Assembly: GCA_019915135.1 (NCBI GenBank)
Contig: JAHLMK010000026.1
Coordinates: 1-64,000, forward strand
Reading direction: 5' to 3'
From: Strobilurus pachycystidiatus
Taxonomy: Eukaryota > Basidiomycota > Agaricomycetes > Agaricales > Physalacriaceae
Length of the DNA: 64,000 bases
Shown here: piece by piece, positions 1 through 64,000 of the stretch
How positions within the stretch are numbered: the first letter of the stretch is position 1
How the letters are laid out: each line of letters starts with the position of its first letter
Position numbers and translations under genes: made by a program
The notes under the pieces: generated by a model
Databases searched by the model: none
What the model was told of the DNA's origin: nothing
Seen by the model: the letters and a program-made list of their open reading frames with translations, nothing else

Positions 1-559
1 TTGACTACTCATGTATATCTAGAGTCCAGACGGATCCGGAAGGATTCAATGACTTAAACCCGGGCCATGGTGTGCTGATGACTAGGGCCGTGGGGTAAAC
101 CTCCAGAGGCGGTACCAAACCGGTTCGGTACCGACCCCGCCGCCCCGCCAGGTTTGATACCGGTTCCAAACTCTCACGTGCTTTTTTCACGTGATCCCGC
201 CGCGCGCCTCCCGCCTAGGGTGGCGGAAGAAAGGCCTCGTTCTTTACTGAAACTCTTTTTTACCGTAAATTACAGCATCACGTGATGTAAATTACCGTGT
301 AAATTACCGATCCAGGTCGGGTAACTCTCAGTGTAAATTACATATGGGAGCTATCACGTGGCAGTGCCAGTCGTAAAAAAAAATCCTGCCAGGTCGGAGT
401 CCGGACAGCGACTAGCCCTCGGCCCTTCTCAGCCCTTGCGCCCATCATCCTCGCAGATCCGTTCTCCATCGAGAAAGTCCGCACCAACACCCCGTCAGAT
501 GTGGGTCCCTTCCTTCTGCAGGAAACAAATGTCTTACAATTCACTTATTTACTGATCAG
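1..559 (+). promoter_or_regulatory. Upstream region of the Ulp1-hAT gene with E-box and GTAAATTAC repeats
   Basis: No gene is supported here. The stretch holds several CACGTG E-box cores (about 176, 189, 281 and 354) and four or five copies of GTAAATTAC or GTGTAAATTAC between about 262 and 340. It also holds an imperfect inverted arrangement of GGTACC and ACCGGTT around 109-170. The block CACGTGATCCCGC near 189 resembles the CACGTGATCTTTTCCCGC block found upstream of the Spt5-like and chromodomain genes later in the window. It may contain the subterminal region or promoter of the hAT-like element; its true left end was not found. Confidence 0.35.
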
Positions 560-3062
560 ATGTTGGAGATCGACCTGAATGCACTGGCTACTCTTCGAAA
601 ATACTGTCCAATCCCACCATATGTCAACGGAATTCTATTACCTCTAGGCGAATGTATTCGGGACATCCTAGCTTTCGACCTAGGACCCCTCTCAGAAAAT
701 GACGATATTGTTGTTTCCTTCACCCCTGCCGACGAATATCCCCTTCCCGAAGCCATCATATCTATGCTACCCTCGACAGCCCACCCATCCATCCCAAAGC
801 TCAACGACTATCTGCATCAGACCCTGAATATGCATGAGCTCGGTCATAAAACAGTCATGTTCACGTACAGATATGATCATCCCGGCGGAGAGCAAGTGAT
901 GCTAGTCCTACCAAGTTGGATGCTTGCAGTCTGGGCACGAAAGCGTCAGCTCATGCGCTCACAGCGTGTATGGACCCAGGCACTCACTACACTGAATGCA
1001 ACCTATCCCGTTATTGCGGTCAACGTCCTCCCGTCCCTCGTCGCACTTCCCTGGAACTTACTCCTTCCCAACGATCTTGCCAATGCTCGGGGCGATACCA
1101 TCGAAGGACTCGCACGATTCTGTCATACCGACAAGTGGCTAGGCACTGCCAATATCAACCAGATGATCACCATCATTAGCGATGATATTCGTGCCCAAGA
1201 GATTACCGACGTCAAGGTGGTCTGGACGGATTTCTTTGAGGGCCTGGAAAAGAGCTTTGAGAGACGTGTCGCAAACGCGGAGAAAGGATTGACGCGCCCG
1301 TATGGAAAAGACTTGGGCGATGCTCTCGCTGTGGGTGATTTGACAAAACTGATCATGGTGATCAATGTCAGAGTAGGAGAGGGCGAGGTATGCTTACCAG
1401 AGAAAAACACGCCCGGCAACCACTGGATCACCTTCGTCATCGATTGTAGCAATCCCGAGACGTCAATTGGGCATTGGGACCCACTAGGATTTCCGATGCC
1501 GAATGATGTTATTGACATCCTGCGGTGGTGGCTGCAGGCCTTTGTGTTGAATTGGGTGGTCCTCGAGAAGATCGTTGGAAGTATCCAGACGGATTCTACG
1601 TCATGCGGACTCCATGCTGTCAATACGGCACACTGTAGCGTGGACTCGAGCATCCCACTACTCCTTGCAGACGACGCAGGGTGTTACCGGGCAGAATGGC
1701 TCCAGCGCATAGTTTGGCGGCTTGCAGATATGGCAGCAAAAATGGTACGTGGTTCCTGACAAGGAGAGTGTCAATTCTAAAAGGACCCTTAGCGACTGGC
1801 AACTACAGACAATGTCGAACCCCATCCGCTCAATTTCGATAATGATAGTGATGTCGTCGTTGTCCCGAATTCTACTGCGAAAAATCAGTCTTCGGCAAAG
1901 TCACCCACAAAATCTCTCACCAAGCAATCGCGTTCGTCCCAGGCACCAGGCAAAGCGAAGAGAAGAAGCAATCTGAAGCTGGAGCCGAAGAAGGACGCCA
2001 TGCAACGTCTATTCGAAAGGGTTACACCTGCAGAAAAGGGTCCGGGAGGCCGCAAGCCTAAGACTCAGAGAAGTGTCAAAGCTAAGCGGAAACGAGAAGC
2101 CGATGCCGACAAATTAGAAGAAGACCCGTACGACTTCATCGACGTAGACCGCCCACGGATCAGAGGCGGTCGAACACTAGATCCTGTTCTCGACAAGTTC
2201 ACGGTCTGGTCCCATAAGCGCGGCAGTCCAGATGATGAAGGATGGCGGTGCAGAGCTGTTGGTTGTCGGGACTGGCACAAATCGAGGACAAGGGATCGGG
2301 TCCTAAAGCATGCAGCGGAGGTCTGCACCAAAATTGATGCCGGGATGAAGGGGGACGCGATCAAGCTACTCGCAGGAGAGGCTCCGACGGCAAAAGCTGA
2401 GAAGCTGCTTGCTGATCAAAGTCTCCTCGGTGTAACTCCAGGCCCGCCTGACGTTGACCAGTCCAAAGCGCCGCTGGAAACCGAATCAGTACCCCCGGAA
2501 GCCAAACGCCAGAAGATTGTACCCCAGACGTCAATTGATCGATATGTCGAACTATCGTCGAGGAAAAAGCGCGAGCTGAAGAATGCAAATCTCGACCGCA
2601 GACTCGTCATCTTGCGGACGGCGGGTGGGATGCCTGGGCGATTTGTTGGAAAGTGGGCGTTCCGGGAATTTCTTGAGGAGGCGGATCCAAAATGGATAAT
2701 GCCAACGAGGGACAAGGCGGAGGAGAAACTGATTCCAGCTGAGCTAGCTCTCGTCACTATCAGACAGGATGCGTGGTTGGCAAAGCAGTGGAACCTCACC
2801 GAGTCGCATGATGGGGGTACGAGCCGGGGGCATGAATCATTCTGGCTCTGCCATGTCTCCGATGCCGACAGAAATGTCTATCTTCTGGAGGGCCGTGAAG
2901 CAACGGGAGACTCGCACACTGCTGAATGGATAGCAGATTTTGTCGACCGAGTAAGTGGGAAGTGGCCAAGCGTTGAGTTGCTTACTAATCCAACACAGGG
3001 CTTGATTCGCATTGGCCCAGAGCGTTTCGGCGGTTGTGTCTGCGATAGTACCGGGAACACGC
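560..3062 (+). CDS. Ulp1 (C48) protease - BED finger - hAT/DUF659 transposase fusion, interrupted by LTR element
   Basis: Three exons are proposed: 560-1744, 1793-2950 and 2999-3062 (then cut). The first introduces a Ulp1/SENP-type SUMO protease fold with the full catalytic set: His288 in GNHW, Asp307 in HWDPLG, Gln343 and Cys349 in SCGLH; WLGTANINQM is the substrate-side Trp motif of this family. A 48-nt intron (GTACGT...TTAG) joins this in frame to the second exon, which starts with a basic linker holding an acidic-flanked DVVVVP stretch that fits a SUMO-interacting motif. A BED-type finger follows (C-x4-C-x18-H-x4-C). After a second 48-nt intron comes the DUF659/hAT signature IGPERFGG...DSTGNT. 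The reading frame is cut at the LTR boundary 3063, so the catalytic C-terminus is absent here. Alternatively the two parts are separate genes, but the exact frame match across the intron favours one protein. Confidence 0.75.
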
Positions 3063-4891
3063 TGATGTGCACGTTATTTTAGAGGCGTAGAATCACACCT
3101 AACAAACAACACAACTCTTAATACTCCGAATGAGAGTAAAGTTTCTGCGGTTTTGGAATATTGGGTTTTGCAATAGAAAATCGAGCTTGATTTACTACAA
3201 CACTACACTTGAAAAACAAGGTTCTTGCGTAACAGAAACGTAGGTGTGCACAAAGTGCGAGTTTGAAGGGGGTGGTAGGGATTTTGACCGATTGACAAAT
3301 CGTCTGGTTTCCAGGGAACAATACACAAGCCTCTGACTGAACTTAAACTATGCGACTTTCACAATCCTCGCGCTGGAGGGGTTGTATCAAGAACACGATA
3401 GTCTACTGCCACACTTGGTATGTTTCTTATAACCTCGGTAGGAGCTTATTCTTTGAGTTTGAGTGTTTTGCGTGGGTTTTAGACCAAATCGTGCTCGAAT
3501 TGCACTTGAACTCGCAAGAGGTTATGCTGGTTAACGCTTTTCGCGACTGAACGGTCCTCTCTAGGGAAAGGCTGGCTCAGACTGCAAAGTCTCTGTAGTG
3601 TCTCTAGGGAGATACTATGCTCAGAAACACCGCCTCTAGTACGTTGAATTCAAGGAACTTTGCTCTTCGATTAAGTTCACTTTTGTTCTAAACCCTTGCT
3701 CTTAGTGCGTTAGGTTTGTTCTTTGGTTCTTAGGTTTGACTCGAATTCGAGTTTCTTTGGGTGCGTGCAAATCGAATTCGATTTTGTACAGAGATAGATT
3801 ACTACAGTAGAGCTTTGTGGGCTCGTGGCTGCGGGTCACTAAACTAAACTACTATACTGTATCGACGCTTCTTTTATACAAACTGGTCCCTACTGTACAC
3901 TAATCTTAACTTACTAACTAATAGCCACTTGGAGTTAATTTCCGCGCTGTAGACACCAGTCTAGGCGCTTCCATTTCCTTATTATGCCAGTTTATTCATG
4001 ACGAACCCTCTAGAGTTGATCCACGTTGACTAATTTCAAGCTCGGATTGCAACATCCTTGCGTGCTATCGGTCGAATCTATCACATGGGGTTCATCTTCT
4101 CTTGGCTCTTAATTGTTCTGAATGCTTCTTTGCGACTCGGATTCTTCAGATTGCGTCACCAATTCAGTCTCGATTATCTGATTGAGTCTAGAGCTTCATT
4201 TCGCTTAAGAATCCACTCTAAGATCCATGGTAGATCGTTGACTTGTTGTTCGCAATCTGTCTGCTTGTTCCAATCTCTACTGATTTCAGGTCAGATTTAA
4301 TCACCTGAGATCTGAAGAAGCTTGGCTTCTTGATTCTTAACACTCTTGGCATACTGCGGATTATTCATGAAGAACACTTGATCATCTTTATCTTTATTGG
4401 CTTCTTCGAATAGCTCGGCTGTTACTCGATTTTGTGCTATCGTGGGTTCTAGACTTAGAATTCCAAGGGGATAGTTATCTTGTGATAACATTACTGGGCT
4501 TTCATCCCCATTTATGCTGACCTAGACCATTCTGTAGCTTAACCCCATTCTACTCATCAGCAGGAAGTGAGCTAATCGAACTCTAATCGTCTATGAACAA
4601 CACTGACAAAGTCGAGTCCGAATTACTTGGAACTCGAGTTCGTTTCTTAGACGAGTCCTCTTTAAGAATGTGTACGTGATGTTGACTTGATAAATCAAGT
4701 GGGCACTTTGGATGGTGATATTCGAAGATGAATTTCTCCTGGAGGCTCATTCTTGCCCTAATGAGGTCTCCGTATTATCACTGGCAATCTTATGGTCTCT
4801 CGTTAGATGTATCGTGCATTTCGGCTTCGAGTCTTATCTAGAAATCGCAAAATTCTCGGTTTCTAGGCTCAGGCGCGCATAAAGCGTGTCA
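3063..4891 (-). repeat. 3' LTR of the gypsy element
   Basis: This 1,829-bp LTR begins TGATGTGCACG and ends GCGTGTCA. It is nearly identical to 21517-23347. It contains two exact copies of the element palindrome TCGAATTCGA (3741-3750 and 3772-3781) and several degenerate ones. Short open frames inside it (for example 3118-3321) occur identically in both LTRs and show no protein-like features. Confidence 0.93.
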
Positions 4892-4903
4892 TCTCCCTTT
4901 AAC
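4892..4903 (-). other. Polypurine tract of the gypsy element
   Basis: On the minus strand the sequence GTTAAAGGGAGA directly abuts the TG of the 3' LTR. This is the expected place and composition of the plus-strand primer in an LTR retrotransposon, and it fixes the orientation and the inner boundary of the LTR. Confidence 0.75.
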
Positions 4904-5150
4904 TTTCGATATGTTGTCCGCAACATCAAGATCTTCACCCTGAACCATAATTCATTTCGCTTATTTTTCTGGTTCTCTCTTCGGGTTTTGTCTGCACGGA
5001 TGCAATCCCAACTCCAGTTGGCGCGAACAAAGCGCTCGCTGGGTCTTCGTGTTATCTTTGCAACTTGGTTAAATAGTCGGCGGTTTCTGGTCGATTTGCC
5101 CCAGCACCTGCTAACCATTTCACCCTCGAAATTCTTCTACACTTCTCACA

Positions 5151-6751
5151 ATGCCTTCTCTTGTTTCCAAGAAATCGTGGACCGGAATCGTCAACCTTAT
5201 CCCTGATGAGGCTCCCGACACCGTTCCCGAGCTAGTTGAACGTCGCCTCGCTGATGGCAAAGCGCTCTTCATCCATATTAAATATTGGGATCCGCCTGCT
5301 ACGGGTTTGGTTCCCGCCGTCTTGACGCTTTACAACAGCCTCTGTCCCTTGGTCCTTAAATCGGTCGAGTACATGGACCGCTCCAAGGCTTCCGCCAAGG
5401 ATAAGGCCGCGTCTTTGGACATGGTCATCATCAAGGTTCTTGTGAGTCGATTTTCTCTTCTTATGAATTCGTGCTCGATTTTCTAAAATCTTTATAAGGG
5501 AGCGAACCTTCCCAAGGACAACGTCTCCGGTTGCATCTATCCCGAGAAGCTCGCCACGTTTTCCTGCAATCTTCGCTCGTTCTTAGGTTTGGCGGTTTCC
5601 GAGTTGGGTGTCAGCCCTCACTTGCATACCGTTAACCTGGCCAACGTGCTTAACGCGTTCGTCATGACTTGCACCAAGAAGGGTACTATCGCGGCGGAAG
5701 CTGCCAGCCTTCCTTCGATCCATCCCCTCCATCCCAAATGGAAGAAACTCATCGAGGCTTCCTCTTCCAAGGGTAAGGAGAAGGCTAAATCTCCCGAACC
5801 CAAGGGTAAGAACAAGCTCAAGGTTCTGGTTCGTATTTCGATTTTCTGTGTTTCGAGTTCGAATTTCTTATGTCTTATGTTATAGAAGGCTTCTTCTTCT
5901 TCCACCGTTCTGGACGATCCTATTCGATTTGCCTCTGGCGACATTAGTAAATCTTCTTTTACTAATGGCTTCCAATGGGCTGATGATCATTCAGAAATGG
6001 GTGAAGTAAACTCTTCCGACTCCGAAGTAAGCTTCTGATGCCTTTTCGGTCTAGATTACGAGGCTGATCTGGCTGCTTTTCTTAAACAGCTCTCTGTGGA
6101 GTCTTCCGACGAAGAGGATAGCGATGAAGAAGTGGTCGAGGTTGCTACACCTCCCGCTTCTACAGCCTCTGAAGCCGTGAGTTATTGGCTCTTTAGCTTT
6201 TCGAGCTCGATTTTTGACTTCTATATAGTCTGCTCGCTCGGTAAAATATCTTTACTATTGTGAAGTACCCGGCCTGGATACTAATTCTTCCTTGTATCAC
6301 AAGGCTGTGGCGACGTCGGGATCCATTCCTACTGCTCAGTTGGAGACGGCTCCCAAGCGCAAGGCCACTGTTGCTCTTCCTGAATCCAAGAGGATGGCCA
6401 AGGCTCTTAAACCCGCTGGGTTTAACATCGAACCCGTCCTCATTGATCAGTTGTCTTCTAGTGAGTAACAAATTCGATTTCGATTTTGGGTGTATCTAAC
6501 TCGAATTTGTTTTCTTGACAGCCGCTCAGTTGGTCAACGCTTACCAAGGTGCCAGTTCTGCCATTGTTCGCAGAATGCAGATCTTGGCTGCGCTTCCCGC
6601 GGACTTGGCTCTTTCCGCGTCGATGGTAGCCGCGGAACACGGCTATCGCCACGAGTTGTCCTTGACCATGAACAGGGCTCACGGGGAGGTTCAAACCTTC
6701 CTGCGCACGAGGGACCTGTACCTGGCCGCGACTGATTCTTTGGTCCCTTAG
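5151..6751 (+). CDS. Cargo gene 1: six-exon gene of unknown function, antisense to gag-pol
   Basis: Exons proposed: 5151-5441, 5499-5828, 5886-6026, 6090-6176, 6304-6460 and 6522-6751, giving about 411 residues. All joins use GT-AG and keep frame; the first four introns are phase 0. The protein opens MPSLVSKKSWTG, has a compact N-terminal region of about 200 residues, a Lys-rich linker (SKGKEKAKSPEPKGK), an acidic Ser/Glu/Asp stretch encoded by exons 3-4, and an Ala-rich helical C-terminus. I do not recognise the family. Four of the five introns contain a form of the TCGANNTCGA palindrome (exact at 5853-5862, 6201-6210 and 6474-6483). Because the gene is antisense to the genomic RNA, its introns would not be removed during retrotransposition. 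It lies next to the 3' LTR; its own promoter is not obvious, and LTR-driven antisense transcription is possible. Confidence 0.72.
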
Positions 6752-7111
6752 ATCATCGGGAGCCAAGTCATCATTGATACTTCTTAGCATAAGTAATTGA
6801 TGACTTGTTCTTTACAAAGTAACTAGTCGGAAATCTTGGCTTGAACTGTGACTAGTGTACCGGAGGCTTGGGGCTTACGCGACGGACCTTTATCTTTTTA
6901 GTCTACTCGCGCATGTATTATTATCTGTCGGTCTGCATATAGACATTCTTACTCTTGATCTTGGATTCGATAATCGGACCCGAGAAATTCGGGTTCGATT
7001 ATCTCCTATTGGTTTCTTTACTTAGGTCTTGGTTCTTTTCTTAATCGGTTTGGTACCTTTCTTCTCGATTCTTATAAATTTGATCTTTTCGAGTGGTGGA
7101 CATTCATCACC
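6752..7111 (+). promoter_or_regulatory. Spacer with TATA box for cargo gene 2
   Basis: No gene is seen. TATAAAT at 7073-7079 lies 33 nt before the start codon of the next gene and is a plausible core promoter. A degenerate palindrome half (TCGGGTTCGA near 6984) is present. Confidence 0.4.
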
Positions 7112-8281
7112 ATGACTCAGATGAATTTCCCTTTTCTCTGCGAACTTAGGTTCCGCAATCTTCACTCCAGCTTCGCCATTATTCCCGACGATGTTGCCGT
7201 GTTTCTCGAGGCTGAATTAGCGGTTGCGTCCGCTCTGGATCTTTATAGCGTACACCGCGACTTTGTGATGGTGGAACGAGAGCCCGACGGTAGCTTGGGC
7301 GACGTGGATCATCGAGAGACGGCTTTCCATACGGATCGTCATCTTTTCTTTGGTGGACACCACGGTAACTTGGACGTTCCTACCTTGCGGTATATGGTGT
7401 ATGTGCTGGTGAGAAAATCGAGCTAGCATTCCTTGTTCGAATTTCTCTGACTATCCTCCTAGCGACGCTACAGTAACTTATGGCGACATGTTGCCCCCGT
7501 TACTGCTCGTGGTGTGGAAAATAGCTTTTTGTCTATGTACATTCTCTGTTGGCATCTTGTGATGTCCTTCTTTCACGAGGAACCGCTTCGAGGATTGGAC
7601 GGGGTTACTCTTCCCCATATCTTACCCGAGTCGATTATTCACTTGTCATTTGGTGAATTTCGAGAGAAGTTCCTAGCGGTTACCATGCGATCTTTAGTAT
7701 GTTATTTTTCTTGGCTTAGAAATTCGAGATCGATTTTCTTATCACTTCATAGGAAACCGCGTTCTTTTCTACCGAACAATCATTGCCTCGGTACTTGAAC
7801 ACCATAATGTCACCCGAGGACGTCGAATGGATGCGCAGCATCCCTCCCTCCACGCGAGGCATTCCAGTGTACATTCGCGAGCTGATTACTTGGATTCCAC
7901 GGTTCTATGAAGACCGGGTTCTTGACCCTATGCCTGGTAGTCAAGGACTATTTCGGGATCGCGAGTTCAGTTTCTCTACTCTTCGCCAAGGTCTTAATGC
8001 TGCAGGCCCTATATATCCCACGTAAGCATTTGTTAGAAACTCGAATTCGAATTTCTGACTTCTTTCTTAACAGGCTTATCGACCAGGATTTTCCCAATAT
8101 ACCTAAACGTTTTTGGGAAATTACTTGGTCAACTGCCTCTGCTGCGGACATTCGCCTCTTACAACACGTTGTAGCTTCCTTGTTGCCTGAACAACTTTAT
8201 ACTTTTTATACTAGGCTGTATAATAGAGGTAACAGTCCTTTGTTTCGACACTTTTGTATAGAGCCACATTGGAGGGAGTAG
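7112..8281 (+). CDS. Cargo gene 2: four-exon gene of unknown function, antisense to gag-pol
   Basis: Exons proposed: 7112-7408, 7463-7696, 7753-8021 and 8074-8281, about 335 residues; splice phases are 0, 0 and 2. The protein is globular-looking, rich in aromatic and charged residues, with no signal peptide, clear membrane segment or coiled coil. I recognise no family. It follows cargo gene 1 in the same direction with its own TATA box. All three introns carry the element palindrome or a degraded version (exact at 7724-7733 and 8041-8050). A role for the element (for example in assembly or regulation) is only an inference from its conservation of open frame inside an apparently young insertion. 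Confidence 0.72.
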
Positions 8282-8544
8282 TTACATTTCTTATATGTCT
8301 CCCTTTAACTTTGAATTGTTCGTACCGAATCGTTGAAATTCAACATGTCTTTTATCCACATCAAGTTTCTACAATTCGATCTTGAATTTCTTATTTGCAT
8401 CTTAATCTTTTTCGTTCTTCAAAGCGTTAGAAGCGTCAAGTAAAATTTTTAAAGTCTACAAGAAATGCGTGTTTGTAAAAGAAAAAGTTAAAGTCCAGTA
8501 AGTAAAACTAGTCCGATTGTCTATTTTAGAAAATCGAGCTCGAA
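8282..8544. other. Convergent spacer between cargo genes 2 and 3
   Basis: AT-rich 3'-flank shared by two genes that end towards each other. It has an exact palindrome TCGAGCTCGA at 8534-8543, one nucleotide before the stop codon of cargo gene 3. No gene or RNA is seen. Confidence 0.4.
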
Positions 8545-10003
8545 TCACTCCTTCGCTTTCTTCGCCTTCTTCAACTTCTTCTTCAGCTTGTCGATCTCTT
8601 CCTTTGCCTTCGTCAACTCTTCAGCCGCCTTGTCCAATTCGACATCCTTCTTGGATTTGTGCTTGAAGTAATCGTAGCGGCGCTTGGGCGGTGAACAAGT
8701 GTACCTTTTGACCCGGCAACGGTCGCAAGATACACAAGTCTTCGTCTTGACAGTGTCTGGGTGGTCCCGCTGATTCAGCATATACTCCCAAGTGCACTCT
8801 TGCCCTCGCTGCTCGCAGGTGAGACACTTGCGATCCACGTTGATCTTCTTCTGCATCGCCTTGTTGTCCAACACTTTGCCGTGCTTGTCCGCTTTGGACG
8901 GGCGGCTAGTGGAGGATTTCGGCTTTGAATTGGTCTTCGGTTTCTTGGGCTCTGGCGCTTCCTCTTCCTCCTCCACTGGGGTCGCGGCACGTTTTCGCTT
9001 TCGAATTCGTTCAGGCGCTGGCTGAGGAGAATGAGAAAGGGCCTTGGGCGTTGGCAGGGAATTCGAAGGCGAATTTCCTGGTTCGGGTTCCAACGCTTGC
9101 TTGGAAGTAGAAGCTATGGGGGTGCGCTGGATAGGGCATAAGAAAATCTCATTCAAATTGAAGATATTCAAAGTCGATTTTCTTACCGGTGTCTCAGCTC
9201 TAGCTGGCTTCCCTTTTTCTTTCTCCATCCTTGCCTTCGCTTCGGCAGACTTCAACGGAGTGGGTCGAGGTCTAGGCTTGGGCGTGGAAAGGGGTGTGGA
9301 GGATTTCGGGGTCGAGTTTCTGGTTGTCAACTCCGATTCTTGATCTTCACTGTCCGTTTCTGAGGCGGACTCGTCTTCTTCATCGTCAAAGAAAATCTTA
9401 TCTTTGTTAAGTAAGGAATTCGCGTTCGAATTTCTTTACTTACCTCTTCATTGAACACTGTAGGCCGTTCCAGAGGCCACTCTTTTTCTTCTGCGATTTC
9501 TCGCATCTGTTTCAAGACAAGTTGCGGCTAGAAGGTTTTATTAGCTTCAGTCCGAATCTTGTCTATACTTGAATCTTTACCGAGCTCAGCAAAACCTCGT
9601 ATTCTTGAACCATCCACTCAATGTCGATTTCATCTTCCCGCTCCGGTTCTCCTTGTGCAAGCGTCCAAACGAACCATAGCACGTAGGCTTCGAAAAGCAG
9701 GGCATCGACCTTTTCGATCTCGAATTCCAGTTGGAAGTCGAGCGGATTGATGGTGCTAGCATATCGAGCCGCGAATTCGTAGAAATGGTGTTTGGGCGCT
9801 AGCTTGCGCAACGAATCCGGGAAGTACCACAACTGAGCTGCAGTGGCTTGTGTGGAGAAGACGGGGACATAAATGAGGGGGTCCACATGTTTCCGGCCCA
9901 AGAACAAGAAGTTATGGCCCTTCGTGATGTTGACTCCGCCAACCCTAAGCTGTCCCTTGTTTTGAGTCTGGTCCATAGCGGCTACGATGTCTTTCATGGG
10001 CAT
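8545..10003 (-). CDS. Cargo gene 3: Cys-cluster and coiled-coil protein, sense to gag-pol
   Basis: Exons (minus strand): 10003-9581, 9527-9444, 9396-9187 and 9126-8545, about 432 residues. All three introns (53, 47 and 60 nt) are phase 0. The ATG at 10003 was chosen because a TATAAAAG box lies about 115 nt upstream; the frame is open further upstream. The N-terminal 140 residues form an unrecognised globular region. The middle is Ser/Pro/Lys-rich and probably disordered. The C-terminus has a Cys-rich module (C-x2-C-x6-C, then C-x2-C-x2-C-x5-C) followed by a Lys/Glu heptad coiled coil. The module could bind zinc and nucleic acid, but it is not the standard C6 fungal zinc cluster. Cargo gene 4 ends with the same module order, so the two are probably distant paralogues. 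Two or three introns contain palindrome variants. Confidence 0.75.
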
Positions 10004-10118
10004 GGTGGTGGGAAGAAATTCGAGGTCGAAAAGGTGGAAATCGAAATCGAGGGTCGTAGTGCGAGTGGTAAGCGTCGTGGGGGGGGGGGAAAAGAGTTTT
10101 TCAGACTCGAAGACCCAG

Positions 10119-10126
10119 CTTTTATA
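10119..10126 (-). promoter_or_regulatory. TATA box of cargo gene 3
   Basis: TATAAAAG on the minus strand, about 115 nt upstream of the chosen ATG at 10003, in a region without other coding signs. Confidence 0.5.
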
Positions 10127-11197
10127 CGACACCGATTATCGCTTTCCGAGTACCCGACGGTGACAACTTCTTCTGACTCGAATTTCTAAGTCCGACATGC
10201 GCAGTTGCACACGTTTATGGATCAGCGCCTTCGAACGATCTAGATTCTTGCCTATTTAGGTCATAGATCTCATCTCCAGCGCTTCCTGACCCTTCTTAAG
10301 CACTTGATTTTGCCCCTTTATTTCTAGGCTGATTATCTTGATATTCGAGCTTGAATATCTCTTCTTTTTCTTGGTAACTTTCTCTGGTGATAGCTAAGAA
10401 AATCGAGTATGATTTTCTTCAATTCTCTAATCTTACAGCGTATTTTGCCAATTCCTTAGTGCTTTACTAGGCTCTGAAGCTTTTCTTTTCTATGACCCTT
10501 ATGTTTCTTACTTGTCCAAATGTACCCAGGTCAAATCAAACTCGAATTGGCCCCCATCGATTTTAAACTTTCTTTACCCCATTAGACCGACAGTAAGGAA
10601 TAGACCGTTTTTCACTTTGAAAAGTGATTCTGGTAGATATCGATGCCAGGATTCCAAATCTGAAGTCCGATCGTCGATTGGATCATTTTCCGCGCCAGAA
10701 AAGGCAAAATACTCCGTTTGGCCCCAAATTGACCGATTGGCTCCATCTCACTTCCTAGATCATTATAGGAGGATACGGAAACCTTCTATGGGCCTTTTAA
10801 GGTCACTTCTTTAATATCTCTGCGTACAGCGCTCCCCAGGCTTCGTGCGAAAAAACTGAGGGGCTTATTTTTGATTTCGAACAACTTTCCAACTAAGCTC
10901 AAGTCAAACCGACCACACAATAAAGCGTTACAGTATTTCTTGATTTTTGACTTCGTTTGTACTCGTTTTTCGAAATTTCTTCGATTTTCTATCTTTTCAT
11001 AGCTATTCGAACCCTTCTTTCTTATAGTGCTAAGCAAACCGAGAACGTTTTGTTTTTGGCTTATTCGAGGCTTACTGCACCCTAAGTCTGTCTAGTTCAA
11101 GAAAATCGTATATGAATTTCAACTAGGGGTAAGAAAAAGTTCAAGTCCCAATAGTAAGTCAAAGTAATCCGACTGGTAATGTCAAATCGAATTCGAT
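10127..11197. other. Intergenic region between cargo genes 3 and 4
   Basis: About 1.07 kb, AT-rich, without a supported gene. It contains the upstream region of cargo gene 3, the 3' flank of cargo gene 4, degenerate palindromes near 10345, 10400 and 11100, and an exact TCGAATTCGA at 11188-11197 immediately beside the cargo gene 4 stop codon. The short open frames here look like chance. Confidence 0.4.
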
Positions 11198-13398
11198 TTA
11201 CTCTCTTGCTCTCTTCTTCTTATCCTTAGCCAACTTCTTTTCTAACTTCTTCTTGGCCTCTTTCTCCTTCTGCAGCTCTTCTTCCAAATCCTTGATGCGT
11301 CTTTCAGCATCCCTCAGCTCGGTACCCTTGCTTTCCAACGTATCCTTCATCTTTTCGAAGGCGGGTATCTTCTTGGCTTGGTGATAGAAGAAACCACCAT
11401 CGACATCGGGTGGTTGGCACATTACTCGACGGTCATGGCAAGTGTCGCAAGAAATTCGAATCTTGACTTTGGCCGCCTGGGGTTCCCAAAGTTGCTCGTT
11501 AACCGCAACCCAAGTACATTCCCTGTGACCCTTCAAGCAATTCGAGCACGAATTGAGGGTGTCAATTCGTTCTTGAACCTCCTTGTTAGTGTACACTGCC
11601 CCAGTACTGTCGATTTTCGTGGCCTTGGGTTCGTTCACCTTCGACTTCTTTGGACTCTTCTGCTTAGGTGGATCCTGAGTTCGATGAGAGTCGTCGTCAG
11701 TCTCCATACCCAATACTGGTCCCAAGTCGAGCTTCGCAGGGAGTTGGACTCTGGATGATGAGGCTACTGGTGGAGGGGTTGGAGGACGCGCGGGCGGAAC
11801 AGTTTTCGAGCTCGATTTGCTCTTGTACTGTCGCTTGACCTTCTTTGGTGGTGGCGGCCCACGGTCTTCTTCCTCTTCTTCTAACGTTCTGGGTTCAGTA
11901 ATGAACGACAGTTCGTTATATTTCTTCGAGTGTAAGTTAGTTTATAGAAATTCGAAATCGAATTTCTACTTACTCTCTTCTTGGTCTTTTCCAACTCGCT
12001 CTTTCTAGCGTTGGCTTTCTTTGTGGTCTTCTAAATCGACCAATTAAATCTAGCTCGAATAGAACTTCGAATTCGATTTTCTTACCTCTTTCATCTCCCT
12101 TGTTGGAGCTTCTACCATTGCCTTCGCCTGGTCCTTTTGCAAGGTTTTGGGCACGGGCGCAGGTTCTTCTCTTTTTCGCATCTTCGGGACTTTATACATT
12201 TCTCTCCGGTACGAGATTGATTCAATTACCAGGTGCCAATCCTGGTCTTCGGGTCGACGTGTGAAAGGTTCTATGTTAAGATCCTGTCTTGCGTCGAAGT
12301 CGAAGAACTCTCTAAGTCCCGAGGTTGTCGGTTCTCTGTTGAACATCTTCTTCAGACCTTCGGATATCGCCTTGTCCAGCACGTAGTAAAACGAATTTTC
12401 GATTTCGATTTTCTCGAATGTTACCGCCTGCTGTAGCGATGTCCAAAAGAATACGTCGAAGTGGTTATGCGGGGGGATCTGCTGGTTGAAGTGCTCCATG
12501 GCTACTTCGTAAATCCGCCGCTTTCCAAGCACAATGTCCCCACACACGTCATGTGAAGGTCGAATGCGGTACTTGCTGGGAAGATTTGTATTGCCGAAGT
12601 ACAGGAACTTTGTTGGCGGTGTTTCGACGGCGGGGATAGGTCGATTGGAACCCTTCCCTTTCTCCAAGGCACCATTGACAGCTTTGGCCATCAACGAATC
12701 TAGACCGGCTAGGCGCCACCAACGGCTATTCGGGTCTGCTTTCTGGAACACTGGGTCGACTATCACTGCCGTTACCAGGTAACACCAAGACTTAGCCACA
12801 TGTAGATCGCGGTTATCGATACCTTTTCGAATAAGGATTTCCTTGATCTTGTCCATGTTGCCTCGTATGAATTCCTGTCGTTCTAGTAGACTTAGGTTGA
12901 GTTTCCACCGATAGTCGACTTGGCTCGAGAACGCATAGGCATGAAGCTCTCCATTGTTCTTTGGGTTGGTCCAGAACTTTTCGATTGGCATTAGAGCCAT
13001 AAGCGGGGTCTTAGTTCGAAATGTTAACTAAGTAGAAAATCGAACTTCGATTTTCTACCTACCTCGTTTTCATGCGAACTGTCCCTTGTCTCTGGTTCCA
13101 TCGCTGCGTCAACTGTCTATTGTCACAGTGATTAGCCTAATGAAAAGTCATGCTCGAATTTCTTACTCGAGCCTTTTCTTTTCCTTTTCTCGACTCTTTG
13201 TGCTGACCAGCTGGTTGCGACTAAAATCGAGTCAAGTCTTATTCGTATCTTCTCGATTTGACTTACTTCTTCAACGCTCAATCTTCCCATTCGTTTGCCC
13301 AGATCCTTTATTCTTTCAGCTCTACCTTGCCCACTTGACTGTGTAGGGATAGTTCGCTGCGAATCATAGGTCGACGTGGATGCAATAGGTTGAGGCAT
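11198..13398 (-). CDS. Cargo gene 4: six-exon Cys-cluster and coiled-coil protein, sense to gag-pol
   Basis: Exons (minus): 13398-13267, 13220-13167, 13116-13063, 13009-12086, 12030-11974 and 11923-11198, about 648 residues. All five introns (46-55 nt) are phase 0 and all contain the element palindrome or a spaced version (exact at 11952-11961 and 12067-12076). The N-terminal 80 residues are low-complexity. Exon 4 encodes about 308 residues of a globular domain that I do not recognise. A Pro-rich and acidic linker leads to a Cys module (C-x2-C-x6-C...C-x2-C-x5-C) and a long Lys/Glu coiled coil ending KDKKKRARE. Overall order matches cargo gene 3. A TATA-like box lies about 95 nt upstream. The introns lie in the same sense as the genomic RNA, so their survival is notable. 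Confidence 0.77.
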
Positions 13399-13491
13399 TG
13401 ATGAAACTCGAGTTCGAAGTGGTGCAAGCTAGCCCGGGTAATCGTAAATATGGGGACGGAAAGGAAGCAAATCGAGTTCGGTGTCCTTTCC

Positions 13492-13497
13492 TATATA
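13492..13497 (-). promoter_or_regulatory. TATA-like box of cargo gene 4
   Basis: TATATAG on the minus strand about 95 nt upstream of the cargo gene 4 start codon, a spacing like that seen for cargo gene 3. Confidence 0.4.
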
Positions 13498-13499
13498 CC

Positions 13500-14036
13500 C
13501 CTCTGAACGATAAATCCGAGCACCCGACGAGCACAACTTCTTATGAGTCGATTTTCGACTCCGATTTTTCTTTTACTCTGGAAAACGCTGATCTTTGCTG
13601 TGCGCCCTGCGCCAACGTTCCTGAATCTTTCCCAATTTGGTAATCAGGTCCGCCACGCACGTTTGTCTTCGCGCTTCTTACTTACTCTGGTACCAGTATC
13701 GGTTCCTAAGCCGATCTGAGGTCCAGATTTATTCATTTTGGGGTTTTTGGCGCATCAGATCTAGTAGATCCGAAAAATTTATTGTAATTTTCCTGTTTAA
13801 TACACCATATATATCCCCTCTATTTTCTTTTGATGGTGTCCGCACCATCTAGTCTTACTCTTTAATCAACTTTCACCAAATCAACTTCGATTTGGTCGTC
13901 TGATTACCTCTCGAATTCAACATGAATTTAATCTATGTTGATTTTCTTTCTTATCTGGGACCCACAAACGTCCATATACCACTTTTTGTTTTTCTTCACA
14001 ATTCCATGGGACTCTGTGGTTTTATGATCTTCCACC
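13500..14036. other. Spacer before the tRNA-like cluster
   Basis: AT-rich, about 540 bp. No coding signal is seen. It separates the promoter of cargo gene 4 from the first tRNA-like gene. Confidence 0.4.
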
Positions 14037-14108
14037 GGCCATATTGTGTAGTGGTAACACATCTATCTATTGTGATAGATTTCAGTTGGTTCGAATCCAC
14101 TTATGTCC
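14037..14108 (+). tRNA. tRNA-like gene 1 (A box and perfect B box; His-like features)
   Basis: 72 nt. The acceptor strands GGCCATA and TATGTCC pair at six of seven positions, the D stem GTGT/ACAC is perfect, and the D loop has AGTGGTA. GGTTCGAATCC is a perfect B box. The anticodon arm TCTATC...GATAGA pairs well but leaves a loop of six or eight instead of seven; GTG lies in the loop, which recalls tRNA-His. The T stem is weak. This could be a degenerate tRNA gene or a tRNA-derived Pol III promoter. Confidence 0.5.
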
Positions 14109-14242
14109 CTATAAGTTGACTGTGTCTTCGCCTTTTTAATCGAAATTCAGCACCACCTATTCGAGTTCGAATATCCTCAGGACCTTATGATTTCATGTAA
14201 TATCTGGAGCATTGTGGTCTCGGACATTTCATAAATTCTTAA

Positions 14243-14331
14243 GGCATCATGGTGTAATGGTAACATCCTCCTCGATTATTCCGGGCTTCAGTGTTGCCAG
14301 GAGGGATCTTGGTTCAAATCCAAGTGACGCC
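14243..14331 (+). tRNA. tRNA-like gene 2 with enlarged anticodon loop
   Basis: 89 nt. The acceptor strands GGCATCA and TGACGCC pair at six of seven positions. The D arm TGGTGTAATGGTAACATC is typical of eukaryotic tRNA-Glu/Gly/Gln. The anticodon stem CCTCC/GGAGG is perfect but encloses 28 nt, as if a 21-nt intron or insertion were present. The T arm CTTGG-TTCAAAT-CCAAG is perfect, with B box GGTTCAAATCC. Isotype is not assignable by eye. Confidence 0.5.
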
Positions 14332-14419
14332 ACTTTAGTTTGCGGCTTCGGCATCTGATCTTTTTCTTTTTCGATGGAATTTTGGCTCAGGGGATTCACC
14401 AATCCTTCTTGTACTTTAA

Positions 14420-14498
14420 GGTCATATGGTGTAATGGTCGCATCCCCCTATTCTCTTAGAATTCTAGGGGGGACTTGGGTTCGATTCCCAATATGACC
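14420..14498 (+). tRNA. tRNA-like gene 3 (perfect acceptor and T stems, Glu-like D arm)
   Basis: 79 nt. Acceptor GGTCATA/TATGACC (7 of 7) and T stem TTGGG/CCCAA (5 of 5) are perfect, and the B box is GGTTCGATTCC. The D arm TGGTGTAATGGT is like tRNA-Glu. The anticodon arm is an extended stem (CCCCCTA/TAGGGGG) with a 14-nt loop containing CTC, the Glu anticodon, and an extra GAATTC-containing stretch. It is the best of the three candidates. Spacing between the three is 134 and 88 nt. Confidence 0.6.
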
Positions 14499-14667
14499 AT
14501 TGGGCCCCCGACTTAAAGTCGTCTTTTTATCTTAGTAGCATACGGTACCACTGTTTGTAGAGTTATTCGATCTCGAATTGATTTTCATATTCGAGCTCGA
14601 ATTTCTCAAGCACTGACCGATTACACTACTCTTGACTTCTTAGCAATATTGAATTCGAATTGCTTTC

Positions 14668-17600
14668 TTAATCTTTTCTACCCATCTTTGACAAGTCATC
14701 TACTATTTTCTTAGCGCCTTCCTTGATTCTCTTAAGTGCTTCAAAGAATTTATGCCCCAAGAAAATAGGTTCTTTTCTTGAGTAGAACGGTATGACCCTA
14801 AATTGAGCGATTTTGTCTTTCAATACAGTGCCATCTAGTTCGCACAAGATGTAATTATTTGCAGTAGTTCTTGCCACTACAGCATATGGTCCCATGAACC
14901 TTTCTTTGAACTTTGCGTTCATTTCCTTCTCAATTCTAGTGTTTCTTACCAATACCAAATCTCCAGTATCGAATTGATAACGAGGAATGCTATTGACAAA
15001 ATCATCCATGAATTTCGAAGCTGCTTTCTTCTTGTTGAGGGTAACTCGCTTCTTCATTTCTTTTACATCTTCCTTGTGCTTGATGAGCTGTTTTGCTCGA
15101 TAAGCTAGTAAATCGGATGTCGATACGATTTTATCTGGTGTATCCACTAACCAAGTTACTTCTTCCAAATCTAATGGTAGAATGGGATCGCAACCTGTTA
15201 CAGCGTAAAAGGGGGACGTTCCTATGGATCTTTTGACTGTGATTCTTTCAGCCCAAAGAATTTCATGGAGGAATTGCGGCCATTGTTCAGGATTGCCTTT
15301 GCAAACTTTGAATAGTGACTGTCTGATATCCCAATGTCCTCTTTCTACTTTTCCGTTAGCCGTCTTGTTGTACGGCGTGATTGCAATACCCTTTATACCA
15401 TACTTGTCTTCAATATAACGTATAGCTTTTAGGATCGCTGGACCATTATCGGTTACGATTTCCTTAAGACAACCCCATCTGCATAGTATGTCTTCGAATA
15501 TCCATTCACCTAGCGTTTCTGAGTTTTCTACCTTCAACGCTCGAGCTTCTGGCCATCCAGTGAGTCCACACCTTGCTACGGTTACTGCGTTATAGTCTTT
15601 GTATTTATCAACCTTTGAGGAACTCGAACCCGATTTTGGCATTCGAAACGTGTCAATATAGGCTCGCTCGAATATACCAGGTGTTGAAGTAATCACAGGT
15701 TCGGTCCTTATAAGGGTCTTTTGTCTCTTCTGGCATAGTATGCAAGTCTTCGTATACCATTTGATATCAGTGTCCAATCCAGGCCACCAAAATCTCTTCT
15801 TGACTAGCTGAAGCACTGAGTATTGGCCTTTATGTCCATTCGAGTCATGCAGTCGTTTTACAATAGCAAATCGACTCGATTTTTGTATTACTCTCTTATG
15901 TGCTCCATCCTTATCTTTCTTATATAGCTTTTCATGTCGGATAAAGAAATCTTTGCTCCACTCTTGTAATTGGGTTACTTCTGATTCCGTTAGCGACACA
16001 AATTCCTTCTCAGGATCAAGTATATAATCTTGCATATAAGGCAAAAGAAGCTCCCAGTTAGTTTCTCGTTTACTGCGAGGTAACGCTGGGAATTCATCCA
16101 TTGCTAGCCATCCTTCTAGTTCTTCAATCGAAACTGCTCCGCTAAGAGCTAAGTCTCTTTGTTCTTTATACTTGCCAGGCCAGAAAACCGAGCTCGAATT
16201 TACAATTGTCTGAGCAAAACCTTTTCGATTATCAATCAAATCTTTGAATGAATCGAACGGTTCCGGTTTATCTTTCAGTTCTATGTCTTCAGGTTCTTCG
16301 TACTCAAACATATGAAGAACATCTTCTTCTTCATCAATATCTGGTCTAGGAACTTGTATATCTAGTTCTGAACTGGGTCTTCTGCTTAAACCGTCTGGAC
16401 CATGTACTTTACCTGGCACATGTACTAAGGTAAAGTGATACATCAAAATTTCTTCTGCCCAACGTTGTAAATTAGCATTCGCCAATGAGTCAACGTTCGA
16501 CAACATTCCTTTAATGTATTTGGCATCCACTTCGATTTTCAGCTTTCGACATCCTAGCAAGTAATATTTGCAGTGCATCAAAGCCCGATACAAGCCAAAC
16601 AATTCTCTTTTCGCTTGCGAATATCTAGCTTCTCGCTCATTCAAGGTAATCGACATGAATTTCGCAAAGTACTGCTTCTTAGGTTCTTCGGGATCGAATT
16701 GCGACAGATAAAACCCTACTGCTTGATATGAAGTATCCACAGATAGAATGATTGGAGTATCCCAGTCATATCTTAAAGGTTTTAACATGGGGCAAGTCTC
16801 TATTGCTCTTTTTAACTCGTCCATACTTGCTTGTTCTTCATCTCCCCACTTAAAGGGTATGATCTTCTTAGTCAAATAAGTCAACGGTCGAGCTTTCTTA
16901 GAGTAATCCTTAACAAACGCCCTAAAGATTCCAGCCGTTCCTAAGAACGATCGTACTTCAGTAAGCGATTGACAAGCGGGCCAGTCTGAAATGACCTTTA
17001 CTCTTTCTTCCGCTGGTTTTCTTCCATAGTATGTACATACATGTCCAACTACAGTGATTTCTTCAGCACAGATAACCGCTTTCAAACCTGAAAAAGTACC
17101 TCCAGCATATTTCATACGCTGGACAATACGATTCATGTTACAAAAGTGTTCCCAAATGAACCGGCGGATTTTCGGGTTCGATTTGAGGGTTTCGTAAGTA
17201 CCATCTGCTTGTTGATACCTGCTACTTGGTCCTTTTACTGGCACATCGTCAATATAAGGTCGTGTAAAAGCTGGTATCTCGTCTCTTAAGATGTAAGTTA
17301 CATCGTCATGGAAAATCGGAACCGAATTGGTCCATCCCATAGGCAAGGTTCTTAGTCTTAATGCTCCATACGGTGTAGAAAATGTAGTCATATCGCGACT
17401 GCTAGTGGCCAACATTCTTTCATCGTATCCTACATACAAATCTAATGTCCCTCCGCAAGACAAACCCGCAAAAGCCTCTGCTAATTCTTCAGTGGCTGGA
17501 GGTAGACCTGAGTGAGCAATGGTAACCGCGTTCAACGGTTCCAGACTATGGACTAATCTCAGTTTCTTTCCATCTTTCTTGACAACACAAAACCATCGAC

Positions 17601-18567
17601 TTCTATACGACGAGTTCGAAGGCTCGTATACTCCCGAATCGATTTTGTGTTTTATGATCTTGCATACTTCTTCATAGATTCCTGGCGGTATAGGTATGTT
17701 CTTTAACACCCAAGGAGTATGAGGTATTACTGGCATATCAACAGGCGGGAAGAAATCCTCTCTGAATTTCCCCTTTTCTGTTTCATCCCAAGCAAATCCT
17801 TCATTCTGTAGACACATAAAATGGTCCAACAGTTTCCGTTCTTCCGGCCATAGGAAATCTCCAGTATGGTCATCTTGAATCTGTTCCCTACGTTCCGCTG
17901 TATAGCGTCCAGTTGGTACAAATTCGGGCGGATTTTCCGATAACTGAGGCATATCTTTTAAGGGATCTCCTACAATATGTCGTTGAATCCGAAATTCTTC
18001 TGGTAAGGTTCCTAAGTGAGCCTTGGTCTTCAAGTGTACGGGTTTATATTTCTTCGTAGCAAATACTCCCCGACTACTTCTTTCTTCCTTGATATTCGAA
18101 AGGAATTCCTTTCTTGCTTGTCCAACATAATCTATAGGCATTGATACCTTGAAATTACTGAACACTTCTTCTAGTCCATTAGGTACGCCATAAAACATGT
18201 CCATGGTAGACATGGCTTTGATTTCTGGCAAATCCAAGTCGAATTTCTCTTTTCGAATATCGAACAACTTCTTAAAACCAAATACTTCTTTAGTAGGGAA
18301 AATCGAATTCGATTTACTAGGTGGTGTTACCATGAACGGTTCCACTCCTTGTTTCATAAATCGATACTGATTTCGAATTGGTTTTACTAGTTGATTCACT
18401 CTATCCGAGGATTTTCGAAGGTACAGACTAGTTATTGCTTCTGGGTCAAACGTGTCCTGCCCACCATTTGGAACATACGTTTGCTTAATCTTGATTTCAC
18501 CATTCAGACCCTTCTCAATCACCAATGCCAACTCTCCTTGATATTCGTTCAAGTCCTCGAGTTTGGG
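14668..18567 (-). CDS. pol: Pol polyprotein: reverse transcriptase, RNase H, integrase (Ty3/gypsy)
   Basis: The frame is open from the slippery site at 18567 to the stop at 14668; about 1,294 residues follow position 18552. RT carries the LDLYVGYDER region and the catalytic YIDD box (residues about 433-436 of this numbering). RNase H carries the acidic set in VDTS, KRELF and VDAKY. Integrase has an HHCC finger (H-x4-H...C-x2-C) and the catalytic triad D967, D1035 and E1070 (D-x34-E in the second interval). A GPY/F-type module (GPYAVV) follows; no chromodomain is present. No internal stops or frameshifts are seen, so it appears functional. There is no AUG at the start of this frame: expression needs a -1 frameshift from the protease frame. 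Confidence 0.93.
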   Translation of the reverse strand, partial: PKLEDLNEYQGELALVIEKGLNGEIKIKQTYVPNGGQDTFDPEAITSLYLRKSSDRVNQLVKPIRNQYRFMKQGVEPFMVTPPSKSNSIFPTKEVFGFKKLFDIRKEKFDLDLPEIKAMSTMDMFYGVPNGLEEVFSNFKVSMPIDYVGQARKEFLSNIKEERSSRGVFATKKYKPVHLKTKAHLGTLPEEFRIQRHIVGDPLKDMPQLSENPPEFVPTGRYTAERREQIQDDHTGDFLWPEERKLLDHFMCLQNEGFAWDETEKGKFREDFFPPVDMPVIPHTPWVLKNIPIPPGIYEEVCKIIKHKIDSGVYEPSNSSYRSRWFCVVKKDGKKLRLVHSLEPLNAVTIAHSGLPPATEELAEAFAGLSCGGTLDLYVGYDERMLATSSRDMTTFSTPYGALRLRTLPMGWTNSVPIFHDDVTYILRDEIPAFTRPYIDDVPVKGPSSRYQQADGTYETLKSNPKIRRFIWEHFCNMNRIVQRMKYAGGTFSGLKAVICAEEITVVGHVCTYYGRKPAEERVKVISDWPACQSLTEVRSFLGTAGIFRAFVKDYSKKARPLTYLTKKIIPFKWGDEEQASMDELKRAIETCPMLKPLRYDWDTPIILSVDTSYQAVGFYLSQFDPEEPKKQYFAKFMSITLNEREARYSQAKRELFGLYRALMHCKYYLLGCRKLKIEVDAKYIKGMLSNVDSLANANLQRWAEEILMYHFTLVHVPGKVHGPDGLSRRPSSELDIQVPRPDIDEEEDVLHMFEYEEPEDIELKDKPEPFDSFKDLIDNRKGFAQTIVNSSSVFWPGKYKEQRDLALSGAVSIEELEGWLAMDEFPALPRSKRETNWELLLPYMQDYILDPEKEFVSLTESEVTQLQEWSKDFFIRHEKLYKKDKDGAHKRVIQKSSRFAIVKRLHDSNGHKGQYSVLQLVKKRFWWPGLDTDIKWYTKTCILCQKRQKTLIRTEPVITSTPGIFERAYIDTFRMPKSGSSSSKVDKYKDYNAVTVARCGLTGWPEARALKVENSETLGEWIFEDILCRWGCLKEIVTDNGPAILKAIRYIEDKYGIKGIAITPYNKTANGKVERGHWDIRQSLFKVCKGNPEQWPQFLHEILWAERITVKRSIGTSPFYAVTGCDPILPLDLEEVTWLVDTPDKIVSTSDLLAYRAKQLIKHKEDVKEMKKRVTLNKKKAASKFMDDFVNSIPRYQFDTGDLVLVRNTRIEKEMNAKFKERFMGPYAVVARTTANNYILCELDGTVLKDKIAQFRVIPFYSRKEPIFLGHKFFEALKRIKEGAKKIVDDLSKMGRKD

Positions 18568-19706
18568 TGAAAACCCACGGGTTCAGCCTTAGTTTGATGA
18601 CTTGGTATCTGACCCCTTGCATAAGTGGGTAAAGTCATTCTTTGGCCATTCCCTGGGTCTACAACAGTTACTGTGGTTAGACCGGCCGCCGACGTTTGTA
18701 GGCTTGCTTGAGACACAGTCTCAAACGGTCTACCCAGTAGAATGTCATAGGCAGGATCTTGTAGAATGTGAAACTGAAGGTAATACACGATTCCTTCACA
18801 GTTTACCGGTACATTTCGCGCTAAGCCTAATGTTACCGTTCTTCCTTTATCTGCACTTTCCATAGTGATCTTAAAACTTGGGTCGTACGCTAAACCGAGC
18901 TCAAATGCTGTCTTGAGAGACATCGAGGCAATCTGTGATCCCCCGTCTAGGAGACACTCTTTTCGATTTCCATGGTTGATTCTTAACCATAGGGTTCTGA
19001 GGTCTACACTTTCTGGTGCCATGTACAACTTAGAGACATGGTATGGTCCTTGAAATTGCGTCGTGTTGAAAAATTGTTCTATAGGATCTTGTACGACTAT
19101 TGACCCTTTAGGGACCTCTTCAGACTCGATTTGTGAAATCGAATAGACATGCTTAGAGGTAGTCTTAACATTCCTTGTCTTTAACAATTTCTCTAGGTTC
19201 TTTCGCCACTCAATGTTAGTTGCAAGTAACTTCTCTGGTAAAAGTTCCTTCCAAGCTTCTTTCCATTGAGGATTTTCTTCAAGAAGCAAATCGATTTCCG
19301 ATTTTCTTTTGTACGACTTGAACTTTTCTATTTTAGGTAGAGTTGAATCTACCGTGGAAGATTTAGGTAAATCGAGTTCGATTTTCGGTTCTGGTTGATT
19401 AGCAGCGTCTTTTACTTGCTTTTCAACTTCCCCACCTTCTGACTCTTCGTCAGATGAACTGTCTTCTTCACCTTTATCTTCAAAGCTAACTTGCTTAGGT
19501 TGAACTGTTGTAGTAGGTCGCTTTGGTATTTCTACCGTGACCCTCTGTCTTGGCCATACCGTCTTAGTCGGTACTGTAGTCTTAGGCATTTCGGTTTCGA
19601 ATTGTAAACCGTTCTGATTCTTATTCTGACTTCGAGTATTAACAGCGTATGAGCTTTCCGGTAAAGATACTGTATCTTCTTCCTTCATCAAGCTCAGTTG
19701 AAACCC
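18549..19706 (-). CDS. pro: Aspartic protease frame (pro) of the gypsy element
   Basis: About 380 residues in the -1 frame relative to gag. The N-terminal half is acidic and Pro/Thr/Ser-rich. The C-terminal half holds a retropepsin-like domain: LLDGGSQI (active-site motif; DGGS instead of the common DSGS or DTGS, as seen in some fungal elements) and the downstream hydrophobic DILLGRPF motif. The frame has no AUG near the junction except one at 19688, just after the gag stop. Either -1 frameshifting at GGGTTTC or reinitiation could express it; the perfect heptamer favours frameshifting. Confidence 0.85.
   Translation of the reverse strand, partial: GFQLSLMKEEDTVSLPESSYAVNTRSQNKNQNGLQFETEMPKTTVPTKTVWPRQRVTVEIPKRPTTTVQPKQVSFEDKGEEDSSSDEESEGGEVEKQVKDAANQPEPKIELDLPKSSTVDSTLPKIEKFKSYKRKSEIDLLLEENPQWKEAWKELLPEKLLATNIEWRKNLEKLLKTRNVKTTSKHVYSISQIESEEVPKGSIVVQDPIEQFFNTTQFQGPYHVSKLYMAPESVDLRTLWLRINHGNRKECLLDGGSQIASMSLKTAFELGLAYDPSFKITMESADKGRTVTLGLARNVPVNCEGIVYYLQFHILQDPAYDILLGRPFETVSQASLQTSAAGLTTVTVVDPGNGQRMTLPTYARGQIPSHQTKAEPVGFHPNSRT
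18561..18567 (-). promoter_or_regulatory. Slippery heptamer CCCAAAC at the pro-pol junction
   Basis: Read on the minus strand in the protease frame, this is C-CCA-AAC, a textbook X-XXY-YYZ -1 frameshift site. It is followed nine nucleotides later by the protease stop codon TGA (18551-18549). After a -1 slip the frame is exactly that of Pol. A downstream stimulatory structure could not be evaluated by eye. Confidence 0.75.
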
Positions 19707-21526
19707 CCTTGATTGTGAGGTACCATAGTATTTGCATACGAGGTATCCAAACGCATGTCTTCTGGTGCGAAGTCATCCGTTTGCCCAATAGTGGTTTGCG
19801 CTTTAACTTCTCGAAGACTATCTTCTTTGTACTTAAGAACCTGTTGCAAAGGTGACTTTCCACCAGCCCTTTCCTTTCTTAAAATCGGAAGGCCATTGTT
19901 GAAAAAGTCCCAGTTGGCTTCCGTAATCACTAGCCAACCTTCCGTTTGCAAGTCAAATCTTTTCTTACACTGATCACGCATATGACCAGGTTCTTCACAG
20001 AAAAAGCAGCGCCCGGGTTGTGAATACGACGTAGTTTGACCAGCTGGTACCAGACGGTTAGGGTTCTGCAAAATTCGAGTCGGATTTGCAGTGTTCCCTC
20101 CCGTATAGGGTATCTGGTTGGATCTGTTCGTACCCATAGGCGGTTGAACAGTGATAGGTGCCGATTGAACAAAATTCGAGATCGAATTGGTATCTTGGTA
20201 ATTCATTGTTCTCGCATTCAACAAGGAAGCGTTGATTGTATCAAGGAATCGTTGATGATTCTTTTGATTTTCTTCCTTCTCGCGCGCCATCTCTACTCGA
20301 TCTTTTTCTCTAGCTTTTTCTGATTGTATCAGGATATCCCTTAGTGCATTGAGTGCACTATTGGTATCCGTCAAATCTTCAGTCTTGACTCTTGAAGTAC
20401 CGGTTTCTGTCTTGTGGGACCCTTTGGTCCTATAGACTGCCGTTTCTTCCAACACGCTGGTAATAGCGCCTACAACATTGGTGATGTTGTTGTACCAATC
20501 CAACACTGTTGTTGCTGCCGGTTTGTTGGTTCTTAAATGACCAGTAGTACTGGCCCAAACTGCATTTGTTACACAGTCTTGGATTCTTTCCACGGCTTTC
20601 TTGTCCGTGATTTCACCCTTCTTAACTAAGTACCGCAATATGTGCAGTACTTCTCTTTGAAAAACATTCCACCTGTCTTTGTGGTCAACAGGCCGTTTTT
20701 CGAATTTGACAATAGCATCCTCTAGATCGTCTAGAGAATACTTGGTGTCATCTTTGCCTCTGTTATAGCTAGACAACAAAGCCGACTTGAATTCTTTCCA
20801 CTCTCCTCTAATGAAAGTAGGCATATTTAACCATTGGTCTCGAATGGTTTCTGGCACAAAGTTACACGCGATTTCAATCATCGTGCCTTCATCCGTAATA
20901 CCAGACTCGCCAATGATTTGTTCAATCACCCTTAGAAAATCGGCTATGTTTTCCGATTTTCCATTGAAGTTTGGCGCATTGCTGGTGCCATACTTGGGTA
21001 TCTTTTTGTCTTTTATGTCTTCTCTCCACTTCAGAGAAGGAAATTCATCGATGACTAGCGCTCGAACAGTAGTCATTCTTGGAGGTATAAACGTAGGAAT
21101 GTTTAAAAGATCTTGGTAGTTTTCTAAGGCTCGGCTTAAAAGTAGAAATTCGAGTTCGGATTGTTCAAGATCAGAATAACTCTTTCTAGGAGCTAATCTT
21201 CTTCGAATTGGCGGGGGATGTTCAGCTAACCTGCGAACTTTTTCCCGTACTTTTTCTGGTTGATCGTTGAATAGGGCTCCTACCCGTGGTCTGTTCTTTC
21301 TTAAACTTCTAGTTCCTACTTGGACACTTTGTAGTTCAGATTCTTCAGGAGCAATTCGAGATCCACTAGCAACCGGTGGTGTTTCCGGGTTTGCGTCTAG
21401 TTGACTTCGGGTGTATTTAGCAGACTGTCTGCCTTTCTTAGACGTTTTTGGATATAAAGACCACCGATTTGGTTGATCAAAATATAGGACCCCCCTCGCG
21501 GTGGGCTCCAAAAAGTTGATGTGCAC
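19694..21526 (-). CDS. gag: Gag with CCHC zinc knuckle
   Basis: Open frame of about 610 codons. The central part matches the capsid-like retrotransposon gag pattern (helical, with a GKSENIADFLRVIEQ stretch), followed by a Glu/Lys-rich coiled region and one perfect zinc knuckle C-x2-C-x4-H-x4-C near residue 505. The frame begins at the LTR/primer-site boundary without an AUG; the first in-frame ATG is at 21076, about 150 codons in, yet the preceding 150 codons look protein-like. Translation may begin at a non-AUG codon, at 21076, or after splicing of a leader exon from the LTR. Gag ends three nucleotides after the slippery site. Confidence 0.87.
   Translation of the reverse strand: MHINFLEPTARGVLYFDQPNRWSLYPKTSKKGRQSAKYTRSQLDANPETPPVASGSRIAPEESELQSVQVGTRSLRKNRPRVGALFNDQPEKVREKVRRLAEHPPPIRRRLAPRKSYSDLEQSELEFLLLSRALENYQDLLNIPTFIPPRMTTVRALVIDEFPSLKWREDIKDKKIPKYGTSNAPNFNGKSENIADFLRVIEQIIGESGITDEGTMIEIACNFVPETIRDQWLNMPTFIRGEWKEFKSALLSSYNRGKDDTKYSLDDLEDAIVKFEKRPVDHKDRWNVFQREVLHILRYLVKKGEITDKKAVERIQDCVTNAVWASTTGHLRTNKPAATTVLDWYNNITNVVGAITSVLEETAVYRTKGSHKTETGTSRVKTEDLTDTNSALNALRDILIQSEKAREKDRVEMAREKEENQKNHQRFLDTINASLLNARTMNYQDTNSISNFVQSAPITVQPPMGTNRSNQIPYTGGNTANPTRILQNPNRLVPAGQTTSYSQPGRCFFCEEPGHMRDQCKKRFDLQTEGWLVITEANWDFFNNGLPILRKERAGGKSPLQQVLKYKEDSLREVKAQTTIGQTDDFAPEDMRLDTSYANTMVPHNQGGFN
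19700..19706 (-). promoter_or_regulatory. Slippery heptamer GGGTTTC at the gag-pro junction
   Basis: Read in the gag frame this is G-GGT-TTC, a canonical X-XXY-YYZ site. The gag stop TGA (19696-19694) follows after one AAC codon. The -1 frame continues straight into the protease frame. Confidence 0.75.
21493..21510 (-). other. Candidate tRNA primer-binding site
   Basis: Six nucleotides inside the 5' LTR, the minus strand reads TGGAGCCCACCGCGAGG. TGG matches the complement of a tRNA CCA end. The implied primer has an acceptor 3' strand GGTGGGC and discriminator T; I could not assign the isotype. It does not match the three tRNA-like genes in the element. Confidence 0.5.
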
Positions 21527-23347
21527 GTTATTTTAGAGGCGTAGAATCACACCTAACAAACAACACAACTCTTAATACTCCGAATGAGAGTAAAGTTTCT
21601 GCGGTTTTGGAATATTGGGTTTTGCAATAGAAAATCGAGCTTGATTTACTACAACACTACACTTGAAAAACAAGGTTCTTGCGTAACAGAAACGTAGGTG
21701 TGCACAAAGTGCGAGTTTGAAGGGGGTGGTAGGGATTTTGACCGATTGACAAATCGTCTGGTTTTCAGGGAACAATACACAAGCCTCTGACTGAACTTAA
21801 ACTATGCGACTTTCACAATCCTCGCGCTGGAGGGGTTGTATCAAGAACACGATAGTCTACTGCCACACTTGGTATGTTTCTTATAACCTCGGTAGGAGCT
21901 TATTCTTTGAGTTTGAGTGTTTTGCGTGGGTTTTAGACCAAATCGTGCTCGAATTGCACTTGAACTCGCAAGAGGTTATGCTGGTTAACGCTTTTCGCGA
22001 CTGAACGGTCCTCTCTAGGGAAAGGCTGGCTCAGACTGCAAAGTCTCTGTAGTGTCTCTAGGGAGATACTATGCTCAGAAACACCGCCTCTAGTACGTTG
22101 AATTCAAGGAACTTTGCTCTTCGATTAAGTTCACTTTTGTTCTAAACCCTTGCTCTTAGTGCGTTAGGTTTGTTCTTTGGTTCTTAGGTTTGACTCGAAT
22201 TCGAGTTTCTTTGGGTGCGTGCAAATCGAATTCGATTTTGTACAGAGATAGATTACTACAGTAGAGCTTTGTGGGCTCGTGGCTGCGGGTCACTAAACTA
22301 AACTACTATACTGTATCGACGCTTCTTTTATACAAACTGGTCCCTACTGTACACTAATCTTAACTTACTAACTAATAGCCACTTGGAGTTAATTTCCGCG
22401 CTGTAGACACCAGTCTAGGCGCTTCCATTTCCTTATTATGCCAGTTTATTCATGACGAACCCTCTAGAGTTGATCCACGTTGACTAATTTCAAGCTCGGA
22501 TTGCAACATCCTTGCGTGCTATCGGTCGAATCTATCACATGGGGTTCATCTTCTCTTGGCTCTTAATTGTTCTGAATGCTTCTTTGCGACTCGGATTCTT
22601 CAGATTGCGTCACCAATTCAGTCTCGATTATCTGATTGAGTCTAGAGCTTCATTTCGCTTAAGAATCCACTCTAAGATCCATGGTAGATCGTTGACTTGT
22701 TGTTCGCAATCTGTCTGCTTGTTCCAATCTCTACTGATTTCAGGTCAGATTTAATCACCTGAGATCTGAAGAAGCTTGGCTTCTTGATTCTTAACACTCT
22801 TGGCATACTGCGGATTATTCATGAAGAACACTTGATCATCTTTATCTTTATTGGCTTCTTCGAATAGCTCGGCTGTTACTCGATTTTGTGCTATCGTGGG
22901 TTCTAGACTTAGAATTCCAAGGGGATAGTTGTATCTTGTGATAACATTACTGGGCTTTCATCCCCATTTATGCTGACCTAGACCATTCTGTAGCTTAACC
23001 CCATTCTACTCATCAGCAGGAAGTGAGCTAATCGAACTCTAATCGTCTATGAACAACACTGACAAAGTCGAGTCCGAATTACTTGGAACTCGAGTTCGTT
23101 TCTTAGACGAGTCCTCTTTAAGAATGTGTACGTGATGTTGACTTGATAAATCAAGTGGGCACTTTGGATGGTGATATTCGAAGATGAATTTCTCCTGGAG
23201 GCTCATTCTTGCCCTAATGAGGTCTCCGTATTATCACTGGCAATCTTATGGTCTCTCGTTAGATGTATCGTGCATTTCGGCTTCGAGTCTTATCTAGAAA
23301 TCGCAAAATTCTCGGTTTCTAGGCTCAGGCGCGCATAAAGCGTGTCA
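21517..23347 (-). repeat. 5' LTR of the gypsy element
   Basis: 1,831 bp. It is identical to 3063-4891 except for one substitution near 21763 and a 2-nt insertion near 22930. It starts TG and ends CA on the plus strand and is followed by the ACGC target duplication. Confidence 0.93.
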
Positions 23348-23534
23348 ACGCCGTTGAGTTTGTTGAGGAGCTCTATCTCCAGGTTGATTTCACGACCCCG
23401 GTTGGCCGGTAAGGCTTGTGTTCACAGAATCTGGCCCTTAGCTTATCTTTTATCAAGGGAACCGCACATTTGCGCCTGGGCAAAGGCGGTATATGGATAT
23501 GCACGTTCGAAATATACCTCTAAAAAGGGACTAT
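23348..23534 (+). pseudogene. Right-hand flank of the interrupted Ulp1-hAT gene
   Basis: After one ACGC target copy is discounted, the frame that ends in DSTGNT at 3062 continues in the right flank for about 60 codons (PLSLLRSSISRL...) before a stop. The continued sequence does not clearly look like the rest of a hAT transposase, so the gene may already have been rearranged, or an intron starts near GGTAAGG at about 23409. Confidence 0.3.
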
Positions 23535-23539
23535 GAAAT

Positions 23540-24508
23540 CTATCCTATCTATCCTTTATATCTCACTAATACTCCTTGTGGGAGCGAGGCTGATGTAGTT
23601 GTTCGAAGGAACAAGTACTTTTGGTACTGGAACAATAGAGATGTATTCCGAACTTGCGTTCGAGTAGTTTTAGGGGGTGTAGGGAGATTGATTCACAAAG
23701 TCGAACAAGATAATCTGAAAGTCGTAGGCCGAAGTCACAATGTACGGAGACCTTAAACAGCGCAAGGCAATGTAGCTCCTTCTTATTGATCGTTCTTTTG
23801 TACAAGGCGATTGTCTTATGGCAGGCTGCTACCGTAGGTGTTTCTGCTACTGGACTGCTACCAAGTAAGGTGATTTCCTTGTCCTGAAACCAAACTTCTA
23901 GTGTCTTGGACTGGGACCAAAGGTTCCGTAAGGTGTTTCAGACGATAACAACACTCGTTCAAACTCAACTAAACTCCTCAAAGGCGAATACTTCACAACA
24001 GAGCATGATCGCAAGGCAGAACTACTTGCAACCCGGCCTTCTAACGAACACAAGGGTCTAACGCCAAGTGGTGTCGTTCAGTATTGTCTTAGTGACTTGG
24101 AGGATAGGAACCGATGAGTTCTTCAAGGAGTTTGCTCAGGCAATGTACCCATTTCTAGCCAAATTAGAGTGCCGTGAGGCACCCGGACGGGGTGGCAAAT
24201 ATGGCCAGTCATGCACAGCCACATAACACGGGTCTCGGACCGGTCGCGCCAGGCCCCGCAGGGAAAAAATTGTTGATATATTGCTCAGAACCCATCCAAA
24301 TCCAGCTCGGTAAAGCACCAATACTCTTTCAGCTCTTGGCATGCGTTGTCTTCTACCTAATCAGGATATGTGTTGACGGGACTCTAATAACAATCCAGCA
24401 CTCACCCTAATCGGGACATGGCGCCACCGGCACCTCCTGTGCCACCCTTATTGGGATATGCGCCTACTTTCCTGAACGACCCCGGCCTACGTCGACTATG
24501 CCTCCTCA
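23540..24508. other. Intergenic, no supported gene
   Basis: Nothing coding is recognised. Near 24358-24460 there are three degenerate copies of a TAATCGGGACATG-like motif about 45-50 bp apart (24360, 24409, 24448), which could be subterminal repeats of a decayed DNA transposon. Confidence 0.3.
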
Positions 24509-24576
24509 CACCGGGGGCAGGGACCAGGGCAGACACTAGTGTCTGCCTTAACGGCAGACACTCGAGCTTTCGCCAG
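24509..24576 (+). repeat. 68-bp palindromic repeat, inverted partner at 59149-59216
   Basis: It starts CACCGGGGGCAGGG and contains the perfect 20-bp palindrome GGCAGACACTAGTGTCTGCC (24528-24547) followed by a second arm, GGCAGACAC, that can pair with GTGTCTGCC. An inverted copy with one difference lies 34.6 kb away. It looks like a transposon terminus with a hairpin, or a MITE fragment. Confidence 0.6.
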
Positions 24577-25949
24577 GTTTTTCTTTGTGTTTTGCGTGTC
24601 TTTGAACTGTCGCAGACCTTCGGACTTTGCGGGCGACGCTCGTGAGCCGGCGAACCAGCTCGTAGACATAAGTACATAGTATTCACATGTGAATTTATCC
24701 CTTTGGCCCTTTCATGTTGTTGATCCAGCGGCCTGAGACGAGATTATACCAAAGATTAGCGTACGACGGACAACGGACGGACGCGGCGGATTGTGATTAC
24801 AATATAGGTAGAATTTTCTGATTACATTACAGCTCAATATGTCCTACATACGGACGGCCCAATCCAACTTGATGTTCAAGCACACACTGTACGTCATATC
24901 AGTTTAGGCACATAGAATAGAATGAGAAACGGACCGTTCTTCGTTCTGTTCGAGTCCCGCGTCAAGGTTGAAATTGTCAAACTCGCGCTGAACGCGCAAC
25001 GGGCCTCCTGCGCAACGTTGAGCGAACGTGTCGAGATGCAGCCGGCAATCGGACCGGCCGATCCGGCGCCAGAGACAAATATAATAAAAACCCCACTTAC
25101 CATAGATTTTGAGCGCGGCCTCGACCGTCCAGGCGGCGCCGCGGACGATGTTTGCATGGTGGAGCCTAAGAGAGGGTTGATAAGACGAAAATCAAGTGAA
25201 ATGATGATGTACCTAGCTTGCCATAGGACAAGGCCCATTCCCATTGAATACAGGGCAAAAAGGGCCATTTCCCTGTCAATATAATCAATGATTGTGTGCC
25301 ATATCAAATGGGAAACTTACTTGAAGTGAATGGGCATGATTTTGAGGTGTGAGAGGGTGTGTAGAAAGTGCTGCTGGTGGTTTGATGTCAAGGAAGTTTT
25401 AAGCTTCATGGATCGATGCCAGCGACACATAACAGGACAACGCAACGATGCCACCTATGTTCCATTCACACTCGCGTTCAAGTCGAGTTTCAACATATTC
25501 TACTAGACAGGCGGTGAGTCCATATAAGGAATGATGGGGCAGGCACACGTATCGGCGGTCGATCATCTCGGGTGTTTTACACGTCATAGAACTTCGCTGA
25601 TTTCTCCGCGAGTCTATCTTGTTAAGGTGAAGTGTATAGGGCAATTTTGTGGTGCCTTTGAAGCTCTGTAAGTTTGTGTATGGCATCAAAGGCCAATAAT
25701 TCCTGTTACACGAGATATTCCTGATCGATCCCCTCGGAGCGATCTTTTTGCCCTTCTGGTTTCACGTGAGTTGTTCCTGCCTGCGCGTTTACTGTATTGA
25801 AAGGCACCAAATGTAGTCCGAGTGTTAACGCACCTAGGACGCTTTGCCTAGAGGTACCCAAGAAATTCGCACGCAGTGATCGGAGGGGGTGGAGACGGGG
25901 ACCCTGGGGAAGGGGGGGGGGGCGGAGACGCTGGGGGTGCGGGCAGGGC
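24577..25949. other. Intergenic, no supported gene
   Basis: Overlapping open frames on both strands at 24894-25307 have no recognisable domain and no convincing exon structure. I see no RNA gene. Confidence 0.3.
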
Positions 25950-26330
25950 TGGGGACGATGAAGGGGGGGTACGGAGATGTAGGGGGAGGGTACGGAGATG
26001 TAGGGGGAGGGTACGGGATGTAAGGGGAGGGTACGGGGATGCAGGGGGAGGGTACGGGATGTAGGGGGAGGGTACGGGGATGCAGGGGGAGGGTACGAGA
26101 TGTAGGAGGAGGGTACGGGGATGCGGGGGGAGGGTACGGGGATGTAGGGGGTGGGTACGGGGATATAGGGGAGGGTACGGGGATGTAGGGGGTGGGTACG
26201 GGATGTAGGGGGAGGGTACGGGGATGCAGGGGGTGGGTACGAGATGCAAGGGGAGGGTACGGGGATGGGGGGGAGGGTACGGGGATGTAAGGGGTGGGTA
26301 CGGGATGTAGGGGGAGGGTAGGCAATGAGA
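25950..26330 (+). repeat. G-rich minisatellite, 18-21 bp units
   Basis: About 18-20 units of the type GTAGGGGGAGGGTACGGGGAT, varying by 1-3 nt (TACGGGAT against TACGGGGAT; TGTAG against TGCAG). The plus strand has runs of 3-6 G, so G-quadruplex formation is possible. All minus-strand frames are open because the complement encodes Pro/Tyr/Ser-rich low-complexity sequence; this is not taken as a gene. The unit is not the basidiomycete telomere repeat TTAGGG. Confidence 0.85.
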
Positions 26331-26750
26331 GGCGGAAGAGGGGGAGGTATGAGGGGTAGAAGGATGAGGTAGGGGAGACGAGGTGAGGCGGCACGTAGGA
26401 TCCGAGTCAAGCCATGTTCAGTCACGTCGGACCGTGAAGTTGGCCGAGCATGATTCATGAGTCATTGAAGCTCAAAGATTCGAATACAAACTTACCTCCC
26501 GTACAATCCCCGTATGATACGTTGTTCCTCCGTCCAAATTCGACCAGAGCGTTTCACCAAGGACTCGTTGGGAAAATTTGGACCCACCGCCAAGGCCTCC
26601 GAAGATCTTGCCGTCTAGCGGGGCTACGATAATAGAGTGATGATTGGGTACTTTAATACAATGTTTCACCTGGCTACCGATACACTTACATATAAAGTTC
26701 GTCTATCTATATATAAGGTTCTAACACAAAGTCTGTCTATGCGTACACTT
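26331..26750. other. Spacer downstream of the Spt5-like gene
   Basis: No gene is seen. It contains the 3' flank of the Spt5-like gene and short chance open frames. Confidence 0.3.
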
Positions 26751-29700
26751 TTAAACGATCCTGCTACGCCAGATATCCTCCCACTGGGCTTTGCCATCAC
26801 TCCGCATCTTCTCCCACTCGTGATTTGCGATGCGTTCGCCTGGAGTGTCCTTTATAAGGACGCAATCTTCATCGCGAAAGACGATGGTCTGTGGTTTGCC
26901 CTCGACAACCTTCTTGGCGTAATCTTTTCCGTCAGCCTGAGCTTCCACCCAGATGCCCATATGCATAAGCTTCCCGTCGGTGGTTTGCTGATGAGCAACT
27001 GGACGCATGAACTCCCCTTCGTGTAGTCCACGAAACGCGTACAATCGGTAGTTATTACCGAAACGCCCGCCTGGGTGAATAGGTTCGCAGAGGTTCACAT
27101 CAAGAATACTTTTCTTCTGCGGCAGCAGGGTTTGGACGGCACAGCGAAGGACTACGTTGGGAGGATTTGACCCACTGGGATTGGTTGCTAGGGTGGCGAC
27201 GAGTCTGATACCATCTTTGCCTTCGTCTATCTTCCTCTTTTTCATCTGTATGCCACCCTGTGACTTTGTCTCGATGACTTTATAGAGAATCTCAACATGC
27301 ATGTTGATGAGACGAGAACTCTCCAGCCAGTGGGGATGGGCCTTGGACGTTTCGGGAGGGGGTGTGCGGGGTTTGGGTGGTGGGGGCATTCGAGGGGTGT
27401 GTGAGAGGAGTGTGGGATCATTCGACCTCAACTCCTGGGCACGCTGGAGAGCTTTTCCTTCCTTCTCATCCCTCCGATACCAGCCAGACCGTTTGGCAAG
27501 ATCCTCCGGATCCCACTTGGGATAATCGGCGCCCCATTCCAAACGTCTGACTTCCAGCGGTCCCTCAAATGCAGCCTGATTTCGGCGGAGAGGGCAGGCG
27601 ATACGAAGGGGCCAACGAGTTCTGGAGTCAGAACACATTAGTATTGAACGCAAGGAAATGCTATAGACTACATACTCCCAATCGCGGACTTGCTCGTAGT
27701 AATATGTCCCGTGAACAACGTGGTCCCGAACCATTGTGAACTGGACTACGACCCGGATGCCGTTGGCGTAAACGGACTGGTTGATGGGCTGAGGATTCAC
27801 TTGAACTCTCTCGTAGCAGTCGATGGTGACAGCATCAGTCTTGTAGCGTTTTGAGACTGCAATCGTTCCATCCTTGTCCAAAATGACGTCCTTGACGATG
27901 GCTTGCTCTTTGTGATGTACATCACCTTCGGCGTCAATCATGACCTTCCGTCCCAACCAAGGAGTCGGTCCTGTGTGTCCCAAGAAGGGAGCCGGTTCGT
28001 CCGTCGTCTCCTCGGGACTCTCGTACCAGTGCTGGTCAAGGACCCGAAGAGTGTTGACATGTACGTTGCGGGACTGCGAGATGTGAGCATGCACTCAGGG
28101 AGCAGGGACAGTCGTGAACGTACGCTGACTTCGATAATATCCTTGACGCGTACCTTGCGCTTGACGTGTACGTTGCGGGACTGCGAGATATGAGCATGCA
28201 CTCTCCAGAAGCAAGGATGATAGGAGACGCACAATTATATCCGCGGGATCCCTCTCATCGACATCACTTTCGTCGGCATCACCGTCGTCGCAATCCTCGA
28301 TGACTGTGAGAGTATGCAGCATCACTGTTGCATGCCGTTGACCGCCCTGTTCCGAGATGTCTACAACAAATCCTGGTCCAACATCCTCCTGGTCTGACAA
28401 TCGACACTTGACCAAATCGCCGACTTGCACCACCTTCATGAGATGGTGCCGGAGAACGAAGAAGCCCTGTCCATCAGCATCGAAGATCTCGACGCCAGTC
28501 GCCGATGAATGACTGGACACGGTGTATGTCCCTGACTGTTTTGTTGTAAAGTCTTCAAGGTGGTCCCCGAACGCTAAGAACCAGTTCGAAGGAAGAGGGA
28601 ATGAGGCGTTTGGATTGGCTCTCATAGAAGACAACGTGGGATGCTGCGACCTGAGAAAGGTATCGAGGAGAGAGGGCTCGATGTAGCTGGTGAGATGACG
28701 TCTCACGACGGAGGTACGGAAATTGATGATCTCCAAATCGTGCTCGAAGGTACGATGGGAGATGCCTTGATAGATGCGGAGTTCCCCTTCCTGGTCCTTG
28801 ACAGGCCGAGCAATACTTCCTGGTGGGGCCAGTCGGGCAGGTGGACGTCGAACGTCTTGCTCACCCCCTTTCCTCTTCCTCTTCCTCCTCTCCCCCGCTA
28901 CGGGCCGCACCTCGCCGACAGCCTCCCCCACCCCTTCCTCCAAGATATCTCCCTCCTGCGGCATCAAATCAAAATCGTACGTTGGCGGACGAGGGACAAC
29001 TAGAATAGAGCACAGTGGATCCTGAGTCTCAAGCTGATTCTGCATATCGTCGCAGTCCTTTTCGATTTGGCGGACTTCTGCTTGTCTCCCCTCTACTGCA
29101 CGAGCCGCCTCCGCCTCCATTCCAGCATAAGCGTCCTTGATCTTCTTGGCCTCCTCGTCGAGAGCTGCCTTCTTCGTCAGCCAAGCACGACGGGCGTCAA
29201 CCGTCTGAGGCGGCCGGCCCGCCTCTTGCGTCTTCGCCTCCACTTCCCTCGAAGTCCTCTCCCGAGCAGCATCCAGCTCCGGTTGTTGCTGCATTCTAAG
29301 AGTGTAAATCTCCTGCCTCTTATCCGCTGCCGTGCGCTGTGCTCTGTCGATCCTCCTTCGTAAGATTTCTGCCCTGGCAAGATCCTCATCAGAGACGTAT
29401 TGACGAATAACAAGCCCAACATCCCCTTGGTACAAGCCCGTTGGGATTTGAACCCACTTGCCGCCTAGATGGGGGATGGGGGGAGCTTTTATGACTTTGA
29501 GGAAGGCGGCGTGGTTTATTACATCGGAGATATAAACACGAAATGGACGCCAGCGAGGGGGATTAGGAGGAGGATTGCCGATGGAGCGCATTGCAGCCGG
29601 GAAGAAGCTAGAACGGACACAGGCAGGGATTGACTGGAGCACGTAGCCAATCTGGGGATTAAAGTCGCGCTCCAGGATGAGGAAGACACCGTCGATGAGT

Positions 29701-30268
29701 GGGTGTGGGACAGCATCGAGAATGTTCAGCTCGGCGCGAGAACTCTTCACCTCGACAAGGCGTGACAACACTGCGGGTTTGCAGCCAGTCTGGAAATGAG
29801 AGTTAGGCGCATGCGAAGATATCAGAGAAGGACCAACCTTGCAATACAAAAGAACGATGTAGATATATGGGTCTGTGTAGACCCGTTCGAGGAGATGTTT
29901 CTCCAGAGGGCAGTCATCGTTGTCCGTGGGCAAGGATGGTCTTGGCAAGGTTTGGCCCTGCCCCGACGCGTATCTCACCGCAAGATGGTCCACCCAGCCG
30001 TGTCTGTCATGAGAGGCGTCTGATTGCGGTAGAGGGAGATTCGAGGATGAAGGGGATTGCAATTCTGAGGGGGTGGTTTGACGCTGTGAGGGTTGAAAAT
30101 TGGCTCCGTCGTCAATGAAACCTGTGATGATATAGGCTAAATAAGTTTGGTGCGCGGCGTCCAATGGTTTAGTTACACACCTTCCAAATCATCCTCATAG
30201 TCAACCTCATCCTCCCCATCTGCAAAAGACTCCTCAGCCTCGACGTCGAACAGTTCACTAAGATCCAT
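26751..30268 (-). CDS. Spt5/NusG-like KOW-domain protein, transposon-associated
   Basis: Exons (minus): 30268-30181, 30121-29838, 29789-28233, 28180-28124, 28073-27676 and 27621-26751, about 1,084 residues with frame kept across every join. It opens with an acidic stretch (MDLSELFDVEAEESFADGED). A NusG-like region follows, then a KOW motif (GKWVQIPTGLYQGDVGLVI), a coiled coil, an Arg/Lys patch (RRKRKRKGGE), a second KOW-like segment (VKCRLSDQEDVGPGFVVDI) and a third (PWLGRKVMID...AIVKDV). True Spt5 is a conserved elongation factor of similar length; agaricomycetes are known to me to carry extra diverged copies in repeat-rich regions, and this looks like one. Exon 4 and part of its upstream intron are a tandem duplicate of exon 5's start. 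Its promoter is a copy of the one at 56390-56720. Confidence 0.8.
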
Positions 30269-30284
30269 CTAGAAGAAATTGGTA

Positions 30285-30590
30285 TCAGCGACCTGGACTC
30301 TCCCTGCATTTTTCTGCTGCCATTTGGCAATCAGGCTTTCACTGATTCGGAAATTCGTTCGAACCGGTATATTTGCATCTACTCTACTCTACAATGAAGG
30401 GGAAGGCACTTACCTGCTTGTTCCCGCCGCTGCTGCTTAATCACTTGGCGGCAGGAAGCAAGCGGGAAAAGATCACGTGTGTGCCGAGTGCCTAGGCAAA
30501 TCGGCAGCTCGACCTTAAATCCGTCTTTTCGGATTTAACGTCCTCGGCTGGATTTGATCACACTGCCGGGAAACACGTGAGCTTTTCCGC
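30285..30590 (-). promoter_or_regulatory. Shared promoter module, copy 1 (Spt5-like gene)
   Basis: Directly upstream of the Spt5-like ATG. On the minus strand it has GCCGAGGACGTTAAATCC, an inverted repeat TTAAATCCG-6 nt-CGGATTTAA (30512-30538 region), GAGCTGCCGATTTGCC, CACACGTGATCTTTTCCCGC, and CAGAAAAATGCAGGGAGAG near the start codon. The whole order is repeated upstream of the chromodomain gene at 56390-56720 and partly at 32795-32870. Confidence 0.65.
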
Positions 30591-30745
30591 CTTGCCTGCT
30601 CTCCACCATCGTCGGTCCGAGGGAATATATTAAACAGGGCGTTACAATGTTGTCAAGAAATGAATTGGGTACTGTATATGTATAGTGTGAGATCCTGTGT
30701 CGCCACTGGCGAAAGACTGAGAGAAATATGATACAGGGACAGTCC

Positions 30746-31587
30746 ATGCCGGTTCAATTAGATTCAACACGTTGTGTCTCCTGTGGCGCAAACGAGCCAA
30801 CGACGTCCTCCAAGTGGCACGATGCATCGAACATGATTATCCAAAATCCGCTTCCATCCGAAAAGCAGGATCGTAACGTTGCGCTCTTCGAGCAGGTAAG
30901 GCCATTCTAATATCTATTCGAAGCCGTATTCATGAACCGAGAGCAATGAACACATTCTGGAACGCTTCGTTCATGCCCATCGCATCGTACATGAACGCCT
31001 AAAACCGTGTGTCTCCTCAGCAGAAGCGAGGAGCCGTGGCGATCTCCGATAGGGTATGTATATGCTCTTATGGCTACCCGAATCCCTAACTTTCGAACCG
31101 ACAGTGATATAGCTGTCTTGGGGGCCCTCAGATATGCCCATCGCATCGTACATGAACGCCTAAAACCGTTTCTCTCCTCAGCAGAAGCGAGGAGCCGTGG
31201 CGATCTCCGACAGGGTATGTATATGCTCTTATGGCTACCCGAATCCCTAACTTTCGAACCGACAGTGATATAGCTGTCTTGGGGGCCCTCAGATATGCCC
31301 ATCGCATCGTACATGAACGGCTAGAGCCGTTTCCCTCCTCAGCAGAAGCGAGGAGCCGTGGCGATCTCCGATAGGGTATGTATATGCTCTTATGGCTACC
31401 CGAATCCCTAACTTTCGAACCGACAGTGATATAGCTGTCTTGGGGGCCCTCAGATATGCCCATCGCATCGTACATGAACGCCTAAAACCGTTTCTCTCCT
31501 CAGCAGAAGCGAGGAGCCGTGGCGATCTCCGATAGGGTATGTATATGCTCTTATGGCTACCCGAATCCCTAACTTTCGAACCGACAT
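30746..31587 (+). CDS. Small gene with C-x2-C motif and tandemly amplified exon, probably decayed
   Basis: Exon 1 (30746-30895) encodes 50 residues starting MPVQLDSTRCVSCGANEP and ends at a good donor GTAAGG. An acceptor near 30941 opens an exon (SNEHILERFVHAHRIVHERL...) that then recurs in a 161-bp array: each unit is about 110 nt of exon followed by a 51-nt intron with GTATGT, a CTAAC branch and an AG. Three of four copies have an in-frame TAG just before the donor; one copy has CAG. The last copy lacks the intron AG. No family is recognised. It may be a pseudogene or a gene making exon-number variants. Confidence 0.4.
30975..31587 (+). repeat. 161-bp tandem repeat, about 3.8 copies
   Basis: Copies begin at 30975, 31136, 31297 and 31458 with an exact 161-bp period and only a few substitutions. 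Each unit contains splice-like signals (GTATGTATATGC donor, CCCTAAC branch, GACAG acceptor) and an inverted repeat GACAG...CTGTC. Confidence 0.92.
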
Positions 31588-31797
31588 CTTTGGCATTAAG
31601 AATCCCAGCGGACTTTTTTCTCGGACTGGCGAGAAAGTGTGGCGTTCTTAGGAGGTATGTAAGTTATACTTACAAGACGAGATTAAAACTCATGAATCGA
31701 TAACAATGAAGCTGTCCAGGGAGGTGCCGCATATCATCAAGAGTTGGATGCAAGAAACACGCGTTTCTAGCCGACATGTGCCTCGGAGGCATTCATT
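31588..31797. other. Spacer after the 161-bp array
   Basis: It may contain a last exon (DIFGIKNPSGLF...) of the preceding decayed gene; nothing else is seen. Confidence 0.25.
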
Positions 31798-32105
31798 GTG
31801 AGGAGCCAGGTGACACGCCCCAAAAACGCGCGATCAGTGCCACTGACCGACATGGCTTTCACCATCTTCTTTACCATCGCATTCCTTGCCACTGCTCTCA
31901 TGGCCTCGAATGATCTCACCGTCATCGTCACCCTCGCATTTCTGGCCGCTGCTTGCATATCTTCCACCATCTTTCTCGCCATCTTTTTTATCATCGCCTT
32001 TCTTGCCACTGCCTTGATGTTCTCACATGATCCTACCGTCATCTTCACCGTTGCTCTGCTGGCCACTGCTTTCATATGCTTTCGCAGACGTTCGTATTCT
32101 TGATT
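31798..32105 (+). repeat. Imperfect periodic coding-like repeat
   Basis: Two alternating modules recur. On the plus strand they read as hydrophobic segments (IFFTIAFLATALM, IFFIIAFLATALM, FLAAACISSTIF). On the minus strand they read as Lys/Ala/Met amphipathic heptads (AVARNAMVKKMVKAM and AVARKAMIKKMARKM). Both strands are open for about 100 codons. Which strand, if any, is expressed cannot be decided from sequence. Confidence 0.5.
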
Positions 32106-32326
32106 TCATGATGATAATCGAATTTAATAATGCTGCGTTCCAGCACGGTCTCGAGTCAAAGCACGATCAGCGCCGAAAAGGTTGCAGGCCCAAGGCGAGC
32201 GGCGGTGGAATTATACATCAAAGGAACTCATGGCGGTAGCCTCCAAGCATACTCTGGCCGATGGTTCGTCTCCTCCCTCCCTTAAACAACGTTGCAGATT
32301 GATGAACATGAACCCCAGCGCCAACT

Positions 32327-32614
32327 GTGAAAGACTTGGAATCCTTGGGACCGCCGAATATGGGCAAATCAAGAGGTCCAGAGCCAAGCCGCACAAGCTT
32401 CCCTTATCCGCCCTTCGATGACAACGCGGCTGCTGAGAGGGCTTTCTGGGTGGTCTGGGTTGGCGAGAAGCCGGGTTGCTTTCGGGGACGCCAAGCTGTA
32501 CTGAAAGCGAATCCCAACATGGGTAGCAGACTGCCTCTTCCTACATGGACGGAAGAGGAGGCAAATAAGATTTGGGCGCTCGCTATCGAGAAGGATATCG
32601 TTAGGCATCTTTAA
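32327..32614 (+). CDS. Short frame with RNase H1 N-terminal (viroplasmin-like) features
   Basis: The C-terminal part reads FWVVWVGEKPGCFRGRQA... followed by PTWTEEEANKIWALA, the spacing of a viroplasmin/RNase H1 N-terminal fold (VVxxGxxPGxF, then an EEA helix). The start is uncertain and upstream exons are likely. Two clearer members of this fold lie at 40968-41771 and 62935-63738. Confidence 0.3.
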   Translation: MKDLESLGPPNMGKSRGPEPSRTSFPYPPFDDNAAAERAFWVVWVGEKPGCFRGRQAVLKANPNMGSRLPLPTWTEEEANKIWALAIEKDIVRHL

Positions 32615-32794
32615 AGTGGATCACAGTGTTACAAACAGTATGCGGGCAATGAACCGGTTTCCTTATGAAAGAATTATGACTTAATAGGATGCCATGTTAA
32701 AACCCTTTTCAATTCAATGGTATTCTACGATGTGATGGTGATCTTCGTTCGTATCCCTCAGGCGCTTCGGCAGTGTAATCAAATTCTGCCGAGG
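32615..32794. other. Spacer
   Basis: No gene is seen. Confidence 0.3.
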
Positions 32795-32870
32795 ACCTTA
32801 AGTCCGAGAAGACGGATTTAACGTTGAGCTGCCGATTTGCCTAGGTCCTCGGCGTGCATGTGATTTTTTC
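32795..32870 (+). promoter_or_regulatory. Shared promoter module, copy 2 (partial)
   Basis: It contains GCCGAGGACCTTAAGTCCG, the inverted repeat TTAAGTCCG-6 nt-CGGATTTAA, GAGCTGCCGATTTGCCTAGG and a weakened CATGTGATTTTTTCC. It faces the truncated chromodomain gene, as the full copy at 56 kb faces an intact one. Confidence 0.6.
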
Positions 32871-33289
32871 CTACTTGTCTTCGTACCACGATCATAAGTA
32901 GCCGAGAGTCATAGAAGTCATCGGTGAGTCGCCTGTCTCGGCAAGTAAAGTAGCAGCCAATGTGAATACGAATGTCTTGCATCGCGATAAGACTACCGTG
33001 TGTGAGGTACCTGCGGTCGTGGCCAGCCGAATTAGCAGTGGGCTGCAACTCGCTCACGACAAGATATTTAGACAACCGCCACTCCCAAATGCCCGAAGGA
33101 GGAATTCTCAAGCCAAGTGCGTAGCTTGTTGCGCTCATTTCATCTCAGTGATTCTCTCCAGGATGCATCATAGCAGCCCGATGGCACCGCCGCCGCCACC
33201 GATCCGAATACCTCGTAATCCAATCCCATCTATTTTCGCGTCCTGAACCACCGTCAGTCCCAACCGCACTTAAATAATTCATTTTGTTG

Positions 33290-33870
33290 ACTGCGTCAAG
33301 TCGGTGGGAACCGGTGTCGACATTCGAAAAGTCAGGAGTTGACGCGCTGCTGGACGCGTGGTGGGCCCGCGTGGAACAGGATACCGGTCACCGGGAGGAA
33401 GAACTTTGGCCTCGTAGGCGTATTCGAGCATCAGCGGAGCATATCAGTAAGCTACTCATCGTGCACTCTCTTGTACCACTGCTGCGCCTAATGTGGTGAT
33501 GTGTCGCAGGGAATCAAAAAAAACTCGATGACGAAGAGATTCGTGCTGCCCGAGAGTACCTTGCAAACCTGACCCAGCAGAGGCGACAGGAGCGACGGGA
33601 GCAGAGACAGCGGGAGCGAGACGAGCATCGAAAACGCAATGGTCAGATCGAGTCCGTCCTGCGTAACTTTTTTATCACAGCCGTCTTCAGCGCTCGAAGA
33701 AGAGGATTCGACCGGCTCATCCGAAGAGGATGAGGATGACGGTGAATCTCACCAATTCACTATACCGTCACACTTTCCAACAAGCCCACAGATGATCAGG
33801 ACTCGGGCGATTCGACACAGGAAGAACAAGACAGTCAGTTTGTTAGTTCTCATCCTGCCTGCTCACTGAT
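33290..33870 (+). pseudogene. Truncated chromodomain gene
   Basis: The second half of a chromodomain is clear: SRWEPVSTFEKSG, then DALLDAWWARVEQDTGH, matching WEPTISFRNGN and LTEWWTRVEQDSGH of the intact gene at 56727-57492. Exons end at 33446 (donor GTAAGC) and resume at 33510 with an Arg/Gln/Glu-rich helix (QQRRQERREQRQRE); a later Ser/Glu acidic stretch follows. The first half (the VKWxGY part) was not found upstream, so the gene seems broken. Confidence 0.55.
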
Positions 33871-34416
33871 CCCCGGCAGACGAATAATGGTTGTTTGGGA
33901 CCGCAAATTTTCATCTTGGCATCTACTTGTAACATAGCATCATCAATCGATCAATATCTTGTAACCGTACCCTCTGTGAGGGCCCCCAAAATCGGGTGCT
34001 GGCATCCGCGCGCCCCCTTGTCGTGGGTTTTGGGCTTAGCCTCCGGGTGACCAAGTAGCGCGTTAAATATACCCAGATGTGATTGAGGACAATGAAGTGG
34101 GAATGCTAGTACTGACGAACAGGAAATACAGTCATATGAAACTTTGGGCTTGGCTTGCGCGAGTCGATGAATGCTACACTACTATTGGTGTGTTAATCAC
34201 GTCGTCTAACCTCAACGAAGACTGTCTAATACTTTTTGGGGCATTATAGTACTGTCTGTACGCGACACTGCCTCGTGCGGACCCTACATGACAATGTCCG
34301 GACCGCGTGGCCCTTATCCTATGACAACACGTCCTTTCACTTCTTTCATTCTTTCATCTGCAGTCAACTATTCCTCCACCATCTTCAGTCCACACTTCCT
34401 CTCACCAGTTCTCACT
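33871..34416. other. Upstream region of the 34.4 kb gene
   Basis: No gene is seen. A CT-rich tract just before the start codon (34330-34410) is typical of basidiomycete 5' untranslated regions. Confidence 0.3.
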
Positions 34417-36487
34417 ATGTCGAACACCAACGATCCTCGCACCAGCGACGACGTCTCCATGCAAGGCAACATAACTCCCCCTCGAGGCAGGAAGCGCCCA
34501 CGTACCAGCAGTGTAGCTCCTACCACGCCTTCGCCGTCGAAGAAGGCCAAGACGGAGAAGCAGCAAGCGAGGGAAAAGGCCAAGGCCACTCGGCAGGCAG
34601 AGAAAGAGAAGGCCAAGCCGCCGCAGGAGAGAAAGAAATCCACCAGGAAGCAGACGTCGAAGGCCAGGGAGAGGGCAAAGGAGATTTCCAAGGCCAAGAA
34701 GCAATCGATCCGCGGCAAGGGAAAGGAAAAGGAGCGAAAGAGGCGGCGTAGGCGCAGCCGTTCCGAATCCTCCTCGTCTGCCTCTTCGTCCGACGCTGAT
34801 TCCAGCGAAGAGTCCGATGACGAGGATCCACAGCCCAAGAAAGAGAGGGACACCCCCGCGCTGAGGAAATTCAAAGTACGTCATCCGTTTCTTCTCTATT
34901 CACGCGTCTCAACCATCGTGCTATAGGGCTGGGTTTATCTTCATATTCGGTTGCTCTGGGGACTGTACAACGACGATTCGATCCCACCTCCCGTTTCTGC
35001 CGCAGCCGTGAAGGCCTGGCAAGACACTGCTTCCACGCAGGCCAACATGGAAGCGACCGTCCAAGCCATCATGTCATCCTCCAAAGCGGCCAACCAGGCG
35101 AGCATCAACAAGGCCGCGAAAGTCAAGGAGACGGCGGCTCAGGGCACCAGCGTGATTGAAAAGACCATCAGCAAAGTGGATGAGGGCACTTTGGCTTCCT
35201 TGTTCTCCGCTCTCGGTCGTTTTGGTCTAGAAGTCTTCGCTCCCCAATGCTCCAGCAACAGCCCCGAGTCACCTTACAACCTCGTTCACGAAGGGATCGC
35301 TCTGAGTACCTTCCAAACCATGGGCTTGATGGCCGTCTATCCTCCCGCAGAGGTCCGCTTCCAACCTTGGTTTCACGATCGACCCCTCATACAGTCTATC
35401 TACCGGCATTTCGTCTACAAGTTGATGGGATCGAAGGTGAACGCGGAACTCAGGTCCGAAGGGATTCACGAGAAGAGTAGACTCTCGGCTGAGGCGCGCA
35501 TACAGCGCCAGAAGGTGAGTAGCTCACCTAGTCAGCATACTTCTTTTCGCTAACACTTTTCCAGATGATGCACAATCGGCTGGCCATGTGCCTTTCCCTC
35601 GGCGTGGCTCCCCGATACCACAATCTTGTCAGCGTGGAGGAGGTACACTCGGACGACGAGCTCTCTGAAGACAAGAAGTATTGGCGGGTTCGCCGCAAGG
35701 AGGGACGTAGCCAGACCGTGACCGAGTTTCTACAATATCTCGATACTCGCTATGCTGGTTACAAAAAGCGGAATGGTATCGCAACGTATGTAACGTCGTG
35801 TCCGTCTGCTTCTTGTGTCTTACCATTTTTTTCAGCAAAGACAAGGAGAGGAAACGAGTATACGGAGGGGAATCGCTTGCTCCTCTCTTCGAAGAAGCAC
35901 CCGAGGCAGTTGCACGCGACTACCATTCGCCATCGTTCTGGAGGACTGAATTGACAGCCCAGGAACAGTTCGACCTATCCCAATACGGTGTCGCGTTTCC
36001 TCACCGTGATGAAGAAGACGCTTTGAAAGCCCAGTTCCAGACGGAGCACTCTGGTCTATTTGCGATAGAGGTTCTGAGCATGCCGGACGAGGAATTCAAG
36101 GCCAAATACTCCGAAAGGGCATTGTCAGCCTACCCTGATCCAACACCTGCGCAGATTGCAAATTTGAAGAAGGCGGGCATGATTGGAGGCAACGGAAAGA
36201 AGGATGACATCGAAGGTGACGCTGATGTCGAGTTCATCGAACTCGACGAAGACATGGACGAGGACGACGCCAGCTTCACTGATGAGGAGCAGGTGGACCG
36301 TATCCCTGTCGATGATGCGCAGCAGGGCGACGAGGAGGACCGTATCTCTGTCGATGACGAGCAGCAGGGCGAAGACGACAATATCATTGTCGAGGAGGAC
36401 AACGAGGCTGAGGTCAGAGTTTCGGGCTCGGCGGCGGCGGCGGTCAACATGGACATCGTCGCGCCAGTGGAGCACGAGCACGAATAA
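34417..36487 (+). CDS. Transposon-neighbourhood family protein, member 1 (four exons)
   Basis: Exons: 34417-34875, 34927-35514, 35565-35785 and 35836-36487, about 639 residues. The first exon is a basic, Lys/Arg/Ser-rich disordered region (KKAKTEKQQAREKAK, then RRRRRSRSESSSSASSS). Exon 2 has a conserved block starting GWVYLHIRLLWGLYN and containing VHEGIALSTFQ and QSIYRHFVYKLMGS. Exon 3 has EEVHSDDELSED, and exon 4 has a DYHSPSFW block and an acidic tail with repeated VDDxQQGDEED. The same blocks in the same order occur at 50723-53657 and, partly, at 54065-55978. I know no function. It ends 195 bp from, and faces, the tail of the Tnp2-type gene. Confidence 0.75.
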
Positions 36488-36682
36488 GTGGCGGGTGATG
36501 TAGGTCTTGGCGGTGCAGACGCCCCACTCCTCTACAATCATAGATTTTCATACTCTCTTCTGTATGCTCCCGCGTATGTTTCCCATATAGATTCTCGTAT
36601 GCTTACCTGTACTGTATGTAGTTCTATGGATATTTCGTATGCACCTGGTTGTCGGACTAAATTGCATGCAACATGTATTCTT

Positions 36683-36802
36683 CTATCTACGACCGCGATT
36701 CAAGGCCCAACAAATAACCATGAATGGCTTCCCTACATTGTACGTGCGAGCCGGCCGGATATACGTGGTAAGGTGTGTAATAATGTGTTCCGATTCTATG
36801 AC
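36683..36802 (-). pseudogene. Last 40 codons of the Tnp2-type transposase gene, split off by the KDZ insertion
   Basis: If the KDZ element and one 7-bp target copy are ignored, the frame ending at 46973 continues here without a break and stops at TAG 36683-36685 (VIESEHIITHLTTYIRP... onwards). This is the C-terminus of the gene at 46973-50187. Confidence 0.75.
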
Positions 36803-36809
36803 GACTCGT

Positions 36810-37299
36810 CACCCTATGCTGTACCCATAATATAATACAGTACTCTAATAAGAGGGCACTGTATTACAATACAGCCTCTAATTAAGACTGCTGCTGGAGC
36901 GGGGGTATGTATTATATTATGGGCGGGTCCTATTATGATACGGGGTCCTGCCTAATTGAGCGGCTGGCGCGCGTAGCGGGCGGTGCCGTGGCTCGAGTGA
37001 CTGTGCCGTGATGCCGGGTCTAGTCCGTCATCGCTCATTGCCGGTTATTGACCGGCACATCCAAATCCGGATGCAGGGCGTCCCGCCCCGCTCATTCAGC
37101 GTGCGCCACACATTCTGGCCACCACGCGCCCATCAAATCACATATATAGTAGATCTACGCTGACGAAGCTACCGTGAGCAATGCTGTGAGTCAGGTATCC
37201 CCGGGAAACCACGGATACACCCGCATACGGATGCATCCGCGGCCGACTGTTTATTCACCGCTCCCGCCACTTCCACTAGCATTCACAGAGCATGCAGAC
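36810..37299 (+). repeat. Left terminal inverted repeat of the KDZ element
   Basis: 490 bp. It matches the reverse complement of 46483-46972 at every position I compared. The outer end contains its own inverted repeat: CCCATAATATAATACA (36822-36837) and TGTATTATATTATGGG (about 36906-36921). Confidence 0.92.
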
Positions 37300-37953
37300 T
37301 TCACAGAGCACATACTCCCGTACTGCTGAGTCTCAGTTGGCAGCCGTACACGGGCTACTTTGCACCCAAATCCAACAATCCAGTTGCTGATCGTGCTCGG
37401 GCGGCGTCACACATATCTGGCAGTCAAAACATCATTGTGAGGCCAATACCTCGACCCACCATACTGATAAAACCTGTACATGTCGGGCGTTCGTGCCATA
37501 TTATCACTCAGCATCAATGGCCGGAAGCCGGAACCAGGTCACGATTCCGGCAACGTCATCTAGGGCAGCCCGGAACTTCGGGTGACTGTCCAACGTGCCT
37601 TTTTCTAACGCATGCTAAGACTTCCCGCCACCAATCAACTATTTTTTGGGCTCATATCCTACGTTCAGGACTAGTTCCATTGAATTCAGTTTCACCAGAC
37701 ACGATTGGCAGTGTTTCCCGCTGCTGAACGACCAAGTCGTCACCAACTTCCTAATTGGGATATTGGCGTGAAGAACGACCTGCCGCCCAAGGTGAGCGAA
37801 CAGGGCGGGAACCTAGCGCCCGGCAGACACGAATGTATTACACGTCAAAGATATGTATCTAAGTAGTTGTTCTAGGTAAAAATAAAGTCTGTACTGTGAA
37901 AAGTGCGTTGGATGCGTGCGGATGAAGTGAACTTTGGCAAAGTCTACACACAG
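37300..37953. other. Non-coding inner-left region of the KDZ element
   Basis: No gene is supported. The open frame at 37437-37727 has no coding character. Confidence 0.35.
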
Positions 37954-40777
37954 TTAGGCCGTGAACTTGCTCCTCAATCGCTATGGATGAGATGTTAGTT
38001 TCGCGAGCATGAAAGACGAAGTCGTACTTACCTTGGCTAATGGGGTATTCTCCTTATCCAATTCGGCTTCAGCGGCACTGCGCTTTGCCAACGTCGAAGC
38101 CGAACTAATCTTCGAGACTTTCCGAAATGTGGCGTGGCGGATCATGTTATCCAAGGCCCACGTTACATCTGTGACGGCAAGGACCCAGTCCTCACGCCTC
38201 GCCGAACCTGTCACATCAGTGAGGTCCGAGATCGCTTCCCCCCACCACAGCAAAACTCCAATCACAAGGCTGACCCCGTTCCTACCTGATTTGTCTTGAA
38301 GCCCGTCCCAATCAACGAAGTCTGGCTTGATGAGCTGATCCTCGTGAATACGGGTGGCGGGCTGTAGAGAGCGCCACCACTTCCAGAACGACGCGACAAA
38401 GGTATCGAGATCGCCGACGGGCCACTTCTTTGACCAATTGCGGCGCTGGCGCATGAAGTCCGCAATGACTGACGGACGATGGTCGGTGCCTAACTTGATC
38501 TTGCCGTCATCAACAAATCCAGCCATCTCCTCAAAGACCAAGAAGGAGTCAATCAAGCCAATCCAGACTGTTCCCCAAGCGGAACCACGCTGGAATGCCT
38601 TGAACGCCTGCTTAAGTTCAGGCCAGAAATTTGACTCATCTACCTGGCTCCAGTTGAGATCACCAACATCATCCCTAAGCCCGTCGTCAACGTGCATTTC
38701 CGTGAGAGGGGCGATGATAACGTCGCCATCCTCATCAACAGCCGGTGGTGAACCACTGACGTCTGCTGGAGAGGTGGGATGTGCAACGGGGTCGAATCTG
38801 CGGCGGCGACGATGACGACTGGGGCGGGGATGGCGGCGAGAGGGGATTCAGCAGCGGCGGGGGGGGATTCGGCGGCGGCGGCGGCGGCGGGAGTGGTGAA
38901 GATGGGAGTAGGACCATCACCAACATTGGCGGAGGCGGCGCGGCCGGGAGAACTGGCTGGGGCACTGTCAGTGTTCTCACCCAAGTCGATATCGTTGTGC
39001 TTACTGTCTTTAGGTAAACTATCCTCTTCTCCTTCATTCCCCTCCTTGCCGAGTTCATCACCTCCAAAGAGCATCTCGTGCCAGGGATTTTTCTTTTCAG
39101 AATCCTTCGGGAGATACCTGTGCAGCATAGAGGTGCCGTTCAAGGGTGAGTCGGGCATGATAGCGAGGAGCCGCGCATGACTATATGCAATGTTCAGCTC
39201 CCGGTCAAAAGATATATTCGGCATCGCGTTTAGCTCTGCGAGACAATCACGGCGCCCTTCGTCCGGAAGGAGAGAGAGTAACGCCTCGAACTCCTTGTTG
39301 AGGGGGCGTCTCGACGTCAATGGGGCGGGCGGAGCTGCCGGAGCATGCGCAGGAGGTGCTGTAGAGGTCGGAGTAGCATTGGTAGTCATACTAGATCCCG
39401 CGGCGGGAGCCTCGGTCGTCAAACCAGATCCCGCGGCCGTCATCGTACCAGATCCCGGTGCAGTGCTAGGTGGTGTATCCGTTGAGGGCTCTGGGCACTC
39501 GGGCTCGGGGAACGACCCCATAGCGCGACTTGCGAGGTCAGCTTCCGCTAGAAACAATGTACTTTAGTCGATTGCTGGAGTGACAGAAGAATGTAAACTT
39601 ACTGAAACATTTCGCCCCAAATCTGATGATGGTCTCCTCAACCTTCTGATACGCGGCGGCGTCGAATTCGTTCCATTTCGCACCAGAAGCAACAGTCCGA
39701 CCAGAATGAATACTAAGTGGCACTGTGAGCCGGCGGTAACAAAAGAAGAAAAAAAAACACATACCCCCGACACTCAATGCGACCGTCGTGCTCGGCAATG
39801 GGACCGCACAAGAGGATGCTGCAGACCATGCCCATGTGTGAGGCAACAGTGTCCGCCACGCGCTGCAAGTACGCGGCTCCTTTATCGAGAGCGCTGGAGG
39901 GAATCAGTACTGAGCTAAGATTGCAGGCTATCGACCTACTTCTGATATCTGGCGGGCGAGAGCGTTGCTGCCTTCGTGGCTTCATAGTTGGCCGTATCCT
40001 GCTCCCACTTCTCGTCGACTAGACGCTTCATGTCATTGCGGACGGTCTCGGTTTCTTGACTCCACCTGTCATCGACGACGCGACGTTGTACCGAAAGATA
40101 AGGTTCGTGGTCTCGACGGGTCGCGCTGGGATCCGTCTTGAGGGCCTCCTCGTACGCGGCAGCGGCGGCTGCAATGACCCTGTCGTGCTCGGTCTTGACA
40201 GCAAGCTGCAAACCATGCTCCCAGTTGACATTCGTGTACATTTGGATGAGCTGGGTACGTCGAGGCTTGTCCTTGCTCCCGTCCATGTTGGATATCATGG
40301 TCTGAAGGATGACCTCGTCCTTCTTGTCCTTCGTATTCCCGTATGTGTGTCGGTACCAACCAAGAATTTTCTGCAATCGGGGTAAGACGATTCTCAGTGC
40401 AGACAATTGACTACGTGCCTTGGCTCGTTCGAGCACTGTATCTTCGCGGTCCTTCGCCTCCGCTGGAGGGAGAGCGGTAATGTCTTGCTCCCATTTCGCA
40501 ACCTCGGCGTCCGTGGGCATAGGCGGCGTCGTTTCGAGGTCTTTCTTGGGGGGCTGTCAGCTAGGCTCGTAACGGGGAGGTGTAAACACACCATGTGGTC
40601 CAAGTCTCCGTAGGCAACATAGTACCGAATCGCCATAGTGCGCGACCACTGCGCATTGCTTTTGGCTTTGCAGGATTCCATCCATTCGTCCTTGGCCGAT
40701 TCAAAGAAGGGGATCTTGGTACCAAAGATCCAGGGTTTGGGACCACGTTTGCCGGGATTGGCTTTCGGTCGTGGCAT
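37954..40777 (-). CDS. KDZ accessory gene A
   Basis: Exons (minus): 40777-40592, 40553-39940 (may contain a further 48-nt intron near 40420), 39893-39765, 39712-39603, 39547-38032 and 37980-37954. It starts MPRPKANPGKRGPKPW, an SP-like basic motif, then a helical region, a conserved block (ALDKGAAYLQRVADTVASHM...), a long Ala/Pro/Thr-rich stretch and a C-terminal block with WKWWRSLQPATR and LLWWGEAISD. The same blocks occur in the gene at 59587-62615 (KWWSTIQPSWRG, CLAWWGRSVD), so this is a family that travels with transposons. The frame changes near an 8-G run (38859-38866): either a frameshift or a missed intron. Function unknown. Confidence 0.65.
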
Positions 40778-40967
40778 CGTACTTTGAGTGTACCGTCCTG
40801 CAAAGTTGGCAAAACACGGAGAGAACGAAAAATAGACGAGAAATGCAGGGTTACAGGCAAGTTACAGGGCAGACAAAATATCAGCCACGTGGAGTGCTCA
40901 ATGGGGTGCTTAGACCTGGCTTACACTGTAGTGATGGTAGAAGACATGTATAATTTGTCGGATGTGG

Positions 40968-41771
40968 TTATCGTAAATGAGAAGGCAGTACCTGTAGTGT
41001 TGTAGAACCTACACGCAAATGTGCCGCATCTCCCCGTGCAAGCGAATCAGACAGCGCCAGCTCCGCCTCATTCCTAGGTCAGGTTGTGATGAGATGTTCG
41101 TCGTGGAGATAAGGAAAAGAACGCACAAATCGGCGAAGACGTCTATAGTTTGGGAACCATCAACATACAGGGCATAGCGCGCACTTGGAGCGCGAGAAAC
41201 ATCAGGGAGGAGAGTGAGTGGGTCGAAGCCGCGGTTGTTTGTTGTCCGCAACGATGCGGAGTCGGGGATGAATTTTGGGAAAGGTTTGCGCTGGCGTTGT
41301 TGAACGGGCTCCGAGTCGGGTGTTGCATACGGACAGTGGTGAGGGCCGAGTTCTCCTTGGTCGCAAAGCAGCTGCCATCGCGCTACACACTGCTCCCAAG
41401 AAGTACAGATATCATACGCCCCGCCCTTCCGACCGGCGATAAGGCGATCAGCAAGGAGGCTACTTTCTGATTAGACATAGCCGATGGCCATTCGAAAAGA
41501 GAATCCAAACATACCGAGTTGAAAATACGCCGACCATTGATCCATGTCGCACCAGAAAGAATTCGTCGTGCTCTTCTCGGGATTTATCGCCAACGTTGCA
41601 CGTCCAGTCTGGGACGCAAAGGTTCGGGCTACGCAAGCCTGTGGGAGAATCGGCGCAGACGGTGTGGTCTGGAGTGAGAGCTGACCCCGTGGACATGAGC
41701 CGAAGAGGGATGATGGGCGTGAAAGGCAGAGATGGACTCGGATTACTTACTGATCTGGTATCATCTGACAT
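40968..41771 (-). CDS. KDZ accessory gene B, viroplasmin/RNase H1 N-terminal-like
   Basis: Exons (minus): 41771-41515, 41462-41127 and 41073-40968, about 232 residues. The segment EFFLVRHGSMVGVFST followed by GGAYDICTSWEQCVARWQL resembles the RNase H1 N-terminal (caulimovirus viroplasmin-type) fold, which binds RNA-DNA hybrids or double-stranded RNA in characterised proteins. No RNase H catalytic domain is attached. A similar gene sits beside a homologue of accessory gene A at 62935-63738. An in-frame Met at 41795 is an alternative start. Confidence 0.6.
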
Positions 41772-42112
41772 CTTGCACCTCGTTCCGTTAAGCATGCGCG
41801 TCCTTCAACTTACATCCTCTACCCTTGATAACGTCGGTTTTTCGTCGTACCATGCGGATTGCATGTGGTTTCAACATTCCCCATCCGTCGTCTTGGGATA
41901 TTATAGCGAGTACGAAGATCGGTGTCCTGTGAGTATTTGTTTCTCCCAGTATGTAGTCGTTCGCCTGTGTAGCTACTTTGCAATATACAGTGCATGCTCC
42001 CATTGCTTGCTAGTGAGCTATCGCTACAAATCACACCATCCTGATAACATTATGGCATGCCAGAAACCGCTTGGCTCACAAATCCACTGTTATCGTCAAG
42101 TCTGAGGTTTGG

Positions 42113-42119
42113 TATAAAT
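42113..42119 (+). promoter_or_regulatory. TATA box of the KDZ transposase gene
   Basis: TATAAAT about 75 nt upstream of the transposase start codon, followed by a pyrimidine-rich leader. The rest of 41772-42192 shows no gene. Confidence 0.45.
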
Positions 42120-42192
42120 TGTCAGCAGCATAGTACACTCTCTCGACATCTCATTACACTCCGTCATATTCTTTCACAGATCTGTCGCTCGC

Positions 42193-45100
42193 ATGATACC
42201 CCGTGGCAAGAAAGGCAAAGTCGCGACCTTTATCGCGTCTGAACATGTCGACACTCGCGCTCCCGCTGCTCTGACCTTGGACGTATCGGCCGATGGCCGT
42301 CGCACAGTTTGGAAGGAGCGACGTCTTGAGGAAGTGGCAGATCTACTGGACGCCCCACCTTTCGAGGAACAGGAGGACCTGCATGCCGCCGCTCTGGCTG
42401 ACTCCGTAGACAGCTTCTCATACCTGCTAGGAGAGAACGTGGAGTCACAGTCTGAGCGCGACGCGAATCCGGCCGATCATGGAGTCGTCATCCGTGTCAA
42501 GGCGCGATACAAAAGTAGCGTAAGCACTAGTTTCTGTCGAATACACGTCTCAGCTGCGTCTAATCGTGTAATTGTTTTTGTAGGATAATCCGATGTCAAT
42601 GTGGCGCCCTTTTCGGGAGTCTTACCTTCAGGAGCTTCTCAGGCTGGACGGCTGTGGTGATAGTGTTAATATGTGCACTCGGTGTTCGACAAACGAGATC
42701 TCTAAGCCGGCCATGTATCGCTGCTGCGAGAATGAGTGCCATGCGACGGGTATGATGTGTCCGGACTGTTGCGTATCCCTGCATTCGATGCTGCCACTCC
42801 ACTGGATCGAGGTATGTCCATCATTTACCTGATACGATATGATGAGTCAATCCCTCACCTAGAAATGGAATGGTGCCTTCTTTGAGTCGAGCTCATTGAA
42901 GGAAATAGGCGCTTTTGTTCAACTCGGTCATCCTGCCGGTCAACGCTGTCCCCTGCCGATCACGACAACTCAAGCATTCACAGTCCTACATACAAATGGT
43001 ATTCATTCTATAACTCTGCACTTCTGCGGCTGCTCGGCCGCTGCGCCTAACTACGTGCAACTCCTTCGAGGCTCATGGTACCCCTCAACTCCCCGAGAGC
43101 CTCGTACAGCTTTGAGTTTTAGCTTACTCCGCCTCTTTCACAACTTGAATTGTCTCGGCAAACTACCGGCGTGGGACCTTTGGAAAGCTCTGGAGACAAT
43201 GACGGAACATCGTACACTACATCCGCCACCTCAGCGCTACAAAGTACTCCTCCGTAGCATCCGACAATGGCGCCACCTCAAATTATTGAAGCGCGCGGGC
43301 CGTGGACACGCATCGACCGGCATCTCGGGTACCTCCTTGGGCGAGCTCGTAGTCGCATGCCCTGCCTGTCCACATCCAAAAAGAAATCTTCCCCCCAATT
43401 GGGAATCCACGTCAGCGGAGAAAAAGTGCGTGTTTCATAGTGTAGTCAAGTTGATGGGTAATCTGACAGACATGACCAGGTTCATCTATACCCTGTTCTT
43501 GGCTATTGATGCGAACTTTCGCTTGCGGAATGCTGTCGTATCGACGACAGAGCGTGATCCTCCACTTGGAGATGGATGGGCCTTCTTCATCGAGCAGGCG
43601 CCATACAATGAACACATTCGTTCTTTTGTTAGTCAGGAGGACATGGCGACTTGTTCCGGATTCAAGGTAAGTATGCGTCCCCTCAGTGAGAAAGAGCTCG
43701 GTCGTTTCTGATATCAATTCAGGCAACATTCTTGGCAGATTTGAAGAATGCTAAGGGTCTCCGGACAACTGGAATTGCCGGTGTTACTTGCTCGCGACAC
43801 GGTGTTTGGCGACCAAACGGCATGGGTGATCTTCAGCGCGGGGAACGGTACGTGATTGATACAATTTCTGTGCTAGCTGACCTGATTGAGATCGCAGCTT
43901 CTGCAACGTCGATCCGCTAGTGGCAATTTCCATGGGTGGCGATAACTCACGCCTAGACCTGGTGTTGTCATATGACATTGTTTGCATCTGGGGTGTGCAC
44001 TTTCCGGATCGTCTCACGCAGCTGCCGCTTGAGTGGCGCCTTGATTTCGACCCCAACCGAATTCGCTTATGTGTGCCTAAGTTTCATCTGTGGGCACATC
44101 GTGTATGTCATTTCTGTCGATACATGTGTGATAGATATTGAGTTTAGTAAAGGTGCAATGTCATGCTCTGTATTCATTCAATTTCCTGGTTGGCGCCGGA
44201 AGGACACACAGCGAAACAATTGAAGAGAACTGGGCGCAAAGTAATCGCGCAGCCGCTCAGACAAAAATGATGGGTCCAGGGGCCCGTAAGGATACCCTGG
44301 ATGACATTTTTGGTGCACATAATTATTGTGTCGTCCAGTCCTTCCGTATGTTCGCCATAATTGAATCAGTATCATGAATCTGACGCACATTGATTGATAC
44401 TTACCTAGGTCGTGTCCTTCTCACTCGTCTTGCGGAAGCAATTCGAGAAGCGCGTACACACGCTACGGAGTTCAATGAATTCAATGCAGGGATGGTCACC
44501 TTCTGTGGTACCGATGTCGTGGGGACCTGGGCCCGTGAAGTTGTTCTCTGGGAGCGAGATCACTCGCAACCCTGTCCGTATGAGCCGCATCTCCAGAATA
44601 AGGAGACAATGAAGGATGTACAGCTCCAGCTGGCCCAGGAGGAGCAAGCCAGCTTACAGAGCGGCTCCGTCTCACACGAATCAAGCATGAGTCTTTTCCT
44701 TGCTCTTGGCCTTGAAATCGAGGAGAAACAGTGAGCTTTCCCTGAGAGATCAGGGACATAGTGATATTAATTCTGTGCACGATAGACGCAGCCTTGCCTG
44801 GGAGATCAAGGCCCGGAGGTCTGGAGCGACTTACCAAGAGCTGAACATGGAGCGTCAACGAAATATCATTCTTCGTGACCTGAAGAAATTCCGTCGCCTC
44901 CAGATGTCATTCATGCCGAAACTCAGAGAATACCTGACCGATGATCAGAAGAAGGTCCTCGACTCCCCCGCTTCTGTATTGCCTGAGGAAACGAAGCTGT
45001 TTCTCCCATCCGAACTTCGTTCGGCTGATCGGGGGCTTCCTCGTGCATGCGTCGCGGGACTTGTGAGCGCGGAGACACGGCTTCGCGAGGCAGAGTGCAG

Positions 45101-45991
45101 GGACGCCCTAGAGTCCCTGCGCCAAGGGCTACGTACACGCTCTGCCGGCCATCTATTCACTGTACGGAATGTTACAGGCCAAAATCCCACGACCCGTGCA
45201 GAAGGAGTACAGCGCAAGGTCCAGGTCAGCATATATCTTAGCAAGCTTCGCTATCGTTGGGCACGAAATGCTTTGTTTCGACTACGCGAACACGGATCCT
45301 GGGAACGGGAGCTGCGTGTCTTGAATGACACCGACGTCAGGGGTATGAACGAGCGTTTGCTAACAGTGGAGGAGATTGCCGAGAGGCGAGTTCTAGCGGA
45401 ACAAGGCCTCATCGATGAGCTGATTGCCGGTCCCTCGACTGAAAGCGCGGTGGTTTCTCAGGGTGAGGGGCGCCGCCAACTATCCTGGATTTGGTACAGC
45501 TACGCGGAGCCTACCAATGCGTTGAGCGTTGCTACTCGTAATGACGACCCAGTCATTCACGAAGGTGAGCCCCAATTGAGGTACTTAGTCGCATTCAAAC
45601 TCAACTTTGGACAGCCCTCAAAATTGAGTGGTGTAAGGCCCGAGCGCGGAAGATGCGCTGGGAGGAGGAGGTTGCGCTTCTACTGGAAGAAATGCGTCGC
45701 GTCATCGTGTATCGTAGGTGGAATGCCGAATTGTGGCGGCAGCGAGGCCTGGAACAGCGAGCCGGAGTTGATGACAAATGTCAACAGGGTCTTTGCGCTT
45801 TCGCGGCGGAACAAGCAAGCCTTCAGGATAGAGTGGCACATGATCTTGAAGATCATTGGATGGGTATTCGCGCCCTCGGCCAGGAGTTATTAGATGGCCT
45901 TCCCGTATCGCGCATCATAGAGGTTGAGGTAGAGGACGAGGAAGACATCAGCCAGGACAACGCCGATGATATTGATGTAGCTGAGGAATAA
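42193..45991 (+). CDS. KDZ transposase with CxC2 domain
   Basis: Ten exons: 42193-42519, 42584-42811, 42863-43425, 43480-43666, 43723-43847, 43898-44102, 44153-44345, 44409-44730, 44786-45564 and 45615-45991, giving about 1,101 residues with frame kept at every join. The N-terminal part has the Cys-rich CxC2 region (CTRCSTNE, CCENECHATG, CPDCC, then GIHSITLHFCGC and CPACPHP). The catalytic region has LFLAIDANFRL, GLRTTGIAGVTCSRHGVW, SYDIVCIWGVHF, VPKFHLWAH and the MGPGARKDTLDD block. The C-terminus is helical and ends KIEWCKARARKMRWEEEVALLLEEM with an acidic tail. These are the signature motifs of the KDZ superfamily known from Coprinopsis and relatives. No break is seen, so the copy may be active. 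Confidence 0.9.
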
Positions 45992-46482
45992 TACAGACTT
46001 TCATGACATCAATGAATTGAGCGTGTCGAGGATGTGAGAGAACGGGAAGCTGCCCGATTAGGCAGTAAGGCCGGAATGAGCCGCAAGTGCTCCAGAAACA
46101 CTGCCATTCGTGTTCGACGCCATCTGCTGATATTTTGAGTAGATAGATATGCTTATCTATTGTCAGAAGCGGTCAAAAAATAGTCCACTCAAGCTCACAG
46201 GAACTGCCACAGCAATAATGGGTCTGTGAGCGGGTGTTTCCTAATTAGGACAGACATGAAGCGCCTCGGAGGGTACGGCGAAGCGGTCGGAGATGCAAGC
46301 AACGCTGAAGCGCGGGTAGCAAGGATTCAGACAACTTCGGAGCACCAGCTCTTGAAGCATCACAAGACATTGATCAAGATGCGGACCGGGACAGGCTGAA
46401 TAGGCAGGTGAGAGCTGCATCCGGATATCGATGCGCGGGATCGTCTGACGCATAGCTCTGCTTACAGCATGGTTGAGCTGAT
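45992..46482. other. Non-coding inner-right region of the KDZ element
   Basis: No gene is supported between the transposase stop and the right terminal repeat. Confidence 0.35.
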
Positions 46483-46972
46483 GTCTGCATGCTCTGTGAA
46501 TGCTAGTGGAAGTGGCGGGAGCGGTGAATAAACAGTCGGCCGCGGATGCATCCGTATGCGGGTGTATCCGTGGTTTCCCGGGGATACCTGACTCACAGCA
46601 TTGCTCACGGTAGCTTCGTCAGCGTAGATCTACTATATATGTGATTTGATGGGCGCGTGGTGGCCAGAATGTGTGGCGCACGCTGAATGAGCGGGGCGGG
46701 ACGCCCTGCATCCGGATTTGGATGTGCCGGTCAATAACCGGCAATGAGCGATGACGGACTAGACCCGGCATCACGGCACAGTCACTCGAGCCACGGCACC
46801 GCCCGCTACGCGCGCCAGCCGCTCAATTAGGCAGGACCCCGTATCATAATAGGACCCGCCCATAATATAATACATACCCCCGCTCCAGCAGCAGTCTTAA
46901 TTAGAGGCTGTATTGTAATACAGTGCCCTCTTATTAGAGTACTGTATTATATTATGGGTACAGCATAGGGTG
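46483..46972 (-). repeat. Right terminal inverted repeat of the KDZ element
   Basis: 490 bp, inverted copy of 36810-37299, ending at the GACTCGT duplication. Confidence 0.92.
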
Positions 46973-49900
46973 GACTCGTGTATTCGAAAGGTCTTTATCA
47001 ACGGCAGTGGTAAGCAAGCGAGGATGTCTCGGGAATGGTGTTTTTTGTAAGTCAGCTTCGGGAAGGGGCTTGTGCAATGTCACGATGAAGAAGGTACGAA
47101 GAACTCCTTGCAAGGGTATGCAGAGAATACTTGTGATGGACCCAGTCTTTGAGTGTCCACTATCCGGGTGACGAAATTGTATCGCACTGTTACCTGAATG
47201 CGAGTCGATGCGGCTATAGGTGCGGTCATCCACTCGCCACTCGGTGCGTAGCTTTGCAACTGGTGGGAAAACACGACTGTTCGGAAAGAGAGGACGATGC
47301 TCGCAGTCAAGGTACGGCGGGCCATGAGCGTTGAGATAGGCAAGCACCATGTCGTGGTCGGCTTTCTCCATATGAGGAAGAGGAGCCAAGTATGCCGCTG
47401 TTGCTTCAGCATCGAGAGTTTTTGGACCAGTAGCACGGTCAGGCTCCAAGATGCTAGATAAATGTGCACTAGGTACACTAGCATCATCTGCGCCTTGAAG
47501 AAGAACTTGTAGTCTGAAGCGTCGATTGATTTGACGCATCAAAGTAAGTTCTAGTTGCCCTGTACAAGCAGATCAACAAATGTGGAAGTCAATAGAGTGA
47601 TGAACAATGCTACCTGCTTGACCATTTGTCTTGATCCTTTGTAGCATGCCATTCAAACGCTCCCCAGCAAACTCATTCAATGAGGCAAGAGGTCCCCAAT
47701 AGCTGAGGAGTGCACTAAGGTGCTCCCCATAGTGATGTTTTGGAAGCGAGTGGAAAGTTGGGAAAAGTTGGGGAAGTGATCCTCGGTATGCCGTGTAATG
47801 CTCTTGAAACCTCTCAGCTTCACTATGGTTGGTTGTATATGATGCCACAATATTGGTGCAGGCAACAAGATTGTAGAAGTTGGTGAGCATGGTACGTTTG
47901 ACCAGATCATTGGACCGATACCAGAACTCGGGAAGAATGAGCGGAAAGACCGTGGCAAACAAGGTAAGGAAATCCGCTGCCGTGAGCTTTCCATGGCCAG
48001 CTGTTTTCTTTCCTAGATCAAAGGGAGGGCGACTAACCCAAGTGGGTAGAGTCATCTCAGTGATACATTTCCAGATCTCGGTCATCTCTTCCTTCCCAAA
48101 TGTATCCCCCCCTTCGGTGATCTCGCCCAAGAACGAAGGATCGGTGAGCTCCTCATCGTCTTCCTCGCTTTCATCGGTATCTGTATTATCCGTGATAGTT
48201 CCATCAGCATTGGCAACAATCTCCTCTTCCTGGTCATCATCAGCATCTTCAAGAACAATGTTAGAATTTATATATAAGACAAGGAGGTTCCTTTACCATG
48301 CATTAGAGGAATATAATCCTCATCGTCATCATCAGATGAAGAATCAAGGTCGTAAGTTAACTGAATAGTCTGTGGCTCCCACATGACATTCTCTGCTGCC
48401 TCACTAGTCAATTCGCTTGCCTCCTCCACTGACTCATCCACATCAGCTTGAGTAAACCGCTCATCATCCTGATTCTCCTCTGCAACTGTTTCCCTAGTCT
48501 GCTTCTGCGCTTTTTCATCTGTTTCAGCTCGCCCTATTCCCCACAAGACCCGTAAATGTGTCTCAAGAAGACCTTCAAGCCAAATGTGCATGAATCCCAG
48601 AATGTGATGCAGGATAGAATCCCAATGAGAGAGATTCAAGCGATGCAGTTCTGTCCACCGTATTCCTGTACTTTTGGCATAGTCTGTACGGGCAGATTTT
48701 GTGTTGAGTTCTTTCCATTCATTAGCCTGTGCACGAGTTGTGGTGCCATTGCGTAGGTGCCAATGTGTATGGTCAAGTTCCTCGATATCCTGAATGAGCA
48801 AGTCACAGAACGAGCAGAAGTAATATGCTGAATGGCTGAGATGACCTAGGATCTTATGAGAGTCCATTTATGAGCAATCAGATACAGACTCAGTGGGGAA
48901 ATTGACCTTATGAAGAGCTGGCGTGTCAGCAATAACCGGAATTCCCACTCTAGTGCGAACCAACGCTCCGTTGGGATGTCGATGAGTGGGAATTTGCTCT
49001 CCAAGTCTCTGGAATGGCAAAATCTCATCAATGAAAGGGCGAATACAGTGGTTCAAGGTGACAACATCTGGTTCTTTAGGTCCAGGAGTAGCTGTGATGA
49101 AAAAACAGTTCTCCGGTGCAAAAGCAATTTCTATGGGAAGATTCATGCAGTAGGCGACTACAGCGCCCATGGAGTATTTTTTCCCTGGTTTCAGTCAGTA
49201 GGATATACAAATAGTATACAACTCAGATTACCTGCTTGTTTATTGGTGAAAGGATTTAACCAGTCAATATAGATGGCAAATACAAGATTGTAGGGTGTCT
49301 GAAGGAAGCCACGGAGAGCCTGCCATGCAGGGCTGTCCTGAATACTATGCATGGCATTGAACTGAGCTGGAGGAGGTCGTAGGAAGGTTTTCTCCAAGGC
49401 GTTTTCAATGTCTGGTCGTGAAAGAAACCATGTGACCCATGATTTGAATGACTGTGTACAATAAAGCAAACGGGGTATCTAAGTACTCAATCAGCAGACA
49501 GATTATAGTAAAGTTAGTCACAAAGCACATACTGTTCTTGTTGCACCTGACCTTGTCTGAGCAGACTTCAGAAGTTGGGTGCCACAAGGGCGAGAGCGAC
49601 GTGTCTCTCTCCAAGAGCAGACTTCCGCGGCACCTTCCACGGGGGTAAAGCATTTTGGACACACTGCAGTTTGTGTGATTTCTGGATCAACCCCTAGTCG
49701 CCTATATACTGCTCGAATGTCTTGAGGAATCTCGACACCAGTAAATTGTATCACGGTGTGAAACTCGTCCTCTATGGCAGTGGAAACGAGCTTAAGAAGA
49801 AGAGAGAGAATGTAGTCCAATGCTTTGAGAGATTGTCCGGCTGCTGTGCGACTCAGACCTGCTCGTAGAACAAGCCACACCACAAGCTGTGACAGCAATG

Positions 49901-50187
49901 TTGTTATCAGCGCAAGGTCTACAACCACCACTGTTTCTCATCAGTGAGTGATTTCACAAGTGGGTTGCTTGTACACTACCTTTTCGAGGAGGCTCAGCAT
50001 CTGCAGGTGGATCCGCAGTTGTTGCTTCAGCCTCAGCCTCTTCCGGTATGGGATTCAAGGAAGGAATGGAAGTGTTGGCCGCACGATCACGGTCCAGCTG
50101 CTCATGAGTATGACGAGTGGCCGCGGTACACTTCAAACCACCTCCACCGTACTTCTCGACACATACTGTACACGTACACCAGACCAT
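46973..50187 (-). CDS. CACTA/En-Spm-like (Tnp2 type) transposase, 3' end displaced by the KDZ element
   Basis: Exons (minus): 50187-49980, 49930-49533, 49478-49232, 49184-48907, 48852-48297, 48246-47614 and 47559-46973, then 36802-36683; about 1,008 residues in the empty-site gene. The N-terminus has a Cys/His motif (WCTCTVC...H) and FKSWVTWFLSRPDIENAL. Then come MGAVVAYCMNLP, ATPGPKEPDV, LSHSAYYFCSFC, the HWHLRNGTT block, WTELHRL and HIWLEGLLETHLR, all typical of the agaricomycete Tnp2/Transposase_21 family. Exon 6 contains an acidic Glu/Asp stretch and NEFAGERLNGMLQ. No internal stops are seen, so the KDZ insertion is probably the main lesion. The element's own termini were not located. Confidence 0.85.
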
Positions 50188-50722
50188 GGTTCTGACGCAA
50201 AGTGAACTGGACCAATATCAACAGCTTCACTTGGCGAACTTGGAATGGCAAACTCGGAAGGGGCAACAAAGGTAGGGAGGAAATGGGAAGACAGAGATGG
50301 TTGCAACAGGCTCGGATGCTTGAGCGATTCCTTGAGAGATATTATGATCAACCAATCAGTCACTGATAAGGGCGCACCACAGTCGGTAACAAGTTTGGTC
50401 TAGTAAGGGTGCAAACTATGACTGGGCAAAGTCCAATCCGTGGAACGCAGGCAATTTAATGGGAGGGTAATCCAACGGTCGTAGTCAACGGTCGTAGTGG
50501 AAGTCGGAAGACAAGCCAATCTCGAGGGATTGGCACGGATCAACCCCGCTAAACGTTAAATCCGGTAAAGCCGTCGTGCCTTTAATTGTGACTTCGCGCC
50601 TATTATTGTGCAACGGAGTGAAGACATGAGATACATTTCTAGTATTACGTGACAATGTAGAGGACTATGAACGAGGGAGCGGACTAAAAACATGATGATA
50701 CGTGGCTCAGTAGCAGCACCGA
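50188..50722. other. Spacer between the Tnp2-type gene and the next gene
   Basis: No gene is seen. A fragment AACGTTAAATCCGG at about 50553-50567 recalls the shared promoter module but lacks its second arm. Confidence 0.3.
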
Positions 50723-53657
50723 TTACGGGAAGACATAAGACAGCGTGGTGTTGATGGCCTTCATTTCGTCAGCATCAAGGAGTTTCAGTCGCTTCAAGTC
50801 CTGCAACTGATCTAATCTAGGCAGTCTATAACCTGCTAAGACCTCCGGCGCATACTGTTTCATGAAGTCTGCTGACGACAAATCGTTCCATTGTTCGATA
50901 TCGTGCCACGTCATGCAACGTTCAAACACAGGGAAAGCGATCCCGACGACCATGCATCGAGCTTGCTCCAGGAGACTGAGACTGCTAAAGTACGCCGGCG
51001 AACAATAGTCTATGGGCATCTGGTTCAATTTGGGGCCTTTGAGCAGCTCCTTCTGGGGAACATCAGGATCGGCTCGAGTCCGCTTGGTTCTAAGTAAGGC
51101 AAACAATGAGATCGTCTTCACAGGCGTCCATACTAAATTCCGACCCACCGTACTCCACCCCGTCTAGGGGTCGCAGAGTTCCGTTTATCCACGAGCCGGA
51201 AGATGTGTTTGTGAACTGTGGACCGTCCTTCTTTTTGGCGAATCTCATAATGCTCGTGTTCAGGTGTCGGTTCGTCGTCAGAATGAGCTCCTTCATCCTG
51301 GAGAACCGCGTCTCTGGCAAGATGGCCTTTACGGAATGCCTGACGACGGGTCCGGCAAAGCTATTGACGCTCATTCAGCACGAATGACCACGAAGACGAA
51401 GCTCATACCTCAGCGCGTCGTTTGCGTGAAGCCCCAGACACAGCGTGCTTGACGAGAACCCCAGGGTTATTCCGTTCCCTTCTTTGCTTCGTCATCATGT
51501 AGCCGAAAACGAAACAACGATAGATGGACCGGAGAAAGACGGCGTCATCGAAAAACTCTGCCAGTGGCCCCATAGCAGCGTAGGCGTAACCTCTAGCTAG
51601 ATTTTGGAAAGTTGCGATGGCGATCGTTTCGTGAATCTGGTTGTATGTCGAGGTGGGGGTTTCAAACACGTCAGGAGCCCATCGTTGGAGCCCGAACTTC
51701 GATAGGACGAAGAATAGAGGAACGATATAAACTTCCTTCATGCGAATGAGGTCGCCAGCTATGTTTCCCTTCGAGACATTGGCCTCCGCCCTGAGATCTG
51801 TCACCTGTTGCGTAGCGCTGGCAAGATCGAGCCTCTCGGCAGCGCTTAGACAAGGGTGTTGCGGGTTCAGTCGAGATTGGCGCTCCTTCTGCAGGGCGTC
51901 ACCGATGATTATTTCCGCGCCGTTGAGCTTGGATGAGTGTTCCGATAGCCACGCTGATTTGACCTCCGGACCAGGCTGTTCGGGTGCGATGTTCTGATTG
52001 ATTGCCCGCCAGAATATACGAAGATGCAAAATGAAGGCTTTCTGTTCATGCTCGTTAATCCTTCCTTCACAATTATCAAAAAATGAGCAAGATACCTTGG
52101 TGGCCTTTGCCGCTAGGGGGATATCTTTGTTTTTGAGAGCAGGAACTATGTCGAGTGTGGCTGGCTATAGAGAACGCGTGAGTGTTTTCTTCAGCCCCAG
52201 CTGAATTTTGACATACTTCATTGGCTTCTGCCTCTGTCCGCCTGATTGGGTCGACGTGCATGACATCGTCACGTTCCATATTGCCAGCATTCGCAGTTGC
52301 GGGGGGGCCGTCCTCGTTGTGAGCGGCTTCTGCCTCGGTATTGAGAGGTGCGGACGCTGGTATGTCAGGATCGGGTACAACGTCCTGTTCTTCGTTGCTA
52401 CTGTGTTCTCCACTGCTTGGAACATGTGAGTCGACGAGCATAGCATCGGCACCCTCCGTGTTGGCTCCGTCCTCGTTTTGATCATTGGGGGACGCTTCGA
52501 ATTCACGACCGAGGGAGTGGAATGTAAGCGTCGGAGGGTTGTGGGTGACGGCAGCTGCACCAGCCCGCGCAACAAGGAATGACGGCGCATTTTCGGATGG
52601 ATGAAAAGAGAAGCTTGAATCTGAAAGTACAGATTCTGAGGGAACAGGAGGCTCGGCATCAGGACGAATAGTGGCGCGAGCAGCGCGTGACGAATTTGCT
52701 GTCATAGGGTGTAGAAGAGTCGCTCGCTGTTTCATGGCACGAGTCTGCGCCGTTCCTAAGAGACCGAACATAGCTGGCAGCAACATAACGCACCTGGATT
52801 GAAGAACTCCTCACCGCCTGCGGTAAAGGATCTGCCGGTGCTCGTTCTTTACCCTTTCTTGTTCTGGAGTTCTCGCTTGGCACCGTTGCACGGCTCTCAC
52901 CGTTCGTAGCGATCTAGGGAACTCGTCAGATAGAGAAAAAACTGGAGCTCATGTTGCGTACTTGGGTGATACCGAAGGGCAGGTCACGTACTTTCGGCGT
53001 TGTCGAGCTCGCTCGTGGTGGTGACTTTGGGTGCGGTGATGCCTAGTGGAAGGTGATCAACATTCAAGGAGCGCATGATTCCTTGGAAATACGAACTCGG
53101 GGGGTGGTGAACTGTCGTTGGTCCTGTTCTTCTTCGTCGATGGATCCTAAGGGCAAGTCACGGATTCTCGGAGTTGTCGAGCTTGCTCGTGATGAGTCTG
53201 GGTGCGGCGTTGCCTAGTGGAAGGTGATCAATATACAAGGAGCGCATGAATTTGTGGAGTACGAACTCGGGGAGTGGTGATCTTTCGTTGGTCCTGTTCT
53301 TCTTCGTCGGAAGGATGATCGTGTTGCATGTTGGTGCTGGGCTAGGAGCGTCTGTTAGACTGAGGGCAAATCATGAAAACGACGACTTACTGGCAGCGCA
53401 GTCACTCTCGGCTCTTCCGCGGTATCATTGAGCAGACGGTATTTTTGCTTCTTCGGTAGCGGAGGCTGTGGGTATTGGATCTCGCCAGAAGGTCCAGGAA
53501 ACGGATGTTCGTGCTGAGCAGAGGTGGAAGGGACATCTATGTGCTTGTCACGCTTACGCTTTGAGCCACGAAGAGGACTCGTCGAAGGTGGAGCCTGGAG
53601 AGGAAGGTCGCTGTCAGAGTCCAAGCTCATCATGTCAAAGTCTCCAGAGATGGACAT
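50723..53657 (-). CDS. Transposon-neighbourhood family protein, member 2
   Basis: Exons supported: 53657-53391 (MSISGDFDMMSLDSDSD...), a variable middle around 52880-52080 rich in Asp/Glu/Ala, 52029-51409, 51360 to about 51160, and 51089-50723. Exon at 52029 has FWRAINQNIAPEQPG, IHETIAIATFQ and RSIYRCFVFGYMMT, matching blocks of the gene at 34417. The next exon has DEGAHSDDEP and RQKEGRS, matching EEVHSDDELSED and RRKEGRS. The last has DYCSPAYF, matching DYHSPSFW. The number of exons in 52-53.4 kb is uncertain because of a 171-174-bp tandem duplication there. Function unknown. Confidence 0.6.
52977..53310. repeat. Tandem duplication of about 171-174 bp inside the family member 2 gene
   Basis: Two copies share GCCTAGTGGAAGGTGATCAA (53041 and 53212) and the tract GTTGGTCCTGTTCTTCTTCG, with about 15 percent divergence. 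On the minus strand each encodes DEEEQDQR then TTPRVR before a possible donor, suggesting that an exon plus intron was duplicated. Confidence 0.7.
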
Positions 53658-54064
53658 GGTGGTGGGGGGAAGGGAAGGAAGATGAAAGAAAGGTGCCCGG
53701 ATGCCAAGCGCATAAAGGGATCCACATGCGTCAACACCCTGCGGCCCATTCATCCGACTGTCTCCCTATGAAACCGTCATATTCGGGTGTGATATCATCG
53801 GTTCGTGACTCACCTTACACGAGGGACGAGAGCACTTCGTAAGTCTTATTTCGTTTCGTGAAACCATGCGAATGAATAAGGGAGACATCTAGGCGCGATA
53901 CTCGGATCGCAATACTAATACAACGGTAAGCTAAACTACCGATAAACGCCGACAAGTTGAGCATCAACGCCTTTGTCATCGCGTAAGGCGGGCGGAAAAC
54001 TACATGGTATGAGAAGAAAGATAGGAAAAGTCCACAACCAAAACAACTCGACCAGGCATGATTT

Positions 54065-55978
54065 CTACTTGTCCTGGTCAGACCCAGTGATGCTGTTGTC
54101 AGGATGTTTCCCAAAACCTCTGGTAGCCCATTTGATCCTCTCGCCGCGTGAGGGCAGATTGTAAGCCAAAAGCGACTGCCGGTTATACCGTGATTCGAAC
54201 TGGTCGTCTGTGAGTTTGAGCGTGGCCAAGATGGCTTTCATGGACAAGCCGTCGACGTCTTCAGGATTGGTGATGTCCGGGTGATCAGGCCGGGGGAATG
54301 CAGCCGGGTATGGCGCGTAAATAGATCGCACTGACGGTGGAAGGTCGTTGAAGAAGCTTGGAACGAAGAAGTCGACGGGACAGCCCCACGGCAGGGCATT
54401 GTTGCCAGAAGGACGAGGATCGGCGACGTGGGTGTGAGAGTGCCGAACAGGATCGATGCTAGGATCTGGATGAGCCAAGAAGTAATCCACATCATATTGC
54501 ACGTACATCTGCATCCCCAAAAGACGCTCAGCCTGGCGGGAAAGCCAGTGATAAACTCGTTCGACCACCATGCTACGATGAGGGACCGATAAAGCTTGAT
54601 AGGTCCCCGATCCTTAAGGGACTTCTTCGTCTTCGGAGTGCGTCTCATCGTCCTCGACCATGCGCATAAATTTCGGAGGGAAATCCCAATGTTGGGCAGC
54701 GGTGACACGGCCTTCGCGAAGCTTTGAACAGTTAGCACAACGTCTGACGAACCAAAGACAACATACGTAGGCACGACGACGTGCTTTGGCGTTCGCACCG
54801 TCGGCGTCTTGGTCCGGAGGGCCATTGTCGTCGTTGCCTGCTTCCCTGACATCTACGTCAGGCCGATTGTCGTCATCGCGAGGATCGGTGCTTGCTTCAG
54901 CAGGAGGAGGAGGACCGTGAGAGTCGTCATCGCGAGGATCGGTGCTTGCTTCAGCAGGAGGAGGAGGACCGTGAGAGTTGGTCTGGATGCCCACCGAGGA
55001 GTAGGACATAGCTTGCCCACCGGAAGGCACGGCCTGTGAGGAACACGATAAGCTACCCATGAAAGAGATGAGAGTGTAGCTACCTCATTGTTCTCAGGCG
55101 TTCCCTCAGAGCCGACAGCGTCTGCCTGGATTGCAGGCTCGCGCTGGTCCCTCTGCCTCGGAGTTCTGTCCCTGGAGGGCGCGCTGAGTGAAGCTTCCTG
55201 GAGGCTACCAGACTGGGCAAGAGGTAGGTCGTGATTGTCTCTTTCAGGCTCGGGCTGAAAGAACATGATAAGACGCTATTGCCAGGAAAGGCGCGGGTAT
55301 GTGAAGTTACCGTGTTCATGTTCTCATCCACAGTTCCTTGGATTGTCTACGAATTGTATGAGCAACAATTAATGCAAGAATGCCCTATCCTTGCTTACCT
55401 CTTCTTCGGGGATATGGTACAGTTTCGGTCTCGCCACTCTCCCAGGTGAGTGTTCTGGGGAATGTTGACGCTTCCGCACCGCCTCGTCAGGCTCTCCCAT
55501 GACAAAGTCATGAGGGCTGGCTCGAGAGGAGGTAGAGGTTGAGGAGGGAGGACCGTCGTGCTGAGTGACGTGATCAGCGACTGCATGAAAGACAAGGCCA
55601 ACGACATATGACGCACGACGGAGGCTGGTTGTTGAAGGAATACACGGATTTGGTTGAGGCCGTGAACGCCGATGGATGGCTGAATTAAGATGAGGGAAGA
55701 GAACGAATGTGACGCGATGAAAGGACCCACCGCCGAGGAGCGACGGATGGGACTAGCCTGAGAGACGTCAGTCAAAGGATCACCGAAAGAGACCAGGCTG
55801 GTACGCACCGCCTGTACTCTGGTATTCCTGGGGCCTGCCTTGGGGTGGTGATGGATGAGTGCAGGTGAAAGGAATGCGAATTGTCGCGACTCACAACGGA
55901 CGAGGTCCTCCGAAGGATGTACGGGGTAGTTGGACGGCCGGTAGCGCGGGGGAATCGCGAGTTCGAGAGGTCCGACAT
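54065..55978 (-). CDS. Transposon-neighbourhood family protein, member 3 (diverged)
   Basis: Several short exons are visible: a start MSDLSNSRFPRATGR at 55978, an exon with ASPHDFVMGEPDEAV ending IPEEE at about 55398, a short exon TIQGTVDENMNT, PEPERDNHDLPLAQSG, AVPSGGQAMSYSS with an 18-residue duplicated module, then RMVEDDETHSEDEEV and finally VDFFVPSFFNDLPPS with DDQFESRYNRQSLLAYNLPS. The last two parts match EEVHSDDELSED, SPSFW and EEFKAKYSERALSAYPDP of the 34.4 kb gene. The central block of the family was not found, so it is shortened or decayed. The frame between about 54620 and 54570 is unclear. Confidence 0.5.
54870..54977 (-). repeat. Two tandem 54-bp units encoding an 18-residue module
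   Basis: Exact or near-exact duplication with period 54 bp; on the minus strand each unit encodes SHGPPPPAEASTDPRDDD. Confidence 0.85.
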
Positions 55979-56389
55979 TGGTGTAAAGTGTTATGACTGA
56001 GATGGTGGTTGTAAGTTGGTTAGAGGGATAATGAAAGAGATGGAAAGACACGCTTTTATATCGAGTATGTCTCCGCTATCACCGTCAAACACGCTGTGGC
56101 CTCGGTATCATTCGACAACATATCCATGAAATCGTCGATCCGTCCTCCAACAGAAGCCGTAGCACGACAGACAGGCCACAGGAAGGCCTTGGAGGCGAAA
56201 GATAGAACATCGGACCTGGACTCTCCCTGCTTATTTGTCAGTTTTGGGTCATGTTGGGAACGGTGGTCGCGCTTACAATGAACACTAGAGCTTGCTAACT
56301 ATTATGCTTTACTACTAGAGCACTTGCGTTAAGAATTGATGTTCAAAAGTCGACCTGGCTACCATGATGATGGAACGAAGACAAGGAGA
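55979..56389. other. Spacer
   Basis: Upstream region of family member 3; no gene is seen. Confidence 0.3.
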
Positions 56390-56720
56390 AAAATTTCACG
56401 TGGTGTCCGGCAGCGCATCAAGTCCCGCCGAGGACGTTAAATCCGAGAATCCGGACTTAACGTTGCGCTGCCGACTTACTGATGTGTTCGGCTCACACGT
56501 GATCTTTTCCCGCTTGCCTCCTACCGCCAGGAAGTTAAGCAGCAGCAAGCGGGATCAGACAGGTAAGCGCCATCCCGTCCGACGTACAGTAGGTTAGCTG
56601 TGCCAATAAAAAGAATCTACGAACCCAGCGTCTTGAAGCCTTAAACGCGCCGCGGTAGCAGAAAAATGCAGGGAGAGTCCAGGTCACTAATAGCAGTTTT
56701 CAGACTGAGATCAGCATATC
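56390..56720 (+). promoter_or_regulatory. Shared promoter module, copy 3 (chromodomain gene)
   Basis: In order: TTTCACGTGG, GCCGAGGACGTTAAATCC, an inverted repeat TTAAATCCG-5 nt-CGGACTTAA, GCTGCCGA, CACACGTGATCTTTTCCCGC, a purine-rich AGCAGCAAGCGGGATCAG, and CAGAAAAATGCAGGGAGAG. The same series lies upstream of the Spt5-like gene (30590-30285) in the opposite orientation. The two genes therefore probably share regulation. Confidence 0.65.
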
Positions 56721-56726
56721 AACAGC

Positions 56727-57492
56727 ATGAAATTGTACGTTGTCGGTACGTAGCGAGTAGCTCTAGCTCTGGAAACCTGTAATGCCCCTTGCTAGAATGC
56801 ATCGACGAAGCTCGATGGCACCGAAAAACGGTACAATATCGGGTGAAATGGCTGGGCTACTCGGTCTCAAGCAATACGCAAGTCGCACGGATGATCTTCT
56901 GGACGTCACTCACAATGGTACACAGTTGGGAGCCTACGATATCTTTTCGTAACGGAAATTCGACCCATCTCTTGACTGAGTGGTGGACTCGCGTGGAGCA
57001 GGACAGCGGCCACAAACAGGCCGATCTCAAAACACTGAAGAGGGTTGTCACAACGCAACAACACATAGGTGAGTCGAGGTATCAATAGCTAGAGAACTGA
57101 ATTCATGTGGCGCTCTCATTTTAGACGATCAGAAAGACGCAACGGCACGATTGGCCTCCTCACGCAATGGCAAGGATGTCTCCAAGACAGGTTTACTTTC
57201 GAAAGGAAAACCGCAGATTCATGCTCATCATCCTTTTCAGATCGGACATTCCCAGTCGAAGGCGAACAAGTCTCCGATGCAGGTTGGTCGTGTTGACAAA
57301 CCGTCTGATATACATACCAACTAGCATCAGACAGAATTGCCCTCAACAGAGTGAGGGAGGCATTGGTTAACGCCGGTCAGTTGCATCCTCAATGGTGATC
57401 CCTCAAACTAACAAGACATTACAGACAATGAGCAATTAGTCAATCTCGCCGGGCTACGCGAAACCTTGTCACCACTCTCAGACCTCCCTTAA
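56727..57492 (+). CDS. Small chromodomain protein with a GC-AG intron
   Basis: Exons: 56727-56745, 56796-56877, 56926-57068, 57125-57190, 57325-57375 and 57425-57492, about 142 residues. The chromodomain is complete: VVECIDEARW, VQYRVKWLGYS and NTWEPTISF, i.e. the aromatic cage positions seen in methyl-lysine binders (the first aromatic, Trp and Tyr/Trp equivalents) look present. Intron 2 (56878-56925, 48 nt) begins GCAAGT and ends CACAG; only this GC-AG splice gives the expected NTWEP junction. A conserved WWTRVEQDSGH helix follows. The 134-nt fourth intron is less certain. A truncated relative lies at 33290-33870. Confidence 0.65.
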
Positions 57493-58192
57493 GCTCGCCT
57501 AAACCGTACAGTGGAATCGTAGGTAGCAAACTAACCTTTTGTAACACATACGTTACATGTCTATTCAACAAGAAAGCTACGCAAAGGGACAGAGATGATT
57601 CGAACTGCTTATGGGTAAGTAGTCCTGGATGGCGCAATTAAGGATATCCTCAAGCAGATGCATTCGTCCATTACCGACAAATGTGTCTGTCCAGCGCGCA
57701 GCATCCGAGGTTCGCCTACACCATCTCGATTGAAGCTCAACTGACTGCTTCGTCAGGTCCTCATTGTCGTGTATAGAAACGACGACCATCCAAGCGTCCA
57801 CGACATCGATGCCATCATAACTCGGAACACTCGTGGTGGCGAACGGTACGTGCGCGCTGTCCTGTGCTTCTCATCAGAGATTTGGCAGGAGCAGAGACCA
57901 CTCGGAATCAGGGAAAAAGGATGGCGCACCGTAGAGCGTGCAGACGGGCTCCTGCATTTCATGAAGGGCAAGGCAATCAATGGTGCGTATATTGCTGAGT
58001 GTTTAATACATATGAATGCTAACAGGTACAAGGGTATAACGGCTAGATATGAAGTACAAAAGATAGTAAAACTGGTTATAGGTTGGCTTTGGTGAGGTTC
58101 ATGATACACTACAAGAAAAGATGGTACAATACTAATACAAAGCAAGGGAATGGTAGTCTAAACGGGGCGATAAAATTGAACCTCGGGAGGGC
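57493..58192 (+). other. Possible partial gene between chromodomain and 58.2 kb genes
   Basis: The plus-strand frame from about 57757 to 58034 (VLIVVYRNDDHPSVHDIDAI..., then ERYVRAVLCFSSEIW) looks protein-like but no start, family or splice partners were recognised. The rest of this interval shows nothing. Confidence 0.3.
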
Positions 58193-58695
58193 TCAATGGA
58201 AAACAGAGAATGAAAGAGAGAAAGAACCCACCGGGATGTGGTCCGAAATGTCGAACCAGTACTTGAAGCGCCGTTGGGACGGCGGCACAATCGACTCGCG
58301 CGCTATCATGCGAGCGACGGCGCCAGGGATCGATTCGTCGTGGACGAAGGGGTCGGAATCACGAAGGCTGAACCAATGGATCGCCCCGATGCACCAGCAC
58401 TGCGGGTTAAAAACGCGGATGGTGAGGTGCCCGCGCAGTCTGCGGGGCGGCTCGGGGTCGTGATATTTAGTGGGCCTAGTATGAGTGAGTAAACAAATGT
58501 GCAGACACTGAAAACATACGCGAGGGCGAAGATTCTCGCTTGGGGACCGAAGCGTCCGTGGTAACGATTGACAGCGTCGCCGAGGGCGCGTTCGGCGAGG
58601 GTGAGCGCGCTGCCGCGACGAATGGAAAAAATGCGCGGGCCGACTCGCGGGCGATAAAGGCGTATGCCGCTGGGGGCGATGGCGGGGCGGACCAT
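58193..58695 (-). CDS. Two-exon gene of unknown function, about 152 residues
   Basis: Exon 1 58695-58520 (MVRPAIAPSGIRLYRPRVG...) and exon 2 58475-58193, joined by a 44-nt intron GTATGTTTTC...ACTAG that preserves frame and replaces a membrane-like artefact of read-through. The second exon encodes RVFNPQCWCIGAIHWFSLRD and DESIPGAVARMIARESIVPP. No family is recognised. An upstream in-frame Met exists at about 58827, but the stretch between is low in coding character. Confidence 0.5.
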
Positions 58696-59148
58696 GTCGT
58701 GGTTGAGTGTTGGTGGTGCTGGTGGGTGCTGGGCTGGAAGGTCTCGCGGCTTGATCTGGCGAGTAACAGCGTCACGGCTCTGTGACGCGCTGACGAGACT
58801 AAGGATTTCTGGCGCAGGAGACGCCACAGCTGAAAATTCACATGCTATCGAAGAGTTAGAGAAGAGCGGCGTTGAGTGCTTAATATGGATGGATGGATCG
58901 GGCCGACGGTATTTGATTTAGCCGCGTCGGAGGCTGCGCCGAGTTGAGACCCTACTATGCCGAAACATAATGCACAATGTACAGAAACAGAATTTCATTA
59001 ATAGTATTTTATTTGAGAAGTATACACACGAGCTGGTTCGACTCGGCTATCTACAAAACAAAGGAATCTGAGAGCCGGAAATGTCGCAGACTGGCGGGCC
59101 GGACCGCCAACGGTGAACTGAAAGGATCATGAAGTCAAAGAAAAAAAG
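58696..59148. other. Spacer
   Basis: No gene is supported. Confidence 0.3.
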
Positions 59149-59216
59149 CTGGCGAAAGCTCGAGTGTCTGCCGTTAAGGCAGACACTAGTGTCTGCCCTG
59201 GACCCTGCCCCCGGTG
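59149..59216 (-). repeat. 68-bp palindromic repeat, inverted partner of 24509-24576
   Basis: Same 68 bp with one substitution; the 20-bp palindrome lies at 59178-59197. Confidence 0.6.
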
Positions 59217-59586
59217 TCACATGTATGACTATATACCCCAAATCAAACCCACTCATTCGCGAACTTCCCGAGGACACGTGCTATGTTTGCTATGCCACGT
59301 TAACCCAACCTACGCCGACTCTGACATACTCGTTCACTTCACAAGTGATTTCTCCTGCAGGTCCGCATATAGACAGAGGCCGAAATCCAACCACACGCCG
59401 TTTTCATTCTCAAAACATTTTCATATCATTCTTTAAATACAATACTACGCTACCCAACCTACAGCTGTCTCGAGAGGTATGTAACTACAAGATACTCAGT
59501 GCTATTGAAACTATTTATTCGTTCGGGAATCACTGCTAAGACTACACACAACGACACGAAAAGAGAAGAGACAAAAAAGAACGCGT
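59217..59586. other. Spacer
   Basis: No gene is seen; 3' flank of the next gene. Confidence 0.3.
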
Positions 59587-62500
59587 TCAAGCGGAATTTC
59601 CGGCAGCCGTAAAGACCCAAGTCGCATCCTGCACGGCAGACATCCAATCCGCTCTCGCCTCCGCATGGCGTTTCTTTGCCGTCACCAGATCCACACTCCG
59701 ACCCCACCAGGCCAAGCAGGCAACCACGGAGTAGTAGCCGTTGATCCCAGGCTTGCGAACTCCCGCCCAAGATCCCATAGCGCGATTGTTGGCCGTCAAA
59801 GGTACGTCGATCCCCGCAACACCTCTCCAAGACGGCTGGATGGTACTCCACCATTTGCAGAACTTCGCAACGAACGGCGCATAGTCCTCGATCTTGACGA
59901 ACGTGTAATCGAGACATCGACGCGATTTGATCCACTGTCCAACCTCGGGAGGACGACTCGTGGAAGGGAGAGCCGCGCGATCGTTACGGAAACCATCCCG
60001 TCCCTCCATGACTGTCCAAGCAAAGATAAGGTCCTTCCAAGCCTCATCCTTCAAGCAATCTCCCGCCTCTCCATCGAACAGCAAATACTCCCTCGCCTCG
60101 CGGAACCAGTTCGGCCAACCCTCCTTCTCAAGGAGGTTCAAGGCGATGGGCGGCAGACCTTCACTCTCCGAAACGACATCTTCGTCACCCGAGACGACAT
60201 CCTTGACATTTGGCCGGGCAGTGACAAGCCCATCGTCATCATCGTTATCGGAGGAGTCGCTAGAAGATGTCGACGCTGCGAAAGCAGGTACCGGGGAGAT
60301 TGCGCGTGGAGTCACGGGCCTAGCAAGACTTGTCGGGGCGGTAGCGGAAAGCGGTGTGGTCTTCAACGTCGTTGATCGGGGAATTTTGTGCCGAGGGGGG
60401 GAGAAGACCGTGGCCGTGGGGCGTCGCGGAGATGTCATGAGCATGGTAAAGGTCGGCACTGGCGGATTGACCTGGACTGGACGACGCATGTCATGTCCGT
60501 CGTTGGGGCCTCCCACCGTCCATGGAGCAACAATTCTGCTGGAGAAGGCAGCGTCGTCGTCGTCGTCACCAACGCTGCTGCTCGAGGAGGTAGCATCGTC
60601 GCTGCGCTCGGCCGCGACGGATCCCAACGACAGAAGTTGCGGGTCGATGTTTGCCATGTCGGGATCCGTGTCTTCGAAAGGGATTAACCCAGACTCGACG
60701 TCAGGGAGAGGGACGATGTTTGAGACAGATGGAATCGACAAATCGGGTTCGGCACTCGGCGTCGCCGCCGCCAAAGTATCTCTAATCATCTCTAAGGTGC
60801 GGTCCACGTCAGGATTTGTCGCTGGCAACTGATGACGAGTCTTGGCGCGGCTACCACCGTCCCCAGCAAACGTCAAGCCTCCAGCTGCACCAGCAGCGGC
60901 ACTTTCAGCGGTGGACTTTTTGCTCTTCTTGTGCGGCGGTTCACGCTGTTTTCCACCAGCCGCTGCGCCACGCTTGTTCTTCCGAGCCATAGTTGACTGC
61001 GAGCCAGCCTGACTTGCGCCTTTTGCGAACTGCGTGTCGCCGAAGAGGATGGGAGTCTCGCCATGACCGGAGTTATTCTTGACAATGTAAGCGGGGCCAT
61101 CCGGCGTCACTATGAGTTGACGCATCCGTAGACCGGGTGCACGTTCTCCAAGTTCTAATGCAGTTTCTTCCGGTTCTAGCGAAGATGGTAGGGCTCGAGC
61201 CTTTTCGATCTCCGGACCTGCATGGTCAGGACGGTGAGCCAACGCTCGAACGAGAACAACAGAAAAGAGTACTCACTGGAGTTATTCCAGCACCATGTGG
61301 AAAATGAATTCACCCAGACTGGGTACAAGACCGGGTCGGCGTCGAATGTCATTGGGACCGGGCCGTTGCTCTTTCCGAAGTGCATTCTTCATTCGCGTAC
61401 GACAGTTAGCAACAATTCAAACAGAAAAGAAAGAGCAAGATAAACTCACGTCATAACGTTTGGACGCCCTCCGTCGCGTGGTTCATTTCCGCCAACGGCG
61501 AGACTGATATTCATCCCCGACATAGTAGACAGGGCATCGCAAATAGGATGGAGGACGGACATCATACGATCAATCACCCTAACAAGACAGTGATCAGCGA
61601 CGAATGAGGGTAGAAGAGAAAACACTTACTCTTGCGCCTCGGCCGGTGGTAATGCCACTGTCACCTTCTGAAAGAGGGCGTCGCGGGCCGCCTTCGCCGC
61701 TTTGATGTTGGCCGCCGCCTTGGCAGTGTACTCAGCTCGAACGTCCTCTGGCTGCTTGCCAAATTCGTCCGCCCAATATTTCGTGCGAAAACCATTCCTC
61801 TCATTAGCCGCCACCTTCGCCGTCTCCACTTTGCAGGCCTCCAACATTTCAGGCTGCGTCGCCGCCCACAGCTGAAACCCGTGAGATCCACGAACAGCTC
61901 CTCCGTCATCGCCGAGTGCACGCGCAAGGAGGACAGCGATTGGATCCTTGGCGTGGCCTTTTGCGCTGTTTTTGACGGTCGACACGCCTGTCTTCAACTG
62001 CATATCAGCTAGGCCTTTGAGCATATTTGCGACGCCCTGGAGGGATCTAGTTATTGACTTGTCTGACGATGTAGAATTGATGACATACGCTACGTGTAGC
62101 CAACATAATCATAGCGTAATAATCCTTCTCCTCGTTGCGGATAGTGTCCTGAGCGAATGAATACGCTGGCTCGCCTGGATCGGCTGCTCGGAGGAGATGG
62201 CGCCATTCGTAGCGTTGCAACAGGTCATTGGCGGCGGCATTGGCGATGTCCTTGCAACTGTTATTGTCGGCAGCTTTACGTGCAGCCGTGTAGCGGGCGA
62301 GAGCGTGTGACTTGAGACGTTCGAGTGGTTCCCCTCGGAGCCAATTCTTCATATGTTGCTTGTTGGCATACGCCTTCAAGTCCTGAAGAAAGGCGGTGGT
62401 GAGCTCGGGCGGCGTGTAGAGTTTGGAAGACCTAAAGATGACACGTTATTGTTTGGTTTTTCGTCATGTTCTAACAGAACTTACTCGGTGTCGGCCACTT

Positions 62501-62615
62501 TCTCGGTGTTAGTCACCATCCCTCCCTCTCCTCCCTCCATCATCACTATGTCCTCGCTGACTTCCGCTGTAGGCGCTCCGGCGCTGCTCGATGTGTCGGC
62601 GGCCAGGCTGGTCAT
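59587..62615 (-). CDS. Homologue of KDZ accessory gene A
   Basis: Exons visible (minus): about 62615-62484, 62432 to about 62090, about 62041-61629, an exon around 61580-61450 (VIDRMMSVLHPICDALS...), one around 61390-61276 (MHFGKSNGPVPMTFDADP...), and 61217-59587. The last exon encodes a long Ser/Thr/Pro/Asp-rich region and the C-terminal block KWWSTIQPSWRG and CLAWWGRSVDLVT. The blocks and their order match the gene at 37954-40777, although that one lies inside the KDZ element. A further 5' exon (upstream Met near 62804) is possible. No transposase is seen next to it within this window. Confidence 0.65.
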
Positions 62616-62934
62616 CAAAGGTGCGATTTTTGCTAGCTGCCATGTCACTTTGACTGACCTCTTATTATGTAGACCGACATGCTTCGTAGGGTGGTTACCT
62701 AACTTCAACGGCGTCTGCAGTGAGCGACGTTTACCAGGTGCGAGTCTCTTCTTCAACGGCAACTTGGGACGCGAACAGATAGACCGACTCCAGGTCTCTG
62801 TCACGTCTCGTTACCTAAAGGACGCCTTGCCGGGGACATAGAAAACGACGCCATCTTGTTCCCTTTGATTCCCACCCTTTCATTCTTTCCCTCTCTTCCC
62901 CACCATCTTCAACCTTTGCCACCGTCCCCCAACC
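62616..62934. other. Divergent promoter region
   Basis: Between two genes that point away from each other. It has a CT-rich leader before 62935. It may hold a short first exon of the minus-strand gene. Confidence 0.3.
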
Positions 62935-63738
62935 ATGACTCAGACCACCGCAGCTCACCACGACAATGAATGGACCAAGCCTGTTTCGGCCTCTGGCGTA
63001 AAGATCTCTGACGAGATCATTGGTTAGTCCCCTCCGCTGCTGCGTTCCCGCCTGTGTCTCAAACTCCTGCGTAGTTCTGGCGCGAAAGCTCCAGACCTTG
63101 AACCTGGACGCCCCCCAGTGTCGCTTCCTCTGGCACATTGGCCGCGTTATCATCTTGGCGCAAATGACTGGTCCTCCTGGATCGGCGTATGCTGCGGGAT
63201 GGCCGAGGCCCGCCTCCGCCTCTGACGTCGGGGCCAGCGACGACGACAATGAAGACGACAACGGTGGCCTCATCGGCGCCGCGAGCACCTCAGCCCCCGC
63301 GGCCGCCCCGCCTGCTGCCGCCCCCGCCGCGTCCGCCGTCCCTGCCGCGTCCGCCGTCCCTGCCGCGTCCGCCGTCCCTGCCGCGTCCGCCGTCGCTCCT
63401 GTCCCTGGTCCCAGCACAGTTGCTGCCGCCGCGCCCGTTGTCAACTTGACGACTGTCCCTGTTGGCTTCGAATATGAGTGCCCGCTTGCTAACGCCCAGC
63501 CCCCGTATTATGCAATTACAAGGGGCAAAAAGATTGGTGTCTTTTGTGGCTGGTAAGCACCTCCCTCTTGTGAATCGCTGAGCATCATCCTTACTTCTTT
63601 CTGTTTGTCAGGGGCGGGACCAGTGCCTACGTTACTGGGGTTAGTGGCGCCGCGTATCATCGTGTGGGGTCTCTTCAAGCTGGCATCCCGGCCGTCGAGG
63701 CGGCCATCCAGGCCCAGAACGCTGGCATCATCAACTGA
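62935..63738 (+). CDS. Homologue of KDZ accessory gene B, viroplasmin/RNase H1 N-terminal-like
   Basis: Exons: 62935-63022, 63075-63552 and 63612-63738, about 230 residues with frame kept. A basic helix (VLARKLQTLNLDAP) is followed by a Gly/Ala/Pro linker holding four copies of a SAVPA-type pentapeptide repeat (15-bp units near 63325-63400). The C-terminal domain PPYYAITRGKKIGVFCGW...VTGVSGAAYHRVGSLQAGI matches the RNase H1 N-terminal pattern (YYAVxxGxxxGVFxxW, then a VxGxxGAxYxxxxS segment and helix). The fold binds hybrid or double-stranded RNA in known proteins; no catalytic domain is present. Confidence 0.7.
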
Positions 63739-64000
63739 AGGTATGTCAGTGCATGCATTTTCGTTTGCGTGGGCGCTAATCAATTTCTTCAAGGCCAACC
63801 CAACTGTCAGCTCGGTCACTGATCAGCATCAAAGGCAACACCACGGTGTTGCGCTAATCTCTTGGATCATACCGCCTGCCTTTTCTATTTATGACCACCA
63901 GATTTAGTGTATGAAATGTACTGTAGAGGTTGAACGATGTATGCCTGCGAATGCGAATAACAATCAGTGGTCCCTTACCTTGCGTTGCTGTAAATTGAGA
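63739..64000. other. Right end of window, no supported gene
   Basis: 3' flank of the previous gene; nothing else is seen. Confidence 0.3.

Follow-up and report, generated by a model that had tools for sequence, protein, structure and literature searches.

The analysed window (64,000 nt of contig JAHLMK010000026.1 of Strobilurus pachycystidiatus) contains a 20-kb LTR element of Ty3/gypsy type on the minus strand (3063–23347). Its 3' LTR (3063–4891, minus strand) and 5' LTR (21517–23347, minus strand) are 99.8 % identical across 1831 aligned columns, with a single mismatch and a single gap of 2 nt, and a 4-bp target site duplication (ACGC) flanks the element at both ends; it is a young copy, as the original prediction had supposed. 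A PBS-like sequence (TGGAGCCC...) and a purine (PPT-like) tract (AAGTTAAAGGGAGA) adjoin the LTRs, both assigned by eye. The internal region (16.6 kb) harbours, on the minus strand, a gag ORF (19694–21526; weak zinc-knuckle match), a protease ORF (18549–19691; weak aspartyl protease match) and a pol ORF (14668–18552; RNase H and integrase zinc domain). In pol, RNase H precedes integrase (Pfam: RT_RNaseH, 569–705; Integrase_H2C2, 890–945), the order of Ty3/gypsy elements. A Pfam search of this pol yielded no match to RVT_1, and close pol relatives show the same domain set, a few of them also PF00078. When the genome was searched with pol, 18 of the 36 scored candidates (of 455 in all) were 98–100 % identical and the other 18 69–70 %. 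The region between pol and the 3' LTR (4892–14667) measures 9.8 kb, in agreement with the predicted length. The element had also been termed giant; it is indeed large, but no record, since its internal region stays below the 20-kb internal limit used in the available part of a review (PMC6431247).

Four multi-exon genes are predicted between pol and the 3' LTR, two antisense and two sense to the element, as had been proposed. Gene A (5151–6751, plus strand, antisense; 411 aa) comprises six exons (5151–5441, 5499–5828, 5886–6026, 6090–6176, 6304–6460 and 6522–6751) and gene B (7112–8281, plus strand, antisense; 335 aa) four (7112–7408, 7463–7696, 7753–8021 and 8074–8281). The sense genes are C (10003–8545, minus strand; 432 aa) with four exons (10003–9581, 9527–9444, 9396–9187 and 9126–8545), and D (13398–11198, minus strand; 648 aa) with six (13398–13267, 13220–13167, 13116–13063, 13009–12086, 12030–11974 and 11923–11198). 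All 16 predicted introns are of the GT-AG type (46–127 nt). By Pfam, none of the products resembles env, a chromodomain protein or another usual gypsy addition, again as anticipated; no domain matched the A or B families and no significant match was obtained for C or D. Among 7999 candidates scored from 5.8 billion proteins, none matched gene A at E ≤ 1, and a PDB search with C, the A-family and the B-family gave no meaningful match.

The predicted products of C and D both contain a CX2CX6C...CX2CX6C cluster followed by a charged, coiled-coil-like tail, and they are partial paralogues matching in their C-terminal parts (blastp 1e-15). A structure model of D exon 4 reached a pLDDT of 36. With the two CX2CX6C triads, basic surroundings and a coiled-coil-like segment, these proteins are reminiscent of fungal Zn2Cys6 factors, which often bind palindromes as dimers. 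They differ from them in the apparently swapped order of the halves, a linker of about 22 residues and Pfam scores below the cut-off: the Zn_clus model (PF00172; gathering score 21 bits) scores D with 15.8 and C with 14.2 bits in native order, each in two stretches, and with 19.4 and 15.8 bits, respectively, once the halves are swapped.

Three tRNA-like genes are located on the plus strand between pol and D. They were called by ARAGORN and score above the gathering threshold (29 bits) of Rfam RF00005: gene 1 (14037–14109; 41 bits) with no normal anticodon called, and genes 2 (14243–14333; 43.2 bits) and 3 (14420–14499; 44.7 bits), each with a long anticodon arm. All 22 genome matches of the third lie, by position, beside copies of the window's element. 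Neither these genes (14037–14499) nor the palindrome AWTCGANNTCGAWT described below had been part of the original prediction.

The assembly holds 22 near-complete copies of the A-B stretch, and 20 of the 21 besides the window were fetched for analysis. Among these 20, 15 have an intact gene A, 14 an intact B, 17 an intact C and 11 an intact D; part of A is absent in one, D is wholly or partly absent in four, and no covered intron has been lost. Pooled pN/pS against the window as reference amounts to 0.09 (A), 0.18 (B), 0.14 (C) and 0.25 (D) for the six most diverged of the 20 copies, which are not independent of each other; single copy pairs also carry the signal. As judged from these substitution patterns, purifying selection acts on all four predicted proteins. 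RT or pol matches lie, by position, next to 21 of the 22 A-B copies, and one broken copy (C9:761460) has pol together with mere pieces of the cargo. The outcomes named beforehand as refuting, other copies of the pol lineage devoid of the cargo or the cargo occurring alone, did not turn up among the copies examined. Genome matches to D's main exon and to exon 1 of C were all 81–100 % identical, as in the window's family.

Two further families of the same genome (families 2 and 3), with pol 67–70 % identical to that of the window's family, have the same arrangement of A, B and a sense Cys-cluster gene, as to both order and orientation. Protein identity across families is only 24–38 %. In spliced alignments, the intron positions of gene A after residues 97 and about 336 are common to families 2 and 3, as are all three intron positions of gene B (within 3 residues). 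The family 2/3 sense Cys gene has two metagenome homologues (69 % and 45 %); a structure model of the homologues of the family-2 protein reached a pLDDT of 38, and the family-2 protein itself gave no Zn_clus match in native or swapped order. D and the three tRNA-like genes were seen only in the window's family. Of two outgroups, family 4 (RT 64–68 %) has other antisense ORFs, with 7 kb after pol repeated in four copies, and, pol aside, BLAST detected no counterpart of A–D below E 0.03. In the one copy examined of family 5 (RT 47–54 %), no convincing homologue of A–D was found, the best match being to A (E 0.001); this match falls in an ORF that appears F-box-like by eye.

Comparison thus shows that at least three families of one lineage within one genome share the predicted genes A and B together with a sense gene encoding a Cys cluster. 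Since families 2 and 3 carry these genes and share the A/B introns, the genes represent an accessory gene set of the lineage rather than a one-off capture. Of the proposed new lineage, the part resting on A, B and the sense Cys gene is retained, while not all four genes define it; likewise, the "cargo" does belong to the element, but the evidence fits accessory genes better than passengers. On its predicted gene content, the element is a large, autonomous-type Ty3/gypsy element equipped with a set of accessory genes of its own in the stretch from pol to the 3' LTR.

The window contains 13 occurrences of the palindrome AWTCGANNTCGAWT (3770–22237; starts at 3770, 6472, 7722, 8532, 11185, 11950, 14159, 14565, 14589, 18301, 19370, 20174 and 22224), in each case inside the element, as compared to a mean of 0.01 in 100 shuffles preserving dinucleotide composition. 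Genome-wide, 272 occurrences stand against 15 of the reversed pattern, and 47 of the 50 places listed are, by position, within copies of the window's element. Half-sites are most dense in introns (33 per kb), followed by intergenic DNA (11.7) and LTRs (8.2); the gag-pol ORFs contain 4.4–7.9, the accessory coding sequences 1.6–6.2 and the DNA outside the element 1.05 per kb. A half-site is present in 14 of the 16 introns, including those of the antisense genes A and B. In diverged copies, non-CpG motif positions within introns differ in 4 of 541 cells versus 124 of 3928 at other intron positions. In intergenic DNA they are barely more conserved (10 of 611 versus 299 of 12854 elsewhere), and CpG motif positions there differ in 15 of 306 cells versus 54 of 1105 elsewhere. 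In each of the six diverged copies, half-sites are less numerous than in the window. A motif as clear as AWTCGANNTCGAWT was looked for in families 2 and 3 and not found: GACCTT, the top enriched word of family 2, reaches 5.0 per kb in noncoding DNA, 5.4 in coding DNA and 2.0 in introns, and family 3 shows weak enriched words only. As GACCTT is no denser in noncoding DNA and the words of family 3 are weak, these data do not establish that each family has a motif.

Scattered over the element and rare elsewhere in the genome, the palindrome suggests that the element encodes proteins that can recognise copies of the element itself. In the model we tentatively favour, and regard as quite possible taken as a whole, C and D would be nuclear DNA-binding proteins whose Cys clusters, paired through the coiled-coil-like tail, bind AWTCGANNTCGAWT, which would have built up in the LTRs, introns and intergenic DNA of the element. 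Such binding would tag copies of the element amid the many other repeats of the host, and copies tagged in this way might stay transcribed or free of silencing, or their number might be tuned. A and B would be expressed in antisense direction from the 3' end and could assist expression, RNA export or particle assembly, and the tRNA-like genes may provide Pol III promoters or chromatin boundaries separating D from pol. The copies have kept the introns of C and D, so the RNA that is reverse-transcribed must remain unspliced at these sites, and internal promoters are probable for both genes. If the model is true, C and D would prefer AAWTCGANNTCGAWTT over scrambled DNA.

Alternatively, the accessory proteins may act at the RNA or particle stage (export of unspliced genomic RNA, packaging or assembly), with the palindromes forming RNA hairpins that keep the introns. 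A precedent is CERV, which according to the available text of PMC10309623 is required for export of Cer1 genomic RNA in C. elegans. The retention of sense introns in all covered copies calls for a means of exporting intron-bearing RNA, and short inverted repeats abound in the DNA of the element (arms ≥7; 36 versus 4–10 in four Markov shuffles). However, half-sites are also dense in LTRs, intergenic DNA and the A/B introns, where splicing of genomic RNA is irrelevant, and the Cys clusters bear a closer resemblance to DNA-binding clusters. We regard this alternative as rather unlikely, and consider it similarly doubtful that the palindrome lacks a protein partner and is a by-product of composition or a small mobile hairpin landing in tolerant places such as introns. 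While its tolerance in non-essential places, the loss of half-sites in diverged copies and the want of an equally clear palindrome in families 2 and 3 would agree with such an origin, dinucleotide composition accounts for 0.01 rather than 13 matches, and intron half-sites are more conserved at their non-CpG bases.

Introns, as present in A–D, are also a feature of host genes, so that recently captured host genes travelling as passive passengers come into question. This is very improbable given a set common to three diverged families with conserved intron positions, the purifying selection, and the outcome of genome searches with B, exon 4 of D and exon 1 of C, which revealed no single-copy homologue of host type. 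Chance open frames in a GC-poor repeat have a negligible probability: a mechanical ORF list does show many chance ORFs on both strands, but pN/pS is well below 1 for all four genes, splice sites are conserved and homologues exist. Nested insertion was rejected along with these two explanations because the gene set is common to several families, selection acts on it and the copies are colinear.

Recognition of the palindrome by C and D would have a close parallel in the VANDALs of Arabidopsis, which are DNA transposons. There, VANC proteins bind short motifs, specific to each family, in the noncoding parts of the element, introns among them (available parts of PMC5735166 and PMC10398659). Common to both systems are a short family-specific motif dense in noncoding DNA and introns, here found for the window's family only, and fast-evolving element proteins. 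VANC motifs are, as far as these sources describe them, arranged in tandem repeats, whereas the palindrome is dispersed in an LTR element and binding or demethylation is putative. By analogy we infer that C and D may regulate or de-silence the element, as VANC does for VANDAL transposons. One may further speculate, at an appreciably lower level of confidence, that the LTR lineage evolved self-recognition convergently with VANDAL/VANC, the paralogues C and D, with a circularly permuted Zn2Cys6-like cluster and a coiled-coil tail, binding a palindrome private to the family and spread over introns, intergenic DNA and LTRs, thereby protecting the element against silencing, and A, B and the internal tRNA-like genes completing a virus-like accessory module. 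Should C or D bind this palindrome, a retrotransposon would possess a sequence-specific self-recognition system.

No comparable element was found in the open-access literature searched, in the available portions of which accessory genes of LTR elements are described mostly from plants and animals. Retand, Grande and related plant gypsy elements have antisense ORFs between pol and the 3' LTR, a region of 2.9–6.6 kb in these elements, and DNA binding was proposed as possible for the TRP28 protein (PMC11963269, available part). The long region after pol (9.8 kb here) and antisense ORFs kept across a lineage (here A and B) are shared features; the plant elements differ by their TRP28 domain, and introns are unmentioned in the text available, as opposed to four spliced genes (two of them sense) and tRNA-like genes in a fungus. 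A search for TRP28 (PF04195) gave no match in either the A- or the B-family, even with E values of up to 1 allowed. Ogre and Burro are likewise oversized gypsy elements with extra coding capacity, but with one to two extra ORFs and a huge polyprotein, respectively, neither being described with four spliced genes on both strands in the part of PMC6431247 available. LTR elements of bdelloid rotifers carry extra ORFs after pol group-wide; the ORF3 types given in the available text (PMC5408684) are env, GDSL, DEDDy or similar, domains not present in A–D.

In this fungal lineage, several accessory genes that lie on both strands, are predicted to be spliced and are under selection have been kept across families while diverging in sequence. 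They offer a tractable case for studying the function of such genes, and the retained sense introns raise the question of how the element RNA avoids splicing. Sequences derived from tRNA also occur inside the LTR elements Helenus/TRIMp3, Agaricomycetes included; according to the available part of PMC10886601, these are short and non-autonomous with the tRNA sequence in the LTRs, whereas here the three tRNA-like genes are internal, between pol and D, and gag, protease and pol ORFs are present.

The element, a Ty3/gypsy-type LTR retrotransposon on the minus strand (window 3063–23347), is bounded by LTRs (3063–4891 and 21517–23347) differing by just one mismatch and a 2-nt gap across 1831 columns. 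This near-identity indicates recent insertion and agrees with the young copy proposed in the original prediction. Both flanks share ACGC, and the element breaks an ORF without Pfam match that starts at 2000 (window 2000–3062 and 23352 onwards); the joined flanks form a 415-codon frame. The internal region (16.6 kb) contains minus-strand ORFs for gag, protease and pol; by eye, a PBS-like tract follows the 5' LTR and a purine tract precedes the 3' LTR. The part of this region from pol to the 3' LTR has the predicted length of 9.8 kb. Adjoining the insertion, an ORF at 560–1759 has a weak Pfam match to Ulp1/C48 peptidase; a similar ORF (by eye) lies near a sister copy (L029, 7770–8969). Outside the element, a G-rich minisatellite (period 21, 17.5 copies) occupies 25963–26320.

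Exon-intron models place four multi-exon genes of both orientations between pol and the 3' LTR, as had been claimed: A (411 amino acids) and B (335) on the plus strand, antisense to the element, and C (432) and D (648) on the minus strand, with 16 predicted introns (GT-AG, 46–127 nt). The supposed lack of env, chromodomain or other usual gypsy additions is likewise borne out, since Pfam yields no above-cut-off match in A–D. The C-termini of C and D are paralogous (30–32 % identity over ~110 residues, E about 1e-15). Both proteins contain two CX2CX6C triads separated by about 22 residues, after which comes a charged tail whose spacing resembles that of a coiled coil (by eye). Compared with the Pfam profile Zn_clus the triads stand in reverse order, the first fitting its second half and the second its first; exchanging the halves raised the score of D from 15.8 to 19.4 bits and that of C from 14.2 to 15.8 bits, with both orders remaining below the 21-bit cut-off. 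This fit hints at a possible circularly permuted Zn2Cys6-like cluster.

A search of the 51.8-Mb assembly containing the window (61 contigs) revealed 22 near-complete copies of the A–B stretch (95–100 % identity) in addition to fragments. Judging from coordinates, 21 of these 22 have a match to RT or pol alongside, which supports co-occurrence of A and B with this pol. Twenty of the 21 copies besides the window were fetched and are colinear with it, barring insertions and truncations in some. Intact genes numbered 15 for A, 14 for B, 17 for C and 11 for D, the remainder having indels, stops or missing coverage. No intron loss was found at covered introns of either sense or antisense genes in the fetched copies (B intron 2 of copy L028 has an 18-nt gap); genomic RNA of the element would presumably escape splicing at the sense introns. 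Pooled pN/pS of six diverged copies against the window was 0.09 for A, 0.18 for B, 0.14 for C and 0.25 for D, the other 14 copies being too similar to the window for inclusion; the most diverged copy, L028, yielded about 0.10, 0.25, 0.21 and 0.13 (covered part of D), respectively. Since the copies have common ancestry and some of their differences reflect post-insertion decay, the actual constraint on A–D is probably stronger than measured. Most fetched copies carry extra sequence of varying length between C and D, at the point corresponding to window 10777–10779; in case of L012 a tandem tract (3807–3979, 86-nt unit, two copies) with its own inverted repeats is present there, which is absent from the window.

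Two sister families share this organization in part. Family 2 (pol 69–70 % identical to that of the window; 18 of 36 scored matches), read after pol in one copy (L029), has the order sense Cys-cluster gene (603 amino acids, intronless), antisense B, antisense A, 3' end; 14 of the 18 genome matches listed span the query from 1 to about 7850. Family 3 (67 % identity in pol, 45 % in protease, 31 % in gag) has the same order in two copies, L032 and L031, with 12 genome matches to L031 from about 4670 to 10000 and paired LTR matches about 14.9 kb apart (calculated from match positions). A separate repeat, with two further copies of 100 % identity, is nested in L031 (1–4671). Spliced alignment places introns of both families at matching residues in A (after 97 and 336) and B (after 99, 174–177 and 264–267). 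Whole-protein identities to the window are 30–32 % and 24–28 % for A and B, and the sense Cys genes of families 2 and 3 share 38 %; set against 67–70 % in pol, this means far quicker divergence of the accessory proteins. Kinship of these Cys genes to C and D is weakly indicated by their arrangement of Cys residues and by a single weak tblastn match of C to family 3 (26 %, E 9e-8); direct BLAST of the family 2 protein against C gave no significant match, and swapping its halves no Zn_clus gain. On sequence comparison, a conserved accessory gene set marks a lineage of large gypsy elements, and the existence of the set itself is hardly in doubt.

Among 150 scored of 263 RT candidates in the genome, 20 matched at 99–100 %, about 70 at 84–95 %, and further groups at 64–68 %, 47–54 % and more distantly. 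The 64–68 % group (family 4, one copy read) has a long post-pol region, common to four copies, with long antisense ORFs unlike A/B; among those at L033 1638–4797, one carries a pair of Cys triads arranged, by eye, as is usual for Zn2Cys6. One copy read of the 47–54 % group contained no convincing A–D homologue. Searching 5.8 billion database proteins with pol gave 1098 relatives at E ≤ 1e-30. Of the 120 listed, six had 66–73 % identity and the others 54 % or less; the named ones come from Armillaria ostoyae (52 %) and Lentinula edodes (48 %). The family 2/3 Cys protein has two relatives there (69 and 45 %), and gene A none, a weak result since a full-length query misses single-exon fragments. 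Plant elements are already known to carry antisense ORFs in the region from pol to the 3' LTR (PMC11963269), and LTR elements of animals to carry extra ORFs (PMC5408684). No comparable fungal element was found in searches of an open-access library, and the available part of a Laccaria survey (PMC3411680) mentions none.

The element is rich in ATTCGA (79 counted versus 16 expected) and similarly in CGATTT and AATCGA. The window has 13 matches to the palindrome AWTCGANNTCGAWT (3770–22237), always inside the element (0.01 expected), and the genome has 272 versus 15 for the backwards pattern; 47 among the 50 matches listed fall in copies of the element by position. Its half-sites reach 33/kb in introns (14 of 16 contain one), 11.7/kb in intergenic DNA and 8.2/kb in LTRs, versus 4.4–7.9/kb in gag-pol, 1.6–6.2/kb in the coding exons of the accessory genes and 1.05/kb beyond the element. 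Non-CpG intron positions differ between copies at 4 of 541 half-site versus 124 of 3928 other positions, and CpG positions at somewhat fewer half-site positions (18 of 261 versus 20 of 176); intergenic half-sites show slight or no conservation gain, and each of the six diverged copies contains fewer half-sites than the window does. In family 2, GACCTT is enriched (39 versus 5.7 expected; about 5/kb versus 0.59/kb in a host stretch) equally in coding and noncoding DNA, and family 3 has weak words at most, so that a motif in every family is not established. C and D might regulate the element via AWTCGANNTCGAWT, a tentative proposal to which we give somewhat less than even chances; the VANC proteins of Arabidopsis VANDAL transposons, as described in PMC5735166 and PMC10398659, could serve as model. 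One of the 13 palindromes lies at the stop codon of C (8532–8545) and another at that of D (11185–11198).

Between pol and D, inside the element, three tRNA-like genes follow in a row on the plus strand (14037–14499), with internal A- and B-box-like sequence and long or odd anticodon arms. ARAGORN detected none in the family 2 and 3 stretches read. The third has 22 genome matches, all adjoining copies of the element by position, and the three genes show 0–5 differences among covered copies.
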